A stretch of DNA of 64,000 nucleotides. Origin: Clostridium sp. Marseille-Q2269 (GTDB taxonomy: Bacteria; Bacillota; Clostridia; Clostridiales; Clostridiaceae). Below are positions 1 to 64,000 of the stretch, one piece after another; position 1 is the stretch's first letter; each line of letters begins with the position of its first letter. Where the stretch lies: NCBI RefSeq assembly GCF_943736985.1, contig NZ_CALSFS010000002.1, positions 124,001 through 188,000 of the forward strand. Reading direction: 5' to 3'. The notes below the pieces were generated by a model. It made no database searches. It had not been told where the DNA came from and was given only the letters and a program-made list of their open reading frames with translations. The position numbers and the translations under genes were made by a program.

Positions 1-1559
1 TTCCACTTACTACGTGTTCCATCAAAGTTTTTACACTTCTATTATATCCTTCATAGTGCTTTTCCAAATTTGAAAGCATATGATAATTTGCTTCTAATCT
101 ACTATAGGCCGCATTCTTCTCCTTTAGCTTTTTCTCTTTATTATTAAGAGATATTTTTAAAGAGGATATATTTCTACTGTTTTCTTTCAATTTATCTTCT
201 AATAAAACTATATTTTCTTTTAGAGTTCTTATTTCCTTTTCTATATCTTCTCTAGTTTTTATATTTATATTTATAGAATTTATATAACTATCGCAGGAAT
301 TCTTTATATTATCTAATTTATTTTTCAAGTTTATTATTTCATTTTCCATTACATATATTTCATTGTTAAGATTTGAAGTATCACTTAGTATTTCTATTTC
401 TTCAGATTTTAATATCTTTAATTTTTCCTCTTTTTCCTTTAATTCTTTATCAAAATTATTTATATTACTTTTTTTTATTTATTTCTTCTCTTAAATAAGT
501 TTCTTCTTGTTTCAAGTTATTTAATTTATTTTCCAATTCTTGTTTTTCTTTTAAATAATTTTGTAATCTTTCCTCATTAGTCTTTAATGTATTTTCTTTC
601 ACTTTTATATTATCTTTTAAATTTTTTATTTTTTCTTTTAATAATATATTTTGATTTTCTATATCTTTATTTTTATCCTTATTATAATAATATTCTTCTT
701 TATTCTTGCTATTATCTTTATCTAAAAGCTCTAGTTCATGACTAAGCTTTGAACACATATTTTTATACTGATCTTTTTCATTTTTTAAGTTATCTATATT
801 TTCACTTAAAGAAACCATATTATTATTTATGTTTTCTAAATCTTTTTCTATTTTATCTATAGAATATATCATAATATTCACTTCTTTATTCTTTAACTGT
901 TCTGATAATTCTAAAAACTTTTTAGCTTTAATACTGTCCTCTTTAAGTGGCTCTATTCTTTCTTCATAGGTATTTAATATATCTTTTATTCTTACAAGAT
1001 TTTGTTCTGTATTAGAAAGTTTTTTGTCAGCTTCTTCTTTTCTCCATTTAAATTTCACTATTCCTGCAGCTTCTTCTAAAAGACTTCTTCTTTCCTCTGG
1101 TTTTCCACTTAAAACTGCTTCTATCTTACCTTGTCCTATTATAGAGTATCCTTCTTTACCTATACCAGTATCCATAAATAATTCTTGTATATCTTTAAGT
1201 CTACATTGAGTATTATTTATATAATATTCACTTTCACCAGATCTATATAGTCGCCTAGTTATAGTTACTTCTGTATATTCTATAGGCAATTCTTTATCAC
1301 TATTATCTAATATCAACGAAACCTGACAAAGACCTACTTGTTTTCTATATTGTGTGCCAGCAAATATAACATCTTCCATTTTACTTCCTCTTAAAGATTT
1401 TACACTTTGTTCTCCTAATACCCATCTTACTGCATCAGATATATTGCTTTTTCCACTTCCATTAGGTCCTACTATTGCTGTGACTCCTTGTTTGAATAAT
1501 AATTCAGTTTTATCTGCAAAAGATTTAAAACCTCTTATTTCAATTGATTTTAAAAACAT
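1..1559 (-). CDS. smc: Chromosome partition protein Smc, 5' part, cut by window edge and frameshifted
   Basis: Smc is the condensin-like ATPase that compacts and segregates the chromosome. The ATPase head is clear: Walker A GPNGSGKS near residue 31, the KSLRGSKMEDVIFAG region, and a signature-like GIGKEGYSIIGQGKIE stretch, followed by a long Lys/Glu/Asn coiled coil. I place the start at the ATG at 1559, which has GGAG nine bases upstream, not at the TTG at 1568. Frame 0 stops at 465, directly after a run of eight T (469-476; A8 in the mRNA). Removing one A restores an open frame to base 1 that continues the coiled coil. The gene is therefore frameshifted here, by sequencing error, mutation or slippage. 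The full protein would be about 1190 aa; the hinge and C-terminal head lie outside the window. Confidence 0.93.
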
Positions 1560-1571
1560 GTGGTACAACTC

Positions 1572-1670
1572 CTATCTGGCAAAAAACATTGGTAATATAC
1601 TAGCAATAAATACAATAGCCATAACAGCAACTAAAACTTTAGTCATTTTTTCTCTTTTTTCTCTTTTCAT
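1572..1670 (-). CDS. Small single-pass membrane protein (DUF4044-like), 32 aa
   Basis: The ORF encodes 32 residues: a basic N-terminus (MKREKREKMTK) followed by one hydrophobic helix (VLVAVMAIVFIASILPMFF) and a final Ala-Arg. A strong ribosome-binding site (AAAGGGAGG) lies about 10 bases before the ATG at 1670. The stop codon is 13 bases before the smc start, so the two are probably co-transcribed. A basic head plus one helix of this size matches the small DUF4044 family of Firmicutes as I remember it; no function is known to me. Confidence 0.7.
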   Translation of the reverse strand: MKREKREKMTKVLVAVMAIVFIASILPMFFAR

Positions 1671-1760
1671 TTAAATTTTACCTCCCTTTAAAAACAACAT
1701 CATTAAATAGTTTATTATATATAAAAAAAAATATCAATTAGTAAACCTTAAAATATATAT

Positions 1761-1785
1761 CCCCACTGAGTATAAAACAGCGGGG
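1761..1785 (-). terminator. Hairpin after the radical SAM gene
   Basis: CCCCACTG and CAGCGGGG form an 8-bp stem with one mismatch and a 9-base loop, 33 bases past the stop codon of the radical SAM gene. The following sequence is AU-rich but has no clean U-tract, so termination may be weak. Confidence 0.5.
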
Positions 1786-1817
1786 ACAGTAAAATTCCTA
1801 TTAACTTGATACTTATA

Positions 1818-2912
1818 TTATTCTTTATGTATAAGTTTTTTTCCTTCTTGTGAAAGCTTGCTCATATAATTTTTTATAGATATATGTTTTTCATCTTCAC
1901 CATTTTTAACAATTATGCTTCCTCTATCTAGCTCTCTATGTTGAATGACTTTAATTTTTTCAATTTTATTTTTATGTATAAATTCGTTAAAAAATTGCTT
2001 ACTATTACAATACAACTTAGATATATCTTTATTATTTATGTGAATTTCTAAATCTTTTAATTGATTTTCCTTAAAAGAAAAAATAGCTTCATTTATGATT
2101 TTTCCTTCCACTAACTCTCTAAAAGCTGGATGAAAAGGCCCTGCTAACACATCTTTATTTTCGTTTATTTCCTCTGTGGGCTGAAGACCTATTCTTATAA
2201 CATTTACTCCTTCTTTCTCATACATAGAATATAATATTTTACTTATATCTATAGCTTCTTCTAATGTATATGGTGTATATGTTCCTTTTTTAAGCATATA
2301 TTCCATAGGAGTATCCTTTATTACCAAAGATGGATATATTCTTGCTATATCCGGTTTCATATCTAAAGATTTTATAACTGTCTCTACGTCCTTTTTGAAC
2401 GTATCTTGTGGGAGTCCTAACATTATTTGATGCCCCAAAGTAAATCCATATTCTTTTATAAGCCTAGAAGCTTTCTCAACATCTTCTATAGAATGTCCTC
2501 TTCCTGATTTTAAAAGAACTTCTTTGTCCAAAGATTGAACTCCTAATTCAATTATATCTGCAGAGTATTCTTTTAGATTATCTAATATTTCTCTATTTAT
2601 ATAGTCTGGCCTTGTAGACATATGTATATAATCTATTTTTCCCTTATCCTTATACTCCTTTGCAACTTTTAAAAGGCTCTTCTGTCTTTCTATAGGTATT
2701 CCTGTAAAGGTGCCTCCAAAAAAAGAAACTTCTAAAATTGAATTTTCTCTTTTTATAGTGTTTATGTAAATCTCTATAGTTTTTCTTACATAATCTTCAT
2801 CTATTATTTCGTCTTTTTCTCCAGTTATCTTATGCTGGTTACAGAAAACACAGTTATGTGGGCATCCTTCTTGAGCTACAAATATTGGTATTATATAATG
2901 GTTTTTACTCAT
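1818..2912 (-). CDS. Radical SAM protein, Elp3-like without an acetyltransferase domain
   Basis: The protein has the radical SAM cysteine motif CPHNCVFC near residue 17, which binds a 4Fe-4S cluster, and the glycine-rich SFFGGTFTG stretch, followed by a TIM-barrel-like body with DIIELGVQSLD and HQIMLGLP motifs. This pattern belongs to the COG1243/Elp3-like group. At 364 aa it lacks the C-terminal acetyltransferase domain of true Elp3, so tRNA uridine modification should not be assumed. Start ATG 2912 has AGGTGA five bases upstream, inside the end of rnc, so the two genes overlap and are translationally coupled. The substrate is unknown to me. Confidence 0.8.
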   Translation of the reverse strand: MSKNHYIIPIFVAQEGCPHNCVFCNQHKITGEKDEIIDEDYVRKTIEIYINTIKRENSILEVSFFGGTFTGIPIERQKSLLKVAKEYKDKGKIDYIHMSTRPDYINREILDNLKEYSADIIELGVQSLDKEVLLKSGRGHSIEDVEKASRLIKEYGFTLGHQIMLGLPQDTFKKDVETVIKSLDMKPDIARIYPSLVIKDTPMEYMLKKGTYTPYTLEEAIDISKILYSMYEKEGVNVIRIGLQPTEEINENKDVLAGPFHPAFRELVEGKIINEAIFSFKENQLKDLEIHINNKDISKLYCNSKQFFNEFIHKNKIEKIKVIQHRELDRGSIIVKNGEDEKHISIKNYMSKLSQEGKKLIHKE

Positions 2913-3609
2913 GTTTATCACCTAAATTCTTTAATGCCTGTTTTGCTGCATTTTGTTCTGCTTCCTTTTTGCTATAACCTATTCCTGTTCCACACACTTC
3001 ATTATCTATAGTTACATTGGTAAAAAACTTTCTTCTATGAGGAGGACCTTCCTGTTTTAGTAATTCATAATTTATACTAAGATCATTATTTTGTTGCACT
3101 ATTTCTTGTAATGTAGTCTTATAATCTAATATTATTTCGTCTCTCATAGCTTTCTCTATTACTTCTTTAAAATTTTCCATAACAAACTTTCTTGATTCTT
3201 CCAATCCTTTATCCAGATATATAGCAGCTATTATAGATTCTACACAATCTGCTAGTATAGATACTCGCTCTCTTCCCCCAGTCAATTCCTCCCCTTTACT
3301 CATCTGTAGGTAAACACCTAAGTCCCATTTCTTAGCTATTTCATAAAGGGAATTCTCACAAACTATTATAGCTCTCTTCCTTGTAAGTTCTCCTTCTTTC
3401 TTATCTTCATACTTTTGATATAGATGTTCCGATATTATAAGTTGCAATACAGAATCTCCTAAAAATTCTAGTCTCTCATAATATTTTATATTTTTCTTAC
3501 CATTAGCATATGAACTATGAGTTAATGCTACATCTAATAATTTCTCATCTTTAAAACATACTTTAAGTTTGTACTGAAGCTCTTTTAAAATATCTTGCCT
3601 ATTTCTCAA
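2905..3609 (-). CDS. rnc: Ribonuclease III
   Basis: RNase III cleaves double-stranded RNA in rRNA maturation and mRNA turnover. The N-terminal catalytic domain carries the signature ERLEFLGDSVLQL and the second acidic site ADCVESIIAAIYLD. The C-terminal double-stranded RNA-binding domain ends with GIGYSKKEAEQNAAKQAL. The length (about 234 aa) is normal. A GTG at 3618 overlaps the Shine-Dalgarno sequence AGGGAG, so the TTG at 3609, eight bases after it, is the more likely start. The order acpP-rnc-(radical SAM)-smc is typical of Clostridium. Confidence 0.96.
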   Translation of the reverse strand: MRNRQDILKELQYKLKVCFKDEKLLDVALTHSSYANGKKNIKYYERLEFLGDSVLQLIISEHLYQKYEDKKEGELTRKRAIIVCENSLYEIAKKWDLGVYLQMSKGEELTGGRERVSILADCVESIIAAIYLDKGLEESRKFVMENFKEVIEKAMRDEIILDYKTTLQEIVQQNNDLSINYELLKQEGPPHRRKFFTNVTIDNEVCGTGIGYSKKEAEQNAAKQALKNLGDKHE

Positions 3610-3687
3610 TTTTTTCACTCCCTAGAAGTTCATTCTTCAGTATATTTATTAAATAAACTCAAGAATAAACTTATGTTTTAATATAAA

Positions 3688-3708
3688 ATCCCCGCTAAAA
3701 GCGGGGAT
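3688..3708 (-). terminator. Terminator after acpP
   Basis: A perfect 9-bp stem (ATCCCCGCT/AGCGGGGAT) with a three-base loop lies 9 bases after the acpP stop and is followed on the minus strand by TTTATATT. It separates acpP from rnc and may also act as an RNA stability element. Confidence 0.7.
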
Positions 3709-3716
3709 AAAATCAA

Positions 3717-3950
3717 TTATTCCTCAGTATGTGATTTTATGTAGTCAACTACATTTCCCACTGTAGAAATTTTTTCTGCATCTTCATCTGGTATTTCTAA
3801 ATCAAATTCAGTTTCTAATGCCATTATTAGTTCAACTATATCAAGCGAATCAGCACCTAAATCATCAACAAAAGATGATTCCATTTTTATTTCTTCTTCA
3901 TCTATGCTTAATTGTTCTGCTATTGTAGCTTTTATTTTTTCAAATATCAT
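3717..3950 (-). CDS. acpP: Acyl carrier protein
   Basis: ACP carries growing acyl chains in type II fatty acid synthesis. The protein is 77 aa and strongly acidic. The 4'-phosphopantetheine attachment motif GADSLDIVE places the modified serine near residue 35. Start ATG 3950 follows a strong AGGAGG by about 10 bases; the GTG three codons earlier sits within the spacer of that site. plsX lies directly upstream, which matches the usual plsX-acpP pairing of phospholipid and fatty acid genes. Confidence 0.97.
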
Positions 3951-4027
3951 TTGTGTCACCTCCTAATGCTTTATACATAAATAATATTACATAACTATTT
4001 ATACGTCAATATATTCATGAAGTTACA

Positions 4028-5035
4028 TTATATATTATTTTCTATTAAATTTTCTAAATTATTCTCTATTTCCTGAATTATCTTTTTATCATAACAAATT
4101 TTAGCCTGTCTTATGGCATTTTTAAAGGCTTTTGCATCTGAACTTCCATGAGCCTTTATACATATACCTTTGGATCCTAAAAAAGGAGATCCACCATACT
4201 CTGTATAATCAAATTTCTTTTTAAAATCCTTAAATACAGGTTTTAACAATGCCCCTCCTATTTTTCCTCTAGTAGAAGACATTATTTCTTCCTTAAGCAT
4301 GGAAAATAGATTTAAAGCTACACCCTCATAAGTTTTTAATACAGTATTTCCTACAAATCCATCACACACTGCAATATTTATTTCTCCTTTTGGTATATCT
4401 CTTGGCTCTATATTTCCAACAAAATTTAAATCTGTAGTTTCTAATAATTTATATGTAGCTTTTGTAAGCTCATTACCTTTTTCTTGTTCAGCACCTATGT
4501 TTACTAGACCAACTGAAGGATTTTTAACACCTAAAACATTTTGAAAATATACTTTTCCCATCATAGCAAATTGAACTAAATATTCTGCCCTGCAATCTAC
4601 ATTAGCTCCAGCATCTGCTATCATAAAAGGTGCTTTTGCTCCTGGAAGCAATGGTGCTAAACAAACTCTATTTATGCCTTTTATTCTGCCTAATACAAAA
4701 GTAGCTCCTGCCATCAAAGCTCCTGTACTCCCTGCAGATATTACAGCCTGAGCCTTATTATATTTTACTAATTCCAAAGCGCGAACCATACTAGAATCCT
4801 TTTTCCTTCTTATAGCTTTTACAGGTGCTTCATTAGTACTTACCACTTCTTCAGCATTTAGTATCTCTATTTTATCTCCCTTATATTCTCTTTTATCTAA
4901 TTCATTTTTTATTAATTGCTCTTTACCTGTTATTATTATATGTATACCTTCATATTCTTTTACCGCTTGTATACAACCTTCTACTACTAATTCTGGAGCA
5001 AAATCTCCTCCCATACCATCTACAGCTATTATCAT
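4028..5035 (-). CDS. plsX: Phosphate acyltransferase PlsX
   Basis: PlsX converts acyl-ACP to acyl-phosphate, the donor for glycerol-3-phosphate acylation by PlsY. The protein opens with [14 protein letters not shown] and contains the family stretch [21 protein letters not shown] and the later [10 protein letters not shown] segment. The length of 335 aa is standard. The start has AAAGGAAG eight bases upstream. It sits between rpmF and acpP, an order conserved across Firmicutes. No fapR gene lies upstream here, unlike Bacillus. Confidence 0.97.
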
Positions 5036-5095
5036 GACATCACTTCCTTTCTAATATAAAGTATAATCTAATTATTTTTCTTTCACAAGAAAAAA

Positions 5096-5116
5096 AGAAA
5101 GCCACAAGGCTTCCTT
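5096..5116 (-). terminator. Terminator after rpmF
   Basis: A short GC stem (AAGCC/GGCTT with ACAA loop) is followed on the minus strand by a T-run, 8 bases past the rpmF stop. It lies in the 88-bp gap between rpmF and plsX. Confidence 0.6.
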
Positions 5117-5123
5117 TTTATAA

Positions 5124-5306
5124 TTATTTATCGTTTGATACAACTTCTTTGCCATTGTAATATCCACAACTTTTACATACTCTATGAGTAAGTTTCATTT
5201 CGTGACATTGAGGGCACTCAACGATTCCTGGTAAGCTTAGCTTGAAAGTTTGAGCTTTTCTAGAATCTCTTTTTGCCTTTGAAGTTTTTCTCGCTGGATT
5301 TCCCAC
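5124..5306 (-). CDS. rpmF: 50S ribosomal protein L32
   Basis: L32 is a small zinc-ribbon protein of the large subunit. The sequence begins [18 protein letters not shown], diagnostic for L32, and has the zinc ligands CPQC and CKSC. The start is a GTG at 5306, with AAGGAGG about eight bases before it. It follows yceD by 13 bases, the usual yceD-rpmF pair. Confidence 0.96.
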
Positions 5307-5319
5307 TGTAAACACCTCC

Positions 5320-5820
5320 TTACTGAGCAGAAAAAAAGTCTTTTAGTTTTGCCAACCTTGGATCTATATTTTTTTCGCATTTGCATTTTGAAAAATTTAA
5401 ATTAGCACCGCATTGTTGGCATAAGCCTTTACAATTTTCCTTACAGAGTTTCTTTATTGGTAATTCTATAATTATGTTATTTTCTATAACCTCTGTAACA
5501 TCAATAGCTTCATCTTCTAGTAAAATAATATCATCATCTTCACATTGGTGATTATTTGTAAAACTCTCATGTATCTCTGTGTCAACATGGTATTTAAACT
5601 TTTGAAGACATCTTGAACAAGAAAGCTCAATTTCTGCACTTAACTTTCCACTTAAAGTCAATATATCATCAGACATACTAACTACCCCGTCTAATGTTGG
5701 TGCTTCTAAATAAAGAATTTCTTCATCTCCGTTAAAAAATTTTGTTGCATCTTCTAACTTTAAATGAATATCTTTACTTAATTTTACTTTTTTTATTAAA
5801 TCGGATACATCTAAATTCAT
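5320..5820 (-). CDS. yceD: DUF177 (YceD) family protein
   Basis: This 166-aa protein belongs to the YceD/DUF177 family encoded next to rpmF and linked to 23S rRNA accumulation. A four-cysteine set is visible in the C-terminal half ([13 protein letters not shown]), preceded by [11 protein letters not shown] in the middle. The start is the ATG at 5820, preceded by GAGGTG. The upstream codons of the longer frame lack a ribosome-binding site. Confidence 0.88.
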
Positions 5821-5937
5821 AAAATTCACCTCAATTATAGCAACCACAATTTATTATATAAAGGGCATATTAAAAAGTCAAGTATTTTATATGGAAATCT
5901 AAGTTATTATCCCTATATTTGTCTCTTACACTACTTA

Positions 5938-7131
5938 CTATTTAGATGTTATTTCTTTAGTATCTCTTGCTATCATTAATTCTTCATCAGTTGGTATAAC
6001 AAATACTTTCACCTTTGAATCAGGTGTACTTATTTCCATTTGTTTTCCTCTTTGTTTGTTCTTTTCATTATCTATTTTAATTCCTAAGTATTCTAATCCA
6101 TTTAAAATTTCTAATCTACTAATTGCTGAATTTTCTCCTAATCCTGCTGTAAATACTATAGCGTCTACACCATTTAATACTGCTGTGTAAGCTCCTATTG
6201 TACGTCTTACAGTATAATGATATACATCTAAAGCCAATTTAGCTCTTTTGTTTCCTTCCTCTGCAGCTCCTTCTATATCTCTAAAATCGCTGCTTACACC
6301 TGATAATCCTAATACACCTGATTTTTTATTTATAATAGTATCTACTTCATCTGGTGACATTTTTAATTCTCTTTCCATGAAAAGTAGTATAGCTGGATCT
6401 ATATCTCCGCATCTAGTTCCCATTGCTAAACCTGCAAGTGGAGTGAATCCCATAGAAGTCTCTACTGACTTTCCATCTTTTACTGCACATAAACTTGCTC
6501 CATTTCCTAAATGACAAGTTATTACTTTCATATCTTTAAGATCTTTTCCCATCATTTCCGCTGCAACACCAGATACATATCTATGTGATGTTCCATGGAA
6601 TCCATATTTTCTTATGCCATTTTTCTCATATAATTCATATGGTAATGGATACATGTATGCATAATCTGGTAATGTTTGATGGAATGCTGTATCAAATACT
6701 GCTACCATTGGAGTTTGAGGCATAAGTTCTCTACAAGCATTTATTCCTATTATGTTTGGTGGATTATGAAGTGGTGCTAATTTTACGCAATCTTCTAAAG
6801 CTTTCATAACTTCATCATCTATAAGTACTGAATTAGCATATTTTTCTCCACCATGAACAACTCTATGGCCTACTGCTGCTATTTCTGACATATCAGATAT
6901 TACACCGTGATCTTTATCTACTAAAGCTTTTAGAACTAATTCTATAGCTTTTTTGTGATCTTTCATAGGTTCTTCTATTATATATTTCTCTCCATTAACC
7001 TTTTGAGTTAATATTGAACCTTCTATTCCTATTCTTTCTACTAAACCCTTTGCTAAAGCCTGTTCTGAAGTCATATCTATTAACTGATATTTTAATGATG
7101 AACTTCCACAGTTAACTACTAGTATTTTCAT
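5938..7131 (-). CDS. ackA: Acetate kinase
   Basis: Acetate kinase makes ATP from acetyl phosphate, the energy-yielding last step of acetate formation from amino-acid fermentation. The signature [12 protein letters not shown] is at the N-terminus, and the phosphate-binding HRVVHGG, CHLGNG and FTAGLGENS segments follow in order. The length is 397 aa. Start ATG 7131 has AAGGGTGG eight bases upstream. pta lies immediately upstream with a 130-bp gap holding a strong hairpin. Confidence 0.97.
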
Positions 7132-7216
7132 TAATTTTCCACCCTTCATCTATACGTTTTATATAAAATTTAATAGATTTAATACATAAATAAACCTATT
7201 TTAAAATTTATTATAT

Positions 7217-7259
7217 TAACACATTAATTTATTATCTAAAACAATAAATTAATGTGTTA
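7217..7259 (-). other. Intergenic hairpin between pta and ackA
   Basis: TAACACATTAATTTATT pairs perfectly with AATAAATTAATGTGTTA (17 bp) around a 9-base loop. It is AT-rich and not followed by a clear U-tract. It may be a partial terminator or an RNA-processing and stability element that sets the pta:ackA ratio. Confidence 0.55.
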
Positions 7260-7280
7260 TATAAATCTTTAAATATTAAA

Positions 7281-8279
7281 TTACATATTTTGTGCTTGAA
7301 CTGCTGTAACAACAACCACATTAACTATATCATCGCTACTGCATCCTCTTGATAAATCATTAATAGGTTTTGCAAATCCTTGACATATTGGTCCTATTGC
7401 ACTAGCATTTGCAAATCTTTGAACTAATTTATATCCTATATTTCCTGCTTGCAGGTCTGGAAATACTAAAACATTAGCTTTTCCTGCAACATTACTATCT
7501 GGTGCCTTTAAATCTGCAACCTTTGGCACTATAGAAGCATCTAGTTGTAATTCACCATCTATATCAATATCTGGCCTTCTTTCTTTTGCTATTTTTGTAG
7601 CTTCTGATACTTTATCTACTAGATCATGTTTTGCACTTCCTCTTGTTGAAAAAGATAACATAGCTACTTTAGGTTCTATGTCACATAAAGTTTTAGCAGT
7701 TTCTGCTGTAGATATAGCTATTGAGGCTAATTCATCTGCTGTTGGGTTAGGATTAACAGCGCAATCTGCAAATAAAAGCATACCATTTTTACCATAATCA
7801 CAATTTGGAACTTCCATTATAAATGTACTTGAAACAACAGATGCTCCTTTAGCTGTTTTAACTATTTGTAATCCAGGTCTTAATAAATCTCCTGTAGTAT
7901 GTATAGCACCAGATACTAATCCATCTGCATCTTCCATTTTAACCATCATTGTGGCAAAATATATAGGGTCTTTAACTATTTGTTCTGCTTTTTCCATAGT
8001 AACACCCTTATGTTTTCTTAATTCATAAAATGCTTTTGTATATGTAGAAACTTTTTCTGAACATTGTGGGTCTATTATTTCTGCTCCATCTATAGAAACA
8101 TTTAGTTCTTTAGCTTTTGCATTTATTTTTCCTTCATTTCCTACTAAAACCATATTAGCCAATCCATTTTTTAGTATTTTTGAACAACCCTCAATATTTC
8201 TTTCTTCTTCTCCTTCTGCAAGCACTATTTTCTTTTTGTCATTTTTAGCTTTTTCCCATAAGCTTTTCATTAAGTCCAT
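7281..8279 (-). CDS. pta: Phosphate acetyltransferase
   Basis: Pta converts acetyl-CoA and phosphate to acetyl phosphate for AckA. The 332-aa length matches the short single-domain form. Motifs include KKIVLAEGEEERN at the N-terminus, DGLVSGAIHTTGD, and the C-terminal NVLVFPDLQAGNIGYKLVQR signature. The start is ATG 8279 with AAGGGAG eight bases upstream. It forms the acetate module with ackA. Confidence 0.97.
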   Translation of the reverse strand: MDLMKSLWEKAKNDKKKIVLAEGEEERNIEGCSKILKNGLANMVLVGNEGKINAKAKELNVSIDGAEIIDPQCSEKVSTYTKAFYELRKHKGVTMEKAEQIVKDPIYFATMMVKMEDADGLVSGAIHTTGDLLRPGLQIVKTAKGASVVSSTFIMEVPNCDYGKNGMLLFADCAVNPNPTADELASIAISTAETAKTLCDIEPKVAMLSFSTRGSAKHDLVDKVSEATKIAKERRPDIDIDGELQLDASIVPKVADLKAPDSNVAGKANVLVFPDLQAGNIGYKLVQRFANASAIGPICQGFAKPINDLSRGCSSDDIVNVVVVTAVQAQNM

Positions 8280-8595
8280 TAAAATTACTCCCTTCAAGTA
8301 TAAAACTCAAGCAAAATTTACACTTAACTCTAAACAATATACATTTTTTCATAAGTTTTATGTAAATTATGATAATATTTTTATATTTTAATTACTAATT
8401 ATACAAATAAATCATTTTTATTTGTTAATTATAGATAAATGTGAATACATACATATATAGTATAAACACTTTTTATTAAAATTTTCAACAATAAAATTAT
8501 AAACTTTCAAAAAAACCAGGTAAATTTTAAAATTCACCTGGTTTTTAAGATCTAATTCTTTTAAAGCTTTACAAAATAATTAAAATTATATTATA
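8280..8595. other. Intergenic region pta / TSUP permease
   Basis: This gap holds the terminator of the TSUP gene (8511-8547) and the pta promoter region. On the minus strand a TTGAAA (8483-8488) and a TATACT (8459-8464) are separated by 18 bases and form a possible sigma-A promoter about 180 bases before pta. No gene is visible. Confidence 0.4.
8511..8547 (-). terminator. Terminator after the first TSUP permease gene
   Basis: CCAGGT and ACCTGG, extended by A/T pairs on both sides, form a hairpin flanked by A-run and T-run, about 50 bases past the permease stop codon. Confidence 0.75.
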
Positions 8596-9474
8596 TTAAG
8601 AATTTACTGCTTTTTTAGATTTTGAAGCTGAGTTAAACATCATAGCTGCAGTATAAATTATTACAACAATTATTAACCATTTTAACATATCTAATGGTAA
8701 TGATTTTACTAAATAGTATGCTATAAACACACCTACAAGACCAAATATGGTTATAGCCATAGATGCTTTTCTATCATAAGCACCTTCTTTTATAAACTTA
8801 ACTGATGCTGCTGGCATTAAGAATGCACAAGATCCCATCATTATTGGGAATGCCACCTTTGGACTCATTCCTAAAGAATATACTAAAGCCATACATGGAG
8901 CATATAATCCTATTCCTAAAGTCATTAATGAACCTAATATAAAATTACCTACTATTGCTATTATAAGTTTTACACCATATAATCCAGTAGCTTCTCCACC
9001 AGCTGGCATAAACTTCAATTGTTGTGCAAGCATTACTAGAGCAACTATTACAAGTGCTACCCCCATAGCAAATTGAACCTTTTTCTCGTTCAATTTTGAT
9101 ACAACTCCTGCACCTACTACTGCACCTACAGTAGCTGCTATTAATAAAGAAAATAAGGTCAAAGGTTCTACTTCTATACCATTTATAAATAAAATGGCTT
9201 CTACAGCAACTGGTACAGTGCAGGCAACATTTAATGTTCCTGGTAAAGTTCTATCTTTTGTAAGTTTAAAATTTTTAAGTAATGCTGTGGTAGGAGCAAA
9301 GCTTCCTATTCCTAACGTATCAAAAAAATTAGTTATAAAACCTACTGTTCCTAATGCGAAAAAATTAGTTTTTTCAAGATTACCTTCTTTAGCTGCTTTT
9401 AGATAATCTACTAAAAATACAACAAAAAAGAAGATTGTTAAAATAATTAATAAACCCAAAACTATTTTTACCAC
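8596..9474 (-). CDS. TSUP (TauE/SafE) family membrane permease, copy 1
   Basis: This 292-aa protein has about eight hydrophobic helices and the internal two-fold pattern of the TSUP family: GFITNFFDTLGIGSFAPTTALL near residue 50 and GSLMTLGIGLYAPCMAL near 190. The family exports or imports small anions such as sulfite, sulfoacetate or thiosulfate; the substrate here is unknown. It lies just downstream of prdB1 behind a terminator, and a close paralogue (22503-23384) lies next to prdF. That repeated association suggests a role with proline fermentation, which is inference only. Confidence 0.85.
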   Translation of the reverse strand: MVKIVLGLLIILTIFFFVVFLVDYLKAAKEGNLEKTNFFALGTVGFITNFFDTLGIGSFAPTTALLKNFKLTKDRTLPGTLNVACTVPVAVEAILFINGIEVEPLTLFSLLIAATVGAVVGAGVVSKLNEKKVQFAMGVALVIVALVMLAQQLKFMPAGGEATGLYGVKLIIAIVGNFILGSLMTLGIGLYAPCMALVYSLGMSPKVAFPIMMGSCAFLMPAASVKFIKEGAYDRKASMAITIFGLVGVFIAYYLVKSLPLDMLKWLIIVVIIYTAAMMFNSASKSKKAVNS

Positions 9475-9803
9475 TTTCTACACCTCTTTTAATTTATTTT
9501 TACAATATAATTCTAATACAAATTTAGATTTTTTTCTATATATTTTTGATATTTTTTTAACGTTATTTTAATAATATTATACAATATTATGAATTGTTTA
9601 AAAATTTTAAATATCCATATATATTTATGTAATTTAATTTTTTCTTAAAACTTATATAATTTATCTTTTTTGTTTGTTATTTTCACTTTAACAAAATTAA
9701 AGCAAAGTAGAAATATAATTTCCGCATAATATTTACTTGCATTACATAAATTGGGTTTTCTAAAAAGAGCTCCACTTAACTAAGTAGAGCTCCTTTTAAA
9801 TTA
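9475..9803. other. Intergenic region TSUP permease / prdB1
   Basis: AT-rich spacer. It holds the prdB1 terminator at 9767-9792. I see no gene, no -24/-12 promoter and no convincing sigma-A promoter for the permease. Confidence 0.5.
9767..9792 (-). terminator. Terminator of prd operon A
   Basis: GAGCTC-CACTT pairs with AAGT-AGAGCTC (one G-T/C-A mismatch) in a stem of about 11 bp. It is 12 bases past the prdB1 stop and is followed on the minus strand by a T-run. Confidence 0.85.
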
Positions 9804-10523
9804 TTAAACTTTTGCTATATATTCATATGGTAATGGAACTACTTTTCCTGCTGAAGGAATCTTAATTAATTGTTCTAATGTATCTTTTACTATAGCTGTT
9901 TGCATTTCTACATTATTAGGTTCTCCAGCATTAGCACCCATTGGTACTCTTGGTGCAACCGCTCTTGGTGTACCAGATTGTTTAACAACTGGTGGTAGAG
10001 CAGCTATTATTATTGTAGGAATTCCTATTTCTTCAATCGCTCTCTGCACTATAACTGCAGATCTATGACAAGTTCCTCATCCAGCAGTCATTAATACTGC
10101 ATCTACGCCTTCTTCTTTTAATATCTTAGCAACTTCTGGACCTGTTTCTTCTCTGAATTTTTGTTGGTTTCCACCACCACCCATAAATCCTATATGAGTT
10201 TTAGCAACAGCTTTTATAAAACCAGCTTCTGCTAATTCTCTTAATCTATCTATTGGGAACATGGCATTTATATCTTTATTAACGTCTCCGTTATCATATC
10301 CACCATGAGATACCATCATATCTGATGTTTTACCATCTCCTGGCACTAATCTGTATGTGAAGTCACCTGCTAAGTTAAATCTTTTGTCTGATTTTAAGTG
10401 AACTCCTGCTGCTGTAGCTAATGCTACTGTCATATCTTTTAGTTCCTTTGTAACTGGCGCCCATACTGGGTTAGGAGTTATAGGAACAAATATTTCTGAT
10501 TGTAATCCTTTTACAATATTCAT
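9804..10523 (-). CDS. prdB: D-proline reductase selenoprotein subunit PrdB, copy 1 (in-frame UGA = Sec149)
   Basis: PrdB is the selenocysteine-containing gamma subunit of D-proline reductase, which opens the D-proline ring to 5-aminovalerate. An in-frame TGA at 10077-10079 interrupts the frame. Read as Sec it gives VLMTAG-Sec-GTCHRSAV, the Sec-x-x-Cys redox site of PrdB and GrdB. The full length is 239 aa, matching the family. GFMGGGGNQQKFREETGP precedes the site. A hairpin follows the UGA (see the separate entry). It is the last gene of operon A, 29 bases after the small CBO2463-type gene. Simple gene callers will split or truncate it. Confidence 0.95.
10043..10061 (-). promoter_or_regulatory. 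Candidate bacterial SECIS hairpin in prdB1
   Basis: In the mRNA, TCTGCA and TGCAGA pair around the loop GTTATAG. The loop lies about 22-28 bases after the UGA, within the distance known for bacterial SECIS elements, and contains G and U. The same stem occurs in prdB2, and a related one in prdC1 and prdC2. SelB binding is inferred. Confidence 0.65.
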
Positions 10524-10552
10524 TCTAGTAACCTTCCCTTCAATTTATAAAT

Positions 10553-10828
10553 TTATTTATGTCTTTCATCAGGACTTAGACCACGTCTTTTTTGAATTTC
10601 TAAATTACTTACATATTTTTCATTTATTTTATCAGATAAAACTTCTACAAAACTCATATTTAAGCCTATTTCTTGACCTACTTTAAGTTCGTAATCAGAT
10701 ATTATCATTCTTCTTGGTATTTTCAAATATCCAAGTCTTCCTTTAAAATCTATGGATACTGCTCCATCAGATACGTCTACAATAACACCTTGCATTTCTA
10801 GGATCTTATCTCCATATTTTAAATCCAT
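10553..10828 (-). CDS. Small conserved protein between prdA and prdB (CBO2463/CBO2479 type), copy 1
   Basis: This 91-aa protein begins MDLKYGDKILEMQG and has the segments DGAVSIDFKGRLGYLKIPRRM and GQEIGLNMSFVEVLSDK. It looks like an all-beta domain with no catalytic motif I can see. I recall a family named CBO2463/CBO2479 from two C. botulinum loci in this position. The gene lies 8 bases after prdA1 and 29 before prdB1, so it belongs to the operon. Roles in assembly, PrdA processing or selenoprotein stability are possible but unproven. Its paralogue is 27104-27379. Confidence 0.85.
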   Translation of the reverse strand: MDLKYGDKILEMQGVIVDVSDGAVSIDFKGRLGYLKIPRRMIISDYELKVGQEIGLNMSFVEVLSDKINEKYVSNLEIQKRRGLSPDERHK

Positions 10829-10836
10829 CTATATCC

Positions 10837-12951
10837 CTACTTTGTAGCGTATTTTTCTTTTCTTTTTTCACTCATTGGTATTGAAGTCTCATTTAAAACT
10901 CTTTCAATTTTATTTCCAGTAGTTTTTTCTATCATTTCAATATTATTTTCTTTAACATTTGCATTCCAAGCTCTTTCTGCTTTTTTAACATCTTCTCCAG
11001 CCATAGCAGCTTTAATCATTGCAAGACCTCTTACAGCATCTTCTGGACACAATGTATTGCAAGATAATACTTCGTTTTCTATTCCACCCTCTGATTTGTT
11101 GTTATCCACCATGTATTTCATGTGCTTGTTACCAACAACTAGAGCACCTTGAACTGCACAGAATGAGAATGCTACGCATGGAACGCCTCTCATACCTATT
11201 TGTTCTACATGACTTGCAAAATCAATATGGTTATTTCCAAAACCTTCAGTTGTAACAAATGCTCCATCAACATCCATAGCTTCTACCATCATACCTAATC
11301 TTTCTGATACATAGAATTTTTCGCTGTTGATTTGTGGGCTACCTACAAATATAACTCCTGCTAAATCTACTTCTTCATCTCTCATACATTCCATTACAAG
11401 AGGTTCTCTCCAATAATGTCTTGAACATTCTTTAGAAGCAGGTCCAATACAAGTTAATGCATGAATACCACCATCTAATACTTCTGTTGGAGCAAGCATT
11501 ACTGGAACATTTCCTAAATCAACATTTGGCTTAGCTCCTATTACTCCGACTGGTTCTACTGGTAATATTAAATTGTCGTGCATAGCACCTTGACCCATTA
11601 TTTCTTTAACAACTACAACTTTTTTCTTTCCTGGTCTTCTTACTTGATCAAAAGTTTCAGTTTTAACTACTAATGAATCATCCTCTAACGCTTTTAAAGC
11701 TTCTCTAATTTCTTGAGTTATAAAATCAGTTGCTTTGTGAGCGGCTAATGGACCTGGTCTTTCCATTCCTGTGCCTCTTTTTATAGTTACTTGAGTTTTG
11801 ATGAATATTTCACCTTTATCAGGAGCACCTGGTCTTCCCCACATGATATTTTCTTCTAGTATACCTTCTGAAGAACCGAATTCACCAACTTGAACTCCAT
11901 CTTCATCTATACCAGTTACCATTATAATAGCTCCATCTATAACTCTTGTAACACCTTCTCCTAATTTGGCTTCTGAACCTTCCTTAGTAGCTATTGGTTG
12001 TACATCCATTATAGTTTCACTATAAGTATTATACTTATCTGGAGTTATTATTTCTAATTTTATATCTTTAACTAATTCATCCACATTGAATGCATCTTCA
12101 CAGATGTTTTCTCTTATATAAAGAGTTGTTCCTTGGATCTTAGTTTCTTTAGCTAATTCTACTTTATCTATTTTGTAGTATTTTCTTGTAACTGATCTTA
12201 TTAACTTTTCTTCTAATTTAACTTCTTTTTTAGCTTCTACTGCTATTGGAGCTGTAGTTACTGCACCCTTTTCAGATTTCACTTGTGGAACAGCTACTGA
12301 TTTTCCAGCACCCACATTGCCATTTAAAGGTACTTCTATATCAATTCCTTTACCTTCAGCTATTCTGATTCTTAAAGTTCCACCACTTATTGTTGCTTGT
12401 GTATCAGCACTCATGTTTACTTCCTCCTCAAATCCTTCTAATATATCAGATGTTACAGGAGTTAAAGCTGGTGTATCAACGGATAAAGTTGCTCCAACTA
12501 CCTCTTTTCTTGTAAGAACGCCTTCATCTAATGATAGTAAAAGTGAATCTACAAGTTTAGGAAAGTGCATTGGATTTTCTAAATCACTAGCTTTTATAGT
12601 ATCTCCTGCTTTTAAATTATATTTTAGAACTGCTTTTTCATTTTCTTCAGTTAACTCTTCTGAAATTTCTTCAGCTTTATTTTCTGAATCTCCCATTGTT
12701 TTTGCTCCTTCAATTATATCTGGAGTTAATGGTGTTAATGAATCTACAGTTTTTAACAATTTTGCTCCTATTACTTCTCCAACTTTTAAGCAATCAGCTG
12801 GAATAGTTAATAATCCTGAGTCCACCATATCTGGAAATATTTCTGGATCTTCTAAGTTGTCAGCAGTCAATATTGTTCCTTCTTCTGCTCTACAACATAC
12901 TACCGCAGATTCATTCTTTAGAGCCTCTGCATGTTCTGGTGTCATTGACAT
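10837..12951 (-). CDS. prdA: D-proline reductase proprotein PrdA, copy 1
   Basis: PrdA is a proprotein that cleaves itself to give the beta and alpha subunits of D-proline reductase, the alpha chain bearing an N-terminal pyruvoyl group. The site HALT-CIGPASKE is clear; its Cys codon is 11449-11451 (about residue 501), leaving an alpha chain of about 204 aa (23 kDa), as known for the family. The N-terminal 180 residues hold two copies of a roughly 60-residue unit (GTI-x-A-x-DLE-x-P ... TP-x-T-x-DI-x-EG) joined by an acidic linker, then a GTLRIRIAEGKGIDIEVPL strand. Start ATG 12951 has AGGAGG eight bases upstream. It lies 38 bases after prdC1. Confidence 0.95.
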   Translation of the reverse strand: MSMTPEHAEALKNESAVVCCRAEEGTILTADNLEDPEIFPDMVDSGLLTIPADCLKVGEVIGAKLLKTVDSLTPLTPDIIEGAKTMGDSENKAEEISEELTEENEKAVLKYNLKAGDTIKASDLENPMHFPKLVDSLLLSLDEGVLTRKEVVGATLSVDTPALTPVTSDILEGFEEEVNMSADTQATISGGTLRIRIAEGKGIDIEVPLNGNVGAGKSVAVPQVKSEKGAVTTAPIAVEAKKEVKLEEKLIRSVTRKYYKIDKVELAKETKIQGTTLYIRENICEDAFNVDELVKDIKLEIITPDKYNTYSETIMDVQPIATKEGSEAKLGEGVTRVIDGAIIMVTGIDEDGVQVGEFGSSEGILEENIMWGRPGAPDKGEIFIKTQVTIKRGTGMERPGPLAAHKATDFITQEIREALKALEDDSLVVKTETFDQVRRPGKKKVVVVKEIMGQGAMHDNLILPVEPVGVIGAKPNVDLGNVPVMLAPTEVLDGGIHALTCIGPASKECSRHYWREPLVMECMRDEEVDLAGVIFVGSPQINSEKFYVSERLGMMVEAMDVDGAFVTTEGFGNNHIDFASHVEQIGMRGVPCVAFSFCAVQGALVVGNKHMKYMVDNNKSEGGIENEVLSCNTLCPEDAVRGLAMIKAAMAGEDVKKAERAWNANVKENNIEMIEKTTGNKIERVLNETSIPMSEKRKEKYATK

Positions 12952-12988
12952 ATACATAACCTCCTGTTTTTTTATTTTTTTGTTATTC

Positions 12989-14293
12989 CTATGGAAGTCT
13001 TCTTGTTAATGTGTAATCAATAGTTCTAAATATATGATCAGTATGATGATATACTGGAACTTTAGCTTTTGGAGCTATCTGCATAACTGTATTTGAACAG
13101 TCACTACAATTTGATATTAGTATTCTTTCTGCTCCATCTTTCTTTAACTGCATAACTGCAGCTGCTTGGCCTGGTCATTCACCAGGTGTCTTGCATTTTC
13201 CTGGTCCATTTCCTTTACCTTTTGGGTACTCTATGTTTTTACAATCAACTATTCCTGCAATTTTTGCATTCATTTTAGTTGCTACATCTCTTAATCTCTC
13301 TTCATTAGCTCCACAGGCACATACTAGTAATCCTAGTGAGCCATTATATTCTGGTAGTGGTATTGTAACTATTGCTCCACCAGATATTTTAGTAACAGTA
13401 TCTTTTTCTATGTCTCCAGCTTTTCCAGTGTATGGTCCACCTACTACTAGTTCACCATATTCACCATCTATTCCACCAGCTTTTTCAATTAAATCTTTAA
13501 CTGGAGTTCCAACTGGTACTTGTAAAAATACGTTTGGCTTATTACCTGTGTTTAATTTCCCTATTACAGTTATATCTTTATCTATAACTGGCTTTCCTTC
13601 TTCAACAGCTCTCGTAATATTTGCTAGAGTTTCAGCATTCATTACAATACATTTAGCCGTTATAGGAAGATCAGTTACATCTAACCATTTATCAAATATA
13701 GCATTGATTATTGCTCTTTCCTCACCCATTGGATATAAATCAGCAAGAGGTTTAACCTCTATATCACTAACGCCATTTAGTGCTTTTTCCAATGAAGCTA
13801 TGGCTTCAGGATGCTTAGCTTTTATAGCTATATATCCTTTTTTTGAATTAGTAGCTTTCATAGCATATCTAACACCGTTTATTATTAGTTCAGGCGTTTC
13901 TTGTATAACCTTTATGTTATGATGAAGTGCTGGTTCACATTCTACGCAGTTTGCTATAACATAACCATCTTTATTATCTGCTTTTAGTTTTATGTGAGTA
14001 GGAAACCCTGCTCCACCTGCTCCAACTATTCCTGCTTCAAATACAGTATCTGCTAAGTTATCACATTTTTTTATTTTAACGAATTCCGTTGTTTGAGTTT
14101 CATCTGCTTTTATTATTATTTCTTTATCTGTAACTTTTTCCACTACACCGGACACACTAGTATGAATCTTTGCACCAAGTCCGTTTGGATCTGCTATACA
14201 TTCTCCTCTTTTAACTTTTTGTCCCTCTTTTACACAAGAAACATCTGGCGCACCTACATGCATCCTTAGAGGAAAACTAAACAATTTTTCCAT
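12989..14293 (-). CDS. prdC: Proline reductase electron-transfer protein PrdC, copy 1 (in-frame UGA = Sec373)
   Basis: PrdC is an RnfC-like protein that feeds electrons to proline reductase. It has an N-terminal barrel-sandwich part (residues about 11-60), the flavin/NAD-binding glycine motif GAGGAGFPT (91-99), an SLBB-like region near 250-300, and C-terminal cysteines including CSDCSNTV. The TGA at 13175-13177 is read as Sec in CKTPGE-Sec-PGQA. The frame then runs to a TAG at 12989-12991, giving 434 aa, the same length as the cysteine paralogue at 31766-33070. It is the first gene of operon A, with AAGGAGG before ATG 14293 and a sigma-54 promoter 42 bases further up. A 152-bp tract is nearly identical to prdC2. 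Confidence 0.94.
13148..13161 (-). promoter_or_regulatory. Candidate SECIS hairpin in prdC1
   Basis: CTGCA and TGCAG pair around the loop GTTA in the mRNA. The loop begins about 19 bases after the UGA at 13175. The motif CTGCAGTTA is shared with the prdB hairpins although the protein contexts differ, which supports an RNA-level function. Confidence 0.6.
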
Positions 14294-14334
14294 GGTATCC
14301 CTCCTTGATTTATCTACACACGTATATAGTATAT

Positions 14335-14351
14335 AGCAATGTTTGTGCCAA
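14335..14351 (-). promoter_or_regulatory. Sigma-54 (-24/-12) promoter of prd operon A
   Basis: On the minus strand TTGGCAC-AAACA-TTGCT gives the canonical GG and GC pair with ten bases between them. It sits about 42 bases before the prdC1 start codon. The match to TGGCAC-N5-TTGCA is near perfect, and a sigma-54 activator gene lies in the same island (35179-36933). Confidence 0.88.
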
Positions 14352-14488
14352 ACATATAATTTGAATAAAAAAAGTTAAAAAAAACACAAAATAATTAGTT
14401 TTTTATACCTTTTTCTATATCTTTTCTTACAAAAAACCCTTTTTTATTATATTTTTTTATTAATTTTAATATATATTTGTATGTTTTT

Positions 14489-14610
14489 TTGACACTTTTG
14501 TGGCATATATGTCAGTATATTGACATTATTAGTTTTTTTTATGATCAAAGGCCTAATCTATTTGTATTTTAAATAACATTATTATAATTATAGTGTAGTA
14601 TTTTTTGACA
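14489..14610 (-). promoter_or_regulatory. Candidate activator-binding region (UAS) of operon A
   Basis: Three TTGACA sites lie at 14489-14494, 14520-14525 and 14605-14610. The middle one is part of the palindrome TGTCA-GTATAT-TGACA (14510-14525), about 160 bases upstream of the -24 element. The same palindrome with the same 6-base spacer occurs upstream of operon B. This fits an enhancer for a PrdR-type activator. Confidence 0.6.
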
Positions 14611-14926
14611 CACATGTGTAAACATTATCATTATTAAGATTTCTACAAAGATTCATAGCATTTATTATTAACTTTTAAATTCATAATTTATTTTAAGCTA
14701 TTTTTTTTATTTTATTCTTTTTTAACATTCCCTAATAGACATTATCAACCATTACGCAACATAATGTTCATTAATATATAACATTTTAAGTAATTTTAGA
14801 TAATAAGTTATAATTTAAAGTCTAAATCCTATACTGATAATTATAAAAATATACTGCTATGGAGCAAAATAATATGTAAAACCAATATGATTTTAACAAT
14901 TTTATTCTAAAACATCTTAATTATTT

Positions 14927-16390
14927 ACTTTAATTAGGCAATTTCAAAAGCTAAATTACCTATTGAGATGATATTATACTTATTATGATATATTATCCAT
15001 ATAATATGAAAACACTTGCCCAATTTTATATGATGAATTTTTAAAAACTCTAAGGGATTTTTAGCTCAGATAAAATATCTTTTAGTTCAATATTCTGTTT
15101 TGATTTTTCATATATAAAGCACACAAGTGCTTTTGCCGTCAGGCTGTTTAGATATTTCTGAGTTTCACCTATAGTCTTAAAATCTCGGTGGTTGGAACTA
15201 ACTCTAAATAATTCTAAAAAATTATAGATTAAGAATACTATAAGAAAATATCGTTCTATAGACAAAATGCTACGCATTCTATATTTATCAAAAGCTAAAT
15301 TGCTTTTTAAATATTTATATGAAGTTTCTATAGTCCATCTGTGAGAATAATATTTAATTATAGTTTCTGCATTTAATAAGATGTGGGTAGACAGCAAATA
15401 TACTGGGTTCTTGAATCCATCATCGGTGACTTCATAGCAAATAAGTATTTTAGCATAAGGGAATTTAGAAACATTACCTTCATAGGTATATACTCTATAG
15501 TCCTTACCTTCAACTGTAACAAGGTCTAAGGTGTTAGGACTAAGGAATTTTTCAAATTTTGATAACTGCATTGAAATTCCTAATGGAGATATTTTTCTGT
15601 TAGATTTAATTGCTCCTATTAGGTGGTAGCCCTTTGCTAAAGATGCTTCTATTAAATTATTATTTGTATACCATGAATCCATAAGACAATACATTTTTTC
15701 ACAATTAGATGGAGTTTTAAAAGAAGTTATAAAATTTTTTGCAATATCAATCTTAGATTTAAAATTTTTATTTAAATCTTTGCAAAATTCCTTTTTATAG
15801 TAAGGTTTATATTGTAAAGGAATAGATTTATCATTTACAACAAAATTTGAAGTAACCACACAATGTGACCAAATATTTTTGTCTTCTGTATGAGAGTAAT
15901 TATAAGATAATCCTTGCATTTTCTTTGATGATTTCTTGGGATTTACAGTATCATCTATAATCAAAATTCCTACGGATTTAGGTTTAATATTATGCTCAAG
16001 GAAAAAGTTTAAATAGCTAATTCTATTGTTGTTCAGAAGACTATGGTCCCATTTAGAATGGCTTAAAAATCTATAAATACAACTTTTATCTTTTGATGAC
16101 AACACATTTTTAGCAATTTCAGATAAAGTTTTAGTGCCAGGTAAATTAATTAATCCATTGGCAATATTGGTTAAATGATTAAATTGAGGCTTAGACATTC
16201 CATAATTTACATCATTTAAGTAATTGTAAAGTTCATCATTAATGGATACAATATTAGTACTTGGCATACTTCTTACCTCCCGTGTGTGTATTTTTAGAGT
16301 AACTTTTATATAACACGGTGAGAGAAAGTATGCCATATTTATTTTTTGGTAGTTTTACCAATTTAGATTTTTATTTTGCATAACTAAAGT
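14927..16390. mobile_element. Complete insertion sequence, IS701/IS4-like, about 1.46 kb
   Basis: Imperfect terminal inverted repeats of about 31 bp bound the element: the left end starts ACTTTAATTAGGCA and the right end, read inward, ACTTTAGTTATGCA. About 25 of 31 positions match. TATTT is repeated directly on both outer flanks (14922-14926 and 16391-16395), a likely 5-bp target duplication. One intact transposase gene lies inside. The element sits in the non-coding gap between prdC1 and the chemoreceptor remnant. The exact family is uncertain. Confidence 0.75.
15050..16267 (-). CDS. DDE transposase, IS701/IS4-like
   Basis: This intact 405-aa transposase has the DDE residues in expected contexts: first Asp in ILIIDDTVNPKKSSKKMQG, second in YCLMDSWYTNNN, and Glu in YSHRWTIETSYKYLK. 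The HRWxIE motif is typical of IS4-superfamily enzymes. The start is ATG 16267, preceded by GGGAGGT eight bases upstream; the longer frame to 16336 has no such site. No frameshift or stop is seen, so the element may still move. Confidence 0.88.
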   Translation of the reverse strand: MPSTNIVSINDELYNYLNDVNYGMSKPQFNHLTNIANGLINLPGTKTLSEIAKNVLSSKDKSCIYRFLSHSKWDHSLLNNNRISYLNFFLEHNIKPKSVGILIIDDTVNPKKSSKKMQGLSYNYSHTEDKNIWSHCVVTSNFVVNDKSIPLQYKPYYKKEFCKDLNKNFKSKIDIAKNFITSFKTPSNCEKMYCLMDSWYTNNNLIEASLAKGYHLIGAIKSNRKISPLGISMQLSKFEKFLSPNTLDLVTVEGKDYRVYTYEGNVSKFPYAKILICYEVTDDGFKNPVYLLSTHILLNAETIIKYYSHRWTIETSYKYLKSNLAFDKYRMRSILSIERYFLIVFLIYNFLELFRVSSNHRDFKTIGETQKYLNSLTAKALVCFIYEKSKQNIELKDILSELKIP

Positions 16391-16402
16391 TATTTAGATA
16401 GA

Positions 16403-16445
16403 AAAACAAGAATTTATACTAAACTTAAGTATAAATTCTTGTTTT
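16403..16445 (-). terminator. Hairpin downstream of the chemoreceptor remnant
   Basis: AAAACAAGAATTTATAC pairs perfectly with GTATAAATTCTTGTTTT around a 9-base loop. It ends 8 bases outside the IS target duplication, so the element landed just beyond the old terminator of the chemoreceptor gene. Confidence 0.65.
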
Positions 16446-16562
16446 AAATTATAATTTAAAATTTATATATTTACCAATCTCAATATGAGAACCTGCATTA
16501 ATAATATATAATTTTACTAAATGTTTTTTAAACATAATATTTATATACTATTTTAATTACAT

Positions 16563-18132
16563 CTAAGATAATTTAAATTTATCCACTGTATTATTGAGCT
16601 TTTTAACTAATTCTTTTAATGTATAAGTTGAATCTACAATTTGATGCATAAAAGCAGTTTGTTCTTCATTTGATGCAGTAACCTGTTCTGTGGCTGATGA
16701 GTTTTCTTCTGTTATAGTTGCAACATTTTTTTATAACATCAGCTGTAATATTTACTTTCTTTTTCATTACATCCGTAGATTCTGATACCTCTGATACAAT
16801 ATCATTAACTTCATTAAATACTTTTTCTATCTCTTTGAAATCATCACCAATTAATGTTGCCATTTTAACCCCATGCATAACTTCATTTGTTCCAGAATTC
16901 ATTTTATTTGATATAATTTCGATTTGTTTTTGTATTCCATTAATAAGTTCTACTATTCTTTTTGAAGATTCACTTGACTGTTCTGCTAATTTTCTTACCT
17001 CATCTGCAACTACAGCAAATCCTTTACCTTGTTCACCAGCTCTAGCAGCTTCAATAGCTGCATTAAGTGCTAAAAGATTAGTTTGTTCAGATATATTACT
17101 TATTGCATCAACAATTTGTCCTATTTCTTTAGATTGCTTTAATAAATTTTGAATTTCTTCAACATTATCTTTATTTATTGTAGCTATATTTTTTATACTA
17201 TCTACAGCTTCTTGCACTCCTTGTGAAACTTTTGTACTTCTATTAGTTGATTTTTCTACTACGCCAATCATATAGGTACACTTTTTAGATATTTGATTTA
17301 TGTTTTCAACCAATTCTTTTGTTACAATAGATGCTTTACTTGCACTTTCAGCCTGAGATACAGCCCCTGTGGCTATTTGTTGCATACTTTTTGAAACTTC
17401 TTCATTTCCTTTTAATGATTCACTTATTGATACCGCTAAACCATTGGATATCACCATAACATCATCAGCTGAAGTACTTATATCACCTATCATGTCCTTG
17501 AGCTTTGAAACTGTATTATTTAATGCTTTTGTAACCTTAGAAATTTCATCCTGTCCCTTAATTTCTAATTCATTTGAGAGATTTCCTTCTGCTATTTCTT
17601 CAGCAAAATGATGTAGCTTAGTTAATGGTAATGTCATTTGTTTTGCTACTAACACAATTACTGTTGCAACAATAAATACTATTGCTATTATTATTAAAAT
17701 CAATGATTGTATATTTTCATCTTTTATTTCTGATATCTTCTTTTTCATTATTAATGTTTTATCTGTATGTTCAATAATAGTTCCATCATTTCCAATTAAT
17801 AAACTATATCCTTTTTTGCCAAATTTAAACTCTTTAACTTTATCTTGAATATGCAAAAGGTTAACAGCAGATATCATAGTTCCTATTGTTTTTTCTGATT
17901 CATTTTTGATTGGAACACCTATTACAACTAACGTTTTACCAGTTCCTTTTGACACTACAGGATTATATATATTATACTTTACTCCGCTCATCAAATCCTT
18001 ATACCATGCTTTTTCTGACACATCGCCATTTACAAAATTTCCATTAGAATATTGATCTCTAGATTTACCATCATTATTAAATAAAGTTGCTGCTGCATTA
18101 TCATAGTATATGTTCTTAGCGTTTTCGTGCAA
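16563..18132 (-). pseudogene. Methyl-accepting chemotaxis protein, 5'-truncated and frameshifted
   Basis: The remnant keeps the distal part of an extracellular dCache-like sensor (about residues 1-140), one transmembrane helix ([21 protein letters not shown]), a HAMP region and the chemoreceptor signalling domain with its hairpin tip ([30 protein letters not shown]). Two lesions are visible. The first transmembrane helix and the start of the sensor are missing: the reading frame begins at a TTG that abuts the terminator of the upstream gene. Near the 3' end a run of seven T (16726-16732) shifts the frame; dropping one base restores [15 protein letters not shown] and a normal end at 16563. The ligand cannot be inferred, and the gene has no promoter of its own in sight. 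Confidence 0.85.
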
Positions 18133-18133
18133 T

Positions 18134-18166
18134 AAAAAAGAGAATCTTTAAAAGATCCTCTTTTTT
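18134..18166 (-). terminator. Terminator of the ornithine cyclodeaminase operon
   Basis: AAAAAAGAGAATCTTT pairs with AAAGATCCTCTTTTTT (one mismatch), with A- and T-runs outside. It lies 31 bases past the stop of the 18197-19282 gene and blocks read-through into the chemoreceptor remnant. Confidence 0.85.
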
Positions 18167-18196
18167 TTAAAAATCTGCTATGTAATTTTCCCTGTT

Positions 18197-19282
18197 TTAT
18201 TTAACTAAAGATTTAGCCACATTTATAATAAAATCTTGAGCATTTGTAACTAGAGTTTTAACTTCTAGAGTACCTCTGTCTGATAGTTTGTTAACAGAGA
18301 ATTCTTGTATATCTATAGAGTAGATATATACAGGTCTAACAACACCGTCTTTTACTGTATAAGATGGTGTCATATTTCCTGAAGCTATAGTATGAAGTAC
18401 TGTAGATAAACATATAAGCATAGTAGCTTTTCTTGTATGTTTTCTCATAGCATCTTGAGCTTCATATACATTGTCGTAAACATTAGGTAAAGTAAATCTA
18501 TCTCTTATAGTACCAGCAAGTACTACAGGGACATCTTTTTCTACACAAGCTTTTAATATACCATCTTTAACTTTTCCAGAGGCCATAAGTTCTTCTAAGG
18601 AACCAGCTTTTCTAGCTTCATTTATAGCTTCCATGTAGTTATAATGAGCATTTCTATCAGCTTCAAAAGTTTCTTGTCCTAAAACTGTTCCGTACATTCC
18701 TTTTTCTAAGTCATAGGTTGCAAGAGTATTTCCAGATAAAATAGCATTAACATATCCGTTTTCCACTAGAGATGCAAAAGCCGCTCTTGATTCATCATCT
18801 AATGCAACTGATGGTCCTAAAACCCAAACGATTTTTCCATTATGTTCTCTTTCATATTTCATTATTTCATATAGATCATCATAATCTTTAGAGAAAGCTG
18901 TTTCTCTTGATCTACCACTTCTAAATGCAAATGTATCTGAATTTCCGTCTTTAGCTACAAATCCACCAGCATACATGTATATTCCTTCGCTAGCATCTTC
19001 AGTTCTTCCTACTACAACCTTATCTCCAAGTTTAAGATTTCTAAATTCTACAACATCTATATGGTCATCTGGAGTAACAACTGCAACGGTATCCATACGA
19101 CTTTCATTAGCTATTACCCATTGTCCTTTAATTTTAAAATATTCAGGATATATTGATAATGCATGATAGTGTCTAGGAGCAACTCCTTCTATAACTACTT
19201 CTTCAGTTTTACAATCCGGTGCTTTAACAAGAAAATCTTGTGTAAAATCTGGTGGCGTAAATTTTGGTAATTCGAAACTCAT
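18197..19282 (-). CDS. Ornithine cyclodeaminase, archaeal/LOR-SDH type, copy 1
   Basis: This 361-aa protein matches, by memory, the archaeal-type ornithine cyclodeaminase family (TIGR00300, also found as the C-terminal part of cyanobacterial AgrE/ArgZ, and recently described as using a nickel-pincer nucleotide). It is unrelated to the mu-crystallin type. Recognisable parts are GAxPRHYHALSIYPEYFKIKG-like near residue 33, KIVWVLGPSVALDD near 150 and the conserved VVLAGTIRDR near 250. The reaction would be L-ornithine to L-proline plus ammonia, feeding proline reductase. It follows its paralogue by 70 bases. The two share about half their residues, so one may have a different substrate. Confidence 0.75.
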   Translation of the reverse strand: MSFELPKFTPPDFTQDFLVKAPDCKTEEVVIEGVAPRHYHALSIYPEYFKIKGQWVIANESRMDTVAVVTPDDHIDVVEFRNLKLGDKVVVGRTEDASEGIYMYAGGFVAKDGNSDTFAFRSGRSRETAFSKDYDDLYEIMKYEREHNGKIVWVLGPSVALDDESRAAFASLVENGYVNAILSGNTLATYDLEKGMYGTVLGQETFEADRNAHYNYMEAINEARKAGSLEELMASGKVKDGILKACVEKDVPVVLAGTIRDRFTLPNVYDNVYEAQDAMRKHTRKATMLICLSTVLHTIASGNMTPSYTVKDGVVRPVYIYSIDIQEFSVNKLSDRGTLEVKTLVTNAQDFIINVAKSLVK

Positions 19283-19352
19283 TTAAAATCTCCTCCTAAT
19301 AATATATTAATGTGTCTTAATATTTTCAAAAATTAAGGGTTTAAAATCTATA

Positions 19353-20426
19353 TTAAAGAACGTTCTTTTGAACATTAACAACAAAGTCTTGAACATTGGT
19401 AACTATAGTTTTAACACCTACATGTTCTCTAGCTGCTGCTACTTGGTTAACTGCATATTCAGCAATATCTATAGAGTAAACGTATACTGGTCTCACCTTA
19501 CCATCTACAACTTTATAAGATGAAGCTAAATTTGCAGTAGCTACTGAGTGAAGAACTGTAGCAAGACAAATTATAACCGTTGCTTTTTCAGCTTGTTCTT
19601 TCATAGCATCAAGTCCAGAGGTTACATTGTGATAAACTGGAGGAAGTGGACCATCATCTCTTATTGATCCTGCAAGAACTATTGGGATGTTATGTTCTAC
19701 ACAAGCTTTTATAAATCCATTTTTAACATTACCTTCAGAAAGTAAAGCTTCTATAGATCCAGCTCTTCTAGCTTCATTTATAAGGTCTAAGTGATTATAA
19801 TGTCCCATAGGAACTGATTCTTGAGTATATATGTTTTGTCCTAATGCAGTACCTAAAAGTCCTCCTTCTAAGTCGTGAGTAGCCATGGCATTACCAGCCA
19901 TAAGAGCACTTACAAATCCTTTTTCAGCAAGGTCTGATAAAGCAACTCTAGTATCATGGTCAAATACAACAGCAGGTCCTAACACCCAAACTATATGTCC
20001 GTTATTTTCTTTTTCATATTTTAACAATTCATATAATTCTTTGTAGTCTCTTGAAAAGGATGATTCAACAGATCTTCCAAATCCTACTCTTGGTATATTG
20101 TTAAAGCCTTGGGCATATCTATAGATCCCTTCGCTGCCATCTATAGCATGTCCTAAAATAACTTTATCTCCAACTTTAAGACTTCTAAATTCCACAACTT
20201 CCATAGTGCTATCATCTTTAACTACTGCAGCACAATCTAAAGAAGTTTGGTTTGGTAAAACCCATTCACCTTTAACTTTAAAATATTCTGGTAATACAGA
20301 AGTCATATGAAATCCTGCCGGAGCTACTCCATCTTTTTCAACTTCACCTATTTTAACATCTGGTGCTTTAACAAGAAAATCTTGTTTAAAATCTGGTGGT
20401 GTAAATTTTGGTAATTGAAAACTCAT
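19353..20426 (-). CDS. Ornithine cyclodeaminase, archaeal/LOR-SDH type, copy 2
   Basis: This 357-aa paralogue of the next gene begins with the same MSFxLPKFTPPDF start and keeps HIVWVLGPAVVFDHDTR and VLAGSIRDDGPLPPVYHN. GNAMATHDLEGGLLGTALGQ corresponds to GNTLATYDLEKGMYGTVLGQ in copy 1. The predicted role is cyclisation of ornithine to proline, linking arginine catabolism to D-proline reduction. A GGAGG site stands before the ATG. It is the first gene of a two-gene operon, divergent from the permease at 20948. Confidence 0.75.
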   Translation of the reverse strand: MSFQLPKFTPPDFKQDFLVKAPDVKIGEVEKDGVAPAGFHMTSVLPEYFKVKGEWVLPNQTSLDCAAVVKDDSTMEVVEFRSLKVGDKVILGHAIDGSEGIYRYAQGFNNIPRVGFGRSVESSFSRDYKELYELLKYEKENNGHIVWVLGPAVVFDHDTRVALSDLAEKGFVSALMAGNAMATHDLEGGLLGTALGQNIYTQESVPMGHYNHLDLINEARRAGSIEALLSEGNVKNGFIKACVEHNIPIVLAGSIRDDGPLPPVYHNVTSGLDAMKEQAEKATVIICLATVLHSVATANLASSYKVVDGKVRPVYVYSIDIAEYAVNQVAAAREHVGVKTIVTNVQDFVVNVQKNVL

Positions 20427-20947
20427 TTTAAAAATTCCTCCTTAATGTACTATATTAAAAATTGTATTGGGTTATATATATTATATAAATATAATATTAT
20501 CGAAATTTATTTAACTAATGCTTTTTAGCTTGTTATATTTAGTATTTATCTGTATTGTTCTAATTTACAATAGTGCTCATAATAAAATTTAAAATCAAAT
20601 CATATTATTATAATTTCAGGGAGTTTTTTATTAATACTTAATTAAATTTTTCATTTACTTTTTTAACAATGTATTGGTATTTTTTTATTATTTGTTTTAT
20701 ATTATAATATTTTACATATTACGCTACATATTTAATAGTATATTAAATACAATCATTAAATTCAAGGTTAATAATATCAAATAAACTTCTTTATGTAATC
20801 ATTTTACATTAAATAAAAGGATTTTACATAGTTTTTCTTAAGTTTGTATATTTTGTTAAATAAATCTCTTGATTTTGTGACAAAAATAACATATTATTAA
20901 GTAGTATTTAACAATATTACTAAAATTTTATATAGGGGTGATTTTAA
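20427..20947. other. Divergent intergenic region ornithine cyclodeaminase / permease
   Basis: A 521-bp very AT-rich region with promoters expected in both directions. I see no -24/-12 element, no TGTCA palindrome and no gene. Confidence 0.5.
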
Positions 20948-22393
20948 ATGAAAAAGTCCTTGACATTTAAAGACATGGTTTTAATGACCATGACAGCTAT
21001 TCTAGGATTAAGATGGGTAGCTGTATCAGCGAAGTATGGAGCCTCATGTGCAGTACTATGGGGAATAGCAGCGTTACTATTCTTTATTCCTAGCGCTTTA
21101 GTTGCTGCAGAATTAGGAGGAAAATATCCAGAACAAGGCGGCTTAAGTGTGTGGGTTACAAAAGCTTATGGAGAAAAAATGGGTTTTTTAGTATCTTGGC
21201 TTAACTGGGTTAGTAAGTTATTCTTTTATCCTGGATTTGTAACATATGCTGCGGTTACATTTGCATACGTTATCAATCCAAATCTAGCAAATAATAAACT
21301 TTATAATTTATTCATGGTTTTAGGAATATTTTGGTTTATAACTATATGGAGTTTTAGAGGAACTAGTAACAGTAAAATATTTGCAGTTGTAGGCGGACTT
21401 CTTGGAAGTGTACTTCCCGCTTTATTAATTATAATATTGGGTTATGTATCTGCCTTCGTCCTTAAAAGACCTCTTGCAACAACTTATACTCTTCAAGGCA
21501 TGATGCCAGATTTTAGTAATATAGCTAATTTAGCATTATTATCTTCTGTAATGTTTGGATTAACAGGAGCTGAAGTTACCGCAGCATTTGCTGGAGAAGT
21601 TGAAAATGCAAATAAAACTATCCCTAAAGCAATTATATTTTGTGCTATTTTTATAACTATTTTATATATACTATGTTCATCTGCCATAACATTTGTAGTA
21701 TCACCAGAAAAAATTGGTGCAGCAAATGGACTTATAGAAGCATTTAGGTTAATAACACAGCAATTTGGTATAGGTAAATGGTTCTTAACTTTAATGGCAA
21801 TACTTATGACTATAGAAGCTTTAGGTGGAGTTAGCTTATACATAATGTCTCCTATAACTATGTTATTTGAGACCAGTAAACAAGGTGTTTTACCACCATT
21901 CTTAACAAAAACAAACAAATATGGTGTACCAATTAATGCATTATTAGTACAAGGCATAGGTATTTCATTGGTAATAATAGTTACCACTCTTTTACCAACA
22001 GTTAACGCTATATATTCAATACTTATAATAATGACAGCTATAACAGGTTTAATTCCTTATCTACTAATGTTTGCATCTTACATTAGATTAAAGAAAATGG
22101 AAAAATTACAAGCTGCAGAACAGTCTACAGAGGAATTTTATGAAATATCAAAATCAAAACAGTTCTCAACTTTTGTATCTGTTATAGGATTAATAAGTGT
22201 AATATTTGGAATTGTAACTTCATTCTTTCCACCTTCTGATTACCAAACCACAAGGCAAATCATATTTTTTGAATCATTAAGTATAGGTGGTCCAATACTT
22301 CTTAGTTTAATTGGCTGGATGATGTTTACTAGATATGAGCGAAGAAGAGATGCTGCTAAAATTCAATCTACAGGCAATTCTGTATCAAAGTAA
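20948..22393 (+). CDS. APC-superfamily amino-acid permease, GadC-like antiporter group
   Basis: A 481-aa membrane protein with about 12 helices. The first helix carries a variant of the APC motif (LMTMTAILGLRWVA), and FGLTGAEVTAAFAGEVENANKTIPKAI in the middle is typical of the glutamate:GABA antiporter group. The C-terminus is basic and cytoplasmic. It is one of the few plus-strand genes here and stands between the cyclodeaminase operon and prdDEF. A role in exchange of proline, ornithine or arginine for a product such as 5-aminovalerate (a GABA homologue) is an attractive inference with no direct proof. GGGGTG precedes the ATG. Confidence 0.82.
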   Translation: MKKSLTFKDMVLMTMTAILGLRWVAVSAKYGASCAVLWGIAALLFFIPSALVAAELGGKYPEQGGLSVWVTKAYGEKMGFLVSWLNWVSKLFFYPGFVTYAAVTFAYVINPNLANNKLYNLFMVLGIFWFITIWSFRGTSNSKIFAVVGGLLGSVLPALLIIILGYVSAFVLKRPLATTYTLQGMMPDFSNIANLALLSSVMFGLTGAEVTAAFAGEVENANKTIPKAIIFCAIFITILYILCSSAITFVVSPEKIGAANGLIEAFRLITQQFGIGKWFLTLMAILMTIEALGGVSLYIMSPITMLFETSKQGVLPPFLTKTNKYGVPINALLVQGIGISLVIIVTTLLPTVNAIYSILIIMTAITGLIPYLLMFASYIRLKKMEKLQAAEQSTEEFYEISKSKQFSTFVSVIGLISVIFGIVTSFFPPSDYQTTRQIIFFESLSIGGPILLSLIGWMMFTRYERRRDAAKIQSTGNSVSK

Positions 22394-22435
22394 ATATAAT
22401 ACGTCTCTTAAATTTCATAAATAGAACTATTAGAA

Positions 22436-22500
22436 TAGCACTATAAACAAGTAAAGAATTATACATTAAATGTACAATTCTTTACTTGTTTATAGTGCTA
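22436..22500. terminator. Long bidirectional terminator
   Basis: A perfect or near-perfect 65-bp inverted repeat, with arms starting TAGCACTATAAACAAG and ending CTTGTTTATAGTGCTA. It separates the plus-strand permease from the convergent minus-strand TSUP gene whose stop codon is 3 bases away. It is unusually long for a terminator. Confidence 0.75.
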
Positions 22501-22502
22501 TT

Positions 22503-23384
22503 TTAAGTGATTTTTTGCTCTCTTCCCCTTAAATATGATTTAAACATAGTGACAGATGTGTATAAAATAACAATTATAACTAACCAAGTCAATATAGTTA
22601 AAGGTAATTCTTTAACTATATAAGCTGCTATTAATACACCTATAATACCAAATACAGTCACCGCCATAGAAACTTTTCTATTATAGGCACCTTCTTTTAC
22701 AAACTTAGCTGATGCGGCTGGCATTAAATATGCACAAGATCCCATCATTATTGGGAATGCAACCTTTGGACTCATACCAAGAGCAAATATTAAAGCCATG
22801 CATGGAGCATACAATCCTATTCCTAATGTCATCAATGCACCTAAAAAGAAATTAGCTATTACTGCTATTACTAATTTTATACCAGTAAGACCTATTGCAG
22901 TTCCTCCAACTGGCATTAATTTTAATTGACTAGCAAGCATTAAAAATGCAACTATCATAAGTGCAATTCCCATGCCAAGTTGAACTTTTTTCTCATCAAG
23001 CTTTGAAACTATTCCAGCTCCTACTACTGCTCCAATTGTAGCTGATATCAACATAGAAAATAAAGTAATTGGATCTACCTTTATAACAGTTATAAATATT
23101 AAAGCTTCTGTTACTACAGGAATTGTACAAGAAACATTTAATGTTCCTGGTAAAACTCTATCTTCTGTTAAGCTTGAAAATCTAAGCATAGCAGTCATTG
23201 GTGCAAAGCTTCCTATTCCTAAAGTATCAAAAAAATTGGCTATGAATCCTACTAGACCAGCCTTCCAAAAACTCACATTCTCTAGATTTCCGTTTTTAGA
23301 GTTTTTTACGAAATCCATAAAAAATATGAATGCGAAATAAAAAGTTAAAATCAATAAAATCCCAAAAACAATTTTTACTATCAT
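22503..23384 (-). CDS. TSUP (TauE/SafE) family membrane permease, copy 2
   Basis: This 293-aa paralogue of the 8596-9474 protein has the same pair of signature loops (NFFDTLGIGSFAPMTAML near 51 and LGALMTLGIGLYAPCMALIFALGMSPKVAFPIMMGS near 190) and about eight helices. Identity with copy 1 looks like two thirds or more along the whole length, so duplication is recent relative to the family. It lies downstream of prdF behind that gene's terminator. The substrate is unknown. The GGAGG before ATG 23384 supports the start. Confidence 0.85.
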   Translation of the reverse strand: MIVKIVFGILLILTFYFAFIFFMDFVKNSKNGNLENVSFWKAGLVGFIANFFDTLGIGSFAPMTAMLRFSSLTEDRVLPGTLNVSCTIPVVTEALIFITVIKVDPITLFSMLISATIGAVVGAGIVSKLDEKKVQLGMGIALMIVAFLMLASQLKLMPVGGTAIGLTGIKLVIAVIANFFLGALMTLGIGLYAPCMALIFALGMSPKVAFPIMMGSCAYLMPAASAKFVKEGAYNRKVSMAVTVFGIIGVLIAAYIVKELPLTILTWLVIIVILYTSVTMFKSYLRGREQKIT

Positions 23385-23695
23385 AATATTTCCTCCTTGT
23401 TAATTAAAAATTAGATCTTCTTTTGTGTAATCCAAGGATGTTTATACCATTATTATGAAATTCCTTTTAGTTTTTTAGGATTATTTCTACCTTTATTTAT
23501 TATGCGCTTTTACTAAACTTATATTCTCTGTAAAAATTTTATAAAAAAGATGAGCTCACTGAAATAAACATTGAGCTCATCTTAAAGTAATAATTGTATA
23601 TGATTTTTTCATTTAAGGGAAATAAAAAAATACATATTATACTTAGATATATTTTATATTGGTATTTTATGATTTAAACATAAAATAATTGTAAT
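23385..23695. other. Intergenic region TSUP copy 2 / prdF
   Basis: A 311-bp gap with the prdF terminator (23547-23583) and presumably the TSUP promoter in 23385-23540. No gene seen. Confidence 0.5.
23547..23583 (-). terminator. Terminator of prdDEF
   Basis: AAGATGAGCTCA pairs perfectly with TGAGCTCATCTT around a 13-base loop and is followed on the minus strand by TTTTTTATAAAA. It lies about 110 bases after the prdF stop. Confidence 0.85.
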
Positions 23696-24703
23696 CTATT
23701 TTAATACAAATCCATATTTAACTGGATCATCGTCATCTACTAAGTATTGAGCGAATCCAGTAACATATGCGCTACCAGTTATTTCTGGTATTATACCATC
23801 ATATTCTCCAACTTTAGTTTCTTCTAGTATCTTTCCTTTAAATTTAGTGCAAATAATACTTTCATTTACTATTTCTTCTCCAACCTTCATCTTTCCTAAA
23901 GCATGTAGTAATGCCATTTTAGCGCTTGTACCAGTTCCACAAGGTGATCTATCAACTTGACCTTGACCAAATACTACTACATTTTGTACATCTGCATCTT
24001 CACTTTTTGCAGGACCATAGAATTCACAAAGGTCAACTGTTTTTATATGTTGTAATACTGGATGTTTAATTTCAACTTGATCATTAACAGCATGAATTAT
24101 TTTCATTCCTAAATCATTTAATTTTTGAGCATTAGTTGGACAAATATCTATGCCTATTTTTTCAGCATCTACCATAGCAAAAAAGCTTCCACCAAAGGAT
24201 ATATCTAATGTAAGTTTTCCATAATCAGGAACATCAATTTCTACATCTTTTTTATATAAGAAAGCTGGAACATTAACGATTGATGTTTCTTTAGCTTTTC
24301 CATCTTCAACTTTTACTCTAGCATTGATCATTCCTGCTGGAGCTTCTAATTTTATGTTTGTATATGGTTCTTCTACCTTTACTATTCCCATTTCAACTGC
24401 ACATGTTGCTGCACCTATTGAGCCATGTCCACACATGTTAAGGTATCCGCCACCATCCATGAATATGATACCTAAATCTGCTGTTTCATCAGCTGGTTCT
24501 GTATAAATAGCACCAAACATATCATTATGTCCTCTAGGTTCTGACATAAGCATTGTTCTTAAGCTATCACTGTTTTCTTCTAGGTATTCCATTTTTTCTG
24601 CCATTGTTTTTCCTGGAATCTTTGGAATTCCTCCTGTTACTATTCTTGTTGGTTCTCCCATTGTGTGAGATTCAATAGTTTGAATTGTTTTTATAGCTCT
24701 CAT
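23696..24703 (-). CDS. prdF: Proline racemase
   Basis: Proline racemase interconverts L- and D-proline with two cysteine bases and no cofactor. Both catalytic segments are present: MCGHGSIG with Cys91 and DRSPCGTGTS with Cys255. The length of 335 aa is normal for the family. Having the CGTGT cysteine supports proline racemase over hydroxyproline epimerase-like members with Thr or Ser at the first position. It follows prdE by 13 bases, completing prdD-prdE-prdF. It supplies D-proline to PrdA/PrdB. Confidence 0.95.
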   Translation of the reverse strand: MRAIKTIQTIESHTMGEPTRIVTGGIPKIPGKTMAEKMEYLEENSDSLRTMLMSEPRGHNDMFGAIYTEPADETADLGIIFMDGGGYLNMCGHGSIGAATCAVEMGIVKVEEPYTNIKLEAPAGMINARVKVEDGKAKETSIVNVPAFLYKKDVEIDVPDYGKLTLDISFGGSFFAMVDAEKIGIDICPTNAQKLNDLGMKIIHAVNDQVEIKHPVLQHIKTVDLCEFYGPAKSEDADVQNVVVFGQGQVDRSPCGTGTSAKMALLHALGKMKVGEEIVNESIICTKFKGKILEETKVGEYDGIIPEITGSAYVTGFAQYLVDDDDPVKYGFVLK

Positions 24704-24716
24704 TATTAAAGCCTCC

Positions 24717-25187
24717 TCAATTTTGTTTTCTTTTCATTTTTAATTTTAAAAATGCTAAAGCTTTTTTAGCATCTATTGGCATAACATTGTTTTCCCCTAC
24801 AACCTCAGTTTCTATTCCTGCCTTTGATTTATTAAAATCAACTACAGTATTCATGAACTCATTTGTTACAACAAACTGAGCTTGAGTTCCTATAAAACTC
24901 ATACCAACCACTGGTATATCTCTCTTTCCTATAGCTTCTAGGGCTGAGGCAAAATCTATATTACTATTACCCCATCCATCTATGGATACTATAACTCCAT
25001 CAGCTCTCATTGCTTCTGCCCAAGCTCCTATTCTTTGGCCTATGAATACCTTTTCTTCATTTGCTTGTGGCGTGCCTGCAACTACAATTCCTAACAAATC
25101 TATATCTTTATCATTAGAGACAATTTCTACTAGAGGATCTCTAAAATGATGTAACGTTGTTTCCTTTGTAGATGGCCCTATACCCAA
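24717..25187 (-). CDS. prdE: PrdE, homologue of the alpha (C-terminal) part of PrdA
   Basis: This 156-aa protein aligns with PrdA from its cleavage site on: MGIGPSTKETTLHHFRDPLVE corresponds to CIGPASKECSRHYWREPLVM, then VAGTPQANEEKVFIGQRIG to VGSPQINSEKFYVSERLG, and NSNIDFASALEAIGKRDIP to NNHIDFASHVEQIGMRGVP. The pyruvoyl-forming Cys is replaced by the initiator Met, so PrdE cannot form that cofactor. Its function is not established; a structural partner of PrdD or a regulator is possible. It follows prdD by 11 bases. Confidence 0.9.
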   Translation of the reverse strand: MGIGPSTKETTLHHFRDPLVEIVSNDKDIDLLGIVVAGTPQANEEKVFIGQRIGAWAEAMRADGVIVSIDGWGNSNIDFASALEAIGKRDIPVVGMSFIGTQAQFVVTNEFMNTVVDFNKSKAGIETEVVGENNVMPIDAKKALAFLKLKMKRKQN

Positions 25188-25198
25188 AATATCACCCC

Positions 25199-25981
25199 TT
25201 AATTCATGGATCTTAATATGCCATCCCTATATTCATTGGGACTTACAACCACTGGCATATTGCCCATATCTATTATAGATTTACATCCTATATGACCACC
25301 AGGTTCTTTTGCAAACAATCCTGTATCATACATACAGCCTTGCCCTGCTACTTGTTTAACAATTATAACTTTCTTTTTTCCTGGTCTTATTTTATCAAAA
25401 TACTCATGTTTTTCGTCACAATATCTTCCATTAATTTTTTTTAAATAATTTCGTATTTCTTGTATTATTATATCACAAAGTCTATGAGCAGCCATAGGAC
25501 CTGGTCTATTTGTAGCTTGTCCATTTTTTAAAGTAACATCTATATGTACTATTATATCATCTTCATCAGGAGTTCCTCTCCTACCAAAAACCACCTTTTC
25601 ATCTAAAAAACCTTCTGATGATCCAAATTCAGCCACTTGAATTCCACATTGTTCTACACCGGTTAACATTACTTGTACACCTGTTAATACATGAGTTATA
25701 CCCTCTCCTAAAGTTCCTAAAACCTTAGCAGCTATTGGAGAAAAATCCATTATAGAGTTCACAAATTTGTGTCTTTCATTTGGATTTATAATATTTAAAT
25801 CTATTTTTTCTATAAGTTCTTTCCCATCCATATCTTCGTTATTAAATATGTCAGCTAATGTGTGCTTTCTTATATATAAGACTTGATTATCTATGTAAGT
25901 TCTATCTGAAAACTCCACCTTATTAATATTAAAAACCTTTATAACTAATCTTCTTAATATAACTTCTTGTTCCACCAGCAT
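25199..25981 (-). CDS. prdD: PrdD, homologue of the beta part of PrdA
   Basis: This 260-aa protein aligns with the central PrdA region just before its cleavage site: FVNSIMDFSPIAAKVLGTLG corresponds to YSETIMDVQPIATKEG, GIQVAEFGSSEGFL to GVQVGEFGSSEGIL, and RPGKKKVIIVKQVAGQGCM to RPGKKKVVVVKEIMGQGAM. It ends MGNMPVVVSPNEYRDG, where PrdA continues to its Thr-Cys site. It lacks the duplicated N-terminal domain of PrdA. Start ATG 25981 has AAAGGG six bases upstream. It is the first gene of prdDEF. Confidence 0.9.
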   Translation of the reverse strand: MLVEQEVILRRLVIKVFNINKVEFSDRTYIDNQVLYIRKHTLADIFNNEDMDGKELIEKIDLNIINPNERHKFVNSIMDFSPIAAKVLGTLGEGITHVLTGVQVMLTGVEQCGIQVAEFGSSEGFLDEKVVFGRRGTPDEDDIIVHIDVTLKNGQATNRPGPMAAHRLCDIIIQEIRNYLKKINGRYCDEKHEYFDKIRPGKKKVIIVKQVAGQGCMYDTGLFAKEPGGHIGCKSIIDMGNMPVVVSPNEYRDGILRSMN

Positions 25982-26054
25982 CACCATCCCTTTATTATTA
26001 TAATCATTTACATTGACACAGGTTTAACATTTATTCTAGAAAATTTACACATTT

Positions 26055-26070
26055 ATAATTACGTAATTAT
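26055..26070. promoter_or_regulatory. Perfect 16-bp palindrome upstream of prdD
   Basis: ATAATTACGTAATTAT is fully self-complementary and lies about 75 bases before the prdD start codon. Its position suits an operator, but short AT palindromes are common in this genome and no regulator is identified. Confidence 0.3.
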
Positions 26071-26236
26071 TATATCATTAATTTTCTAAAATGTATATAT
26101 GATGAATATAAGATTTTTAAATGCATTTGAATGTAAAATTCTATATATTCCGAATATAATAGGTAAGTCTAATTACTACATTATATTTTATATTAATATA
26201 ATTAAATATATACTTTTTTATTGCTTATTTCATTAT

Positions 26237-26273
26237 AAAAAGTGCAATAACAAAATTATATTATTGCACTTTT
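26237..26273 (-). terminator. Terminator of prd operon B
   Basis: AAAAGTGCAATAA pairs perfectly with TTATTGCACTTTT around a 10-base loop, 30 bases past the prdB2 stop. Confidence 0.85.
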
Positions 26274-26302
26274 ATTATATTTTCTATTTTAAAATACCAA
26301 TA

Positions 26303-27028
26303 TTAAACTTTTGCTATATATTCATATGGTAATGGAACTATCTTTCCTGCTGAAGGAATCTTAATTAATTGTTCTAATGTATCTTTTACTATAGCTGTTT
26401 GCATTTCTATATTATTAGGTTCTCCTGCATTAGCACCCATTGGTACCCTTGGGGCAACTGCTCTTGGTGTACCAGTTTGTCTAACAACTGGTGGAAGGGC
26501 AGCTATTATTATTGTAGGAATTCCTACCTTTTCGATCGCTCTCTGCACTAAAACTGCAGATCTATGACAAGTTCCTCATCCAGCAGTCATAATTACTGCA
26601 TCTACATTTTCTTCTTTTAAAATATTAGCTATAGATGGCCCTGTTTCTTCTCTGAATTTTTGTTGGTTTCCACCACCACCCATAAATCCTACATGAGTTG
26701 GAGCAACAGATTTTATAAAGCCAGCATCTGCTAATTCTCTTAATCTATCTAGCGGAAACATAGCATTTATATCTTTATTAACATCTGAGTTATCATATCC
26801 CCCGTGAGATACCATCATATCTGATGTTTTGGCATCTCCTGGTATTAATCTATATGTGAAATCTCCTGCTAAATTAAATCTCTTATCTTTTTTTAAATGA
26901 ACTCCTGATGCAGTAGCTATGGCTACCGTCATATCTTTTAGTTCCTTTGTAACCGGTGCCCATACTGGTTCTGGAGTTATAGGAACGAATATTTCTGATT
27001 GTAAACCTTTTGTAATAGTTAAACTCAT
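26303..27028 (-). CDS. prdB: D-proline reductase selenoprotein subunit PrdB, copy 2 (in-frame UGA = Sec151)
   Basis: The second gamma subunit is 241 aa when the TGA at 26576-26578 is read as Sec: VIMTAG-Sec-GTCHRSAV. The body is nearly identical to copy 1 apart from conservative changes such as GPSIANILKEENVDAVI for GPEVAKILKEEGVDAVL. The last 80 residues differ at only a handful of positions, and the DNA there has long identical runs, which suggests recent exchange with copy 1. The start is ATG 27028, preceded by GGAAGG. It is the last gene of operon B, 75 bases after the small gene. Confidence 0.95.
26542..26560 (-). promoter_or_regulatory. Candidate SECIS hairpin in prdB2
   Basis: TCTGCA and TGCAGA pair around the loop GTTTTAG, 15 bases after the UGA. 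The stem is identical to that in prdB1, and the only difference in the loop is T for A. Confidence 0.65.
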
Positions 27029-27103
27029 TTTAACCTTACCTTCCTTTCTTCAATGAATGTTTTAATTATTATTTACGAAATCTTTTAGTTTTAATTTATG
27101 TTT

Positions 27104-27379
27104 TTATTTCCATCTATCCTTAGGTTTTATCCCTCGTCTTTGTTGTATTTCTAAGTTACTTACATACTTTTCATTTATTTTATCAGATAACACTTCTACA
27201 AAACTCATATTTAACCCTATTTCTTGACCTACTTTAAGTTCGTAATCTGATATTATCATTCTTCTTGGTATTCTTAAATAACCAAGCCTTCCTTTAAAAT
27301 CTATAGCTACCGCTCCATCGGATACTTCTACGATAACACCTTCCATTTGTATAATTTTATCACCGTATTTTAAATCCAT
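27104..27379 (-). CDS. Small conserved protein between prdA and prdB (CBO2463/CBO2479 type), copy 2
   Basis: A 91-aa paralogue of the 10553-10828 product. Differences cluster in the first 30 and last 10 residues; the segment DYELKVGQEIGLNMSFVEVLSDK is unchanged. It follows prdA2 by 8 bases, the same spacing as in operon A. Strict conservation of position in both operons suggests a needed partner or assembly factor. No known catalytic or metal site is visible. Confidence 0.85.
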   Translation of the reverse strand: MDLKYGDKIIQMEGVIVEVSDGAVAIDFKGRLGYLRIPRRMIISDYELKVGQEIGLNMSFVEVLSDKINEKYVSNLEIQQRRGIKPKDRWK

Positions 27380-27387
27380 TTATATCC

Positions 27388-29505
27388 CTACTTTGTGCTA
27401 TATTTCTCTTTTCTTTTTTCACTCATTGGTATTGAAGTTTCATTTAAAGCTCTTTCTATCTTTATATCTTCAGCTTTTTCTATTAATTCTAAATTATTTT
27501 CTTTAACATTTGCATTCCAAGCTCTTTCTGGTTTTTTAACATCTTCTCCAGCCATAGCTGCTTTAAGCATTTCAACACCTCTTATAGCATCTTCTGGGCA
27601 TAATGTATTACATTCTAATACTTCGTTTTCTATTCCACCTTCTGATTTGTTGTTGTCTATCATATATTTCATATATTTATTACCAACAACTAGAGCACCT
27701 TGAACTGCACAGAATGAAAATGCTACACATGGTATTTCTCTCATACCTATTTGTTCTACATGGCTTGCAAAGTCAATATGATTATTTCCAAAACCTTCAG
27801 TTGTAACAAATGCACCATCAACATCTAAGGCTTCTACCATCATTCCCATTCTTTCTGATACATAGAATTTCTCACTGTTGATTTGTGGACTTCCTACAAA
27901 TATAACTCCACATAAATCTAATTCTTTATCTTTCATACATTCCATTACAAGAGGTTCTCTCCAATAATGTCTTGAACATTCTTTAGAAGCAGGTCCAATA
28001 CAAGTTAAGGCATGAATACCACCATCTAACACTTCAAGTGGTGAAAGCATTACTGGAACATTTCCTAAATCAACATTTGGTTTACCGCCCAAATATCCTA
28101 CTGGTTCCACTGGCAATATTAAGTTGTCATGCATAGCACCTTGACCCATTATTTCCTTAACAACTACAACTTTTTTCTTTCCTGCTCTTCTTACTTGTTC
28201 AAAAATTTCATTATTAACTACCAAAGACTCATCTTCTAACTTTTTCATAGCCTCTCTTATTTCTTGAGTTATAAAGTCAGTTGCTCTATGAGCAGCCATA
28301 GGGCCTGGTCTTTCCATATTAGTCTTTTCTTTTATAGTTACCTGTGTTTTTATGAATATTTCACCTTTATCTGGTGATCCTGGTCTATTAAACATTATGT
28401 TTTCTTCTAGTATACCTTCTGAAGATCCAAATTCACCTATTTGAACTCCATTTTCATCTGTTCCTGTTACCATTATGATAACTCCATCTAATACTCTAGT
28501 TACACCTGTTCCTAATTTACTTTCTCCTTCTTTAGTAGCTATTGGTTGTACATCCATTATAGTTTCACTATAAGTATTATACTTATCTGGAGTTATTATA
28601 TCTATTTTTACTTCCTTTACTAATGGGCTAACCTTTTTAGCATCTTCGCATACTCCTTCTCTTATGTAAAGAGTTGTTCCTTCTATCTTTGTTTCAGGAC
28701 CAAATTCTACTTTATCTATTTTATAATGGTTTCTAGTAAGACTTCTTATAACTTTTTCTTCTAATTTAACTTCTTTTTTGACTTCTACATCTGAAACTGC
28801 TAATACTTCACCTTTTTCAGCTTTTACTTGCGGTACTTTTACTGATTTACCTGAACCTATATTGCCATTTAAAGGTACTTCTATATCAATTCCTTTACCT
28901 TCAGCAATTCTGATTCTTAAAGTTCCGCCATTTACTGTTGCTTTTGAATCAACACTCATGTTTACTTCCTCCTTAAATCCTTCTAATATATCTGCTGTTA
29001 CAGGAGTTAAAGCTGGTGTATCTACACTTAATGTAGTCCCTACAACTTCTTGTCTTGTAAGCGCATTCTCATCTAATGAAATTAAAAGAGAATCTGTAAG
29101 TTTTTCAAAATGCATTGGATTTTCTAAATCACTGGCTTTTATAACATGACCTACTTTTAAGTTGTATTTTAAAACTGCCTTTTCATTTCCTTCTGTTAAT
29201 TCTTCTTCAGCAGTAGTAGTAGTATCTTCTTTTGAATCTTCTTTCTTTATAGTCTTAACCCCTTCTACTATATCTGAAGTTAATGGTGTTAATGAATCTA
29301 TAGTTTTTAATAATTTTGCTCCTATTACTTCTCCAACTTTTAAGCAATCAGCTGGAATAGTTAATAATCCTGAGTCTACCATGTCTGGAAATATTTCTGG
29401 ATCTTCTAAATTATCTGCAGATAATATTGTTCCTTCTTCTGTTCTACAACATACTACAGCATGTTCATCTTTTAATTCCTCTGCATGTTCAGCTGTCATT
29501 GACAT
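27388..29505 (-). CDS. prdA: D-proline reductase proprotein PrdA, copy 2
   Basis: This 705-aa proprotein has the same plan as copy 1: two N-terminal repeat units (from about residues 22 and 114), an acidic linker with four threonines in a row, the RIRIAEGKGIDIEVPL strand, the beta part, and the HALT-CIGPASKE cleavage site with Cys near 502. Roughly 85-90 percent of positions look identical to copy 1, with divergence concentrated in the linker and around residues 270-300. AGGAGG lies eight bases before ATG 29505. It follows prdC2 by 30 bases. Confidence 0.95.
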   Translation of the reverse strand: MSMTAEHAEELKDEHAVVCCRTEEGTILSADNLEDPEIFPDMVDSGLLTIPADCLKVGEVIGAKLLKTIDSLTPLTSDIVEGVKTIKKEDSKEDTTTTAEEELTEGNEKAVLKYNLKVGHVIKASDLENPMHFEKLTDSLLISLDENALTRQEVVGTTLSVDTPALTPVTADILEGFKEEVNMSVDSKATVNGGTLRIRIAEGKGIDIEVPLNGNIGSGKSVKVPQVKAEKGEVLAVSDVEVKKEVKLEEKVIRSLTRNHYKIDKVEFGPETKIEGTTLYIREGVCEDAKKVSPLVKEVKIDIITPDKYNTYSETIMDVQPIATKEGESKLGTGVTRVLDGVIIMVTGTDENGVQIGEFGSSEGILEENIMFNRPGSPDKGEIFIKTQVTIKEKTNMERPGPMAAHRATDFITQEIREAMKKLEDESLVVNNEIFEQVRRAGKKKVVVVKEIMGQGAMHDNLILPVEPVGYLGGKPNVDLGNVPVMLSPLEVLDGGIHALTCIGPASKECSRHYWREPLVMECMKDKELDLCGVIFVGSPQINSEKFYVSERMGMMVEALDVDGAFVTTEGFGNNHIDFASHVEQIGMREIPCVAFSFCAVQGALVVGNKYMKYMIDNNKSEGGIENEVLECNTLCPEDAIRGVEMLKAAMAGEDVKKPERAWNANVKENNLELIEKAEDIKIERALNETSIPMSEKRKEKYSTK

Positions 29506-29535
29506 CTGCCATTACCTCCTAACTTTTTATTATTT

Positions 29536-30846
29536 TTACTTCTGTGGCAATCTTCTTGTTAATGTATAATCAATAGTTCTAAATATATGATCTGTATGAT
29601 GATATACTGGAACTTTAGCTTTTGGAGCTATCTGCATAACTGTATTTGAACAATCATTACAGTTTGATATTAATATTCTTTCTGCTCCATCTTTTTTTAA
29701 CTGCATAACTGCAGCCGCTTGGCCTGGTCATTCACCAGGTGTCTTACATTTTCCTGGTCCATTTCCTTTACCCTTTGGATATTCTATATTCTTACAATCA
29801 ACTACTCCTGCAATTTTTGCATTCATTTTAGTTGCCACGTCTCTTAATCTCTCTTCATTAGCTCCACAGGCACACACTAGTAACCCTAATGGACCTTTAT
29901 ATTCTGGTAGTGGTATTGTAACTATTGCTCCACCAGATATTTTAGTAACAGTATCTTTTTCTATATCTCCAGATTTTCCAGTATATGGTCCACCCATTAC
30001 CAATTCACCATATTCACCATCTATTCCACCAGCTTTTTCAATTAAATCTTTAACTGGAGTTCCAACTGGTACTTGTAAAAATACATTTGGCTTATTACCT
30101 GTGTTTAATTTTCCTATTACAGTTATATCTTTATCTATAACTGGTTTTCCTTGTTCAACAGCTCTTGTAATATTTGCTAGTGTTTCAGCATTCATTACAA
30201 TGCATTTTGCTGTTATAGGAAGATCAGTTACATCTAACCACTTATCAAATATTGCATTGATTATTGCTCTTTCTTCACCCATTGGATATAAATCTTTAAG
30301 TAATTTTACTTCTATATCACTTGAATTTTTCAAAGATTCTTCTAATACTCTTATTGCTTTTTCATGCTTTGATTTTATAGCTATATATCCTTTTTTTGAA
30401 TTAGTAGCTTTCATAGCATAATTAATACCATTTATTATTAGCTCTGGTGTTTCCTCTATAACCTTCATATTGTGATGAAGTGCCGGTTCGCATTCTACAC
30501 AATTCGCTATAATGTAACCATCTTTATTATGTGCTTTTAGTTTTATGTGAGTAGGAAACCCTGCTCCACCCGCTCCAACTATTCCTGCTTCAAATACAGT
30601 ATCTGCTAAGTTATCACATTTTTTTATTTTAACGAATTCCGTTGTTTGAGTTTCATCTGCTTTTATTATTATTTCTTTATCTGTAGCTTTTTCCACAACA
30701 CCAGATACACTAGTATGTATTTTAGCACCAAGACCATTGGGTTCTGCTATACATTCACCTCTTTTCACTCTTTGTCCTTCTTTAACAGAAGGCATATCTG
30801 GTGCACCTACGTGCATTTTAAGGGAGAATTTGTATGACTTCTCCAT
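29536..30846 (-). CDS. prdC: Proline reductase electron-transfer protein PrdC, copy 2 (in-frame UGA = Sec373)
   Basis: It has the same architecture as copy 1: GAGGAGFPT at residues 91-99 and CKTPGE-Sec-PGQA with the TGA at 29728-29730. The frame runs on to TAA at 29536-29538, giving 436 aa ending LPQK. Copy-specific divergence lies at residues about 150-185 (HEKAIRVLEESLKNSSDIEVK against HPEAIASLEKALNGVSDIEVK), while 30534-30685 matches copy 1 with a single mismatch. It is the first gene of operon B; a sigma-54 promoter lies about 37 bases upstream. Confidence 0.94.
29701..29714 (-). promoter_or_regulatory. Candidate SECIS hairpin in prdC2
   Basis: CTGCA-GTTA-TGCAG in the mRNA, 13 bases after the UGA, identical in stem, loop and distance to prdC1. 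Confidence 0.6.
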
Positions 30847-30882
30847 AAACCCACCTCCAAATCACTGTCATCTATATTAAAA

Positions 30883-30898
30883 GCATAATTTATGCCAA
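30883..30898 (-). promoter_or_regulatory. Sigma-54 (-24/-12) promoter of prd operon B
   Basis: TTGGCAT-AAATT-ATGCT on the minus strand keeps the GG/GC pair at ten-base spacing, about 37 bases before the prdC2 start. It is slightly weaker than the operon A element (T for C and A for T next to the core dinucleotides). Confidence 0.75.
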
Positions 30899-30994
30899 CT
30901 TTGATAAAAAACTTAATAAGTTCTATAACGCTAGTTTATAGCTGTATTACATATGTATAAATAAAACTTATAGCAACACACATATATATGTTTA

Positions 30995-31118
30995 TGTCAT
31001 TTTATTGACACTTTTAATTTTTACTTTAAATTATTAAATGTAATCTATTGATTTAAGTAGAAAATATTGTCTTTTTGCCTGTGTTATTTTTTTGACATTC
31101 CTGTATGAAAATTTGACA
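30995..31118 (-). promoter_or_regulatory. Candidate activator-binding region (UAS) of operon B
   Basis: Palindrome TGTCA-TTTTAT-TGACA at 30995-31010, plus TTGACA sites at 31092-31097 and 31113-31118. Operon A has the same palindrome, also with a 6-base spacer, and also three TTGACA sites. The palindrome here is about 100 bases upstream of the -24 element. Confidence 0.6.
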
Positions 31119-31380
31119 TTTTTAATTTAATACATATATTTTTTTATTTTATTCTCTTTTTTATAAAACAATTAGGTAATATTAATTTTATTACTATTTT
31201 CTTCAAGCTCATAAATTTAGAATTATATTCATCAATAGCATTAAAAAATTGAATTTTTCTATAAAATCTTACTCTAATTATGTTAAAAACAATGTAAAAT
31301 TTTAATTTTAATATGCAAAAATTAAATTCTTTCAATATTTCTTTAATATGTGTCTATAGAATTTGTTTTACATATAAAAA

Positions 31381-31428
31381 TAAGTAGAAGAAGTTATGGT
31401 ATTTTTATACCACAACTTCTTCTACTTA
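31381..31428 (-). terminator. Terminator of the third (cysteine-type) module
   Basis: TAAGTAGAAGAAGTT pairs perfectly with AACTTCTTCTACTTA, with an inner TGGTAT/ATACCA extension. It lies 20 bases past the decayed PrdA-like fragment and fences the module off from operon B. Confidence 0.85.
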
Positions 31429-31448
31429 ATATATTTTTATTTAGTTAG

Positions 31449-31776
31449 TTATATTTGCGTAATAGGTATTTCCATATTAATTCTCTTACCTGATTGTATC
31501 TTTAATTTTATAAAGCTATTTTACCATATAACGGTATATAAGAATTTAAATGTATTTCTTTATAATGTTTAAATCAGATTCTTTAGATCCTTCTAACATA
31601 GAGGCTTGTATAGCCGTTATAGCAGGAATATCTTTATTTAATTTCTGTCCCACTACTTCCTCTCTGTTTAAAACCTTTTCACTTAAATTTATTAATAGAG
31701 GAAGTTTCTCAAAATGCATTAGATTTTCTAAATCTTCTACATTTATAATATCTCCAGCTTTTAAATTATTTTTTAT
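31449..31776 (-). pseudogene. Decayed fragment of a PrdA N-terminal domain
   Basis: Directly after the stop codon of the cysteine-type prdC, in another frame, the minus strand encodes NLKAGDIINVEDLENLMHFE, then NREEVVGQKLNKDIPAIT and ASMLEGSKES. These match the second repeat of PrdA (NLKVGHVIKASDLENPMHFE and on). The frame stops after KKYI, and a shifted frame then gives KLKIQSGKRINMEIPI, matching the PrdA strand RIRIAEGKGIDIEVPL. No start codon or ribosome-binding site is present, and the frame is broken at least once. It is the missing second half of the orphan domain at 33235-33666. Confidence 0.8.
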
Positions 31777-33070
31777 CTATAGGAAGTCTTCTTGTCAATG
31801 TATGATCTATAGTTCTAAATACATGATCTGTATGATGATATACTGGAATTCCTAGATTTGGAGCACAGCACATAACTGTATTAGAACAATCACTACAATT
31901 TGATATTAATATTCTTTCAGCTCCATCTTTCTTTAATTTCATTATTCCAGCAACTTGTCCCGGACAATCTCCTGGAGTTTTACATTTATTAGCTCCTCTT
32001 ATTTCTTCTACATTCTTACATTTAGTTACTCCAACCACTTCTGCTTTCATTTTAGAAGCTACATCTCTTAATCTTTCCTCATCTGCCCCACAAGCACATA
32101 CTAACAATCCTAATGGGCCTTTATACTCAGGTAATGGTATTGTGACTATTGCTCCACCTGATATTTTGCTTACTACAGATTCTTTTATATCTCCTGCTTT
32201 TCCTGTATATGGACCTCCTATTACTACTTCTCCAAATTCTCCATCTATTCCACCGCATTTTTCTACTAAATCATGTATTGGTGTTCCCACTGATACATCT
32301 AACAATGCATTAGGTTTATTACCAGTTGTTAATTTTCCTATTATAGTTATATCTTTATCTATAACAGGTTTTCTATCTTCCACAGCTCTTGTTATATTGG
32401 ATAGTGTTTCTCCATTAATTACAACACATTTTGCTTCTAATGGAAGTTCTGTTGGCTTTAACCATTTTCCTAATATAGCATGAATTATAGCTCTTTCTTC
32501 TCCCATTGGATATATATCTTGAAGCTCTTTTATTTCTATATCAGAAGCTCCTTTTAAGTTATCCTTTAAAATTTTTATAGCATTTTCATGCTTACTTTTT
32601 ATAGCTATATATCCCTTTGGAGCATTAGTTGCCTTCATAGCATATCTTAAACCTTTAATTACTGTATCTGGTTCTTTTTCTATGAATGCTATATTGTGAT
32701 GTAGGGCTGGTTCACATTCTACACAATTTGCTATAACATATCCATCTGGTATGTCTGCTTTTAATTTTATATGAGTTGGGAATCCAGCTCCACCAGCTCC
32801 AACTATTCCTGCTTCGTAAATAGTTTCTAAAATGCTGTCACATTCTTTAATTTTAACAAAATCTTTGGACTCATTTCCATCTGTTTTTATTATTATTTCT
32901 GCATCTGTAATTTTCTCAACTATTCCAGATACACTTGTATGTATTTTAGCTCCTAATCCATTAGGCTTAGCTATACATTCTCCCCTTTTAACTTGTTGTC
33001 CTTCTTTAACACATGCTACGTCTGGTGCTCCTACATGCATTTTTAAAGGAAACTTATACATTTTTTCCAT
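31766..33070 (-). CDS. PrdC-like electron-transfer protein, cysteine type, copy 1
   Basis: A 434-aa PrdC homologue with the full domain set: N-terminal barrel-sandwich (CVKEGQQVKRGECIAKPNGLG), GAGGAGFPTHIK near residue 91, an SLBB-like region, and C-terminal CSDCSNTVMCCAPN. At the Sec position it has Cys369 (CKTPGD-Cys-PGQ; codon 31964-31966, TGT). The CTGCA/TGCAG hairpin of the Sec genes is absent. It shares roughly 70 percent of residues with PrdC1. It follows a terminator, so it probably has its own promoter, and is followed by a decayed PrdA-like fragment. Whether it serves proline reductase under selenium limitation or another reductase is unknown. Confidence 0.88.
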   Translation of the reverse strand: MEKMYKFPLKMHVGAPDVACVKEGQQVKRGECIAKPNGLGAKIHTSVSGIVEKITDAEIIIKTDGNESKDFVKIKECDSILETIYEAGIVGAGGAGFPTHIKLKADIPDGYVIANCVECEPALHHNIAFIEKEPDTVIKGLRYAMKATNAPKGYIAIKSKHENAIKILKDNLKGASDIEIKELQDIYPMGEERAIIHAILGKWLKPTELPLEAKCVVINGETLSNITRAVEDRKPVIDKDITIIGKLTTGNKPNALLDVSVGTPIHDLVEKCGGIDGEFGEVVIGGPYTGKAGDIKESVVSKISGGAIVTIPLPEYKGPLGLLVCACGADEERLRDVASKMKAEVVGVTKCKNVEEIRGANKCKTPGDCPGQVAGIMKLKKDGAERILISNCSDCSNTVMCCAPNLGIPVYHHTDHVFRTIDHTLTRRLPIDKK

Positions 33071-33161
33071 GCCATTACCCCCTGTATTTTTTCTTTACAA
33101 TACTTATTATAAAAACAAAGTGATAGTTTTACTACTAAAAACTATATGTATAAAATTATTC

Positions 33162-33184
33162 TATAGCAATCCTATATTGCTATA
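33162..33184. repeat. Inverted repeat upstream of the cysteine-type prdC
   Basis: TATAGCAAT-CCTAT-ATTGCTATA: perfect 9-bp arms and a 5-base spacer, about 95 bases before the gene start and 16 bases from the preceding terminator. It could be an operator or a leader hairpin. Confidence 0.4.
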
Positions 33185-33199
33185 AATGACAGTTATAAA

Positions 33200-33226
33200 A
33201 AACAAAGGCAAATATTGCCTTTGTTT
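33200..33226 (-). terminator. Terminator after the orphan PrdA N-terminal domain gene
   Basis: AAACAAAGGCA pairs perfectly with TGCCTTTGTTT around a 5-base loop, 9 bases past the stop codon. Confidence 0.85.
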
Positions 33227-33234
33227 AAAATTTA

Positions 33235-33666
33235 TTATAGAGGAAGTTCTATATCTATTCCTCTTCCTTCTTCTATTTTTATTTTAAGAATTCCACCTTC
33301 AACACAAGTTATGCACTCTCCTTGTGGGCAAGCTTCTACTTCTGCTGCTTCCACTACTTCTAGGGATTCTTCAGATTTAGGAGATTCTTCTTTCTTTTTT
33401 TCTCCACCAATTTCTTTGTATCCTTCAACTATAGCTGGAGTTAATGGTGTTAATGAATCTATAGTTTTTAGTAGTTTTCCTCCTATTACCTGACCAACTT
33501 TTAGAATATCTTCTGGCATAGTCAAAAGCCCAGAATCAACCATATCTGGGAATATATCTGGATCTTCTAAATTATCTGCAGACAATATTGTTCCTTCCTC
33601 TGTTCTACAACAAACTACTGCTGGTTCATTTTTTAACTCTTCTGCATGTTCTGCTGACATTGACAT
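33235..33666 (-). CDS. Orphan PrdA N-terminal domain protein
   Basis: A 143-aa protein starting MSMSAEHAEELKNEPAVVCC, nearly identical to the PrdA start. Residues about 22-82 are one copy of the repeat unit (EGTILSADNLEDPDIFPDMVD ... PLTPAIVEG). A charged linker rich in Glu and Lys follows, then CPQGECITCVEGG and the strand ILKIKIEEGRGIDIELPL, where it ends. The second repeat and the whole catalytic part of PrdA are absent. It has a strong AGGAGG before ATG 33666 and lies 29 bases after the upstream prdC-like gene. The cysteines CPQGECITC, not seen in PrdA, could bind metal or be redox active. Confidence 0.85.
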   Translation of the reverse strand: MSMSAEHAEELKNEPAVVCCRTEEGTILSADNLEDPDIFPDMVDSGLLTMPEDILKVGQVIGGKLLKTIDSLTPLTPAIVEGYKEIGGEKKKEESPKSEESLEVVEAAEVEACPQGECITCVEGGILKIKIEEGRGIDIELPL

Positions 33667-33695
33667 AATGTATACCTCCTAAGTTTAAAAATAAT

Positions 33696-35006
33696 TTATT
33701 TATGGAGCTTCTCTTTTGGAAGTCTCCTTGTTAACTTATAATCTACAGTCCTAAATACATGATCTGTTTGATGATAAACAGGTAATTTCATCTTTGGAGC
33801 TATACCCATAACAGTATTAGAGCAATCACTACAATTAGCTATTATTATTCTTTTTGCTCCCTTGCTTTTCAAATACATAACTGCTCCTGCTTGACCTGGA
33901 CATTTTCCTGGAGTCTTACATTTATAGTTACCCTTAACATCAACAACATTTTTACACTTAGTTATAGCTACCACATCTGATTTCATTTTATGTGCTATAT
34001 CTTTAAGTCTATCTTCATGGCCTGCACAAGCACAAACTAAAAGCCCCACAGGTCCCTTATATTCTGGCAACTCCATAGTTACCACAGCTCCACCTGAAAC
34101 TTTTGTTATTACAGACTGTTCTATATTCTCTGGCAATCCAGTATAAGGTCCTCCTATAATAATCTCTCCATAAGAGCCATCTATTCCTCCACAGATTTCT
34201 ATCATATCTTTCATAGATTTTCCTATAGGTTCTTGTAAAAAAACATGGGAACCTATACCTTTTTTTAATTTTCCCATAATAGTTATATCTTTATCTATAA
34301 CTGGTTTCCTATATTCTACTGCTCGTGTTATATTAGCTAAGGTTTCTACATTTAAAACTACGCAATTGGCTTCTATAGGAATTTGTGTAGGTTCTAACCA
34401 ATTACCAAATATAGAATGTATTAAAGCTCTTTCCTCTCCTGAGGGATATATATCTATTACTTCTTTTATTTCAATATTATCTTCATGTGTTAGATGTCTT
34501 TTTAATATTTCTATGGCTTTTTTACGCTTACCTTTTATTCCTATATAGGCTTTTTTAGCATTAGTAGCTTCCATAGCATATTTTATTCCTTTTATTATAA
34601 GCTCTGGGTTATTTTCTGCTAGATATATATTGTGATGAAGCGTTGGTTCGCACTCTGCACAATTTGCTATTATGTAGCCTTCAGGTATATCAGCTTTTAA
34701 TTTAATATGAGTTGGAAAACCAGCTCCACCTGAACCTACTATTCCAGCTTCGTATACTGTATCTACTATACTATGGCATTGTTTGATTTTAACAAAGTCT
34801 TTACTTTGATTTTCTAAAGCTTCTACAAATATTTCTTTGTCTGTTATTTTGAAAACCTTACCAGACACACTAGCATGAATTTTCGCCCCCAACCCATTAG
34901 GCTCGGCTATAACTTGCCCTCTTTCTACAAATTCCCCCTCTTTAACACAGGGCACACTAGGGACACCTATGTGCATTTTAAGATAAAACTTGTATAAATT
35001 TGACAT
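33696..35006 (-). CDS. PrdC-like electron-transfer protein, cysteine type, copy 2
   Basis: A 436-aa PrdC homologue, the most divergent of the four here: GIVGSGGAGFPTHIK has Ser for Ala in the glycine motif. The Sec site is Cys (CKTPGK-Cys-PGQ, codon 33900-33902), and only a broken trace of the SECIS-like stem (GCAGTTATG) remains. CSDCSNTVMG is retained. The start is ATG 35006, preceded by AAGGAG. It lies 172 bases downstream of the PrdR-like gene without a visible terminator between them, so co-transcription with the regulator is possible. The partner reductase is unknown. Confidence 0.86.
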   Translation of the reverse strand: MSNLYKFYLKMHIGVPSVPCVKEGEFVERGQVIAEPNGLGAKIHASVSGKVFKITDKEIFVEALENQSKDFVKIKQCHSIVDTVYEAGIVGSGGAGFPTHIKLKADIPEGYIIANCAECEPTLHHNIYLAENNPELIIKGIKYAMEATNAKKAYIGIKGKRKKAIEILKRHLTHEDNIEIKEVIDIYPSGEERALIHSIFGNWLEPTQIPIEANCVVLNVETLANITRAVEYRKPVIDKDITIMGKLKKGIGSHVFLQEPIGKSMKDMIEICGGIDGSYGEIIIGGPYTGLPENIEQSVITKVSGGAVVTMELPEYKGPVGLLVCACAGHEDRLKDIAHKMKSDVVAITKCKNVVDVKGNYKCKTPGKCPGQAGAVMYLKSKGAKRIIIANCSDCSNTVMGIAPKMKLPVYHQTDHVFRTVDYKLTRRLPKEKLHK

Positions 35007-35178
35007 TTCATCACTCCTTAGGAAATTCACATTTATTATACTATCATATTTTCACTATTGTAACAATAAATAATAGAAATATGTCAATAACAATATCTTA
35101 TATGAAAAGTAATATTTATTATACTTATTATACTTTAAACTTTTTAACATTATACAAATTAATTAATTTTAAAACAAT

Positions 35179-36933
35179 TTAAATTAATCCATATTGGTTT
35201 AATTTGTAATATAAAGTACTTCTTTTTATATTAAGTATTTCTGCTGCTTTCTTTTTATTACCTTTACACATTTCCATTACTTCTTTTATAATCTTTTTTT
35301 CTGTGTTTTTAACTACTTCATTTAAATCATATCTATGGTGAGATTCCCCTTGAATTTCCTCTACATCCTGTATTATATGATTAGGTACAGACGACATTGT
35401 TACTTCTCCATTAGTAGACAAAACAACCATTCTCTCTACTACATTTTTTAATTGTCTTATATTTCCTTCCCATTTATAGGAACACAAAATATCATATACT
35501 TCTTTTTCTATAGTATTTATCTTTATGCCTTCTTTTTCTGAGATTTGATTTATAAATAAATCTATAAAATCTTTAATATCATCTCTTCTTTCTCTTAAAG
35601 GAGGTAGTTCTATATGAACTACTGCAAATCTATAAAATAAATCTTCTCTAAAAGTATTTTCCTTTATCATAGATTTTAAATTTCTATTAGTGGCCGCCAA
35701 AATTCTACAGTTAACTTTTGTACCTTTCTGACTTCCTATTCTATAAACTACACCATCTTGCAGCACTCTTAACAGTTTGGCCTGCATACTAAGGGGCATG
35801 TCTCCTATTTCATCTAGAAACAAAGTCCCATTGTTAGCAAATTCAAACTTTCCTATTTTACCTTCTTTTAGGGAGCCTGTAAAAGTTCCTCCTACATATC
35901 CAAATAGTTCACTTTCAAAAAGATTTTCAGGTATAGCACTACAATTTATGGCTACAAAATTTCCAGTTCTACCACTAGCTTTATGTATAGCCTTAGCAAA
36001 AACTTCTTTACCTGTTCCACTTTCTCCTGTAATAAGAACACTAGCAGAACTAGGGGCTACTTTTTTAGCTATAGCAATGTTATCTATTATCTTTTGACTT
36101 TTACCTATAATAGAAGAAAAACTATAATTGGAAGCTAGTTCTTTTTTATAAGCACTTTCAAAAAATTCTACCTTTTTCTTCTCCTGCATTAGTTCTTTAG
36201 ATAATGATATTACTTCTGTTATGTCTCTATCCGTAGAAGCTACTGCAATCAATTTATTTTTACTATTAAATATAGGAACAGCACTTAATATAACTGTTTT
36301 CCCTGGATAAGGTTCATTATTTACATTAGTTATTTTTCTAGGGTTCTTTAAAACCTTTAATATAGAAGCATTGGGGAAAAATGAGCCTAAATATTTTCCT
36401 ATTATCTCTTGCCTTTTTACTCCGTATAGATCTTCTGAACTTTTATTCCAATATATTACCACACCTTTGTTATTTGTTATACAAACTGCTTCATGCATAT
36501 TCTCCAAAATTCTATCTTGGAGAGTATATAATTCTTCTATATTTGTATACAACTCGTTATTCAAATTATCCAAACGAACTATTCCTATTACTTTTTTATT
36601 ATTTACTATTGGCAATCTTTCTATCTTATTTTTAACCATAGTATTTCTTGCAGAAATAATTGATTTTTCTTCAGAAATAGTTATTACTTCTTTATTTATA
36701 TAGTTTTCCAAATTGTCGTTGAAATTTTTACTATTATTTTGTAATTTATATAAATCCTTTTTAGTAAATATTCCTATAATATTGTCTTCTCCATCTACTA
36801 TCAAAACCTCATCTTTATATAGTTTAGACATCTTATTAAAAGCAGATGATATTGTTTCATGTTTAAGTACTTTTATAAAATCTGTCTCCATTACATTTTT
36901 TACGGTGTAAATTAATTCTATAGAACTATTCAT
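35179..36933 (-). CDS. prdR: Sigma-54-dependent activator with CBS and PAS domains, PrdR-like
   Basis: A 584-aa activator: a CBS pair (about residues 8-125; MxxDF...VLIVDGEDNIIGIFTKKDL and RLPIVNNKKVIGIVRLD), a PAS domain (about 145-250), an AAA+ domain with Walker A GESGTGKE and Walker B FLDEIGDM, and a C-terminal Fis-type helix-turn-helix (KKKAAEILNIKRSTLYYKL). The sigma-54 contact loop reads GTFTGS where the consensus is GAFTGA. PrdR of C. difficile activates prd genes in response to proline and has this general plan; the assignment rests on island position and the two sigma-54 promoters. Start ATG 36933 has GGAGG upstream. The adenosyl or nucleotide-type ligand of CBS domains suggests energy or cofactor sensing. 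Confidence 0.85.
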   Translation of the reverse strand: MNSSIELIYTVKNVMETDFIKVLKHETISSAFNKMSKLYKDEVLIVDGEDNIIGIFTKKDLYKLQNNSKNFNDNLENYINKEVITISEEKSIISARNTMVKNKIERLPIVNNKKVIGIVRLDNLNNELYTNIEELYTLQDRILENMHEAVCITNNKGVVIYWNKSSEDLYGVKRQEIIGKYLGSFFPNASILKVLKNPRKITNVNNEPYPGKTVILSAVPIFNSKNKLIAVASTDRDITEVISLSKELMQEKKKVEFFESAYKKELASNYSFSSIIGKSQKIIDNIAIAKKVAPSSASVLITGESGTGKEVFAKAIHKASGRTGNFVAINCSAIPENLFESELFGYVGGTFTGSLKEGKIGKFEFANNGTLFLDEIGDMPLSMQAKLLRVLQDGVVYRIGSQKGTKVNCRILAATNRNLKSMIKENTFREDLFYRFAVVHIELPPLRERRDDIKDFIDLFINQISEKEGIKINTIEKEVYDILCSYKWEGNIRQLKNVVERMVVLSTNGEVTMSSVPNHIIQDVEEIQGESHHRYDLNEVVKNTEKKIIKEVMEMCKGNKKKAAEILNIKRSTLYYKLNQYGLI

Positions 36934-37243
36934 CTTATATTCCTCCAATGTACCACGATTATAATATAGATTTCTGCATAGCAAGCTGCGTTTATGGTAT
37001 CATATAGTATATATATATTTTAACATAATTAATGTACATTTAATCATTATAAAATTATTTGATTAACGTTTACCTATAAATTGTTACTATAACTTACCCA
37101 CTTCTATATTGTAATAATTTTTTAATATATAGAAGCTGTATTGCATATAAAATACTTTACATGTAATAAGAAATAAGACCAAATTTTAATATATATTTAA
37201 ATTAAACAATATCTAAATTTTGCTTTGAAAAGGATTGATTTTA
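36934..37243. other. Divergent intergenic region prdR / tmcAL
   Basis: A 310-bp AT-rich region. On the minus strand a TATAAT lies about 25 bases before prdR, with only a poorly spaced TTGCTA as -35. Nothing else is recognisable. Confidence 0.4.
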
Positions 37244-38476
37244 ATGAACATATCTTCAATTATTGTAGAATATAACCCTATGCACAAGGGACACATATAT
37301 CATATAGAAAAAACAAAAGAATTAACAGGATGTGATGCTTTAATTTGTATAATGAGTGGTAATTTTGTGCAAAGAGGTTTCCCTTCTATATTAGATAAAT
37401 GGACAAAGGCTAATATAGCCATATCTAATGGAGTAGATCTGGTACTAGAACTACCTGCATTATATAGTCTTTCATCTGCAGAATTTTTTTCTTTTGGAGC
37501 TATAAGTATTTTAAATAATTTAAACATAGTAAACAATATTTGTTTTGGAAGCGAAATAGGGAGTATTGAAAATCTACAATCTATAGCTAATATACTTTTA
37601 TATGAACCTTTTGAATATAAAATTCTTCTGAAAAAATTCCTAAATAATGGTGTTTCTTTTGCCAAGGCCAGGAATTTAGCTTTAGTTGAATTAAATAAGA
37701 ATAATAAAATTATAAATGAGGATATAAATAAAATACTTTCTTTGTCTAACAATATTCTAGGAATAGAGTATTTAAAATCTTTGCTATTAGTAAACAGTTC
37801 TATAAAACCTTTTACTATAACAAGACAAGGAGCTAATTATAAAGACGAAAATTTACATAACCAATATTCTAGTGCATCATCTATAAGAAAATATTTAAAA
37901 GAAAATGAAAATATAGATATTTTGAAAACTTTTTTACCTGAAATGACATTCTTAGAACTAAAAAACTTAGTGGATAGCGGATATGATTTTTCAATGGAAG
38001 ATTCTATGATTAATTATATAAGATATAAGTATACGTGTGGTTATAGAAACATCCATAATCTTATTGATGTTTCAGAAGGATTGGATAATAGAATATATAA
38101 ATCCTTAGAGAACAATTCTTCTTATCATAATTTAATTGGTAAAATAAAAAGCAAACGTTATGCCTATAGTCGTATAGGGAGAATTTTGTGTCAATATTTT
38201 ATAGGTTTTGAAAATTACGACTTAAATACATTACTTAAAAGTACTCCTAGCTATATAAGAGTATTAGCCTCCAATGAAACTGGATTAAAAGTACTTAAAG
38301 AAATAAAAAAACATTCCTCAACTGATATATATACAAAGATACCTAAGTATACTAATGATCTTTTAGCACTAGACATTAAATCTACTAATGCTTATTCTAT
38401 ATTAAATAATAATATAAAATTTAATGAAGATTATTTTAGAACTCCCACTATAATTAAAAATAAATTAATAATGTAA
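37244..38476 (+). CDS. tmcAL: tRNA(Met) cytidine acetate ligase
   Basis: TmcAL (YlbM) acetylates the wobble cytidine of elongator tRNA-Met using acetate and ATP. The N-terminal nucleotidyltransferase motif [20 protein letters not shown] (H-x-G-H) is clear, followed by [11 protein letters not shown] and [20 protein letters not shown]. The length is 410 aa. The start is ATG 37244 after AAAAGG; the TTG three codons earlier is less likely. ylbJ follows by 55 bases. Acetate as substrate fits the acetate-forming metabolism of this cell. Confidence 0.92.
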
Positions 38477-38530
38477 TATTATTAAAATTTAAAAATATAA
38501 TTATAATAAATCAATTATAGGAGCTATATA

Positions 38531-39697
38531 GTGACTCTAATATTTTATATAATCTTATTTTTATTATTTATTTTATTATTTAAAGTTTTTAAAAGTGAAA
38601 ATGTAATAATAACCTTTTTATGTTCTATTTTATTAATATATATTATAATAGCACCTAAGTTCTGTATAGAAGCTACTTTATCTGGTGCTAAGTTATTTTT
38701 TTACAAGGTTTTTCCTTCTTTATTTCCTTTTTTAATACTTACAAATATAATAATAAACTATGGTGGAGTACATATCTATTCTAAAATATTTGGTAAGCCC
38801 CTATGTGCTCCTCTAAGATTAAAGAAAGAATGTAGTTTTCCATTAATAATAAGTGCTCTTTGCGGTTATCCCTTAGGAGCTAAATACTCCTGCGATCTTC
38901 ACCAAAATGGAGATATCGATTTTCCTACTTTAGAAAGACTTATAAATATAGCTTCCAATGCTGGTCCTCTATTTATCATTGGATCCATAGGTACTTCTAT
39001 GTTGGGCAATCCTTATGCTGGGTATATACTACTTTTATCAAACTATATTTCTTGTATTATAATAGGTCTTATTTTACCTAATAAAAATTCTAAAATGTAC
39101 AGAGATTATAAAATGAATACTAAAATACCCAATAGAAACATAGGTGAGTCCTTAAAAAATGGAATTGAAAATGCTATAAAAACCTGTGTAGGAATAGCAG
39201 GCTTTGTAATACTGTTCTCTTTATTACTGAGTATAATAAAAAATAATTTTCTTTTTAACTCTCTATTGAACAATCTATGCTTATTTTTTAACATAGATAA
39301 AAACCTAATAGAGGGATTCCTATTAGGTTTAGTAGAGATGACCAACGGATGTTATTTAATTTCCACAAGTTCTATTGATATATCAAAAAAACTAATATTA
39401 ATAAGCTTTTTATTAGCTTTTAGTGGATTTTCTATAATATCTCAAGTTTATTCTTTCACTTATAAACAAGGAATAAATATTAAAAGATATGTAAAGATAA
39501 AATTTATACAAGGAATCATAGCTTCTTTATCTTGCACTATTTTATACAAAATACCTATATTTTCTATATACTTAGATGCTTTTACAGACAAAAATACTTA
39601 TTTTATTTTAAGTAATCATTTATTATTTATACTTATTTTGGTATTTTTAACTATGCCATTAATCATATACTATATAAAATTTTCAAATAAGAATTAA
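38531..39697 (+). CDS. ylbJ: Sporulation integral membrane protein YlbJ
   Basis: A 388-aa protein with about nine hydrophobic helices and the nucleoside-recognition-like (Gate) pattern: CIEATLSGAKLFFYKVFPSLFPFL near residue 45 and PLIISALCGYPLGAKYSCDL near 110. YlbJ is needed for spore cortex formation in Bacillus. The start is a GTG at 38531 with GGAG nine bases upstream. Its stop codon touches the stop of the convergent coiled-coil gene (39697/39698). Confidence 0.88.
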   Translation: MTLIFYIILFLLFILLFKVFKSENVIITFLCSILLIYIIIAPKFCIEATLSGAKLFFYKVFPSLFPFLILTNIIINYGGVHIYSKIFGKPLCAPLRLKKECSFPLIISALCGYPLGAKYSCDLHQNGDIDFPTLERLINIASNAGPLFIIGSIGTSMLGNPYAGYILLLSNYISCIIIGLILPNKNSKMYRDYKMNTKIPNRNIGESLKNGIENAIKTCVGIAGFVILFSLLLSIIKNNFLFNSLLNNLCLFFNIDKNLIEGFLLGLVEMTNGCYLISTSSIDISKKLILISFLLAFSGFSIISQVYSFTYKQGINIKRYVKIKFIQGIIASLSCTILYKIPIFSIYLDAFTDKNTYFILSNHLLFILILVFLTMPLIIYYIKFSNKN

Positions 39698-40222
39698 TTA
39701 TTTCATATTTCTTAATTCCTTTATATTTTCTCTTATAGTATCTGTTCTTAATTTCACACTGTCTTGTAAAGAAGCCGTAAAGGCTTCTGAATTTCTTGTT
39801 AATAGATTTATCATTTGTTGAGACTTTTCTTCTATTTCCTTATCTAAATCTGTTAATAATTCATCGGCATAGTCTCTTGCCCCAACTCTTATACATTTAG
39901 ATTCATTTTCAGCATTCTTTATTATTGCTTCCGCCTCAATAGTTGCTTGTTTTGTTATACTGTGATTCTCTATTTGCTTTTTAAACATTATAAGATTTTC
40001 TCTTTTAATATTTTCCGCCTCTTCCATAGCCTCATCTAATATTCTTTCTTTCTCTTCACATATCCATTGAGCTTTTTTAAATTCATCTGGAAGACAATTT
40101 ATTATCTTATCTATTATCTCTAAAGATTCTTTTTTATTTATAGCAACCTTTCCTGTTAAAGGAATACTTGAACCTGATTCTATTGTTTCTTCTAGATATG
40201 CTAAAAGCTTCATAACATCCAT
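39698..40222 (-). CDS. Coiled-coil protein of unknown function
   Basis: A 174-aa mostly helical protein. Residues 60-125 (KAQWICEEKERILDEAMEEAEN and on) are rich in Glu, Lys and Ala with heptad character, similar in style to ATP synthase b/E subunits, which is why such proteins are often named ATPase; no ATP-binding motif is present. It follows coaD by 12 bases with AGGAGGG before ATG 40222. Clostridium genomes often keep this gene next to coaD. I cannot assign a function. Confidence 0.75.
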   Translation of the reverse strand: MDVMKLLAYLEETIESGSSIPLTGKVAINKKESLEIIDKIINCLPDEFKKAQWICEEKERILDEAMEEAENIKRENLIMFKKQIENHSITKQATIEAEAIIKNAENESKCIRVGARDYADELLTDLDKEIEEKSQQMINLLTRNSEAFTASLQDSVKLRTDTIRENIKELRNMK

Positions 40223-40234
40223 TAAGTAACCCTC

Positions 40235-40729
40235 CTAAATACATTCCCTTTTCTGATTTATCCTTTTTTTAATATCTGGTATTATTTCATCTGGTACCAA
40301 ATCCTTTATACATCCACCAAACATAGCTACCTGTTTTACTGATGAGGAGCTTAAATAAGAATATTTTGCATTAGTCATCATAAATACAGTTTCTATATCA
40401 GGGTCCAACTTATTGTTCATAAGTGCCATCTTAAATTCATACTCAAAATCTGACATGGTTCTAAGGCCCTTAATTATAACTTTAGATTTTTTTTCTTTCA
40501 TAAAATCTATCAAAAGTCCACTAAAGCACTGCACTTCCACATTACTATGATTTTTAGTAACCCTTTTTATCATTTCTACTCTTTCTTCTACTGAAAAAAG
40601 GCCATTCTTATCTGGGTTTACAAGTACCGCTACTATTAATTTATCACAAACGTTAGACGCTCTTTTAATTATATCTAAATGACCCTTAGTTATTGGATCA
40701 AAACTTCCTGGGTACACTGCAGTTTTCAT
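40235..40729 (-). CDS. coaD: Phosphopantetheine adenylyltransferase
   Basis: CoaD makes dephospho-CoA from 4'-phosphopantetheine and ATP. The 164-aa protein begins [19 protein letters not shown] with the T-x-G-H nucleotidyltransferase motif; the ADLR/YEF region ([19 protein letters not shown]) and [16 protein letters not shown] follow. Start ATG 40729 has AAGGAGG upstream. The stop of rsmD lies 2 bases before it, so the pair is translationally coupled. Confidence 0.97.
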
Positions 40730-40730
40730 T

Positions 40731-41288
40731 TTAGTCCTCCTTAAATTTATAAAAACAAACGGTAGTGTTTCCATATTTTCTATGATCAACTAATTTTATT
40801 CTTTCTGTTCCTTCATATATTTCTTCAGAAGAATCTATTTTACTAACAATTACTCCATCTTCAGCTAACAAATTGTTTTTATCTATAGTTTCCATAGCTG
40901 GAGGTATCATTTCTTTTGCATAAGGGGGGTCTATAAATATTAAATCAAAGACTATAGATTTCCTAGTAAATTCTTCTAAAGCTCCATAAGCATCCATATT
41001 AAAACTCTTACATATATCTTCAAATTTTAAATTCTTAATATTTTCTCTTAGCAATGGATATGTTTCAGAGCTCTTATCTACTAAATAAGAAAGTTTTGCT
41101 CCCCTACTAGCTGCCTCCAGTCCTAAGCTACCCGTTCCTGCAAAAACATCTAAAACTCTAGCACCATACACCTTATTTTGTATTATGTTAAATATAGATT
41201 CTTTTATTCTATCCAAAGTTGGTCTTGTAACTCTACTTTGGGGTGATAATATTTTTCTGCCTCTAGCAGATCCAGATATAATTCTCAT
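40731..41288 (-). CDS. rsmD: 16S rRNA (guanine-966 N2) methyltransferase
   Basis: RsmD methylates G966 of 16S rRNA using SAM. The 185-aa protein begins [36 protein letters not shown] is the SAM-binding loop, and [10 protein letters not shown] holds the catalytic DPPY motif. The start is ATG 41288 after AAGGAGG. rsmD-coaD is a common pair in Firmicutes. Confidence 0.96.
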
Positions 41289-41537
41289 AAAAATCCTCCT
41301 TATTATTTGTTCTTTAAAATTTATTCTATGACTAACTCCCACTACTCTTATTCCATTCTATGAAAATTATTTGTATCTAATACTATTATATATCTTAATA
41401 TATTTTCTAATTATGGTATCAAAAGTATCTCTTCTACAAAAATTTCAAATGTGAACCTAAGAATCACCTAATCCTTATTATTTTAACATATAAATTATTA
41501 CGGCACAAAATTATTTACAGAAATTTACTTCTATCTA

Positions 41538-43577
41538 TTAATTAAAACATATAAACTTAGAGTTATTTTTTATTTTAGTTCTTACTTCTTCTTTTATTTT
41601 ATTATCCTCTTCGCTTTTACTATTTATTATTTTCTTACTTTCAATATTAGCCGTTTTGAGCAAATTTATATCTTCTATTACATCAGCTAGTAGTAAATTA
41701 CTAGAACCATGTTGTTTAAATCCAAACACTTCTCCTCCGCCTCTTAATTTCAAATCCTGTTCTGCCACAAAGAACCCATCATTACTACTCTTCATTATTT
41801 CCATTCTTTTTCTTATAATATCATTTTTAACCTTAGCAATTAATATGCAATAGGATTTATATTTTCCTCTACCTACTCTTCCCCTCAATTGGTGAAGTTG
41901 TGCCAATCCAAATCTTTCTGCATTTTCTATAATCATTAAAGTAGCATTAGGCACATTTACACCAACTTCTATAACAGTAGTTGACACCAGAGCTTTTATT
42001 TTTCCCTCTTTAAAATCTTTCATTATAGCATCTTTTTCTTTTCCTTTCATTTTCCCATGTAAAATAGCAATTTCAACTTCTTTAAAATAATCATTTTTTA
42101 AATCACTATATAATTTTTCCACAGAATTCAGATCTAATTCCTCATTTTCTTCTACTAGAGGGCAAACTATATAAACTTGTCTTCCATTATTTATTTCTTT
42201 TAGTGCAAAATTATATACTCTTCTCCTATAACTATCATTTACATAATATGTATCTATCTTTTGTCTTCCCGGTGGAAGCTCATCTATAATGGATAAACTA
42301 AGATCTCCATATAAACTTAAAGTAAGAGTTCTTGGTATAGGGGTTGCACTCATAACTAAAGTATCTATGCTTCTTCCTTTATTTAGCATTTTACTTCTTT
42401 GCATAACTCCAAACCTATGTTGTTCATCCGTTATTACCATACCTAAATTATAGAATTCCACATCATCTTCAATTAAAGCATGAGTTCCTATTATTAAATC
42501 TATTTCTCCATTTTTAAGTTTTTCTTTTATATCCTTTTTTAAAGATGACTTTACGCTTCCCACTAACAGCTCTATATTTAAATCAAATTCTTTAAATAGT
42601 TTTAAAGCTTCATCATAATGTTGTACTGCCAATATTTCTGTAGGTGCTAACATCACTCCCTGATATCCGTTTTTTATTATATTAAAAAGAGAGAGTAAAG
42701 CTATAATAGTTTTACCGCTACCTACATCCCCTTGAAGTAATCTGTTCATTGGCTTTTCCTTTTGTTGATCTTCAAGTATTTCACTTAGAACTTTATTTTG
42801 TGCATTGGTAAGTTCAAAAGGTATTTTCTCTATAATGTTATTTATATCTTTAGAAATTTGAAAAGGTATACCTTGTGTATTACTTTCTAAATAATCTTTT
42901 AAAGATGCTATTTTTAAACAATATGCCAAAAGCTCTTGAAATTTCAATCTTCTTATTGCTTCTTGCAATAATTTATTATTTTTCGGATTATGTATAGTTC
43001 TTATAGACTCATCTAATGATAAAAATTTATATTTCTTTATCAGCCATGTTGGTAGATTCTCACCTATAACAATATTTCCCAAAATATTTCCTATGAGCTT
43101 TCCCAATAAATTGTTTTTCAAATCTCCTTTTAAAGGATATCTAGGTATTATCTTAGTTTCCTCTATTTTTTCTGCATATTGTTTCTTTAATATTTCAGCA
43201 TTATTTATAGTCAACATACCTCTATATTCTTTTAAACTTCCCTGTAATACATATTTTTCTCCTACTCTAAAGTAATTTTTAATATAAGGTTGGTTAAACC
43301 AATTACCAATTATATCTTTTTCTCCATCATTAAATATAATTTTAGTTAAAATTTTACCAGTTTTTGTTCTTACATCTCTTTTTATATTTTCTACTTGCAC
43401 TTTAATTATAATTTTTTTACTTACAAGCTTATCTTTACTATAATTATCTACATACTCATAATCTCTTGGAAAATATAAAAGTAAATCCATTATATTAAAT
43501 ATCATGCATTTTTCTAGTTGTTGTTTGGTTTTAGGCCCCACTCCTTTTAAAGTACTTATAGAACTATATACATTCAT
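41538..43577 (-). CDS. recG: ATP-dependent DNA helicase RecG
   Basis: RecG reverses stalled replication forks and branch-migrates recombination junctions. It is 679 aa. The N-terminal OB/wedge domain includes TLKGVGPKTKQQLEK. Helicase motifs follow in order: Walker A GDVGSGKT, motif II DEQHRFGVMQRSK, motif III MSATPIPRT, and the C-terminal half with QLRGRVGRGKYKSYC. It is followed by rsmD after 249 bases. GGAGG precedes ATG 43577. Confidence 0.97.
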   Translation of the reverse strand: MNVYSSISTLKGVGPKTKQQLEKCMIFNIMDLLLYFPRDYEYVDNYSKDKLVSKKIIIKVQVENIKRDVRTKTGKILTKIIFNDGEKDIIGNWFNQPYIKNYFRVGEKYVLQGSLKEYRGMLTINNAEILKKQYAEKIEETKIIPRYPLKGDLKNNLLGKLIGNILGNIVIGENLPTWLIKKYKFLSLDESIRTIHNPKNNKLLQEAIRRLKFQELLAYCLKIASLKDYLESNTQGIPFQISKDINNIIEKIPFELTNAQNKVLSEILEDQQKEKPMNRLLQGDVGSGKTIIALLSLFNIIKNGYQGVMLAPTEILAVQHYDEALKLFKEFDLNIELLVGSVKSSLKKDIKEKLKNGEIDLIIGTHALIEDDVEFYNLGMVITDEQHRFGVMQRSKMLNKGRSIDTLVMSATPIPRTLTLSLYGDLSLSIIDELPPGRQKIDTYYVNDSYRRRVYNFALKEINNGRQVYIVCPLVEENEELDLNSVEKLYSDLKNDYFKEVEIAILHGKMKGKEKDAIMKDFKEGKIKALVSTTVIEVGVNVPNATLMIIENAERFGLAQLHQLRGRVGRGKYKSYCILIAKVKNDIIRKRMEIMKSSNDGFFVAEQDLKLRGGGEVFGFKQHGSSNLLLADVIEDINLLKTANIESKKIINSKSEEDNKIKEEVRTKIKNNSKFICFN

Positions 43578-43766
43578 AAATTTCCTCCTATATAAGGTTT
43601 TTGTATAGAATTTAATAAACTATTGTTATGTCTTTACAAAGCATAATTATATATTCATTCTAAAAACCTTTAAACTAATTTAAGAATCTATTTATAAAAT
43701 TAATACTGTATTATTCAATTATAGTATCTATATAAAAATATAACTTACTATAAATTTTAATACAAT

Positions 43767-43790
43767 AAAAAAAGCCCTTAGGCTTTTTTT
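43767..43790 (-). terminator. Terminator overlapping the fakA stop codon
   Basis: AAAAAAAGCC-CTTA-GGCTTTTTTT: short GC core with A and T runs, overlapping the last codons of fakA. Confidence 0.8.
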
Positions 43791-45414
43791 ATTCTACAGA
43801 CATTATAAAATAGTATAATGGTTGTTTTCCATTATAGCATTGAATGTCTAAATCTCCATATTTAGCTTCTAATTCTTCTATAAATTCTTCTACTTTTTGT
43901 TCATCACAATCTTTTCCATAAAATATACTGATAAGTTCACTGTCTTCATCTATCATATTTTCTAGGATAGCTTTTGAAACTTCAAAAATATCTTTTCCTA
44001 CTTCAGATATTTTCCCCTCTATTAAGCCCAGTATATCATTTTCTTTAATTATCTTTCCGTCCATTTCTGTATCTCTAACTGCATAAGTTATAGAGCCTGT
44101 ATTTACTAACCCTATAGCTTGTTTCATTTTATCTTCATTAGCCTTTACTTCTGCCTCTGAATTAAACATAGTTATGCTTGTTATTCCTTGTGGTATAGTT
44201 TTAGTAGGTATAACTATTACATTCTTTTCTGATAATTCTGAAGCTTGTGTAGCAGCCATAATTATATTTTTATTATTTGGAAGTATAAATATATTATCTG
44301 CATTTATTTTATTTATGGCTTTAACTATATCCTCTGTGCTTGGGTTCATAGTTTGACCGCCTTCTATAACTTCATCTACACCTAGATCTTTAAATATTTC
44401 TGTTATTCCTTCTCCTAATGCTACAGAGATAAATCCATATTTTTTAGCCTGAACTTTTTCTTTTTTATCTTTATTTTCTTCACCACTCATATCTATTATA
44501 TGTTGATGTTGTTCTCTCATATTATCTATTTTTATTTTTGAAAGTGGTCCAATTTTTATAGCTCTAGAAAGTATGTCTCCAGGATCATTTGTATGAATAT
44601 GAACTTTTACTAAACCATCTGCTGCCACTACTATCATAGAATCTCCTAAAGGTTCTAATTGTGCTTTAAAATTATCCACATCTACATTATCTGCTATAAC
44701 AAAAAATTCTGTACAATATCCGAATTCTATATTTTCTTCATAGTGGTGAACTTTAGTACCTGTATTAGATTCTTTATTTTCTCCACCTATTTCTACTTCT
44801 AGATCTTTGTCTAATGCCTCTAACATTCCCTGCAATATTATCAATAACCCTTTACCACCCGCATCTACTACTTTTGCCTTTTTTAATACAGGAAGCATAT
44901 CTGGTGTCTTATTTAACACTATTTCACTATGTTCACACACTTCTTTAAGCAAGGAAGTTACATCTTCTGCATTACTTTTTATAGAACTTTCTCCCGCAGC
45001 TCTTATAATTGTTAGTATAGTTCCCTCTGTAGGTCTCATTACAGCTTTATATGCAGATTTTGATCCCTCTAACAATGCATTTGCAAACTCCTTTGCGTCC
45101 ACTTCATTCTTATCTTCTAAACCTTTAGCTATTCCTCTAAATATTTGAGATAATATAACTCCGGAGTTACCTCTAGCTCCCATAAGAGCTCCTTTAGCCA
45201 CTTTTTTAGCTATTTCTCCTATTGGCTGGTTCTTTAGTCCTTCTATTTCTTTTACAGCAGATCTAAATGTCATAGACATATTTGTTCCTGTATCACCATC
45301 TGGCACTGGAAAAACATTTAGAGAATTCACAAATTCTTTTTTTTCCTCTAATTTATTACTTCCATTTATTACCATGTTATAAAAATCTGCGCCTTTTATT
45401 CTTATATGTTCCAT
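43789..45414 (-). CDS. fakA: Fatty acid kinase subunit FakA (DAK2/YloV)
   Basis: FakA phosphorylates fatty acids held by a FakB (DegV) protein, feeding PlsX/PlsY phospholipid synthesis. The 541-aa protein has the DAK2 phosphate site NVFPVPDGDTGTNMSMT near residue 33 and GALMGARGNSGVILSQ near 93, then a middle domain with the EYCTEF-like GYCTEFFVI stretch and a C-terminal DegV-like domain. It follows yloU by 14 bases, the common yloU-yloV pair. Confidence 0.93.
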   Translation of the reverse strand: MEHIRIKGADFYNMVINGSNKLEEKKEFVNSLNVFPVPDGDTGTNMSMTFRSAVKEIEGLKNQPIGEIAKKVAKGALMGARGNSGVILSQIFRGIAKGLEDKNEVDAKEFANALLEGSKSAYKAVMRPTEGTILTIIRAAGESSIKSNAEDVTSLLKEVCEHSEIVLNKTPDMLPVLKKAKVVDAGGKGLLIILQGMLEALDKDLEVEIGGENKESNTGTKVHHYEENIEFGYCTEFFVIADNVDVDNFKAQLEPLGDSMIVVAADGLVKVHIHTNDPGDILSRAIKIGPLSKIKIDNMREQHQHIIDMSGEENKDKKEKVQAKKYGFISVALGEGITEIFKDLGVDEVIEGGQTMNPSTEDIVKAINKINADNIFILPNNKNIIMAATQASELSEKNVIVIPTKTIPQGITSITMFNSEAEVKANEDKMKQAIGLVNTGSITYAVRDTEMDGKIIKENDILGLIEGKISEVGKDIFEVSKAILENMIDEDSELISIFYGKDCDEQKVEEFIEELEAKYGDLDIQCYNGKQPLYYFIMSVE

Positions 45415-45428
45415 TTATGACTTACCTC

Positions 45429-45779
45429 CTAAACTCTAACACCCTGAACATTCACAGTAATACTGGAAACTTTAAGTCCTGTATAGTTTTCTATATTATA
45501 TCTTATCTTTTGTATAATATTATTAGCTATTACAGATATTTTAGTTCCGTATTCGACTATTATATATAATTCTATATTTAATTTACCTTCAACAGCACGA
45601 ATTTTAACACCTTTATTGAAGCTTTCTCCTTTGATCAGTTCCCAAAGACCATCTGTTGCATTCTTAGATGCCATTCCAACTACTCCGTAACATTCCATTG
45701 TAGATACACCCACAATATTAGCAACTACGTCTTCAGCATAATCTATATGTCCATATTCATTAGTTAACTTTCCTATCAT
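45429..45779 (-). CDS. yloU: Asp23/Gls24 family envelope stress protein YloU
   Basis: A 116-aa member of the Asp23/Gls24 family: VVANIVGVSTMECYGVVGM at the N-terminus and YGTKISVIANNIIQKIRYNIE in the second half. These proteins are small, soluble and linked to the membrane and stress response. It starts a fakA operon, divergent from rpmB, as in Bacillus. GGAGG lies before ATG 45779. Confidence 0.92.
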   Translation of the reverse strand: MIGKLTNEYGHIDYAEDVVANIVGVSTMECYGVVGMASKNATDGLWELIKGESFNKGVKIRAVEGKLNIELYIIVEYGTKISVIANNIIQKIRYNIENYTGLKVSSITVNVQGVRV

Positions 45780-45892
45780 GAAAGAAACCTCCTTCTATCA
45801 TATCATATAGTTTATTTTATATTAAATGAGGGATTTATTCAAGGAAATATATTATTATTAATGTTTTTTTTGCTATATTCTAAAGGATTTAC

Positions 45893-45921
45893 TTGCACAT
45901 AGCACATATTCTGTGTTAAAA
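45893..45921 (+). promoter_or_regulatory. Candidate sigma-A promoter of rpmB
   Basis: TTGCAC and TTAAAA separated by 17 bases, with TGTG before the -10. About 58 bases upstream of rpmB. Confidence 0.45.
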
Positions 45922-45934
45922 TTATTAATGTTTG

Positions 45935-45960
45935 AATTGCGAAGTATAAACTTCACAATT
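45935..45960 (+). promoter_or_regulatory. Leader hairpin of rpmB
   Basis: AATTG-C-GAAGT and ACTTC-A-CAATT pair (10 bp with one mismatch, 4-base loop) in the leader, ending six bases before the ribosome-binding site GGGAGG. It could be a control site for L28 synthesis. Confidence 0.35.
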
Positions 45961-45978
45961 TTAGGGAGGTGTTTTTAA

Positions 45979-46170
45979 GTGTCAAGAAAATGCGAAATAT
46001 GTGGTAAAGGCGTTGTTTACGGTGTTCAATACAGCCATTCACATCGTCAATCTAAAAGATCCTTTGCTCCTAACATAAAGAGAGTTAAAGCAATAGTTAA
46101 TGGAACTCCAAAAAGAGTTCACGTTTGTACTAGATGCCTTCGTTCAGGAAATGTACAACGTGCTATATAA
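45979..46170 (+). CDS. rpmB: 50S ribosomal protein L28
   Basis: L28 begins SRKCEICGKGVVYG, with further cysteines in the C-terminal VHVCTRCLRSGN, so this is the zinc-binding (C+) form. The length is 63 aa. The start is a GTG at 45979 with GGGAGGTG about eight bases upstream. It is monocistronic and convergent with spoVM. Confidence 0.97.
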   Translation: MSRKCEICGKGVVYGVQYSHSHRQSKRSFAPNIKRVKAIVNGTPKRVHVCTRCLRSGNVQRAI

Positions 46171-46173
46171 CAC

Positions 46174-46207
46174 AAAAAATGCAGTTGTTTAAACAATTGC
46201 ATTTTTT
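46174..46207. terminator. Terminator between rpmB and spoVM
   Basis: AAAAAATGCAGTTGTTT pairs with AAACAATTGCATTTTTT, with one mismatch. Runs of A and T on both sides let it work for rpmB and for the convergent spoVM. Confidence 0.8.
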
Positions 46208-46221
46208 TATTTTATGTTATT

Positions 46222-46296
46222 TTATCTTTTTAATCTTTTTATTTTTTTTATTATACTTGATAAAAATTTAGGAAGCTTTATTGCCACTATTTTCAT
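46222..46296 (-). CDS. spoVM: Stage V sporulation protein M, 24 aa
   Basis: SpoVM is a tiny amphipathic helix that recognises convex membrane curvature on the forespore and anchors SpoIVA. The product reads MKIVAIKLPKF followed by LSSIIKKIKRLKR; the IKLPKF core with its helix-breaking proline matches Bacillus SpoVM (MKFYTIKLPKF). AGAGGTG lies seven bases before ATG 46296. The site beside rpmB is the conserved spoVM position. Its partner gene spoIVA is at the end of this window. Confidence 0.92.
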   Translation of the reverse strand: MKIVAIKLPKFLSSIIKKIKRLKR

Positions 46297-46403
46297 ATAA
46301 TACACCTCTATACAAATTGATTCTTTAATGATTTTATCCATAAATAAAAACTGTTATAAAATTAACAGCTATATAAGAAAATATATCTCAACATAAATCA
46401 ATT

Positions 46404-46559
46404 TTATCTACATCTATTAATTATGCACCATCCTATATATATAAGTCCAAATCCAACCGCCAAAAGCCATCCCCATATAGGCACTATAATAGTAACAACT
46501 ATTCCAAGACCAATAGAACCAACTATAATTCCTAATTTTTTGTTACTCTTTCTCCCCAT
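46404..46559 (-). CDS. Small membrane protein, 51 aa, unknown function
   Basis: The frame encodes MGRKSNKKLG, then a hydrophobic stretch IIVGSIGLGIVVTIIVP, a WGWLL turn, and a second hydrophobic stretch AVGFGLIYIGWCII, ending NRCR. Two short helices in a hairpin are likely, with basic ends inside. AGGGGGG lies about seven bases before ATG 46559. It stands alone between thiN and spoVM. I do not recognise a family; the position suggests possible involvement in sporulation, which is only inference. Confidence 0.65.
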   Translation of the reverse strand: MGRKSNKKLGIIVGSIGLGIVVTIIVPIWGWLLAVGFGLIYIGWCIINRCR

Positions 46560-46720
46560 ATATATGCCCCCCTATAGCTTATATACTATAATATGCAAAA
46601 CCTTATGAAAATGTGAATAAAAAATTTAGGCATTTCAAAACTAAATCTATATTGAAATACCCTAATTTTTTATTGATATATTCTTTATAATTTTACAAAT
46701 TTCTTATAGAAATTTCAATT

Positions 46721-47365
46721 TTAACCATCATTGTCTTTACTTATAATTACAATTACTGTTCCATTTTTAATTTGTATATATAACTCTCTATCAGTAAATT
46801 CATTTGAAGTTGTTAATGTGTCTCCCATTTTTAATGTGTAATTTTGTAATGGAAACTTAGAGTTTAAAAGTGTAACTCCTTCTACATTACCTCCATAAGC
46901 CTGCAATGAAAAATAGTTTGATTTTCTAGGACTTAAAGAAATGCTTTTATCTGTCAAAAATATTTCATTGTTTTCATCTTTTATATATGCTTTTATATTA
47001 TTTTTTAAACATATTTGTAAAAATCCTAGATTTCCTAATACATGATCTATTCTACTACCGGTACATCCTAATAAAGATATATTATCTGATTTTAATTCTA
47101 TAGCTTTATTTAAAGCTATAAGCCCATCTGTAAAATCCTTGTCCTTTGGATATTGGTCCATATTCACTCCCTTATCTTTAAAATATGAAAATACCTTTTT
47201 GTCTATAGAGTCCATATCTCCTAATATAAAATCAGGTGTTATATCATATTGGTAAAGGCAGTTAGCACCACTGTCTGCACATATTATATATGATGCATTT
47301 TTCATTTCTTCTTGTAAAAGTGTTTTAGAAGGTGGCTTTCCTCCAGCTATCACTATGGACTTCAT
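46721..47365 (-). CDS. thiN: Thiamine pyrophosphokinase
   Basis: This enzyme makes thiamine diphosphate from thiamine and ATP. The 214-aa protein has IICADSGANCLYQYDITPDFILGDMDSID near residue 30, the typical TPK signature with acidic metal ligands, and KDFTDGLIAL with LLGCTGSRIDHVLGNL further on. It begins 1 base after the rpe stop, so translation is coupled. The rsgA-rpe-thiN order is standard in Firmicutes. Confidence 0.95.
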   Translation of the reverse strand: MKSIVIAGGKPPSKTLLQEEMKNASYIICADSGANCLYQYDITPDFILGDMDSIDKKVFSYFKDKGVNMDQYPKDKDFTDGLIALNKAIELKSDNISLLGCTGSRIDHVLGNLGFLQICLKNNIKAYIKDENNEIFLTDKSISLSPRKSNYFSLQAYGGNVEGVTLLNSKFPLQNYTLKMGDTLTTSNEFTDRELYIQIKNGTVIVIISKDNDG

Positions 47366-47366
47366 T

Positions 47367-48017
47367 TTATAACGCCTCTCTTAACACCTTTATATTTTTC
47401 TCTATTTCACCATTTTTAAATACTGCTGATCCTGCTACTAAAAGATTAGCACCAGAATGTGCTATTTCTTTTATATTATCAGAAGTAACGCCTCCATCAA
47501 CTTCTATTATTAATTCCTTATTATATATTTCACTTAGTTCTTTTACTTCTTTTATTTTTTGTGAAGCATAGTTAATGTATTTCTGACCCCCAAAGCCTGG
47601 ATTTACGGACATAATAAGAACCATATCTAAAGATGATATTAAATCTTTAATACAACTTACTGGTGTACCAGGATTTAGAGCAACTGCTGCCTTTATCCCA
47701 AAACTCTTTATATAGTTTATTGTTCTATCTATATGCTTGTCCACTTCATAATGAACTGATATTATATCTGCTCCTGCCTTTACGAAGTCCTCTACATATT
47801 TAGAAGGTTCTTCTATCATAAGATGTACATCAAAAGTTTTATTTGTTAAATTTCTTATACTTTTAATTATTGGAATTCCAAAAGAAATATTAGGAACAAA
47901 CCTTCCATCCATTACGTCTATATGTATAACATCTGCCCCATATTTATCTAGACTTTTTATATCCTCTCCTAATTTAGAAAAATCTGCTGAAAGTATTGAT
48001 GGTGCTATTTTTACCAT
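47367..48017 (-). CDS. rpe: Ribulose-phosphate 3-epimerase
   Basis: Rpe interconverts ribulose 5-phosphate and xylulose 5-phosphate. The 216-aa TIM barrel has [16 protein letters not shown] at the start, [16 protein letters not shown] with metal and catalytic residues, [14 protein letters not shown], and the phosphate-binding end [14 protein letters not shown]. Its start overlaps the end of rsgA by seven bases. Confidence 0.97.
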
Positions 48018-48889
48018 TTCTTCTTCCTCCTATTCATAATCTCTTCTAAAGATTTTATATAAAATTTATATCTATCTTTATTTATATAGCCTTTTTGTAC
48101 TGCTTCTTTAACTGCACAATTAGGTTCTTTATGATGAAGACACCCAGTAAATTTACATTTTCCTATAAAATCATTGAATTCTGGAATACAATGTAGTAAA
48201 TCTTCTTTTTCCATAAAATTCATATCTAAAGAAGAAAATCCTGGAGTATCTACTAATAGACCTTCATCTACATATATAAGTTCACTATGACGAGTAGTAT
48301 GTTTTCCTCTCTTTAGCTTTTCACTTATATTGCCCGTTATCATGGTTTCTTTACCTATAATTTTGTTTAGCATAGTAGATTTACCTACACCAGACGGTCC
48401 ACAAAACACAGTTACATTATTCTTTATTAACTTTTTGATTATATCCATATTTTTTTCTTCTTTTGCATTTAAAAATATTATATCATAACCCGCTTGTTCT
48501 ATCATTGAGATAATATCCCTATAACCCTCTTTATCTACTAGATCCATTTTATTAAAACATACTATAGCTTTCAAATTATTATATTCACATAGAAGTAAAA
48601 ATTTATTTAAGAGATCTATGTTTATATCAGGGTTTTTAAATGAAAACACCACTAAAGCTTGAGTTACATTTGAAACAGCAGGTCTAAATAACTCGCTTCT
48701 CCTTTCATATATCTTTTCTATTGCACCCTTGTTATTTTTATCTATACTTATTTCTACATAATCGCCAATCATAGGGGTAAGCTCAGTATGCCTGAACTTA
48801 CCCCTTGCCTTACATTCTATGATTTCTTCACTGTTATCTAATTTAATATAATAAAATCCACCTATACCTTTTATTATAGTTCCTTTCAT
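48011..48889 (-). CDS. rsgA: Ribosome small subunit-dependent GTPase RsgA
   Basis: RsgA is a circularly permuted GTPase acting late in 30S assembly. The 292-aa protein shows an OB-fold start, the G4 motif CFNKMDLVD before the G1 motif [14 protein letters not shown] (the permuted order), G3 VDTPGFSSL, and a C-terminal zinc site with [16 protein letters not shown]. The start is ATG 48889 after GGAGGTATT. It follows prkC by 198 bases in the usual prpC-prkC-rsgA order. Confidence 0.96.
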
Positions 48890-49087
48890 AATACCTCCAA
48901 TATTTATACAAACCAAATTTAAAACTAATTTTATCTTATGCTTATATGTTATGACACTCCATCTTATAAAAGATGAAGTATCTATATTCTTAAATAATTT
49001 TTATTTTTAATTCAAAAGTTATACTAATTTTAAATAATATCAATTATAATTATGTTTTCAAATTATAAATTTATCATCATAAACAAA

Positions 49088-51004
49088 CTATTTTTGTTGA
49101 TTATTTGGATTATCTGGCTTTGGATTTTCTGGTTTTGGGTTATCTGGCTTTGGTTTTTCAGTTTCTGGTTTTTCTGGTTTTGGATTTTCTGGCTTTGGTT
49201 TTTCTTGCTCTGGTTTTTGTTCATTATCTGTGTCATTATCATTATTGATTTCCGGTTTCTTTTCTAGTTCTGGTTTTACTTCTGGCTTTTTATATTTATA
49301 ATAAGATATACTCACTGAAGATCCTTCTTTGATTCTTTCACCGTCACCTCTACTTTGTGATGCTACCTGACCATCCAAAGATTGATCTTCTGTAGTAATA
49401 GCTCTTGCATTTCCCATAGACAATCCTGCATTAGCTAAAGCATTTTGAGCTGAATCTACAGATTTACCTATTAGGTTAGGAACAGTTGAATACTTAACTT
49501 CCGGTCCGTTACTTACAACTAAACTGACTTCAGCTCCTTCTTGTACCTCTGCATCCACATCTGGAGTTTGACTTATTATTTTTCCAGCTGCTACATTATC
49601 ATTAAATTCATATTTAACATTTCCCAATTTTAGCTTGTTATCTTGTATAATCTTTTTAGCTGAATCTAAATCCATTGATTTTAAATTAGGAATTACTAGT
49701 ACTTTTCCTGAACTTATACTAACTCTTACTTCAGAGTTTTCAGCAACTTTTTCTCCATATTTTGGATAAGATTCTAGTATAGTTCCTTCTTTCTTATCGC
49801 TTTTAACTTTTTGAGCTACTACCAATTTTAATTTTTTCTCACTTAACGCCTTCTGTGCCGCTTCTTTTGTAAGACCCACTACATTAGGCACTTCTACCTT
49901 TTTAGCTCCTCCTGTCTTATTAAAGGCCAAATATGCTGATACAGAGCCCACAACTAAAATTAACACTGCTACTATTCCAGCTATCAATTTTTTATTTGTT
50001 CTACCCTTAGAAATTCTCTTCTTTTTATCTTCTTTTTCTTCATCATCGTCATATTCATCATCGTCATATTCATCATCATACTCATCATCATTATCGGCCA
50101 TCTCTTTTATTTTGTCATTTATAACTGCTGTATCCAAAACCCTAGTAACATCATTTTCTGATATATTGCTAGCACCATTTATACTTTCATTATTTTGTAT
50201 TCTACTTAAATCTTCTTCTAAATCCTTTATTGTTTGATATCTTTTTATAGGATTTTTTTGTAGACATTTTAATACTACATCATTCAAACTATCTGGTATT
50301 TTATCATCTATTTCTTTTGGAGATACAACTTCATTTTGTATATGCTTTACTGCTACAGATACAGGACTTTCTCCATCAAATGGCACCTTACCCACAAGCA
50401 TTTCATACATTACCACACCTAAAGAGTATATATCTGTTCTTGAATCTACAAAACTACCCTTAGCTTGTTCTGGGGAAAAATAGTGAGCCGATCCCATTAC
50501 TTTACTAGAATTAGTTATAGTAGATGAATTAGAAGCTTTTGCTATACCAAAATCAGTAACTTTTACAACGCCTTCTTTTGTAACCAATATATTATGCGGC
50601 TTTATATCTCTATGTATAATGTTATTTCTATGAGCACAAACTAAAGCGCTTGCTATCTGTCTTGATATTCTAACAGTTTCTTTAGATTCTATTTTGCCTT
50701 TTTCTACTATAAGCTCTTTTAAAGTCTTTCCATCTACGTACTCCATAACTATATAATGTATATCATTTTCAGAACCTACATCATAAATATTTACTATATT
50801 ATTATCTGATAAACTTGCTACTGAAGTGGCTTCTCTTTTAAATTTTTCTACAAAATCTTTATCACTACAAAATTGTTCTTTTAATATCTTTATTGCAACA
50901 AATCTATTTAAGTAATGGCATTTAGCTTTATAAACTTTAGCCATGCCACCCTCTCCAACTTTTTCAAGAAGTTCATATCTATTACCTAACTTGGTTCCTA
51001 TCAT
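49088..51004 (-). CDS. prkC: Serine/threonine protein kinase with PASTA domains
   Basis: PrkC is a membrane kinase that senses cell-wall fragments and controls germination and wall metabolism. The 638-aa protein has an N-terminal Hanks kinase domain (VGEGGMAKVYKAK, catalytic HRDIKPHN, DFGIAKA), an acidic juxtamembrane stretch with Asp/Glu/Tyr repeats, one transmembrane helix (IAGIVAVLILVVGSVSAYLAF, near 355), three PASTA domains, and an unusual Pro/Lys/Glu-rich tail of about 60 residues with KPE, NPKP and EKPKP repeats. The start is ATG 51004, within the 3' end of the phosphatase gene (23-base overlap). Confidence 0.95.
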   Translation of the reverse strand: MIGTKLGNRYELLEKVGEGGMAKVYKAKCHYLNRFVAIKILKEQFCSDKDFVEKFKREATSVASLSDNNIVNIYDVGSENDIHYIVMEYVDGKTLKELIVEKGKIESKETVRISRQIASALVCAHRNNIIHRDIKPHNILVTKEGVVKVTDFGIAKASNSSTITNSSKVMGSAHYFSPEQAKGSFVDSRTDIYSLGVVMYEMLVGKVPFDGESPVSVAVKHIQNEVVSPKEIDDKIPDSLNDVVLKCLQKNPIKRYQTIKDLEEDLSRIQNNESINGASNISENDVTRVLDTAVINDKIKEMADNDDEYDDEYDDDEYDDDEEKEDKKKRISKGRTNKKLIAGIVAVLILVVGSVSAYLAFNKTGGAKKVEVPNVVGLTKEAAQKALSEKKLKLVVAQKVKSDKKEGTILESYPKYGEKVAENSEVRVSISSGKVLVIPNLKSMDLDSAKKIIQDNKLKLGNVKYEFNDNVAAGKIISQTPDVDAEVQEGAEVSLVVSNGPEVKYSTVPNLIGKSVDSAQNALANAGLSMGNARAITTEDQSLDGQVASQSRGDGERIKEGSSVSISYYKYKKPEVKPELEKKPEINNDNDTDNEQKPEQEKPKPENPKPEKPETEKPKPDNPKPENPKPDNPNNQQK

Positions 51005-51731
51005 ATTCACACTCTCCTTCAAACAAAATAACGGATATGTTATCTTTACCACCCTTTAGTTTGCTAAGTTCTATTAATTGCTTACAGGTTTCTTTATTGT
51101 CTTTTCCATTTCTTAATAATATATCACACATTTCCTGTTCATTAACATAATTAGTTACTCCATCTGTACAAAGTAGTACTTTACAAACTTCATCTAATTT
51201 TATATTAAAAGTATCCACCTCTACAGACAAATTTGTACCTAATGCCCTAGTAATTACATTTTTATTAGGGTGAGTGTTTGCCTCTTCCTTTGTTATTGTG
51301 CCTTCGTCCAATAATTGTTGTACATAGGAATGATCCTTTGTTATCTTTTTAATTCCATCTTTGGCTAATATGTAACAAGAACTATCTCCAACATTAGCTA
51401 CAATCATATTCCCATTATTATCTAATATACAACAGGTTATGGTAGTACCCATTCCTTTAAATTTTTCTTTTTCTTTTGCATAGTTATAAATCTTTGTATT
51501 AGCATATTCTATGGCATCTATAAGTAAAGTTTTCATATCTTTTAAATGTTCATAATATTTCACATAGTCTATAGTTTCTTGTACTGCCAATCTACTAGCT
51601 ACTTCTCCTGCATTATGACCACCCATTCCATCTGCTACTATATATATTTTAAATTCTTTTCCATGATAATAATTTACAGAGTCTTCATTTATCTCTCTAA
51701 CATTACCTATATCAGATAGTATCCCCAACAT
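50982..51731 (-). CDS. stp: PP2C-type protein phosphatase Stp/PrpC
   Basis: This phosphatase reverses PrkC phosphorylation. The 249-aa protein has the PP2C motifs in order: NEDSVNYYHG, VADGMGGHNAGEVAS, GTTITCCILDN, VGDSSCYIL, CTDGVTNYV and GGKDNISVILF, with all the metal-binding aspartates. The start is ATG 51731, nine bases after GAGGGG. The 3' end overlaps prkC. Confidence 0.95.
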   Translation of the reverse strand: MLGILSDIGNVREINEDSVNYYHGKEFKIYIVADGMGGHNAGEVASRLAVQETIDYVKYYEHLKDMKTLLIDAIEYANTKIYNYAKEKEKFKGMGTTITCCILDNNGNMIVANVGDSSCYILAKDGIKKITKDHSYVQQLLDEGTITKEEANTHPNKNVITRALGTNLSVEVDTFNIKLDEVCKVLLCTDGVTNYVNEQEMCDILLRNGKDNKETCKQLIELSKLKGGKDNISVILFEGECEYDRNQVR

Positions 51732-51750
51732 GTTTTTCCACCCCTCTGCT

Positions 51751-52779
51751 CTATTTTGAAACATAACTTCTTCTTAGTTGTCCACAGGCAGCATTTATAT
51801 CTGCTCCCATCTCTCTTCTTATAGTAGTTTCTATTCCATTTTCTTTTAAAATATTACCAAAGGATTCTATATTTGTTGATGTGGATTTTTCATAGCTATT
51901 TTCTTTTATTTCATTTACAGGAATTAAATTAACATGACAGAGCTTTCCTTTTAATAATGCACTTAAATTTTTAGCTTCTTTTATAGAATCATTTTTATTT
52001 TTAACCAATGCATATTCAAAAGTAATTCTTCTATTAGTTTTATTTATATAATAATCACAAGCATTAATAAGCTCTTTTATAGAATATTTATTAGCTATAG
52101 GCATCATTTCTTTTCTTAACACATCCTCTGGTGAATGCAAGGATATAGCCAACGTTATATTATAATCCTTATCTGCTAATTCTTTTATCTTAGGTACTAT
52201 ACCACAAGTAGATAAAGTTATATGCCTTTGTCCTATATTAAGTGTAGTATCAGATGTAACTAAGTCTAAAAATTTAGTTACATTTTCAAAATTATCTAAA
52301 GGCTCTCCACTTCCCATTAAAACCACATTAGATATTCTTTCACCTATTTCTTTTTGTGCTGCTATTATTTGTGATAATATTTCTCCACTGGTTAAGTCTC
52401 TTATGACTCCATCTAAAGTGGATGCACAAAATTTACATCCCATCCTGCACCCAACTTGAGTGGATACACAAATAGAATTTCCATGTTTGTATTTCATGAC
52501 TACAGATTCTATTATATTTCCATCCTTGTATCGAAATAAAAACTTGTAAGTGTTTTTATCCTGTGATATTAACCTTTTCACTATTTTGGGTACACCAATA
52601 TAAAAATTATTTAATAATAAAGTTCTAGTTTTCTCAGGTATATTTTTCATGTCGTTAAAGTCAAACATGAGTTTATTATAAACCCAATCAAAAATCTGTT
52701 TTGCTCTAAAGGATTTTTCTCCTTTTAATATTAACCATTGCTTTAGCTCTTCTAATGTAAAATCTAATATATTTTCCAT
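51751..52779 (-). CDS. rlmN: 23S rRNA (adenine-2503 C2) and tRNA methyltransferase RlmN
   Basis: RlmN is a radical SAM enzyme that methylates A2503. The cluster motif CRMGCKFC is near residue 108, after [14 protein letters not shown] is the SAM-binding glycine motif; the second catalytic cysteine is in the C-terminal AACGQLRR. The length is 342 aa. Start ATG 52779 lies within the end of rsmB. The order rsmB-rlmN-stp-prkC-rsgA is conserved in Firmicutes. Confidence 0.96.
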
Positions 52780-52790
52780 TCTAACACCTA

Positions 52791-54119
52791 CTAACATTTC
52801 TTCAATTTAGCTATAAAAAAACCATCCATTTTATCATTAGGTAGTATGGATACAAATCCTTCTTTATGATATATTATATTGTCTACATCACCATAATATA
52901 AGGGTTGTATTTTAAAATTTTTATGTTTTTTTAAAAACCAGTTTATATTAGCTTCATTTTCCTCTTTATTTAAAGTGCATGTAGAGTATAAAAGTATACC
53001 ACCTTGTTTCAAATAAGAAGCACCATTATTCATTATTTTTTTCTGTATATCTATAATATTTCTAATTTCTTTCTCATTTTTAGTCCATTTTATTTCTGGT
53101 TTTTTTCTTATTATACCTAATCCAGAACAAGGTACATCCATAAGAATTCTATGGGCTTTTTCTTTTAAATTTTTATTAAACATGGATGCATCACCTACAT
53201 AGGTCTCTATATTGTATATTCCCAATCTTTTAGCATTATCTTGTATTAGGCATAATTTATTTGAATGCACATCATAAGCATATACTTGGCTTTTATTATT
53301 CATAATCTCTGAAATATGTGTGGTCTTCCCTCCTGGAGCACTACATAGATCTAAAACTATATTTTCTTCAGTAAGTTCCATGGAGGGTGATACAAGCATT
53401 GCGCTTTCATCTTGTACAGTAATATGACCTTTTACAAATAAAGGATTTTTCTCTATGTTTTTACCTTTTATTATTTGTATAGCCTCTGGACATATATATC
53501 CTTCTTCTATATTATATCCATATTCACATAATTTTTCGTAAGCCTCATCATAATCAGTCTTTAAATTATTAACTCTAACAGTTATATTAGGCCTTTCATT
53601 TAATCCTTTTAATATTTTTTCTGCTATTTCTATACCATATTGACTTATAAACATTTTTATGAGCCATTTAGGATAAGAATATATAAAACTGAACTTTTCT
53701 AAGTTATTTCTATCATTATAAAATTTTTTATTATTATAAGTTCTTATATAATTTCTTAAAACTCCATTTACTAACTTAGAATATTTTATAGATATTTTTT
53801 TAGACATTTCCACTGCTTCATTTACTGCAGCAAAAGAAGGTATCTTATCTAAATATCTTATTTGATATATAGTTATTCTTAATATATTTGCTACAGTTTT
53901 ATCCATAGTTCTAATAGGATTTCTTAAATAACTTTGTATTATAATGTCTAAAGTTTCCTTATACTTCAACGTTCCATAAACTATCTCTGTAATCAAAGCT
54001 TTGTCATTATCTTTTAAATCACTTTTGTTTAACTTTTTATTTAAAACTATATTAGAATAACCACCTTCATATAATACAGCTTTTAATACATCCAAAGCCA
54101 CTTCTCTTGCATTATTCAT
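52791..54119 (-). CDS. rsmB: 16S rRNA (cytosine-967 C5) methyltransferase RsmB
   Basis: RsmB has an N-terminal NusB-like helical domain (residues about 1-140) and a C-terminal SAM-dependent domain. [15 protein letters not shown] binds [17 protein letters not shown] holds the catalytic cysteine, and [15 protein letters not shown] the second cysteine. The length of 442 aa is standard. It follows the zinc peptidase gene by 20 bases, in an operon that begins with priA-def-fmt. Confidence 0.96.
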
Positions 54120-54139
54120 TATATCCTTAAACCTTTCTT

Positions 54140-54823
54140 TTAATCATTTCGTCTATCGCTTAAAACTATAAGTCTTATTAACTGAGATATAGCTGTTAAA
54201 GCTGCTGCAACATAAGTCATAGCCGCCGCACTCAGTACTTGTTTTGCTCCTGTTATTTCTTCTTTATATAAGATCCCTTTGTTTTCTAATAATACCAATG
54301 CCCTTTTTGATGCGTCAAATTCTACAGGTAGCGTTATAATCTGAAATAATACTACTGCAGAAAAAAGAATTATTCCTATTCTTGTAAGGCTTGACACTCC
54401 CATTAATATTCCTATAAAGAATAATATCCATGAAGCATTAGAACCAAAATTAGCTATAGGAACTATAGAGTTTCTTATTACAAGTGGAGAATATCTCTCC
54501 AAATGCTGTATAGCATGACCTGTCTCATGAGCTGCCACCCCAACAGATGCCACTGAATTCCCATAATATACATCTTTTGAAAGTCTCATAACTCTTTTAC
54601 TAGGATCATAGTGATCTGAAAGTTTCCCTGATATAAGCTCCACAGGTACATTATAAAGTCCCTTAGAGTCTAAAAGCATTCTTGCCACCTGAGCTCCAGT
54701 ATATCCATTAGCTGTTCCAACTCTTGAATATTTATCAAAAGATGAGGATACTTTCATCTGAGCCAAAAAAGCTATAATCATAGCGGGAATTAATATTAAA
54801 AATGTACTATCATAATAAAACAT
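54140..54823 (-). CDS. Membrane zinc metallopeptidase, YugP family
   Basis: A 227-aa protein with a first hydrophobic helix (TFLILIPAMIIAFLAQMKV), the zinc motif VAAHETGHAIQH near residue 118 (HExxH), and two or three further helices. The family (PF04298) is common in Firmicutes between fmt and rsmB; the substrate is not established. The rpe-like tail ends with a basic SDRRND. The start ATG 54823 has a weak ribosome-binding site. Confidence 0.87.
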   Translation of the reverse strand: MFYYDSTFLILIPAMIIAFLAQMKVSSSFDKYSRVGTANGYTGAQVARMLLDSKGLYNVPVELISGKLSDHYDPSKRVMRLSKDVYYGNSVASVGVAAHETGHAIQHLERYSPLVIRNSIVPIANFGSNASWILFFIGILMGVSSLTRIGIILFSAVVLFQIITLPVEFDASKRALVLLENKGILYKEEITGAKQVLSAAAMTYVAAALTAISQLIRLIVLSDRRND

Positions 54824-55007
54824 ATGTAGTTTTAGTAGTCAAGTATTATTTAAATACTTTTCTACTAAAGCTCACCTCCTTTTATTTTAGTTAAAGGAAA
54901 TACTATTTGTACTTTTAATTTATCAAGTAATTCATTAATATAAAGTTACATTTAGTTTAAACCTTATTAATTATTTTAAACATAAATTAAAAATCATTCC
55001 ACTATTT

Positions 55008-55949
55008 TTATTTTCCTAATATAGTACCCTCTTCTATAGCGTGTCCCTTTATATATTCTTCAACTTTCATAGGCTTTTTCCCAGGAAATTGTATAGTTGT
55101 AACACATACAATTCCATGTCCAGTAGCTATTTTAATACCTTCTTTTGATACTTTTAGTATAGTGCCTGGAACTTTATCTGAAACTTCCTTTAATACATTA
55201 CTGCTATAAATTTTCATAATTTCATTTTTATATTGAGTATATGCAACTGGCCATGGGTTTAATCCTCTGATAATTAAATTTATTTCTTTAGAAGTTTTGT
55301 TCCAATCTATTTTAGCCATCTTTTTATTTAGCATAGATGCATATATATTATCTTCATTTTCTTGTTTTTCTCTTTTTATAGTTCCTTCTTTTAATCCCTT
55401 TATAGTATCTACTAAAAGGTCAGAACCACTTTTCATTAATATATCATGAAGTTCACCAGCAGTCATAGTGTCCTCTATTGAGACTTCATTTTTCAAAAGC
55501 ATGTCTCCTGTATCTAAACCTTCATCCATAAACATAGTAGTATTTCCAGATTCCTTTTCTCCCTTTATTATTGCCCAGTTTATAGGAGCTGCTCCTCTAT
55601 ATTTAGGCAGTAATGAAGCATGTAAATTAATACATCCATACTTTGGTATATCTAAAACTTCTTTTGATAATATTTGACCAAAAGCTACTACTATTATAAA
55701 ATCTGGTTTCATTTCTTTCAACTTTTTTATGCATACTTCATCAGATTTTAATTTAATAGGTTGATATACCTCTATATTATTTTCTAGTGCTACTTCTTTT
55801 ACAGGTGACATAGCCAATTTTTTTCCTCTTCCTTTTGGTCTATCTGGTTGAGTAAATACTGCCTGAACTTTAAATTTTTCTATTAATTTTTTTAAGGATG
55901 GTACAGCAAAATCTGGTGTACCCATAAAAACTATAGTTGTCTCTTTCAA
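55008..55949 (-). CDS. fmt: Methionyl-tRNA formyltransferase
   Basis: Fmt formylates initiator Met-tRNA with 10-formyl-THF. The 313-aa protein has the TPDFAVPSL start, [13 protein letters not shown], and the active-site region [20 protein letters not shown] with the catalytic Asn-His, then DTGDMLLK and a C-terminal tRNA-binding domain with [19 protein letters not shown]. It follows def by 16 bases, the usual def-fmt pair. Confidence 0.97.
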
Positions 55950-55965
55950 ATTAAATTTCTCCTTT

Positions 55966-56409
55966 CTATTTATCTATTACCTTATCTACAAATAAAATTC
56001 CATCCAAATGATCTATTTCATGACAAAAGGCTCTAGCTAACAAACCTTCTCCTTCTAGTACTATTTCTTCTCCTTTTTCATTTAAAGCCTTTACTTTAAC
56101 TTTATATGGTCTTTCTACTTCTCCTTGCTTACCAGGAACGCTTAAACAACCTTCTGTATCTGTATCGCTTCCTTCTGTCTCTATTATTTCTGGATTTATA
56201 AGTTTTATTAATCCATCCCCCGTATCTATAACTACGATTCTTTTCAATATTCCTACTTGAGGTCCTGCAAGACCTACTCCTTGTGCATTATACATAGTTT
56301 CTGCCATATCCTCTAAAAGAGTTAAAATTCTATCATCTATCTTTTCTATTTTTCTACTCTTTTTTCTTAATAGTTCATCACCATATTCTCTTATATTTCT
56401 TATTGCCAT
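55966..56409 (-). CDS. def: Peptide deformylase
   Basis: Def removes the formyl group from nascent proteins. All three metal motifs are present in order: [18 protein letters not shown] with the cysteine ligand, and HEIDHLDG with two histidines and the catalytic glutamate. The length is 147 aa. It follows priA by 26 bases with AGGAGG before ATG 56409. Confidence 0.97.
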
Positions 56410-56435
56410 TTATACTACCTCCTAAAATTTTAAGA

Positions 56436-58637
56436 CTATAACAAACTGTTAGGATTTATATCTATACTTACTCTTATATCATTATAAACTTGATCTAATG
56501 AAGTATAAACTATTTTTTTTACCTCTTTCATTATATCTGAAGTAACATTACCTTTTAATATTATTTGCCATCTATACATTTCTTTTATTTTTGATAGAGG
56601 ACTTGGACAAGGACCTAACATATTTAAATTATCATATTTGGATAAAACATTCTTTAATATTATACCAATTTTATGTGTATTTTTTATTAACTTATTTTCA
56701 TATTTACCACTTAAATTTATAATTAATATTTTGGAAAATGGCGGATAATTCATATCTTTCCTTATCTTTATTTCATTCATGTAAAACCCTTCATAATCAC
56801 CTTTTGCAGCAGAAGTTATACTATAATTTTCTGGATTATAACTTTGAATTAAAACTTTTCCTTTCTTTTTTCCTCTTCCTGCCCTTCCTGAAACCTGAGT
56901 TATAAGTTGAAAAGTTCTCTCAGAGGATCTATAATCTGGTAAATTTAAAGACATATCTGCTGCTAAAACTCCTACTAATGTAACATTTTGAAAATCCAAT
57001 CCCTTTGCTATCATTTGAGTTCCTATTAATATATCTGCTTCACCATTTTTAAATGCATTATAAATATTTTCATAGGCATTCTTAGTTCTTGTAGTATCCA
57101 AATCCATTCTCAATGTCCTAACTTGTGGTAAATATTTTTTTATAGCTTTCTCTACTTTTTCTGTACCTGTTCCAAAATATTTTACATATCTACTATTACA
57201 TTTAGGACATTGTTTTGGTATCTTGATTTTTTCTCCACAATAATGACATCTCAAGCTACTATCTCTATTATGGTAAGTTAAAGAAATATCACAATTTTTG
57301 CATTTAAAAACATATCCACATTCCCTGCAGGATACAAATGTAGAAAACCCTCTTCTATTTAAAAATAATATTATTTGCTCTTTTTTTTCTATTCTTATAC
57401 TTATATCTTCAAATAATTCTCTACTAAAAATAGATTTATTACCTGACATGAGTTCTTCTCTCATGTCAACTATTTTGACATCTGGCATATCTGCCCCTTC
57501 TATTCTTTCATCTATAGTAATTAAATCTATCATATTATTTTTACTCTTATAATAAGTTTCTAAAGATGGTGTAGCAGATCCTAGTATGACTTTACACCCT
57601 TCATTTATACATCTAAATTCAGCTATATCTCTAGCACTATATTTAGGATTACTATCAGATTTATAGCTACTTTCATGTTCTTCGTCTATTATTATAGCAC
57701 CTAAATTTTTAAATGGTAAAAACACAGCTGATCTTGCTCCTATGGCTACTTTTACTTCTCCTCTTTTTACTCTAATCCATTCATCAAATCTTTCGCCATC
57801 AGAAAGTTTACTGTGAAATACAGCTATATCTTTTCCAAATCTCCCCTTAAATCTTTCTACCATTTGGGGTGTTAATGATATTTCGGGCACTAATATTATA
57901 GAATCTTTACCCACTTTTATTAATTTCTTTACTAAGTGCATATATATCTCTGTCTTACCACTTCCAGTAACCCCATGTATTAAGAATAATTTTCTATTAG
58001 AATTTAAGATTCTATAAAGAGCTAAACTTTGGTTTCCATTCAGTATTTTTTCTTCGTAATTATTATATATTTTTTCATTATATCTATTTACTACCTTATT
58101 TTTTTGAATTAAAAATCCATGTTTTATAAGTGTGTTTATGGAGGATAGTGAAAAGCCAAATTTCTTATTTAATGCATTTTTATTATAAACTCCATTATTA
58201 CATTTTACAAAATCATATATTTGTTCATAATTTTCTTTTAAATACTTACCATCTAGATCTTTATATGTAAATATGCAATTTTCCTTTTTTTCTTTATTTC
58301 CCTTTGTGATACCTGGTGGGATTAAAACTTTTATAGCTTCTAAATATGTGCAAAGATATTTTTCTTTCATCTGTTCTATAAGCTTAATTCTATTTAAATC
58401 TAATAATGGTTTCTCTTCACATATATTGCTTATAGATTTCATAGAAACATGTTCTTCACAAATTTCATACAAATCTAGAACAAATCCATCTATTTTTTTG
58501 TTACCTTTTCCAAAGGGTACCTTTACTCTCTGTCCTATTTTTATCTTTTCATTCAATTTATCTGGAATAATATAAGTAAACAATTTATCCAATTTTATAG
58601 AAGAATTATTTACTACAATACCTGCATATTTAAACAC
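56436..58637 (-). CDS. priA: Primosomal helicase PriA
   Basis: PriA restarts replication at collapsed forks. The 733-aa protein has an N-terminal DNA-binding domain (KLDKLFTYIIPDKL, GQRVKVPFGKG), Walker A GVTGSGKTE, motif II IDEEHESSYKSD, and the zinc-binding insert with paired cysteines CRECGYVFKCKNCD, CHYCG and CPKCNSRY. The C-terminal helicase half contains QVSGRAGRG. It follows coaBC by about 150 bases with a terminator between. Confidence 0.97.
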   Translation of the reverse strand: MFKYAGIVVNNSSIKLDKLFTYIIPDKLNEKIKIGQRVKVPFGKGNKKIDGFVLDLYEICEEHVSMKSISNICEEKPLLDLNRIKLIEQMKEKYLCTYLEAIKVLIPPGITKGNKEKKENCIFTYKDLDGKYLKENYEQIYDFVKCNNGVYNKNALNKKFGFSLSSINTLIKHGFLIQKNKVVNRYNEKIYNNYEEKILNGNQSLALYRILNSNRKLFLIHGVTGSGKTEIYMHLVKKLIKVGKDSIILVPEISLTPQMVERFKGRFGKDIAVFHSKLSDGERFDEWIRVKRGEVKVAIGARSAVFLPFKNLGAIIIDEEHESSYKSDSNPKYSARDIAEFRCINEGCKVILGSATPSLETYYKSKNNMIDLITIDERIEGADMPDVKIVDMREELMSGNKSIFSRELFEDISIRIEKKEQIILFLNRRGFSTFVSCRECGYVFKCKNCDISLTYHNRDSSLRCHYCGEKIKIPKQCPKCNSRYVKYFGTGTEKVEKAIKKYLPQVRTLRMDLDTTRTKNAYENIYNAFKNGEADILIGTQMIAKGLDFQNVTLVGVLAADMSLNLPDYRSSERTFQLITQVSGRAGRGKKKGKVLIQSYNPENYSITSAAKGDYEGFYMNEIKIRKDMNYPPFSKILIINLSGKYENKLIKNTHKIGIILKNVLSKYDNLNMLGPCPSPLSKIKEMYRWQIILKGNVTSDIMKEVKKIVYTSLDQVYNDIRVSIDINPNSLL

Positions 58638-58740
58638 TTTATCACCCTTTTAAGGAAGTTTATTTTATACTATAATAGTAACTTATAATCACAAAATAAA
58701 CTCTATATTATTTTCTACTACATTATTTATCTGATAAATA

Positions 58741-58777
58741 AAAGAGGCTTAACTTATAAGGTTATTGCCTCTTTTTT
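58741..58777 (-). terminator. Terminator after coaBC
   Basis: AAAGAGGC pairs with GCCTCTTT, with a small inner stem (AACTTATAAGGTT region). It is followed on the minus strand by a short T-stretch and lies 10 bases after the coaBC stop. Confidence 0.75.
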
Positions 58778-58786
58778 ATTTTCATA

Positions 58787-59974
58787 TTATTTTTTATTTA
58801 ATATGGTATCAAATATTTCTTTGGCCACTTCTCTTTTAGACATTTTTTCTAAATTTTTAATATAACCATCTTTAGATATTATTGTAACTAAATTATCTTC
58901 TGATGCAAATCCTGTTTCCTTTGACAATATATTATTTGCTACTATAAAATCAAGATTTTTTTTCTCTAATTTAGATTTAGCATTCTCTAAAAGATCTTTA
59001 CTTTCTGCTGCAAAACCTACCAATATTTGATTTTCTTTTATTAGTCCTAATTCTTTTAAAATGTCTTTATCTCTAATTAGTTCTAAATTTAAATTATCCC
59101 CAGTTTTCTTTATTTTATGTTCTTTGTATTCTTTAGGTTTGTAATCTGCTACAGCTGCTGATTTTATAATTATATGCTGATCTTTAAATCTATCTTTAAC
59201 AGTCATAAGCATTTCTTCATTTGTATTAACGTTTATAAGCTTAACTCCTAAAGGTACTTTTATATTTGTAGGTCCTGATATTAATGTAACATTTGCCCCT
59301 CTATCTATAGCTTCCTTTGCTATAGAATACCCCATCTTTCCAGAAGATCTATTTGTTATATATCTTACTGGATCTATAGGTGCTAAGGTAGGGCCTGCTG
59401 TAACTAGCACATTTTTTCCTTTCAAATCCTTTATTGGATAAAGCATACTATGTGTTATTTCTACTATATCTTCAGTATGGGCCATTTTACCTTCACCTAC
59501 ATCTCCACAGGCTAATCTGCCTGATATAGGATCAATAAACTTATAACCAAAACTTTTTAATTTTTCTATATTATTTTTAACTATTGGATTTTTATACATA
59601 TTTGTATTCATGGCTGGCACAAACACCACTGGGCAAGTAGCTGCCATTATAGTTGTAGATAACATATCATCTGCTATCCCGTTTGCCACTTTACCAATAA
59701 TATTAGCTGTAGCAGGAGCTATTAACATAATATCTGCCTTTTTAGCCAAAGATATATGTTGTATTTCAAAGGCTTTTGGTTCTTCAAACATATCCTCTGA
59801 AACCATATTACCACTTAAACTTTGAAAAGGTAGGATATTTATAAACTTTAGTGCAGACTCTGTCATAATTACATTCACATCATAATTTAGTTTTTTTAAT
59901 TTACTTACTATATCTAAAGCTTTATAACTAGCTATTCCTCCTGTTACTCCTAATACTACACATTTTTTATTCAT
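58787..59974 (-). CDS. coaBC: Bifunctional phosphopantothenoylcysteine decarboxylase / phosphopantothenate-cysteine ligase
   Basis: This enzyme runs two steps of CoA synthesis. The N-terminal CoaC flavoprotein domain has GVTGGIASYKALDIV, the active-site His in EIQHISLAKKADI, and the substrate-clamp VPAMNTNMYKNPIVK. The C-terminal CoaB domain begins VLVTAGPTLAPIDPVRYITNRSSGKMG and continues with KSAAVADYKPKEYKEHKIKK. The length is 395 aa. It starts one base after the rpoZ stop. Confidence 0.96.
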   Translation of the reverse strand: MNKKCVVLGVTGGIASYKALDIVSKLKKLNYDVNVIMTESALKFINILPFQSLSGNMVSEDMFEEPKAFEIQHISLAKKADIMLIAPATANIIGKVANGIADDMLSTTIMAATCPVVFVPAMNTNMYKNPIVKNNIEKLKSFGYKFIDPISGRLACGDVGEGKMAHTEDIVEITHSMLYPIKDLKGKNVLVTAGPTLAPIDPVRYITNRSSGKMGYSIAKEAIDRGANVTLISGPTNIKVPLGVKLINVNTNEEMLMTVKDRFKDQHIIIKSAAVADYKPKEYKEHKIKKTGDNLNLELIRDKDILKELGLIKENQILVGFAAESKDLLENAKSKLEKKNLDFIVANNILSKETGFASEDNLVTIISKDGYIKNLEKMSKREVAKEIFDTILNKK

Positions 59975-59975
59975 T

Positions 59976-60194
59976 TTATTTTATTCCTTCTTTAACTGTT
60001 TTATAGGTTATTTTTCCCTCATGTATTTCATTTATTGCTACTGTAACAGGTTTAGTTGAATCTATATCCACAAGTGGCTTTGCTCCATCTATTAATTGTC
60101 TTGATCTTTTAGATGTTATAGTTACTAATGAATATCTATCATCAACCTTTTCTAATAAATTTACTATTGATGGATTAATCATAGAATTGCTCAT
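59976..60194 (-). CDS. rpoZ: RNA polymerase omega subunit
   Basis: Omega stabilises RNA polymerase. The 72-aa protein carries INPSIVNLLEKVDDRYSLVTITSKRSRQLIDG, the family pattern. AAAGGAGG lies nine bases before ATG 60194, within the end of gmk (20-base overlap). The gmk-rpoZ-coaBC-priA order is typical. Confidence 0.95.
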   Translation of the reverse strand: MSNSMINPSIVNLLEKVDDRYSLVTITSKRSRQLIDGAKPLVDIDSTKPVTVAINEIHEGKITYKTVKEGIK

Positions 60195-60804
60195 GAATAA
60201 ATTCCTCCTTTGATGCTAATATTGTATCTTTCATTCTATCAACTCTACAGTTTTCTGCTAATATAATACTTCTTACTTTATTAACAGCTTTCTCAACTGT
60301 ATCATTTACTACTGCATAATTATATTTTGATACATAATTTATTTCTTTATAAGCAGCTTTAAATCTTATCATTAAAGTTTCTGCTGTTTCACTGCCTCTA
60401 TTTATTATTCTATTCTTTAATTCTTCCATTGAAGGAGGCAATATAAATATAAATATTCCTTCAGGATAAGTTTCTTTAACTTTTAAAGCGCCTTGAATAT
60501 CTATCTCTAATATTACATTATTACCATTATTAATCTTTTCTAAAACACTGGATTTAGGTGTTCCATATAAATTTTGATGAACCTTTGCATACTCTAAAAA
60601 ATCATCTTGCTCTATTCTTTTTTTGAATTCATCTTCATTTAAGAAAAAATAATGTACTCCATTTTGTTCCCCTTTTCTTGGAGATCTAGTAGTGGCAGAA
60701 ACGGATACCCATAGGTCTTCCTTTTTCAAAAGTTCTTTGCATATAGTTCCCTTTCCTGCACCAGATGGTCCAGAAATAACTATAAGAAGCCCTTTTTTAG
60801 CCAT
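60175..60804 (-). CDS. gmk: Guanylate kinase
   Basis: Gmk phosphorylates GMP to GDP. The 209-aa protein has the P-loop SGPSGAGKGTICKELL at the start and the GMP-binding TTRSPRKGEQNGVHYFFLNEDEF region. Its ATG overlaps the remA stop codon (TAATG). It lies between remA and rpoZ, a standard order. Confidence 0.97.
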   Translation of the reverse strand: MAKKGLLIVISGPSGAGKGTICKELLKKEDLWVSVSATTRSPRKGEQNGVHYFFLNEDEFKKRIEQDDFLEYAKVHQNLYGTPKSSVLEKINNGNNVILEIDIQGALKVKETYPEGIFIFILPPSMEELKNRIINRGSETAETLMIRFKAAYKEINYVSKYNYAVVNDTVEKAVNKVRSIILAENCRVDRMKDTILASKEEFIHEQFYD

Positions 60805-61079
60805 TATTCTTCTCCTTCATTCATATCTTCTTCTTCTGATTTAGAAGATAATCTATGAGCCACTGTTTCTGGTTGAACTGCTGATAAGATAACATGATCA
60901 CTATCAGTTATTATAACGGCTCTAGTTCTTCTTCCATAAGTTGCATCTATAAGCATCCCTCTATCTCTTGCCTCTTGTATTATTCTTTTTATAGGTGCTG
61001 ATTCTGGACTTACTATTGCAACTAATCTATTTGCTGAAACTATATTACCAAATCCTATGTTTATTAATTTTATTGCCAT
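60804..61079 (-). CDS. remA: Extracellular matrix regulator RemA (DUF370)
   Basis: RemA is a DNA-binding activator of biofilm and osmoprotection genes in Bacillus. The 91-aa protein begins [27 protein letters not shown] and contains [23 protein letters not shown], the conserved family core. Its targets in Clostridium are not established. It follows yicC by 15 bases. Confidence 0.94.
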
Positions 61080-61094
61080 TAAAAATCCTCCTAA

Positions 61095-61973
61095 TTATTC
61101 TATATTTTGTATTTGTTCTCTAATCTTCTCTATATAATTTTTTATATTTAATACTAAATTTACTATTTCAAGATCTGTGGATTTAGAAGCTATAGTATTT
61201 GCTTCTCTATTCATCTCTTGAACTATAAAATCTAGTTTCCTTCCTACAGGTTCTTTTAAATTTAAAGTTTCTGATACTTGATTTATATGACTGTTTAATC
61301 TAACTATCTCTTCATCTACAGAAGATTTATCAACAAATAATGCTACTTCCATAGCTATTCTATTTTCATCAATTTCTGATTGAGCTAAAAGTTCACTTAC
61401 TCTTTCATGAATTTTTTTATTATACTCATCTACTACTTTAGGTGCTTTTTCTTCTATTCTATCAAGCATTTTTTTTATTTCAGCACATTTTATATTTATA
61501 TCTTTATGTAATTTACTGCCCTCCCTTTCTCTCATAGATACCAAAGCATCTACAGCTTCTTTTAAAGGAGCACTTAAACTTTTCCAGACTTCATCTAAGT
61601 CTTCTTCTTTTTGTTTTATAGTTATTACTTCTGGAAATCTCCCTATCAAAGATACAGATATGTCGTTTTTAATATCATATCTTCCACTTATCTTTTTTAA
61701 ACATTCATAATAATTATCTGATAGAGTTTCATTATACACAAGTTCTACATCATCTTTATCATATGTATTAACTGTTATATAAACATCAATTTTACCTCTA
61801 TGTACTTTTTCTTGTATTGTAGCCCTCATTTTTTCCTCTAAGGACATAAAAGCTTTAGGCATTCTTACGTTTATATCACAATATCTGTGGTTTACACTTT
61901 TCATTTCCACAGTAAAACTTTTCTTATCCTGTTCTAAAAAACCTCTACCAAAACCCGTCATACTTTTAATCAT
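61095..61973 (-). CDS. yicC: YicC family endoribonuclease
   Basis: A 292-aa member of the YicC/YloC family, shown in other bacteria to have endoribonuclease activity. It begins MIKSMTGFGRG and ends with the conserved GRKLDFIVQEMNREANTIASKS region followed by a helical KNYIEKIREQIQNIE tail. The start is ATG 61973, preferred over 61982. It heads the yicC-remA-gmk-rpoZ-coaBC run. Confidence 0.93.
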   Translation of the reverse strand: MIKSMTGFGRGFLEQDKKSFTVEMKSVNHRYCDINVRMPKAFMSLEEKMRATIQEKVHRGKIDVYITVNTYDKDDVELVYNETLSDNYYECLKKISGRYDIKNDISVSLIGRFPEVITIKQKEEDLDEVWKSLSAPLKEAVDALVSMREREGSKLHKDINIKCAEIKKMLDRIEEKAPKVVDEYNKKIHERVSELLAQSEIDENRIAMEVALFVDKSSVDEEIVRLNSHINQVSETLNLKEPVGRKLDFIVQEMNREANTIASKSTDLEIVNLVLNIKNYIEKIREQIQNIE

Positions 61974-62157
61974 ATTCTTCATCCTTCCACAAACAGCCAG
62001 ATATGATAATTATACATAAACTAAATGATATTTACAACATAATCTCTATTTTACTTTAAAATACTCTATTTTACAAATGGAATTATAGCATAATTTACAC
62101 TTTTCAGATTATTATCTTATTATATCCATTAACATAATTTTAGTTTTAGTATTCCCT

Positions 62158-63159
62158 TTATTTAGTAGTATATTTATAAAGTCCTTCTTCAAATATTTGT
62201 CTTATCTTTTCTACATCATAATTTGTCTTAGATAAAGCCAATGCTAGCTTTATTCTTGCCTTTTGTCCTGGAAGACTATCTCCAAATATTACTCCCATTT
62301 TTCTTAATTGTTTTCCTCCACCTTCATAACCATATGTATCTAATACTCTACCTTCATAACATCTTGAAACTAATACTACTGGTATATTTTTATCTATAGC
62401 TCTTTTTATACCTGGCACCATATTAGGAGGTACATTACCTCTTCCCATAGCTTCTATTACTAACCCTTTATAGTCCTTATCTAAGCAAAAATCTATAAAA
62501 CTTGAATCTATGCCTGATACACATTTTATAAGAGCTACATTACTTTCTATCTTATCAATTTCTATATGCTGTTTTTTTAATCTTTCTCTATAAAATATCA
62601 CTTGATTGTTATCCACTATACCTATAGGACCAAATATGGGACTCTTAAAAGTATTTAATGCAGTAGAATTAGATTTAGTAACCTCACTTGCACAATTCAA
62701 CTCATCATTTAAGCACACTAGTACACCTTTCCCTACAGCCTCTTTAGATATAGCAGTACAAATAGAGGCTGCTAAATTAGAAGGACCGTCATATCCCAAT
62801 TCTGAACTACTTCTCATTGCTCCTGTAACGATTACAGGCTTATCAGTTTTTATAGTCAAATCTAGAAGATAAGCTGTTTCTTCCAAAGAATCAGTGCCAT
62901 GAGTAACTACTACTCCACAAATATCTTCCCTTTTTAATATTTCATTTATGTATTTTGATAAATCCATCATTTGGTAAGGAGTTATATAAGGACTTGGACA
63001 ATTAGAGAATTCGTAATTTTCTATATCTGCATACTCCTCAATTCCTGTTACCATGGCCATAATTTCTTCCCCAGATAGACTTGGTACTGCCGCCTTTATT
63101 CTAGGGTCTACTTTCATAGAAATAGTACCTCCATTAAAAACAACTGCTACTTTTTTCAT
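62158..63159 (-). CDS. ansA: L-asparaginase, type I
   Basis: Asparaginase hydrolyses asparagine to aspartate and ammonia. The first catalytic motif VVFNGGTISM with its threonine is near the N-terminus, and the second, VVTHGTDSLEETAYLLD, is near residue 80, followed by VVTGAMRSSSELGYDG. The length of 333 aa and lack of a signal peptide indicate the cytoplasmic form. The start is ATG 63159. It is monocistronic, between spoIVA and yicC. Confidence 0.93.
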   Translation of the reverse strand: MKKVAVVFNGGTISMKVDPRIKAAVPSLSGEEIMAMVTGIEEYADIENYEFSNCPSPYITPYQMMDLSKYINEILKREDICGVVVTHGTDSLEETAYLLDLTIKTDKPVIVTGAMRSSSELGYDGPSNLAASICTAISKEAVGKGVLVCLNDELNCASEVTKSNSTALNTFKSPIFGPIGIVDNNQVIFYRERLKKQHIEIDKIESNVALIKCVSGIDSSFIDFCLDKDYKGLVIEAMGRGNVPPNMVPGIKRAIDKNIPVVLVSRCYEGRVLDTYGYEGGGKQLRKMGVIFGDSLPGQKARIKLALALSKTNYDVEKIRQIFEEGLYKYTTK

Positions 63160-63598
63160 AACTTCTAAACTTCCCCCCAATTAATAATTTTTATTATATA
63201 ACACCTTAATAAAAATTCATTGAAATTTTTTGTTTTTATTATAAAATGTTCCAAACTAATTATACATTTTTACACTGCACATGTCACTAATTAAAGAATT
63301 TACTATATAACAGTTTTTAAGAGCATATTATTAAAGTAAAAAACTTTTATCAAACAATATTTATCAAAATAATAATAATCATATAATATAATTATATATT
63401 TGCAATATTTTAGAACGAAAATCTCAATTTATAATCAAATGGGAAAGGATCATTAAAATCCGTTTTAAATCTTATATAATTAAATATATCTCACTATTAA
63501 AATATATTTAATTGAAATGTTATATTGTCCAAAATATTATAAACTAAACATTATAAAAAATGTTTTTAATATTGTAGTAAGGAAGGATTAACATTATT

Positions 63599-63673
63599 AT
63601 GGGAAATAAAGAAATTTATTCATACCAAAGTATTACTGTTTTTAAAATCTATAATACCTCATTTGTGAACTAA
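63599..63673 (+). CDS. Possible 24-aa peptide before a strong hairpin
   Basis: ATG 63599 follows AAGGAAGG at about 11 bases and opens a 24-codon frame (MGNKEIYSYQ, then SITVFKIYNTSFVN). The stop codon lies in the left arm of the inverted repeat at 63661-63724. The arrangement resembles a tiny gene with its own terminator, but the composition is ordinary and I recognise no family. It may equally be chance. Confidence 0.2.
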   Translation: MGNKEIYSYQSITVFKIYNTSFVN

Positions 63674-63724
63674 TATTTAAGCATAAGATAACTAATTCTT
63701 TAGCTTAAATATTAGGACACAAAT
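63661..63724. repeat. Large inverted repeat between ansA and spoIVA
   Basis: ATTTGTG-AA-CTAATATTTAAGC pairs with GCTTAAATATTAG-GA-CACAAAT: 20 paired bases with one 2x2 internal loop and a 20-base terminal loop. There is no clear T-tract. It could be a bidirectional terminator (spoIVA reads toward it), a structured RNA or a mobile-repeat remnant. Confidence 0.55.
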
Positions 63725-63816
63725 ATTAGTATTATTTATCTTTATACTCATCTATCCATTCAAGATATTTATTTTTAAATCCTTAACCTTTAAAAATATG
63801 TTAAATCACAATATAC

Positions 63817-64000
63817 TTATAATATGATACAAATAAGACCTCCATTACCCTCATTTATTATCTTTTGAAGGGTCTTTTGTATCTTAATCTGAACATCTTC
63901 TGGCATTCTATATAATTTATTTTGTAACCCTTCTTTAACCAATACTTCTAAAGATTTTCCAAACATATTACTTTGCCATATCTTTGATGGATCTGTTTCA
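63817..64000 (-). CDS. spoIVA: Stage IV sporulation protein A, C-terminal end
   Basis: The last 60 codons, running off the window edge, read ETDPSKIWQSNMFGKSLEVL, then VKEGLQNKLYRMPEDVQIK and INEGNGGLICIIL. This is the conserved SpoIVA C-terminus, which binds SpoVM, ending GGLICIIL. SpoIVA is the ATP-hydrolysing coat basement protein. Stop TAA is at 63817-63819. spoVM, its partner, is at 46222-46296. Confidence 0.93.
   Translation of the reverse strand, partial: ETDPSKIWQSNMFGKSLEVLVKEGLQNKLYRMPEDVQIKIQKTLQKIINEGNGGLICIIL

What the first reader, a model, noticed from the sequence alone, without database searches (positions are those of the whole stretch)
31449..35006. Third, selenium-free PrdC module without a reductase
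Two cysteine-type PrdC proteins flank a 143-aa protein that is only the PrdA N-terminal repeat domain. No catalytic PrdA or PrdB accompanies them. The regulator gene is directly upstream. This may be a selenium-independent electron route to proline reductase, a shuttle to another acceptor, or a sink that competes for PrdA. I know of no description of this arrangement.
Basis: partly seen in the sequence, partly recalled or inferred. Interest (0 to 1): 0.72.

Follow-up and report, generated by a model that had tools for sequence, protein, structure and literature searches.

The report
Stand-alone PrdA N-terminal domain with PrdC
Next to its proline-reductase genes this Clostridium carries a separate small gene for just the front domain of the enzyme's PrdA subunit, a piece that relatives have split off several times and kept under selection, so it probably works as a free-standing helper in passing electrons to the enzyme and not as a selenium-free enzyme system.

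Summary
The genes are there. Between prdR and the main Sec-containing prd operon lie two cysteine-type prdC genes and a 143-aa gene: one PrdA N-terminal domain plus its short tail. But this is not one module. Neither has the sigma-54 site found before 28 of 33 prdC genes examined. They very probably correspond to prdC4–prdA4 and prdC3–prdA3, listed in print for C. botulinum ATCC 3502 (cold-repressed). Cys-type PrdC is common and both PrdBs here are Sec, so a selenium-free route to proline is not supported.

The orphan domain is the interesting part. I found stand-alone copies in nine further genomes, eight of them directly before prdA. They fall in several places on the PrdA-domain tree, show purifying selection where tested, and all keep a vicinal Cys pair. 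In two related genomes PrdA itself lacks that CC domain and stands directly behind the orphan, which argues for action in trans. Best reading: a detached electron-relay or docking domain serving PrdC and PrdA/PrdB. New variant of a known kind.

The parts
33696..35006 (-). prdC, Cys-type, unit 1 (436 aa; CPGQ and CxxC sites all Cys); pairs in the tree with an orphan-adjacent PrdC of another genome (91/78, not starred)
   Evidence: TIGR04481 652.2 bits; no in-frame TGA; nine Cys columns are invariant in 37 aligned PrdCs, this one included; tree
33235..33666 (-). stand-alone PrdA N-terminal domain (143 aa): CC-bearing repeat 1, linker, tail GGILKIKIEEGRGIDIELPL, stop
   Evidence: TIGR04480 2-132 of 587; RBS aggagg upstream; stand-alone relatives in 9 genomes; dN/dS 0.12 against own PrdA repeat 1
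33200..33226 (.). hairpin after the orphan; on the - strand it runs into a T-run, so probably an intrinsic terminator of unit 1
   Evidence: sequence, read by eye; the scan scored it only on the + strand
31766..33070 (-). prdC, Cys-type, unit 2 (434 aa); sister of the window's own two Sec-type PrdCs
   Evidence: TIGR04481 649.6 bits; tree 98/98 starred
31549..31767 (-). remnant of PrdA repeat 2, no start codon, joined directly to the 3' end of prdC unit 2
   Evidence: tblastn to PrdA residues 112-179, 56%; frames
31452..31514 (-). remnant of the PrdA tail segment in a different frame from the repeat-2 remnant
   Evidence: likeness judged by eye
31381..31428 (-). intrinsic terminator-like hairpin ending unit 2
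   Evidence: 20 pairs, 6 GC, T-run
35179..36984 (-). prdR, sigma-54-dependent activator (CBS-PAS-AAA-HTH)
   Evidence: NF041552 838 bits, cut-off 795; Pfam domains
30882..30897 (-). sigma-54-type promoter of the main operon (TGGCATAAATTATGCT), not found before either Cys-type prdC
29536..30846 (-). prdC, Sec-type (TGA at codon 373, KTPGEUPGQ), start of the main operon
27388..29505 (-). prdA, full length, two N-terminal repeats plus catalytic part
   Evidence: TIGR04480 981 bits
27104..27379 (-). small CBO2463-type protein between prdA and prdB (from recall the position of PrdH, the PrdA maturation factor)
   Evidence: NF041553 93.8 bits; PrdH identity recalled, paper not held
26303..27028 (-). 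prdB, Sec-type
   Evidence: TIGR04483 434.9 bits with TGA read as U
25199..25987 (-). prdD, matches PrdA profile 163-410
   Evidence: TIGR04482 386 bits; TIGR04480
24717..25187 (-). prdE, matches PrdA profile 415-565
   Evidence: TIGR04480 187.5 bits

Best explanation
The core of the finding is the two-gene unit prdC(Cys)-orphan. The orphan is a detached copy of the N-terminal domain of PrdA. It most likely works in trans in the proline-reductase complex, as a small thiol relay or docking subunit: NADH reduces flavin-bearing PrdC, PrdC's C-terminal Cys pair reduces the vicinal Cys pair (CC) of the N-terminal domain, and this passes electrons to the Sec/Cys pair of PrdB on PrdA. As a free protein it would let PrdC serve PrdA/PrdB that lack, or do not saturate, their own tethered domain. 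Shown here: the domain is a real gene with the marks of purifying selection, with CC in every copy seen, mostly placed before prdA, and the only CC domain found in that operon in two genomes whose PrdA lacks it. Inferred: that CC is redox-active, that PrdC is its donor and PrdB its acceptor. The second unit, prdC(Cys)-psi-prdA, is a decaying duplicate of a prdC-prdA cassette whose PrdC is still intact. Neither unit makes a selenium-free reductase.
For: Stand-alone orphans in 9 of 58 genomes that have a PrdA N-domain match (41 of 225; 21 of 391, 4 of them shared); three short frames in two genomes (G082, G155) were dropped as PrdAs cut by contig ends. Eight of nine lie directly before prdA, six of nine directly after prdC. 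CC is present in 66 of 68 PrdA first domains and 10 of 10 orphans. The two exceptions (L003, L005) are PrdAs that start at repeat 2, with their own RBS, behind an orphan with CC. Orphan against own PrdA repeat 1: dN/dS 0.04-0.15 at dS 0.37-1.0 in the 7 of 10 genomes compared, window 0.12; my expectation for one neutral copy is about 0.5 or more. All seven orphans of the window's group have tail IEEG against 1 of 27 PrdAs. Nine Cys columns are invariant in 37 PrdCs, both window Cys-types included. NADH-to-PrdC-to-PrdB transfer is proposed in PMC3091704 (passages).
Against: No structure could be predicted and no solved relative of PrdA or the orphan was found by sequence, so the place of CC is unknown; it could bind a metal or be structural. 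L003 and L005 are close relatives, so the CC-less PrdA may be one event, and both genomes have a second PrdA with CC elsewhere (L113, L114). In the window the orphan is not beside a prdA, and its unit lacks a sigma-54 site. 49 of 58 genomes with the domain showed no stand-alone copy (drafts included). No interaction evidence; the frames of 578-605 aa that were checked were single-repeat PrdAs, not fusions to PrdC.
Confidence: 0.42

Rival explanations
1. Leftover of repeated prdC-prdA cassette duplication: the orphan is a by-product of prdA 5' tandem duplication, kept by chance and without function.
For: The neighbouring unit is plainly decaying; no sigma-54 site before either unit; PMC3933689 reports prdC4-prdA4 and prdC3-prdA3 down after cold shock while the fuller prd operons go up; PrdC of unit 1 has a long branch (0.42); some orphans pair with their own PrdA on the tree.
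Against: dN/dS 0.04-0.15 against own PrdA in 7 genomes; same start, tail and stop region in seven orphans of the group; RBS and hairpin intact; orphan retained where PrdA lacks the domain.
Confidence: 0.2
2. Decoy or brake: the free N-domain binds PrdC or PrdA and limits electron flow or complex assembly when proline should be spared, with the unit uncoupled from PrdR/sigma-54 control.
For: Opposite cold response of the units in PMC3933689; no sigma-54 site in the window; much of the domain's sequence is shared with PrdA.
Against: In five relatives the orphan sits behind a sigma-54-type site in the main operon itself (L001, L002, L003, L005, L061), odd for a brake; the CC pair would not need to be kept in a pure decoy.
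Confidence: 0.15
3. N-terminal third of a split PrdA paralogue: orphan + PrdD + PrdE assemble into a pyruvoyl-less PrdA-like heteromer that stabilises PrdB or matures PrdA.
For: The three proteins tile the PrdA profile: 2-132, 163-410, 415-565. The prdD/prdE break lies where, from recall, PrdA is cut at its pyruvoyl-forming Cys. PMC3091704 notes PrdD and PrdE as middle and C-terminal parts of PrdA and suggests a stabilising role (passages).
Against: Many genomes have prdD and prdE without an orphan; orphans lie before prdA in eight of nine genomes, not beside prdD.
Confidence: 0.1
4. Selenium-independent electron route: Cys-type PrdC plus orphan replaces Sec-type PrdC when selenium is scarce.
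For: Both PrdCs of the units are Cys-type while the other two of the window are Sec-type; in all ten loci with an orphan the nearest PrdC is Cys-type.
Against: PrdB is Sec in both window cassettes and in the prd cluster of all nine orphan-bearing genomes, so the reductase still needs selenium; association not significant; Cys-type PrdC is common without orphan.
Confidence: 0.08

Closest known systems
prdC4-prdA4 and prdC3-prdA3 of C. botulinum ATCC 3502 (cbo2489-cbo2488, cbo2484-cbo2483; PMC3933689, passages read)
   Same: Two pairs of prdC with a 'partial proline reductase' beside the fuller prd operons, same order; very probably the orthologous loci (inferred from order and content, sequences not compared).
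   Different: There listed only as cold-repressed genes; the passages say nothing more of what the partial proteins are. The window has no gene between orphan and prdC unit 2, whereas the locus tags leave room for three.
C. sporogenes DSM 795 prd cluster (PMC4517662, passages read)
   Same: A non-selenocysteine PrdC (CSPO_9c00170) is noted as an extra.
   Different: Its neighbour 00160 is called a second PrdH2, with a transposase at 00150; no transposase ORF lies between these genes in the window.
PrdA N-terminal domain (TIGR04480, first 132 positions)
   Same: Sequence, CC pair, tail segment.
   Different: Stand-alone; no second repeat, no catalytic part, no pyruvoyl-forming Cys.
PrdD/PrdE (TIGR04482 and PrdA C-terminal part)
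   Same: Also pieces of PrdA encoded apart in the same cluster.
   Different: Cover the catalytic part, not the N-terminal domain.
GrdA and thioredoxin in glycine reductase (from recall and PMC13188914, passages)
   Same: A small separate thiol/selenol protein relays electrons to a related reductase: the analogy for how the orphan may work.
   Different: No sequence link was tested or is claimed; function of the orphan untested.

Membership tests
PrdC (TIGR04481) | Score above the curated cut-off of 490 | tested here: met
   652.2 and 649.6 bits
PrdC (TIGR04481) | C-terminal redox Cys/Sec sites (CPGQ or UPGQ, and CxxC or CxxU) | tested here: met
   All Cys in both; part of nine Cys columns invariant in 37 PrdCs
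PrdA proprotein (TIGR04480 equivalog) | Score above 700 | tested here: not met
   Orphan 139.5 bits, positions 2-132 of 587
PrdA proprotein (TIGR04480 equivalog) | Catalytic part with pyruvoyl-forming Cys | tested here: not met
   Absent; ORF stops after the tail segment
PrdA N-terminal domain, stand-alone | CC-bearing repeat plus tail-like segment, own stop, no catalytic part | tested here: met
   10 of 10 orphans; RBS-like sequence upstream seen in the window and nine loci
Complete D-proline reductase module | prdA and prdB in the unit | tested here: not met
   None within 31449-35006
PrdR/sigma-54 regulon | TGGCAY-N5-TTGCW site upstream of the unit | tested here: not met
   None with up to 2 mismatches before either Cys-type prdC; 28 of 33 prdC examined have one with at most 1 mismatch
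Pseudogene (unit 2 PrdA remnant) | No start codon, broken frame | tested here: met
   dN/dS not decisive
SAF domain (PF08666) | Score above gathering 21 | tested here: inconclusive
   Orphan 15.3 (E 0.031); full PrdA first repeat 22.5
Selenium-independent proline reduction | Cys-type PrdB, or activity without selenium | tested here: not met
   Both window PrdBs are Sec; activity not testable here

The most novel reading that the evidence does not exclude
PrdA's N-terminal domain is a vicinal-dithiol electron carrier that has been released several times independently from PrdA as a free protein, giving proline reductase a diffusible carrier: a counterpart of thioredoxin/GrdA in glycine reductase, and perhaps of the 'third protein factor' named in the title of an old NADH-dependent reconstitution (Schwartz and Muller 1979, seen only as a reference). 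In one lineage the enzyme's own copy has been lost, making the carrier obligatory.
Probability: 0.28. Interest if true: 0.72.

Novelty: new variant of a known kind. Interest (0 to 1): 0.5.

Why it matters
How electrons pass from NADH and PrdC to the Sec of PrdB is a proposal, not a settled path (PMC3091704, passages), and I know of no assigned role for the PrdA N-terminal domain. A domain with a near-universal Cys pair, cut loose by evolution more than once and in one lineage apparently supplied only in trans, makes its role directly testable with small purified proteins. Proline reduction is a main electron sink of amino-acid-fermenting clostridia.

Tried and rejected
Linker CxxxCxxC of the window's orphan (CPQGECITC) as a conserved redox site: rejected, not conserved in the other orphans. 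Orphan linked to Cys-type PrdC: right direction, not significant (7 of 27 against 0 of 10; p 0.16). G082 and G155 as orphans: rejected, PrdAs cut by contig ends; eight orphan-next PrdCs in the raw output so become seven, and the 33-row tree still held G082's as an orphan. One origin of all orphans: AU p 0.044 (7 orphans), and eight label changes forced by starred branches on 76 rows with few columns; gene conversion with PrdA cannot be excluded as the cause, though dS 0.37-1.0 speaks against recent conversion. The L081 row of the dN/dS list was an artefact (both names hit the same gene); redone. L002, L003 and L005 were not (L003 and L005 have no own repeat 1). Selection on the PrdA remnant of unit 2: dN/dS 0.36-0.55, not decisive because intact repeat-2 pairs gave 0.24 and 0.44. 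PrdD-PrdE fusions suggested by the joined hits: rejected, stop codons between them in the seven looked at. Solved relatives of PrdA or orphan: none. RNA families: none at gathering threshold. Sigma-70-type sites in 29000-35600: not above shuffles. Plasmids: 21 records with a match, all under 60% identity; ten listed, those with a named feature being prdA; not followed. Literature searches; the listings, and the passages read, showed no functional account of the stand-alone domain. The library lacks most subscription papers, and the PrdH paper was not held; what I say of PrdH is recalled apart from one citing passage.
Full report
OBSERVATION. The window carries two prd cassettes with prdC, prdA and prdB and, between prdR and one of them, the stretch reported. 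On the - strand, in order: prdR 35179-36984, prdC 33696-35006, a 143-aa ORF 33235-33666, prdC 31766-33070, then after about 900 bp the main operon prdC(Sec) 29536-30846, prdA 27388-29505, a small CBO2463-type gene 27104-27379, prdB(Sec) 26303-27028, prdD 25199-25987, prdE 24717-25187, prdF (proline racemase) 23696-24703. The other cassette is prdC(Sec) 12989-14293, prdA 10837-12957, small gene 10553-10828, prdB(Sec) 9804-10523. The two PrdCs of the finding pass the curated PrdC cut-off and have Cys at the site where the other two have Sec. The 143-aa protein matches the PrdA profile over positions 2-132 of 587.

Directly behind the second Cys-type prdC, 31549-31767, lies a stretch that reads as PrdA repeat 2 (56% identity to residues 112-179). 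It has no start codon, begins at the stop of prdC, and is followed in another frame at 31452-31514 by what looks like a remnant of the PrdA tail segment. So each Cys-type prdC is followed by a piece of PrdA: an intact small gene behind the first, a broken one behind the second. A hairpin with a T-run stands behind the orphan (read by eye; the scan scored it on the + strand only), and a 20-pair terminator-like hairpin behind the remnant, so there are probably two transcription units. The PrdC tree agrees: the second Cys-type PrdC is sister to the window's own two Sec PrdCs (98/98, starred), whereas the first pairs with the orphan-adjacent PrdC of genome G178 (91/78, not starred). They are of different descent and not one module.

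REGULATION. A sigma-54-type site with at most one mismatch (GG and GC fixed, 450 bp upstream) precedes 28 of 33 prdC genes examined; mononucleotide-shuffled upstreams give 0.2%. The five without are both Cys-type prdC of the window, L062 (G178), L072 (only about 220 bp of upstream held) and L080. In the window no site with up to two mismatches lies between 30898 and 38149 on either strand, while the two Sec-type prdC have one each. In five orphan-bearing relatives the site is present (L001, L002, L003, L005, L061). So prdR is next door, but the usual route of PrdR control was not found. This fits PMC3933689 (passages): in C. botulinum ATCC 3502 cbo2489-2488 (prdC4-prdA4) and cbo2484-2483 (prdC3-prdA3), with a 'partial proline reductase', went down after cold shock while the prdC2-prdA2 and prdC1-prdA1-prdB2 operons and prdDEF went up. 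That these are the orthologues of the two units is my inference from order and content. PMC4517662 (passages) notes a non-Sec PrdC in C. sporogenes DSM 795. The window's own genome is not held, and no close relative of its orphan came out of the genome collection (best segment 72%), so the species is inferred only.

THE ORPHAN DOMAIN ELSEWHERE. Profile searches gave a PrdA-N match in 41 of 225 genomes of the order (after the 206-genome family search) and 21 of 391 genomes drawn from the class, four of them shared; 58 genomes in all. Stand-alone genes are present in nine: G001, G002, G003, G005, G105, G178, G513, G388, G564. Three short frames in G082 and G155 were dropped because they are PrdAs cut by contig ends. 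In six the order is prdC-orphan-prdA (five of them directly behind prdR), in two prdR-orphan-prdA, and in G564 it stands apart. All ten, the window's included, stop 1 to 13 residues after the final Pro of the tail-like segment. In all nine genomes the prd cluster that holds or neighbours the orphan has a Sec-type prdB.

SELECTION AND ORIGIN. Orphan against its own PrdA repeat 1 gives dN/dS 0.04-0.15 at dS 0.37-1.0 in the seven genomes compared, the window at 0.12. Seven orphan pairs between genomes give 0.10-0.27. On a tree of 76 N-domains (86 columns, so many forks unresolved) orphans need eight label changes even when only starred branches count, several orphans pairing with their own PrdA. 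For the seven of the window's group alone, one clade is marginally rejected (AU p 0.044). So the domain was set free several times, or has been homogenised with PrdA. Against that, in the window's group all seven orphans have IEEG in the tail against 1 of 27 PrdAs (p 1.5e-6, not corrected for kinship), which would favour a common origin or a common and distinct role.

WHY IT MAY BE A THIOL RELAY. The first domain has two adjacent cysteines (VVCCR in the window), present in 66 of 68 PrdAs, including the single-repeat PrdAs of clusters with Cys-type PrdB, and in 10 of 10 orphans; repeat 2 of the PrdAs aligned has no such pair. The two PrdAs without it, in L003 and L005, start at repeat 2 with their own RBS and stand directly behind an orphan that has the pair. 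This natural split is the best evidence that the domain serves PrdA in trans. Against it: the two genomes are close relatives, and both hold a second, CC-bearing PrdA in another cluster (L113, L114). PMC3091704 (passages) proposes that PrdC uses NADH to reduce a terminal thiol/selenol pair, which then reduces the Se-S bond of PrdB directly; that the CC domain sits between them is my inference.

SELENIUM. Of 72 PrdC genes in the fetched loci and the window 54 are Cys-type (a chosen, not random, set). Seven of 27 Cys-type and 0 of 10 Sec-type PrdCs of the CPGQ group are followed by an orphan (p 0.16). Both PrdBs of the window need Sec. The selenium-free reading is therefore weak. PrdC unit 1 shares the nine Cys columns that are invariant in 37 PrdCs and has three private, mild changes at sites invariant in the other 36, so it looks functional.

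VERDICT. Two units: a probably functional prdC-orphan pair and a decaying prdC-psi-prdA pair. Very probably the same genes had been listed in print. The nature, recurrence and conservation of the stand-alone PrdA N-terminal domain I did not find described in the listings. New variant of a known kind; interest 0.5.

Noticed in passing
L093 (10400), L096-L098, L101-L108, L111-L115, L120: Eighteen loci hold a PrdC-PrdA-PrdB set in which PrdB has Cys in place of Sec and PrdA is of the short, single-repeat size: apparently selenium-free relatives of proline reductase, some in genomes that also have the Sec system (G002, G003, G005, G126, G170). Substrate unknown.
   Followed up: no
window 25199-25987 and 24717-25187; also L062, L067, L084, L085, L117, L118: The prdD/prdE gene boundary falls where PrdA reads LTC-IGPASKE, from recall its pyruvoyl-forming cut, so PrdD and PrdE look like a genetically pre-cut, pyruvoyl-less PrdA.
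   Followed up: partly
37 CPGQ-group PrdCs in the fetched loci and window: 21 of 27 Cys-type PrdCs have an extra Cys in SNTVM-C, none of 10 Sec-type do (p 2e-5, kinship not corrected): a possible compensation for the lost Sec. The first Cys-type PrdC of the window lacks it (VMGI).
   Followed up: partly
window 18197-19282 and 19353-20426: Two paralogous putative nickel-pincer-nucleotide-dependent ornithine cyclodeaminases (NF052526) beside the prd genes: a possible ornithine-to-proline-to-5-aminovalerate route.
   Followed up: partly
window 15050-16336: IS701-family transposase between the two prd cassettes (NF033540 169 bits).
   Followed up: no
window 8596-9474 and 22503-23384: A TauE/SafE-type permease gene (PF01925) sits behind both prd cassettes (66% identical) and behind many prd operons of relatives; perhaps a transporter for the pathway.
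   Followed up: no
plasmid records, (H1-H10): prdA-like genes on plasmid records of Terrisporobacter (about 21 kb), Enterococcus raffinosus (about 1 Mb) and, by tally, Ligilactobacillus: proline reductase appears to travel on plasmids.
   Followed up: no
L063 / L064 (G082): A genome with one two-repeat PrdA and one apparently single-repeat PrdA (both cut by contig ends), each behind a Cys-type PrdC: an intermediate architecture.
   Followed up: no
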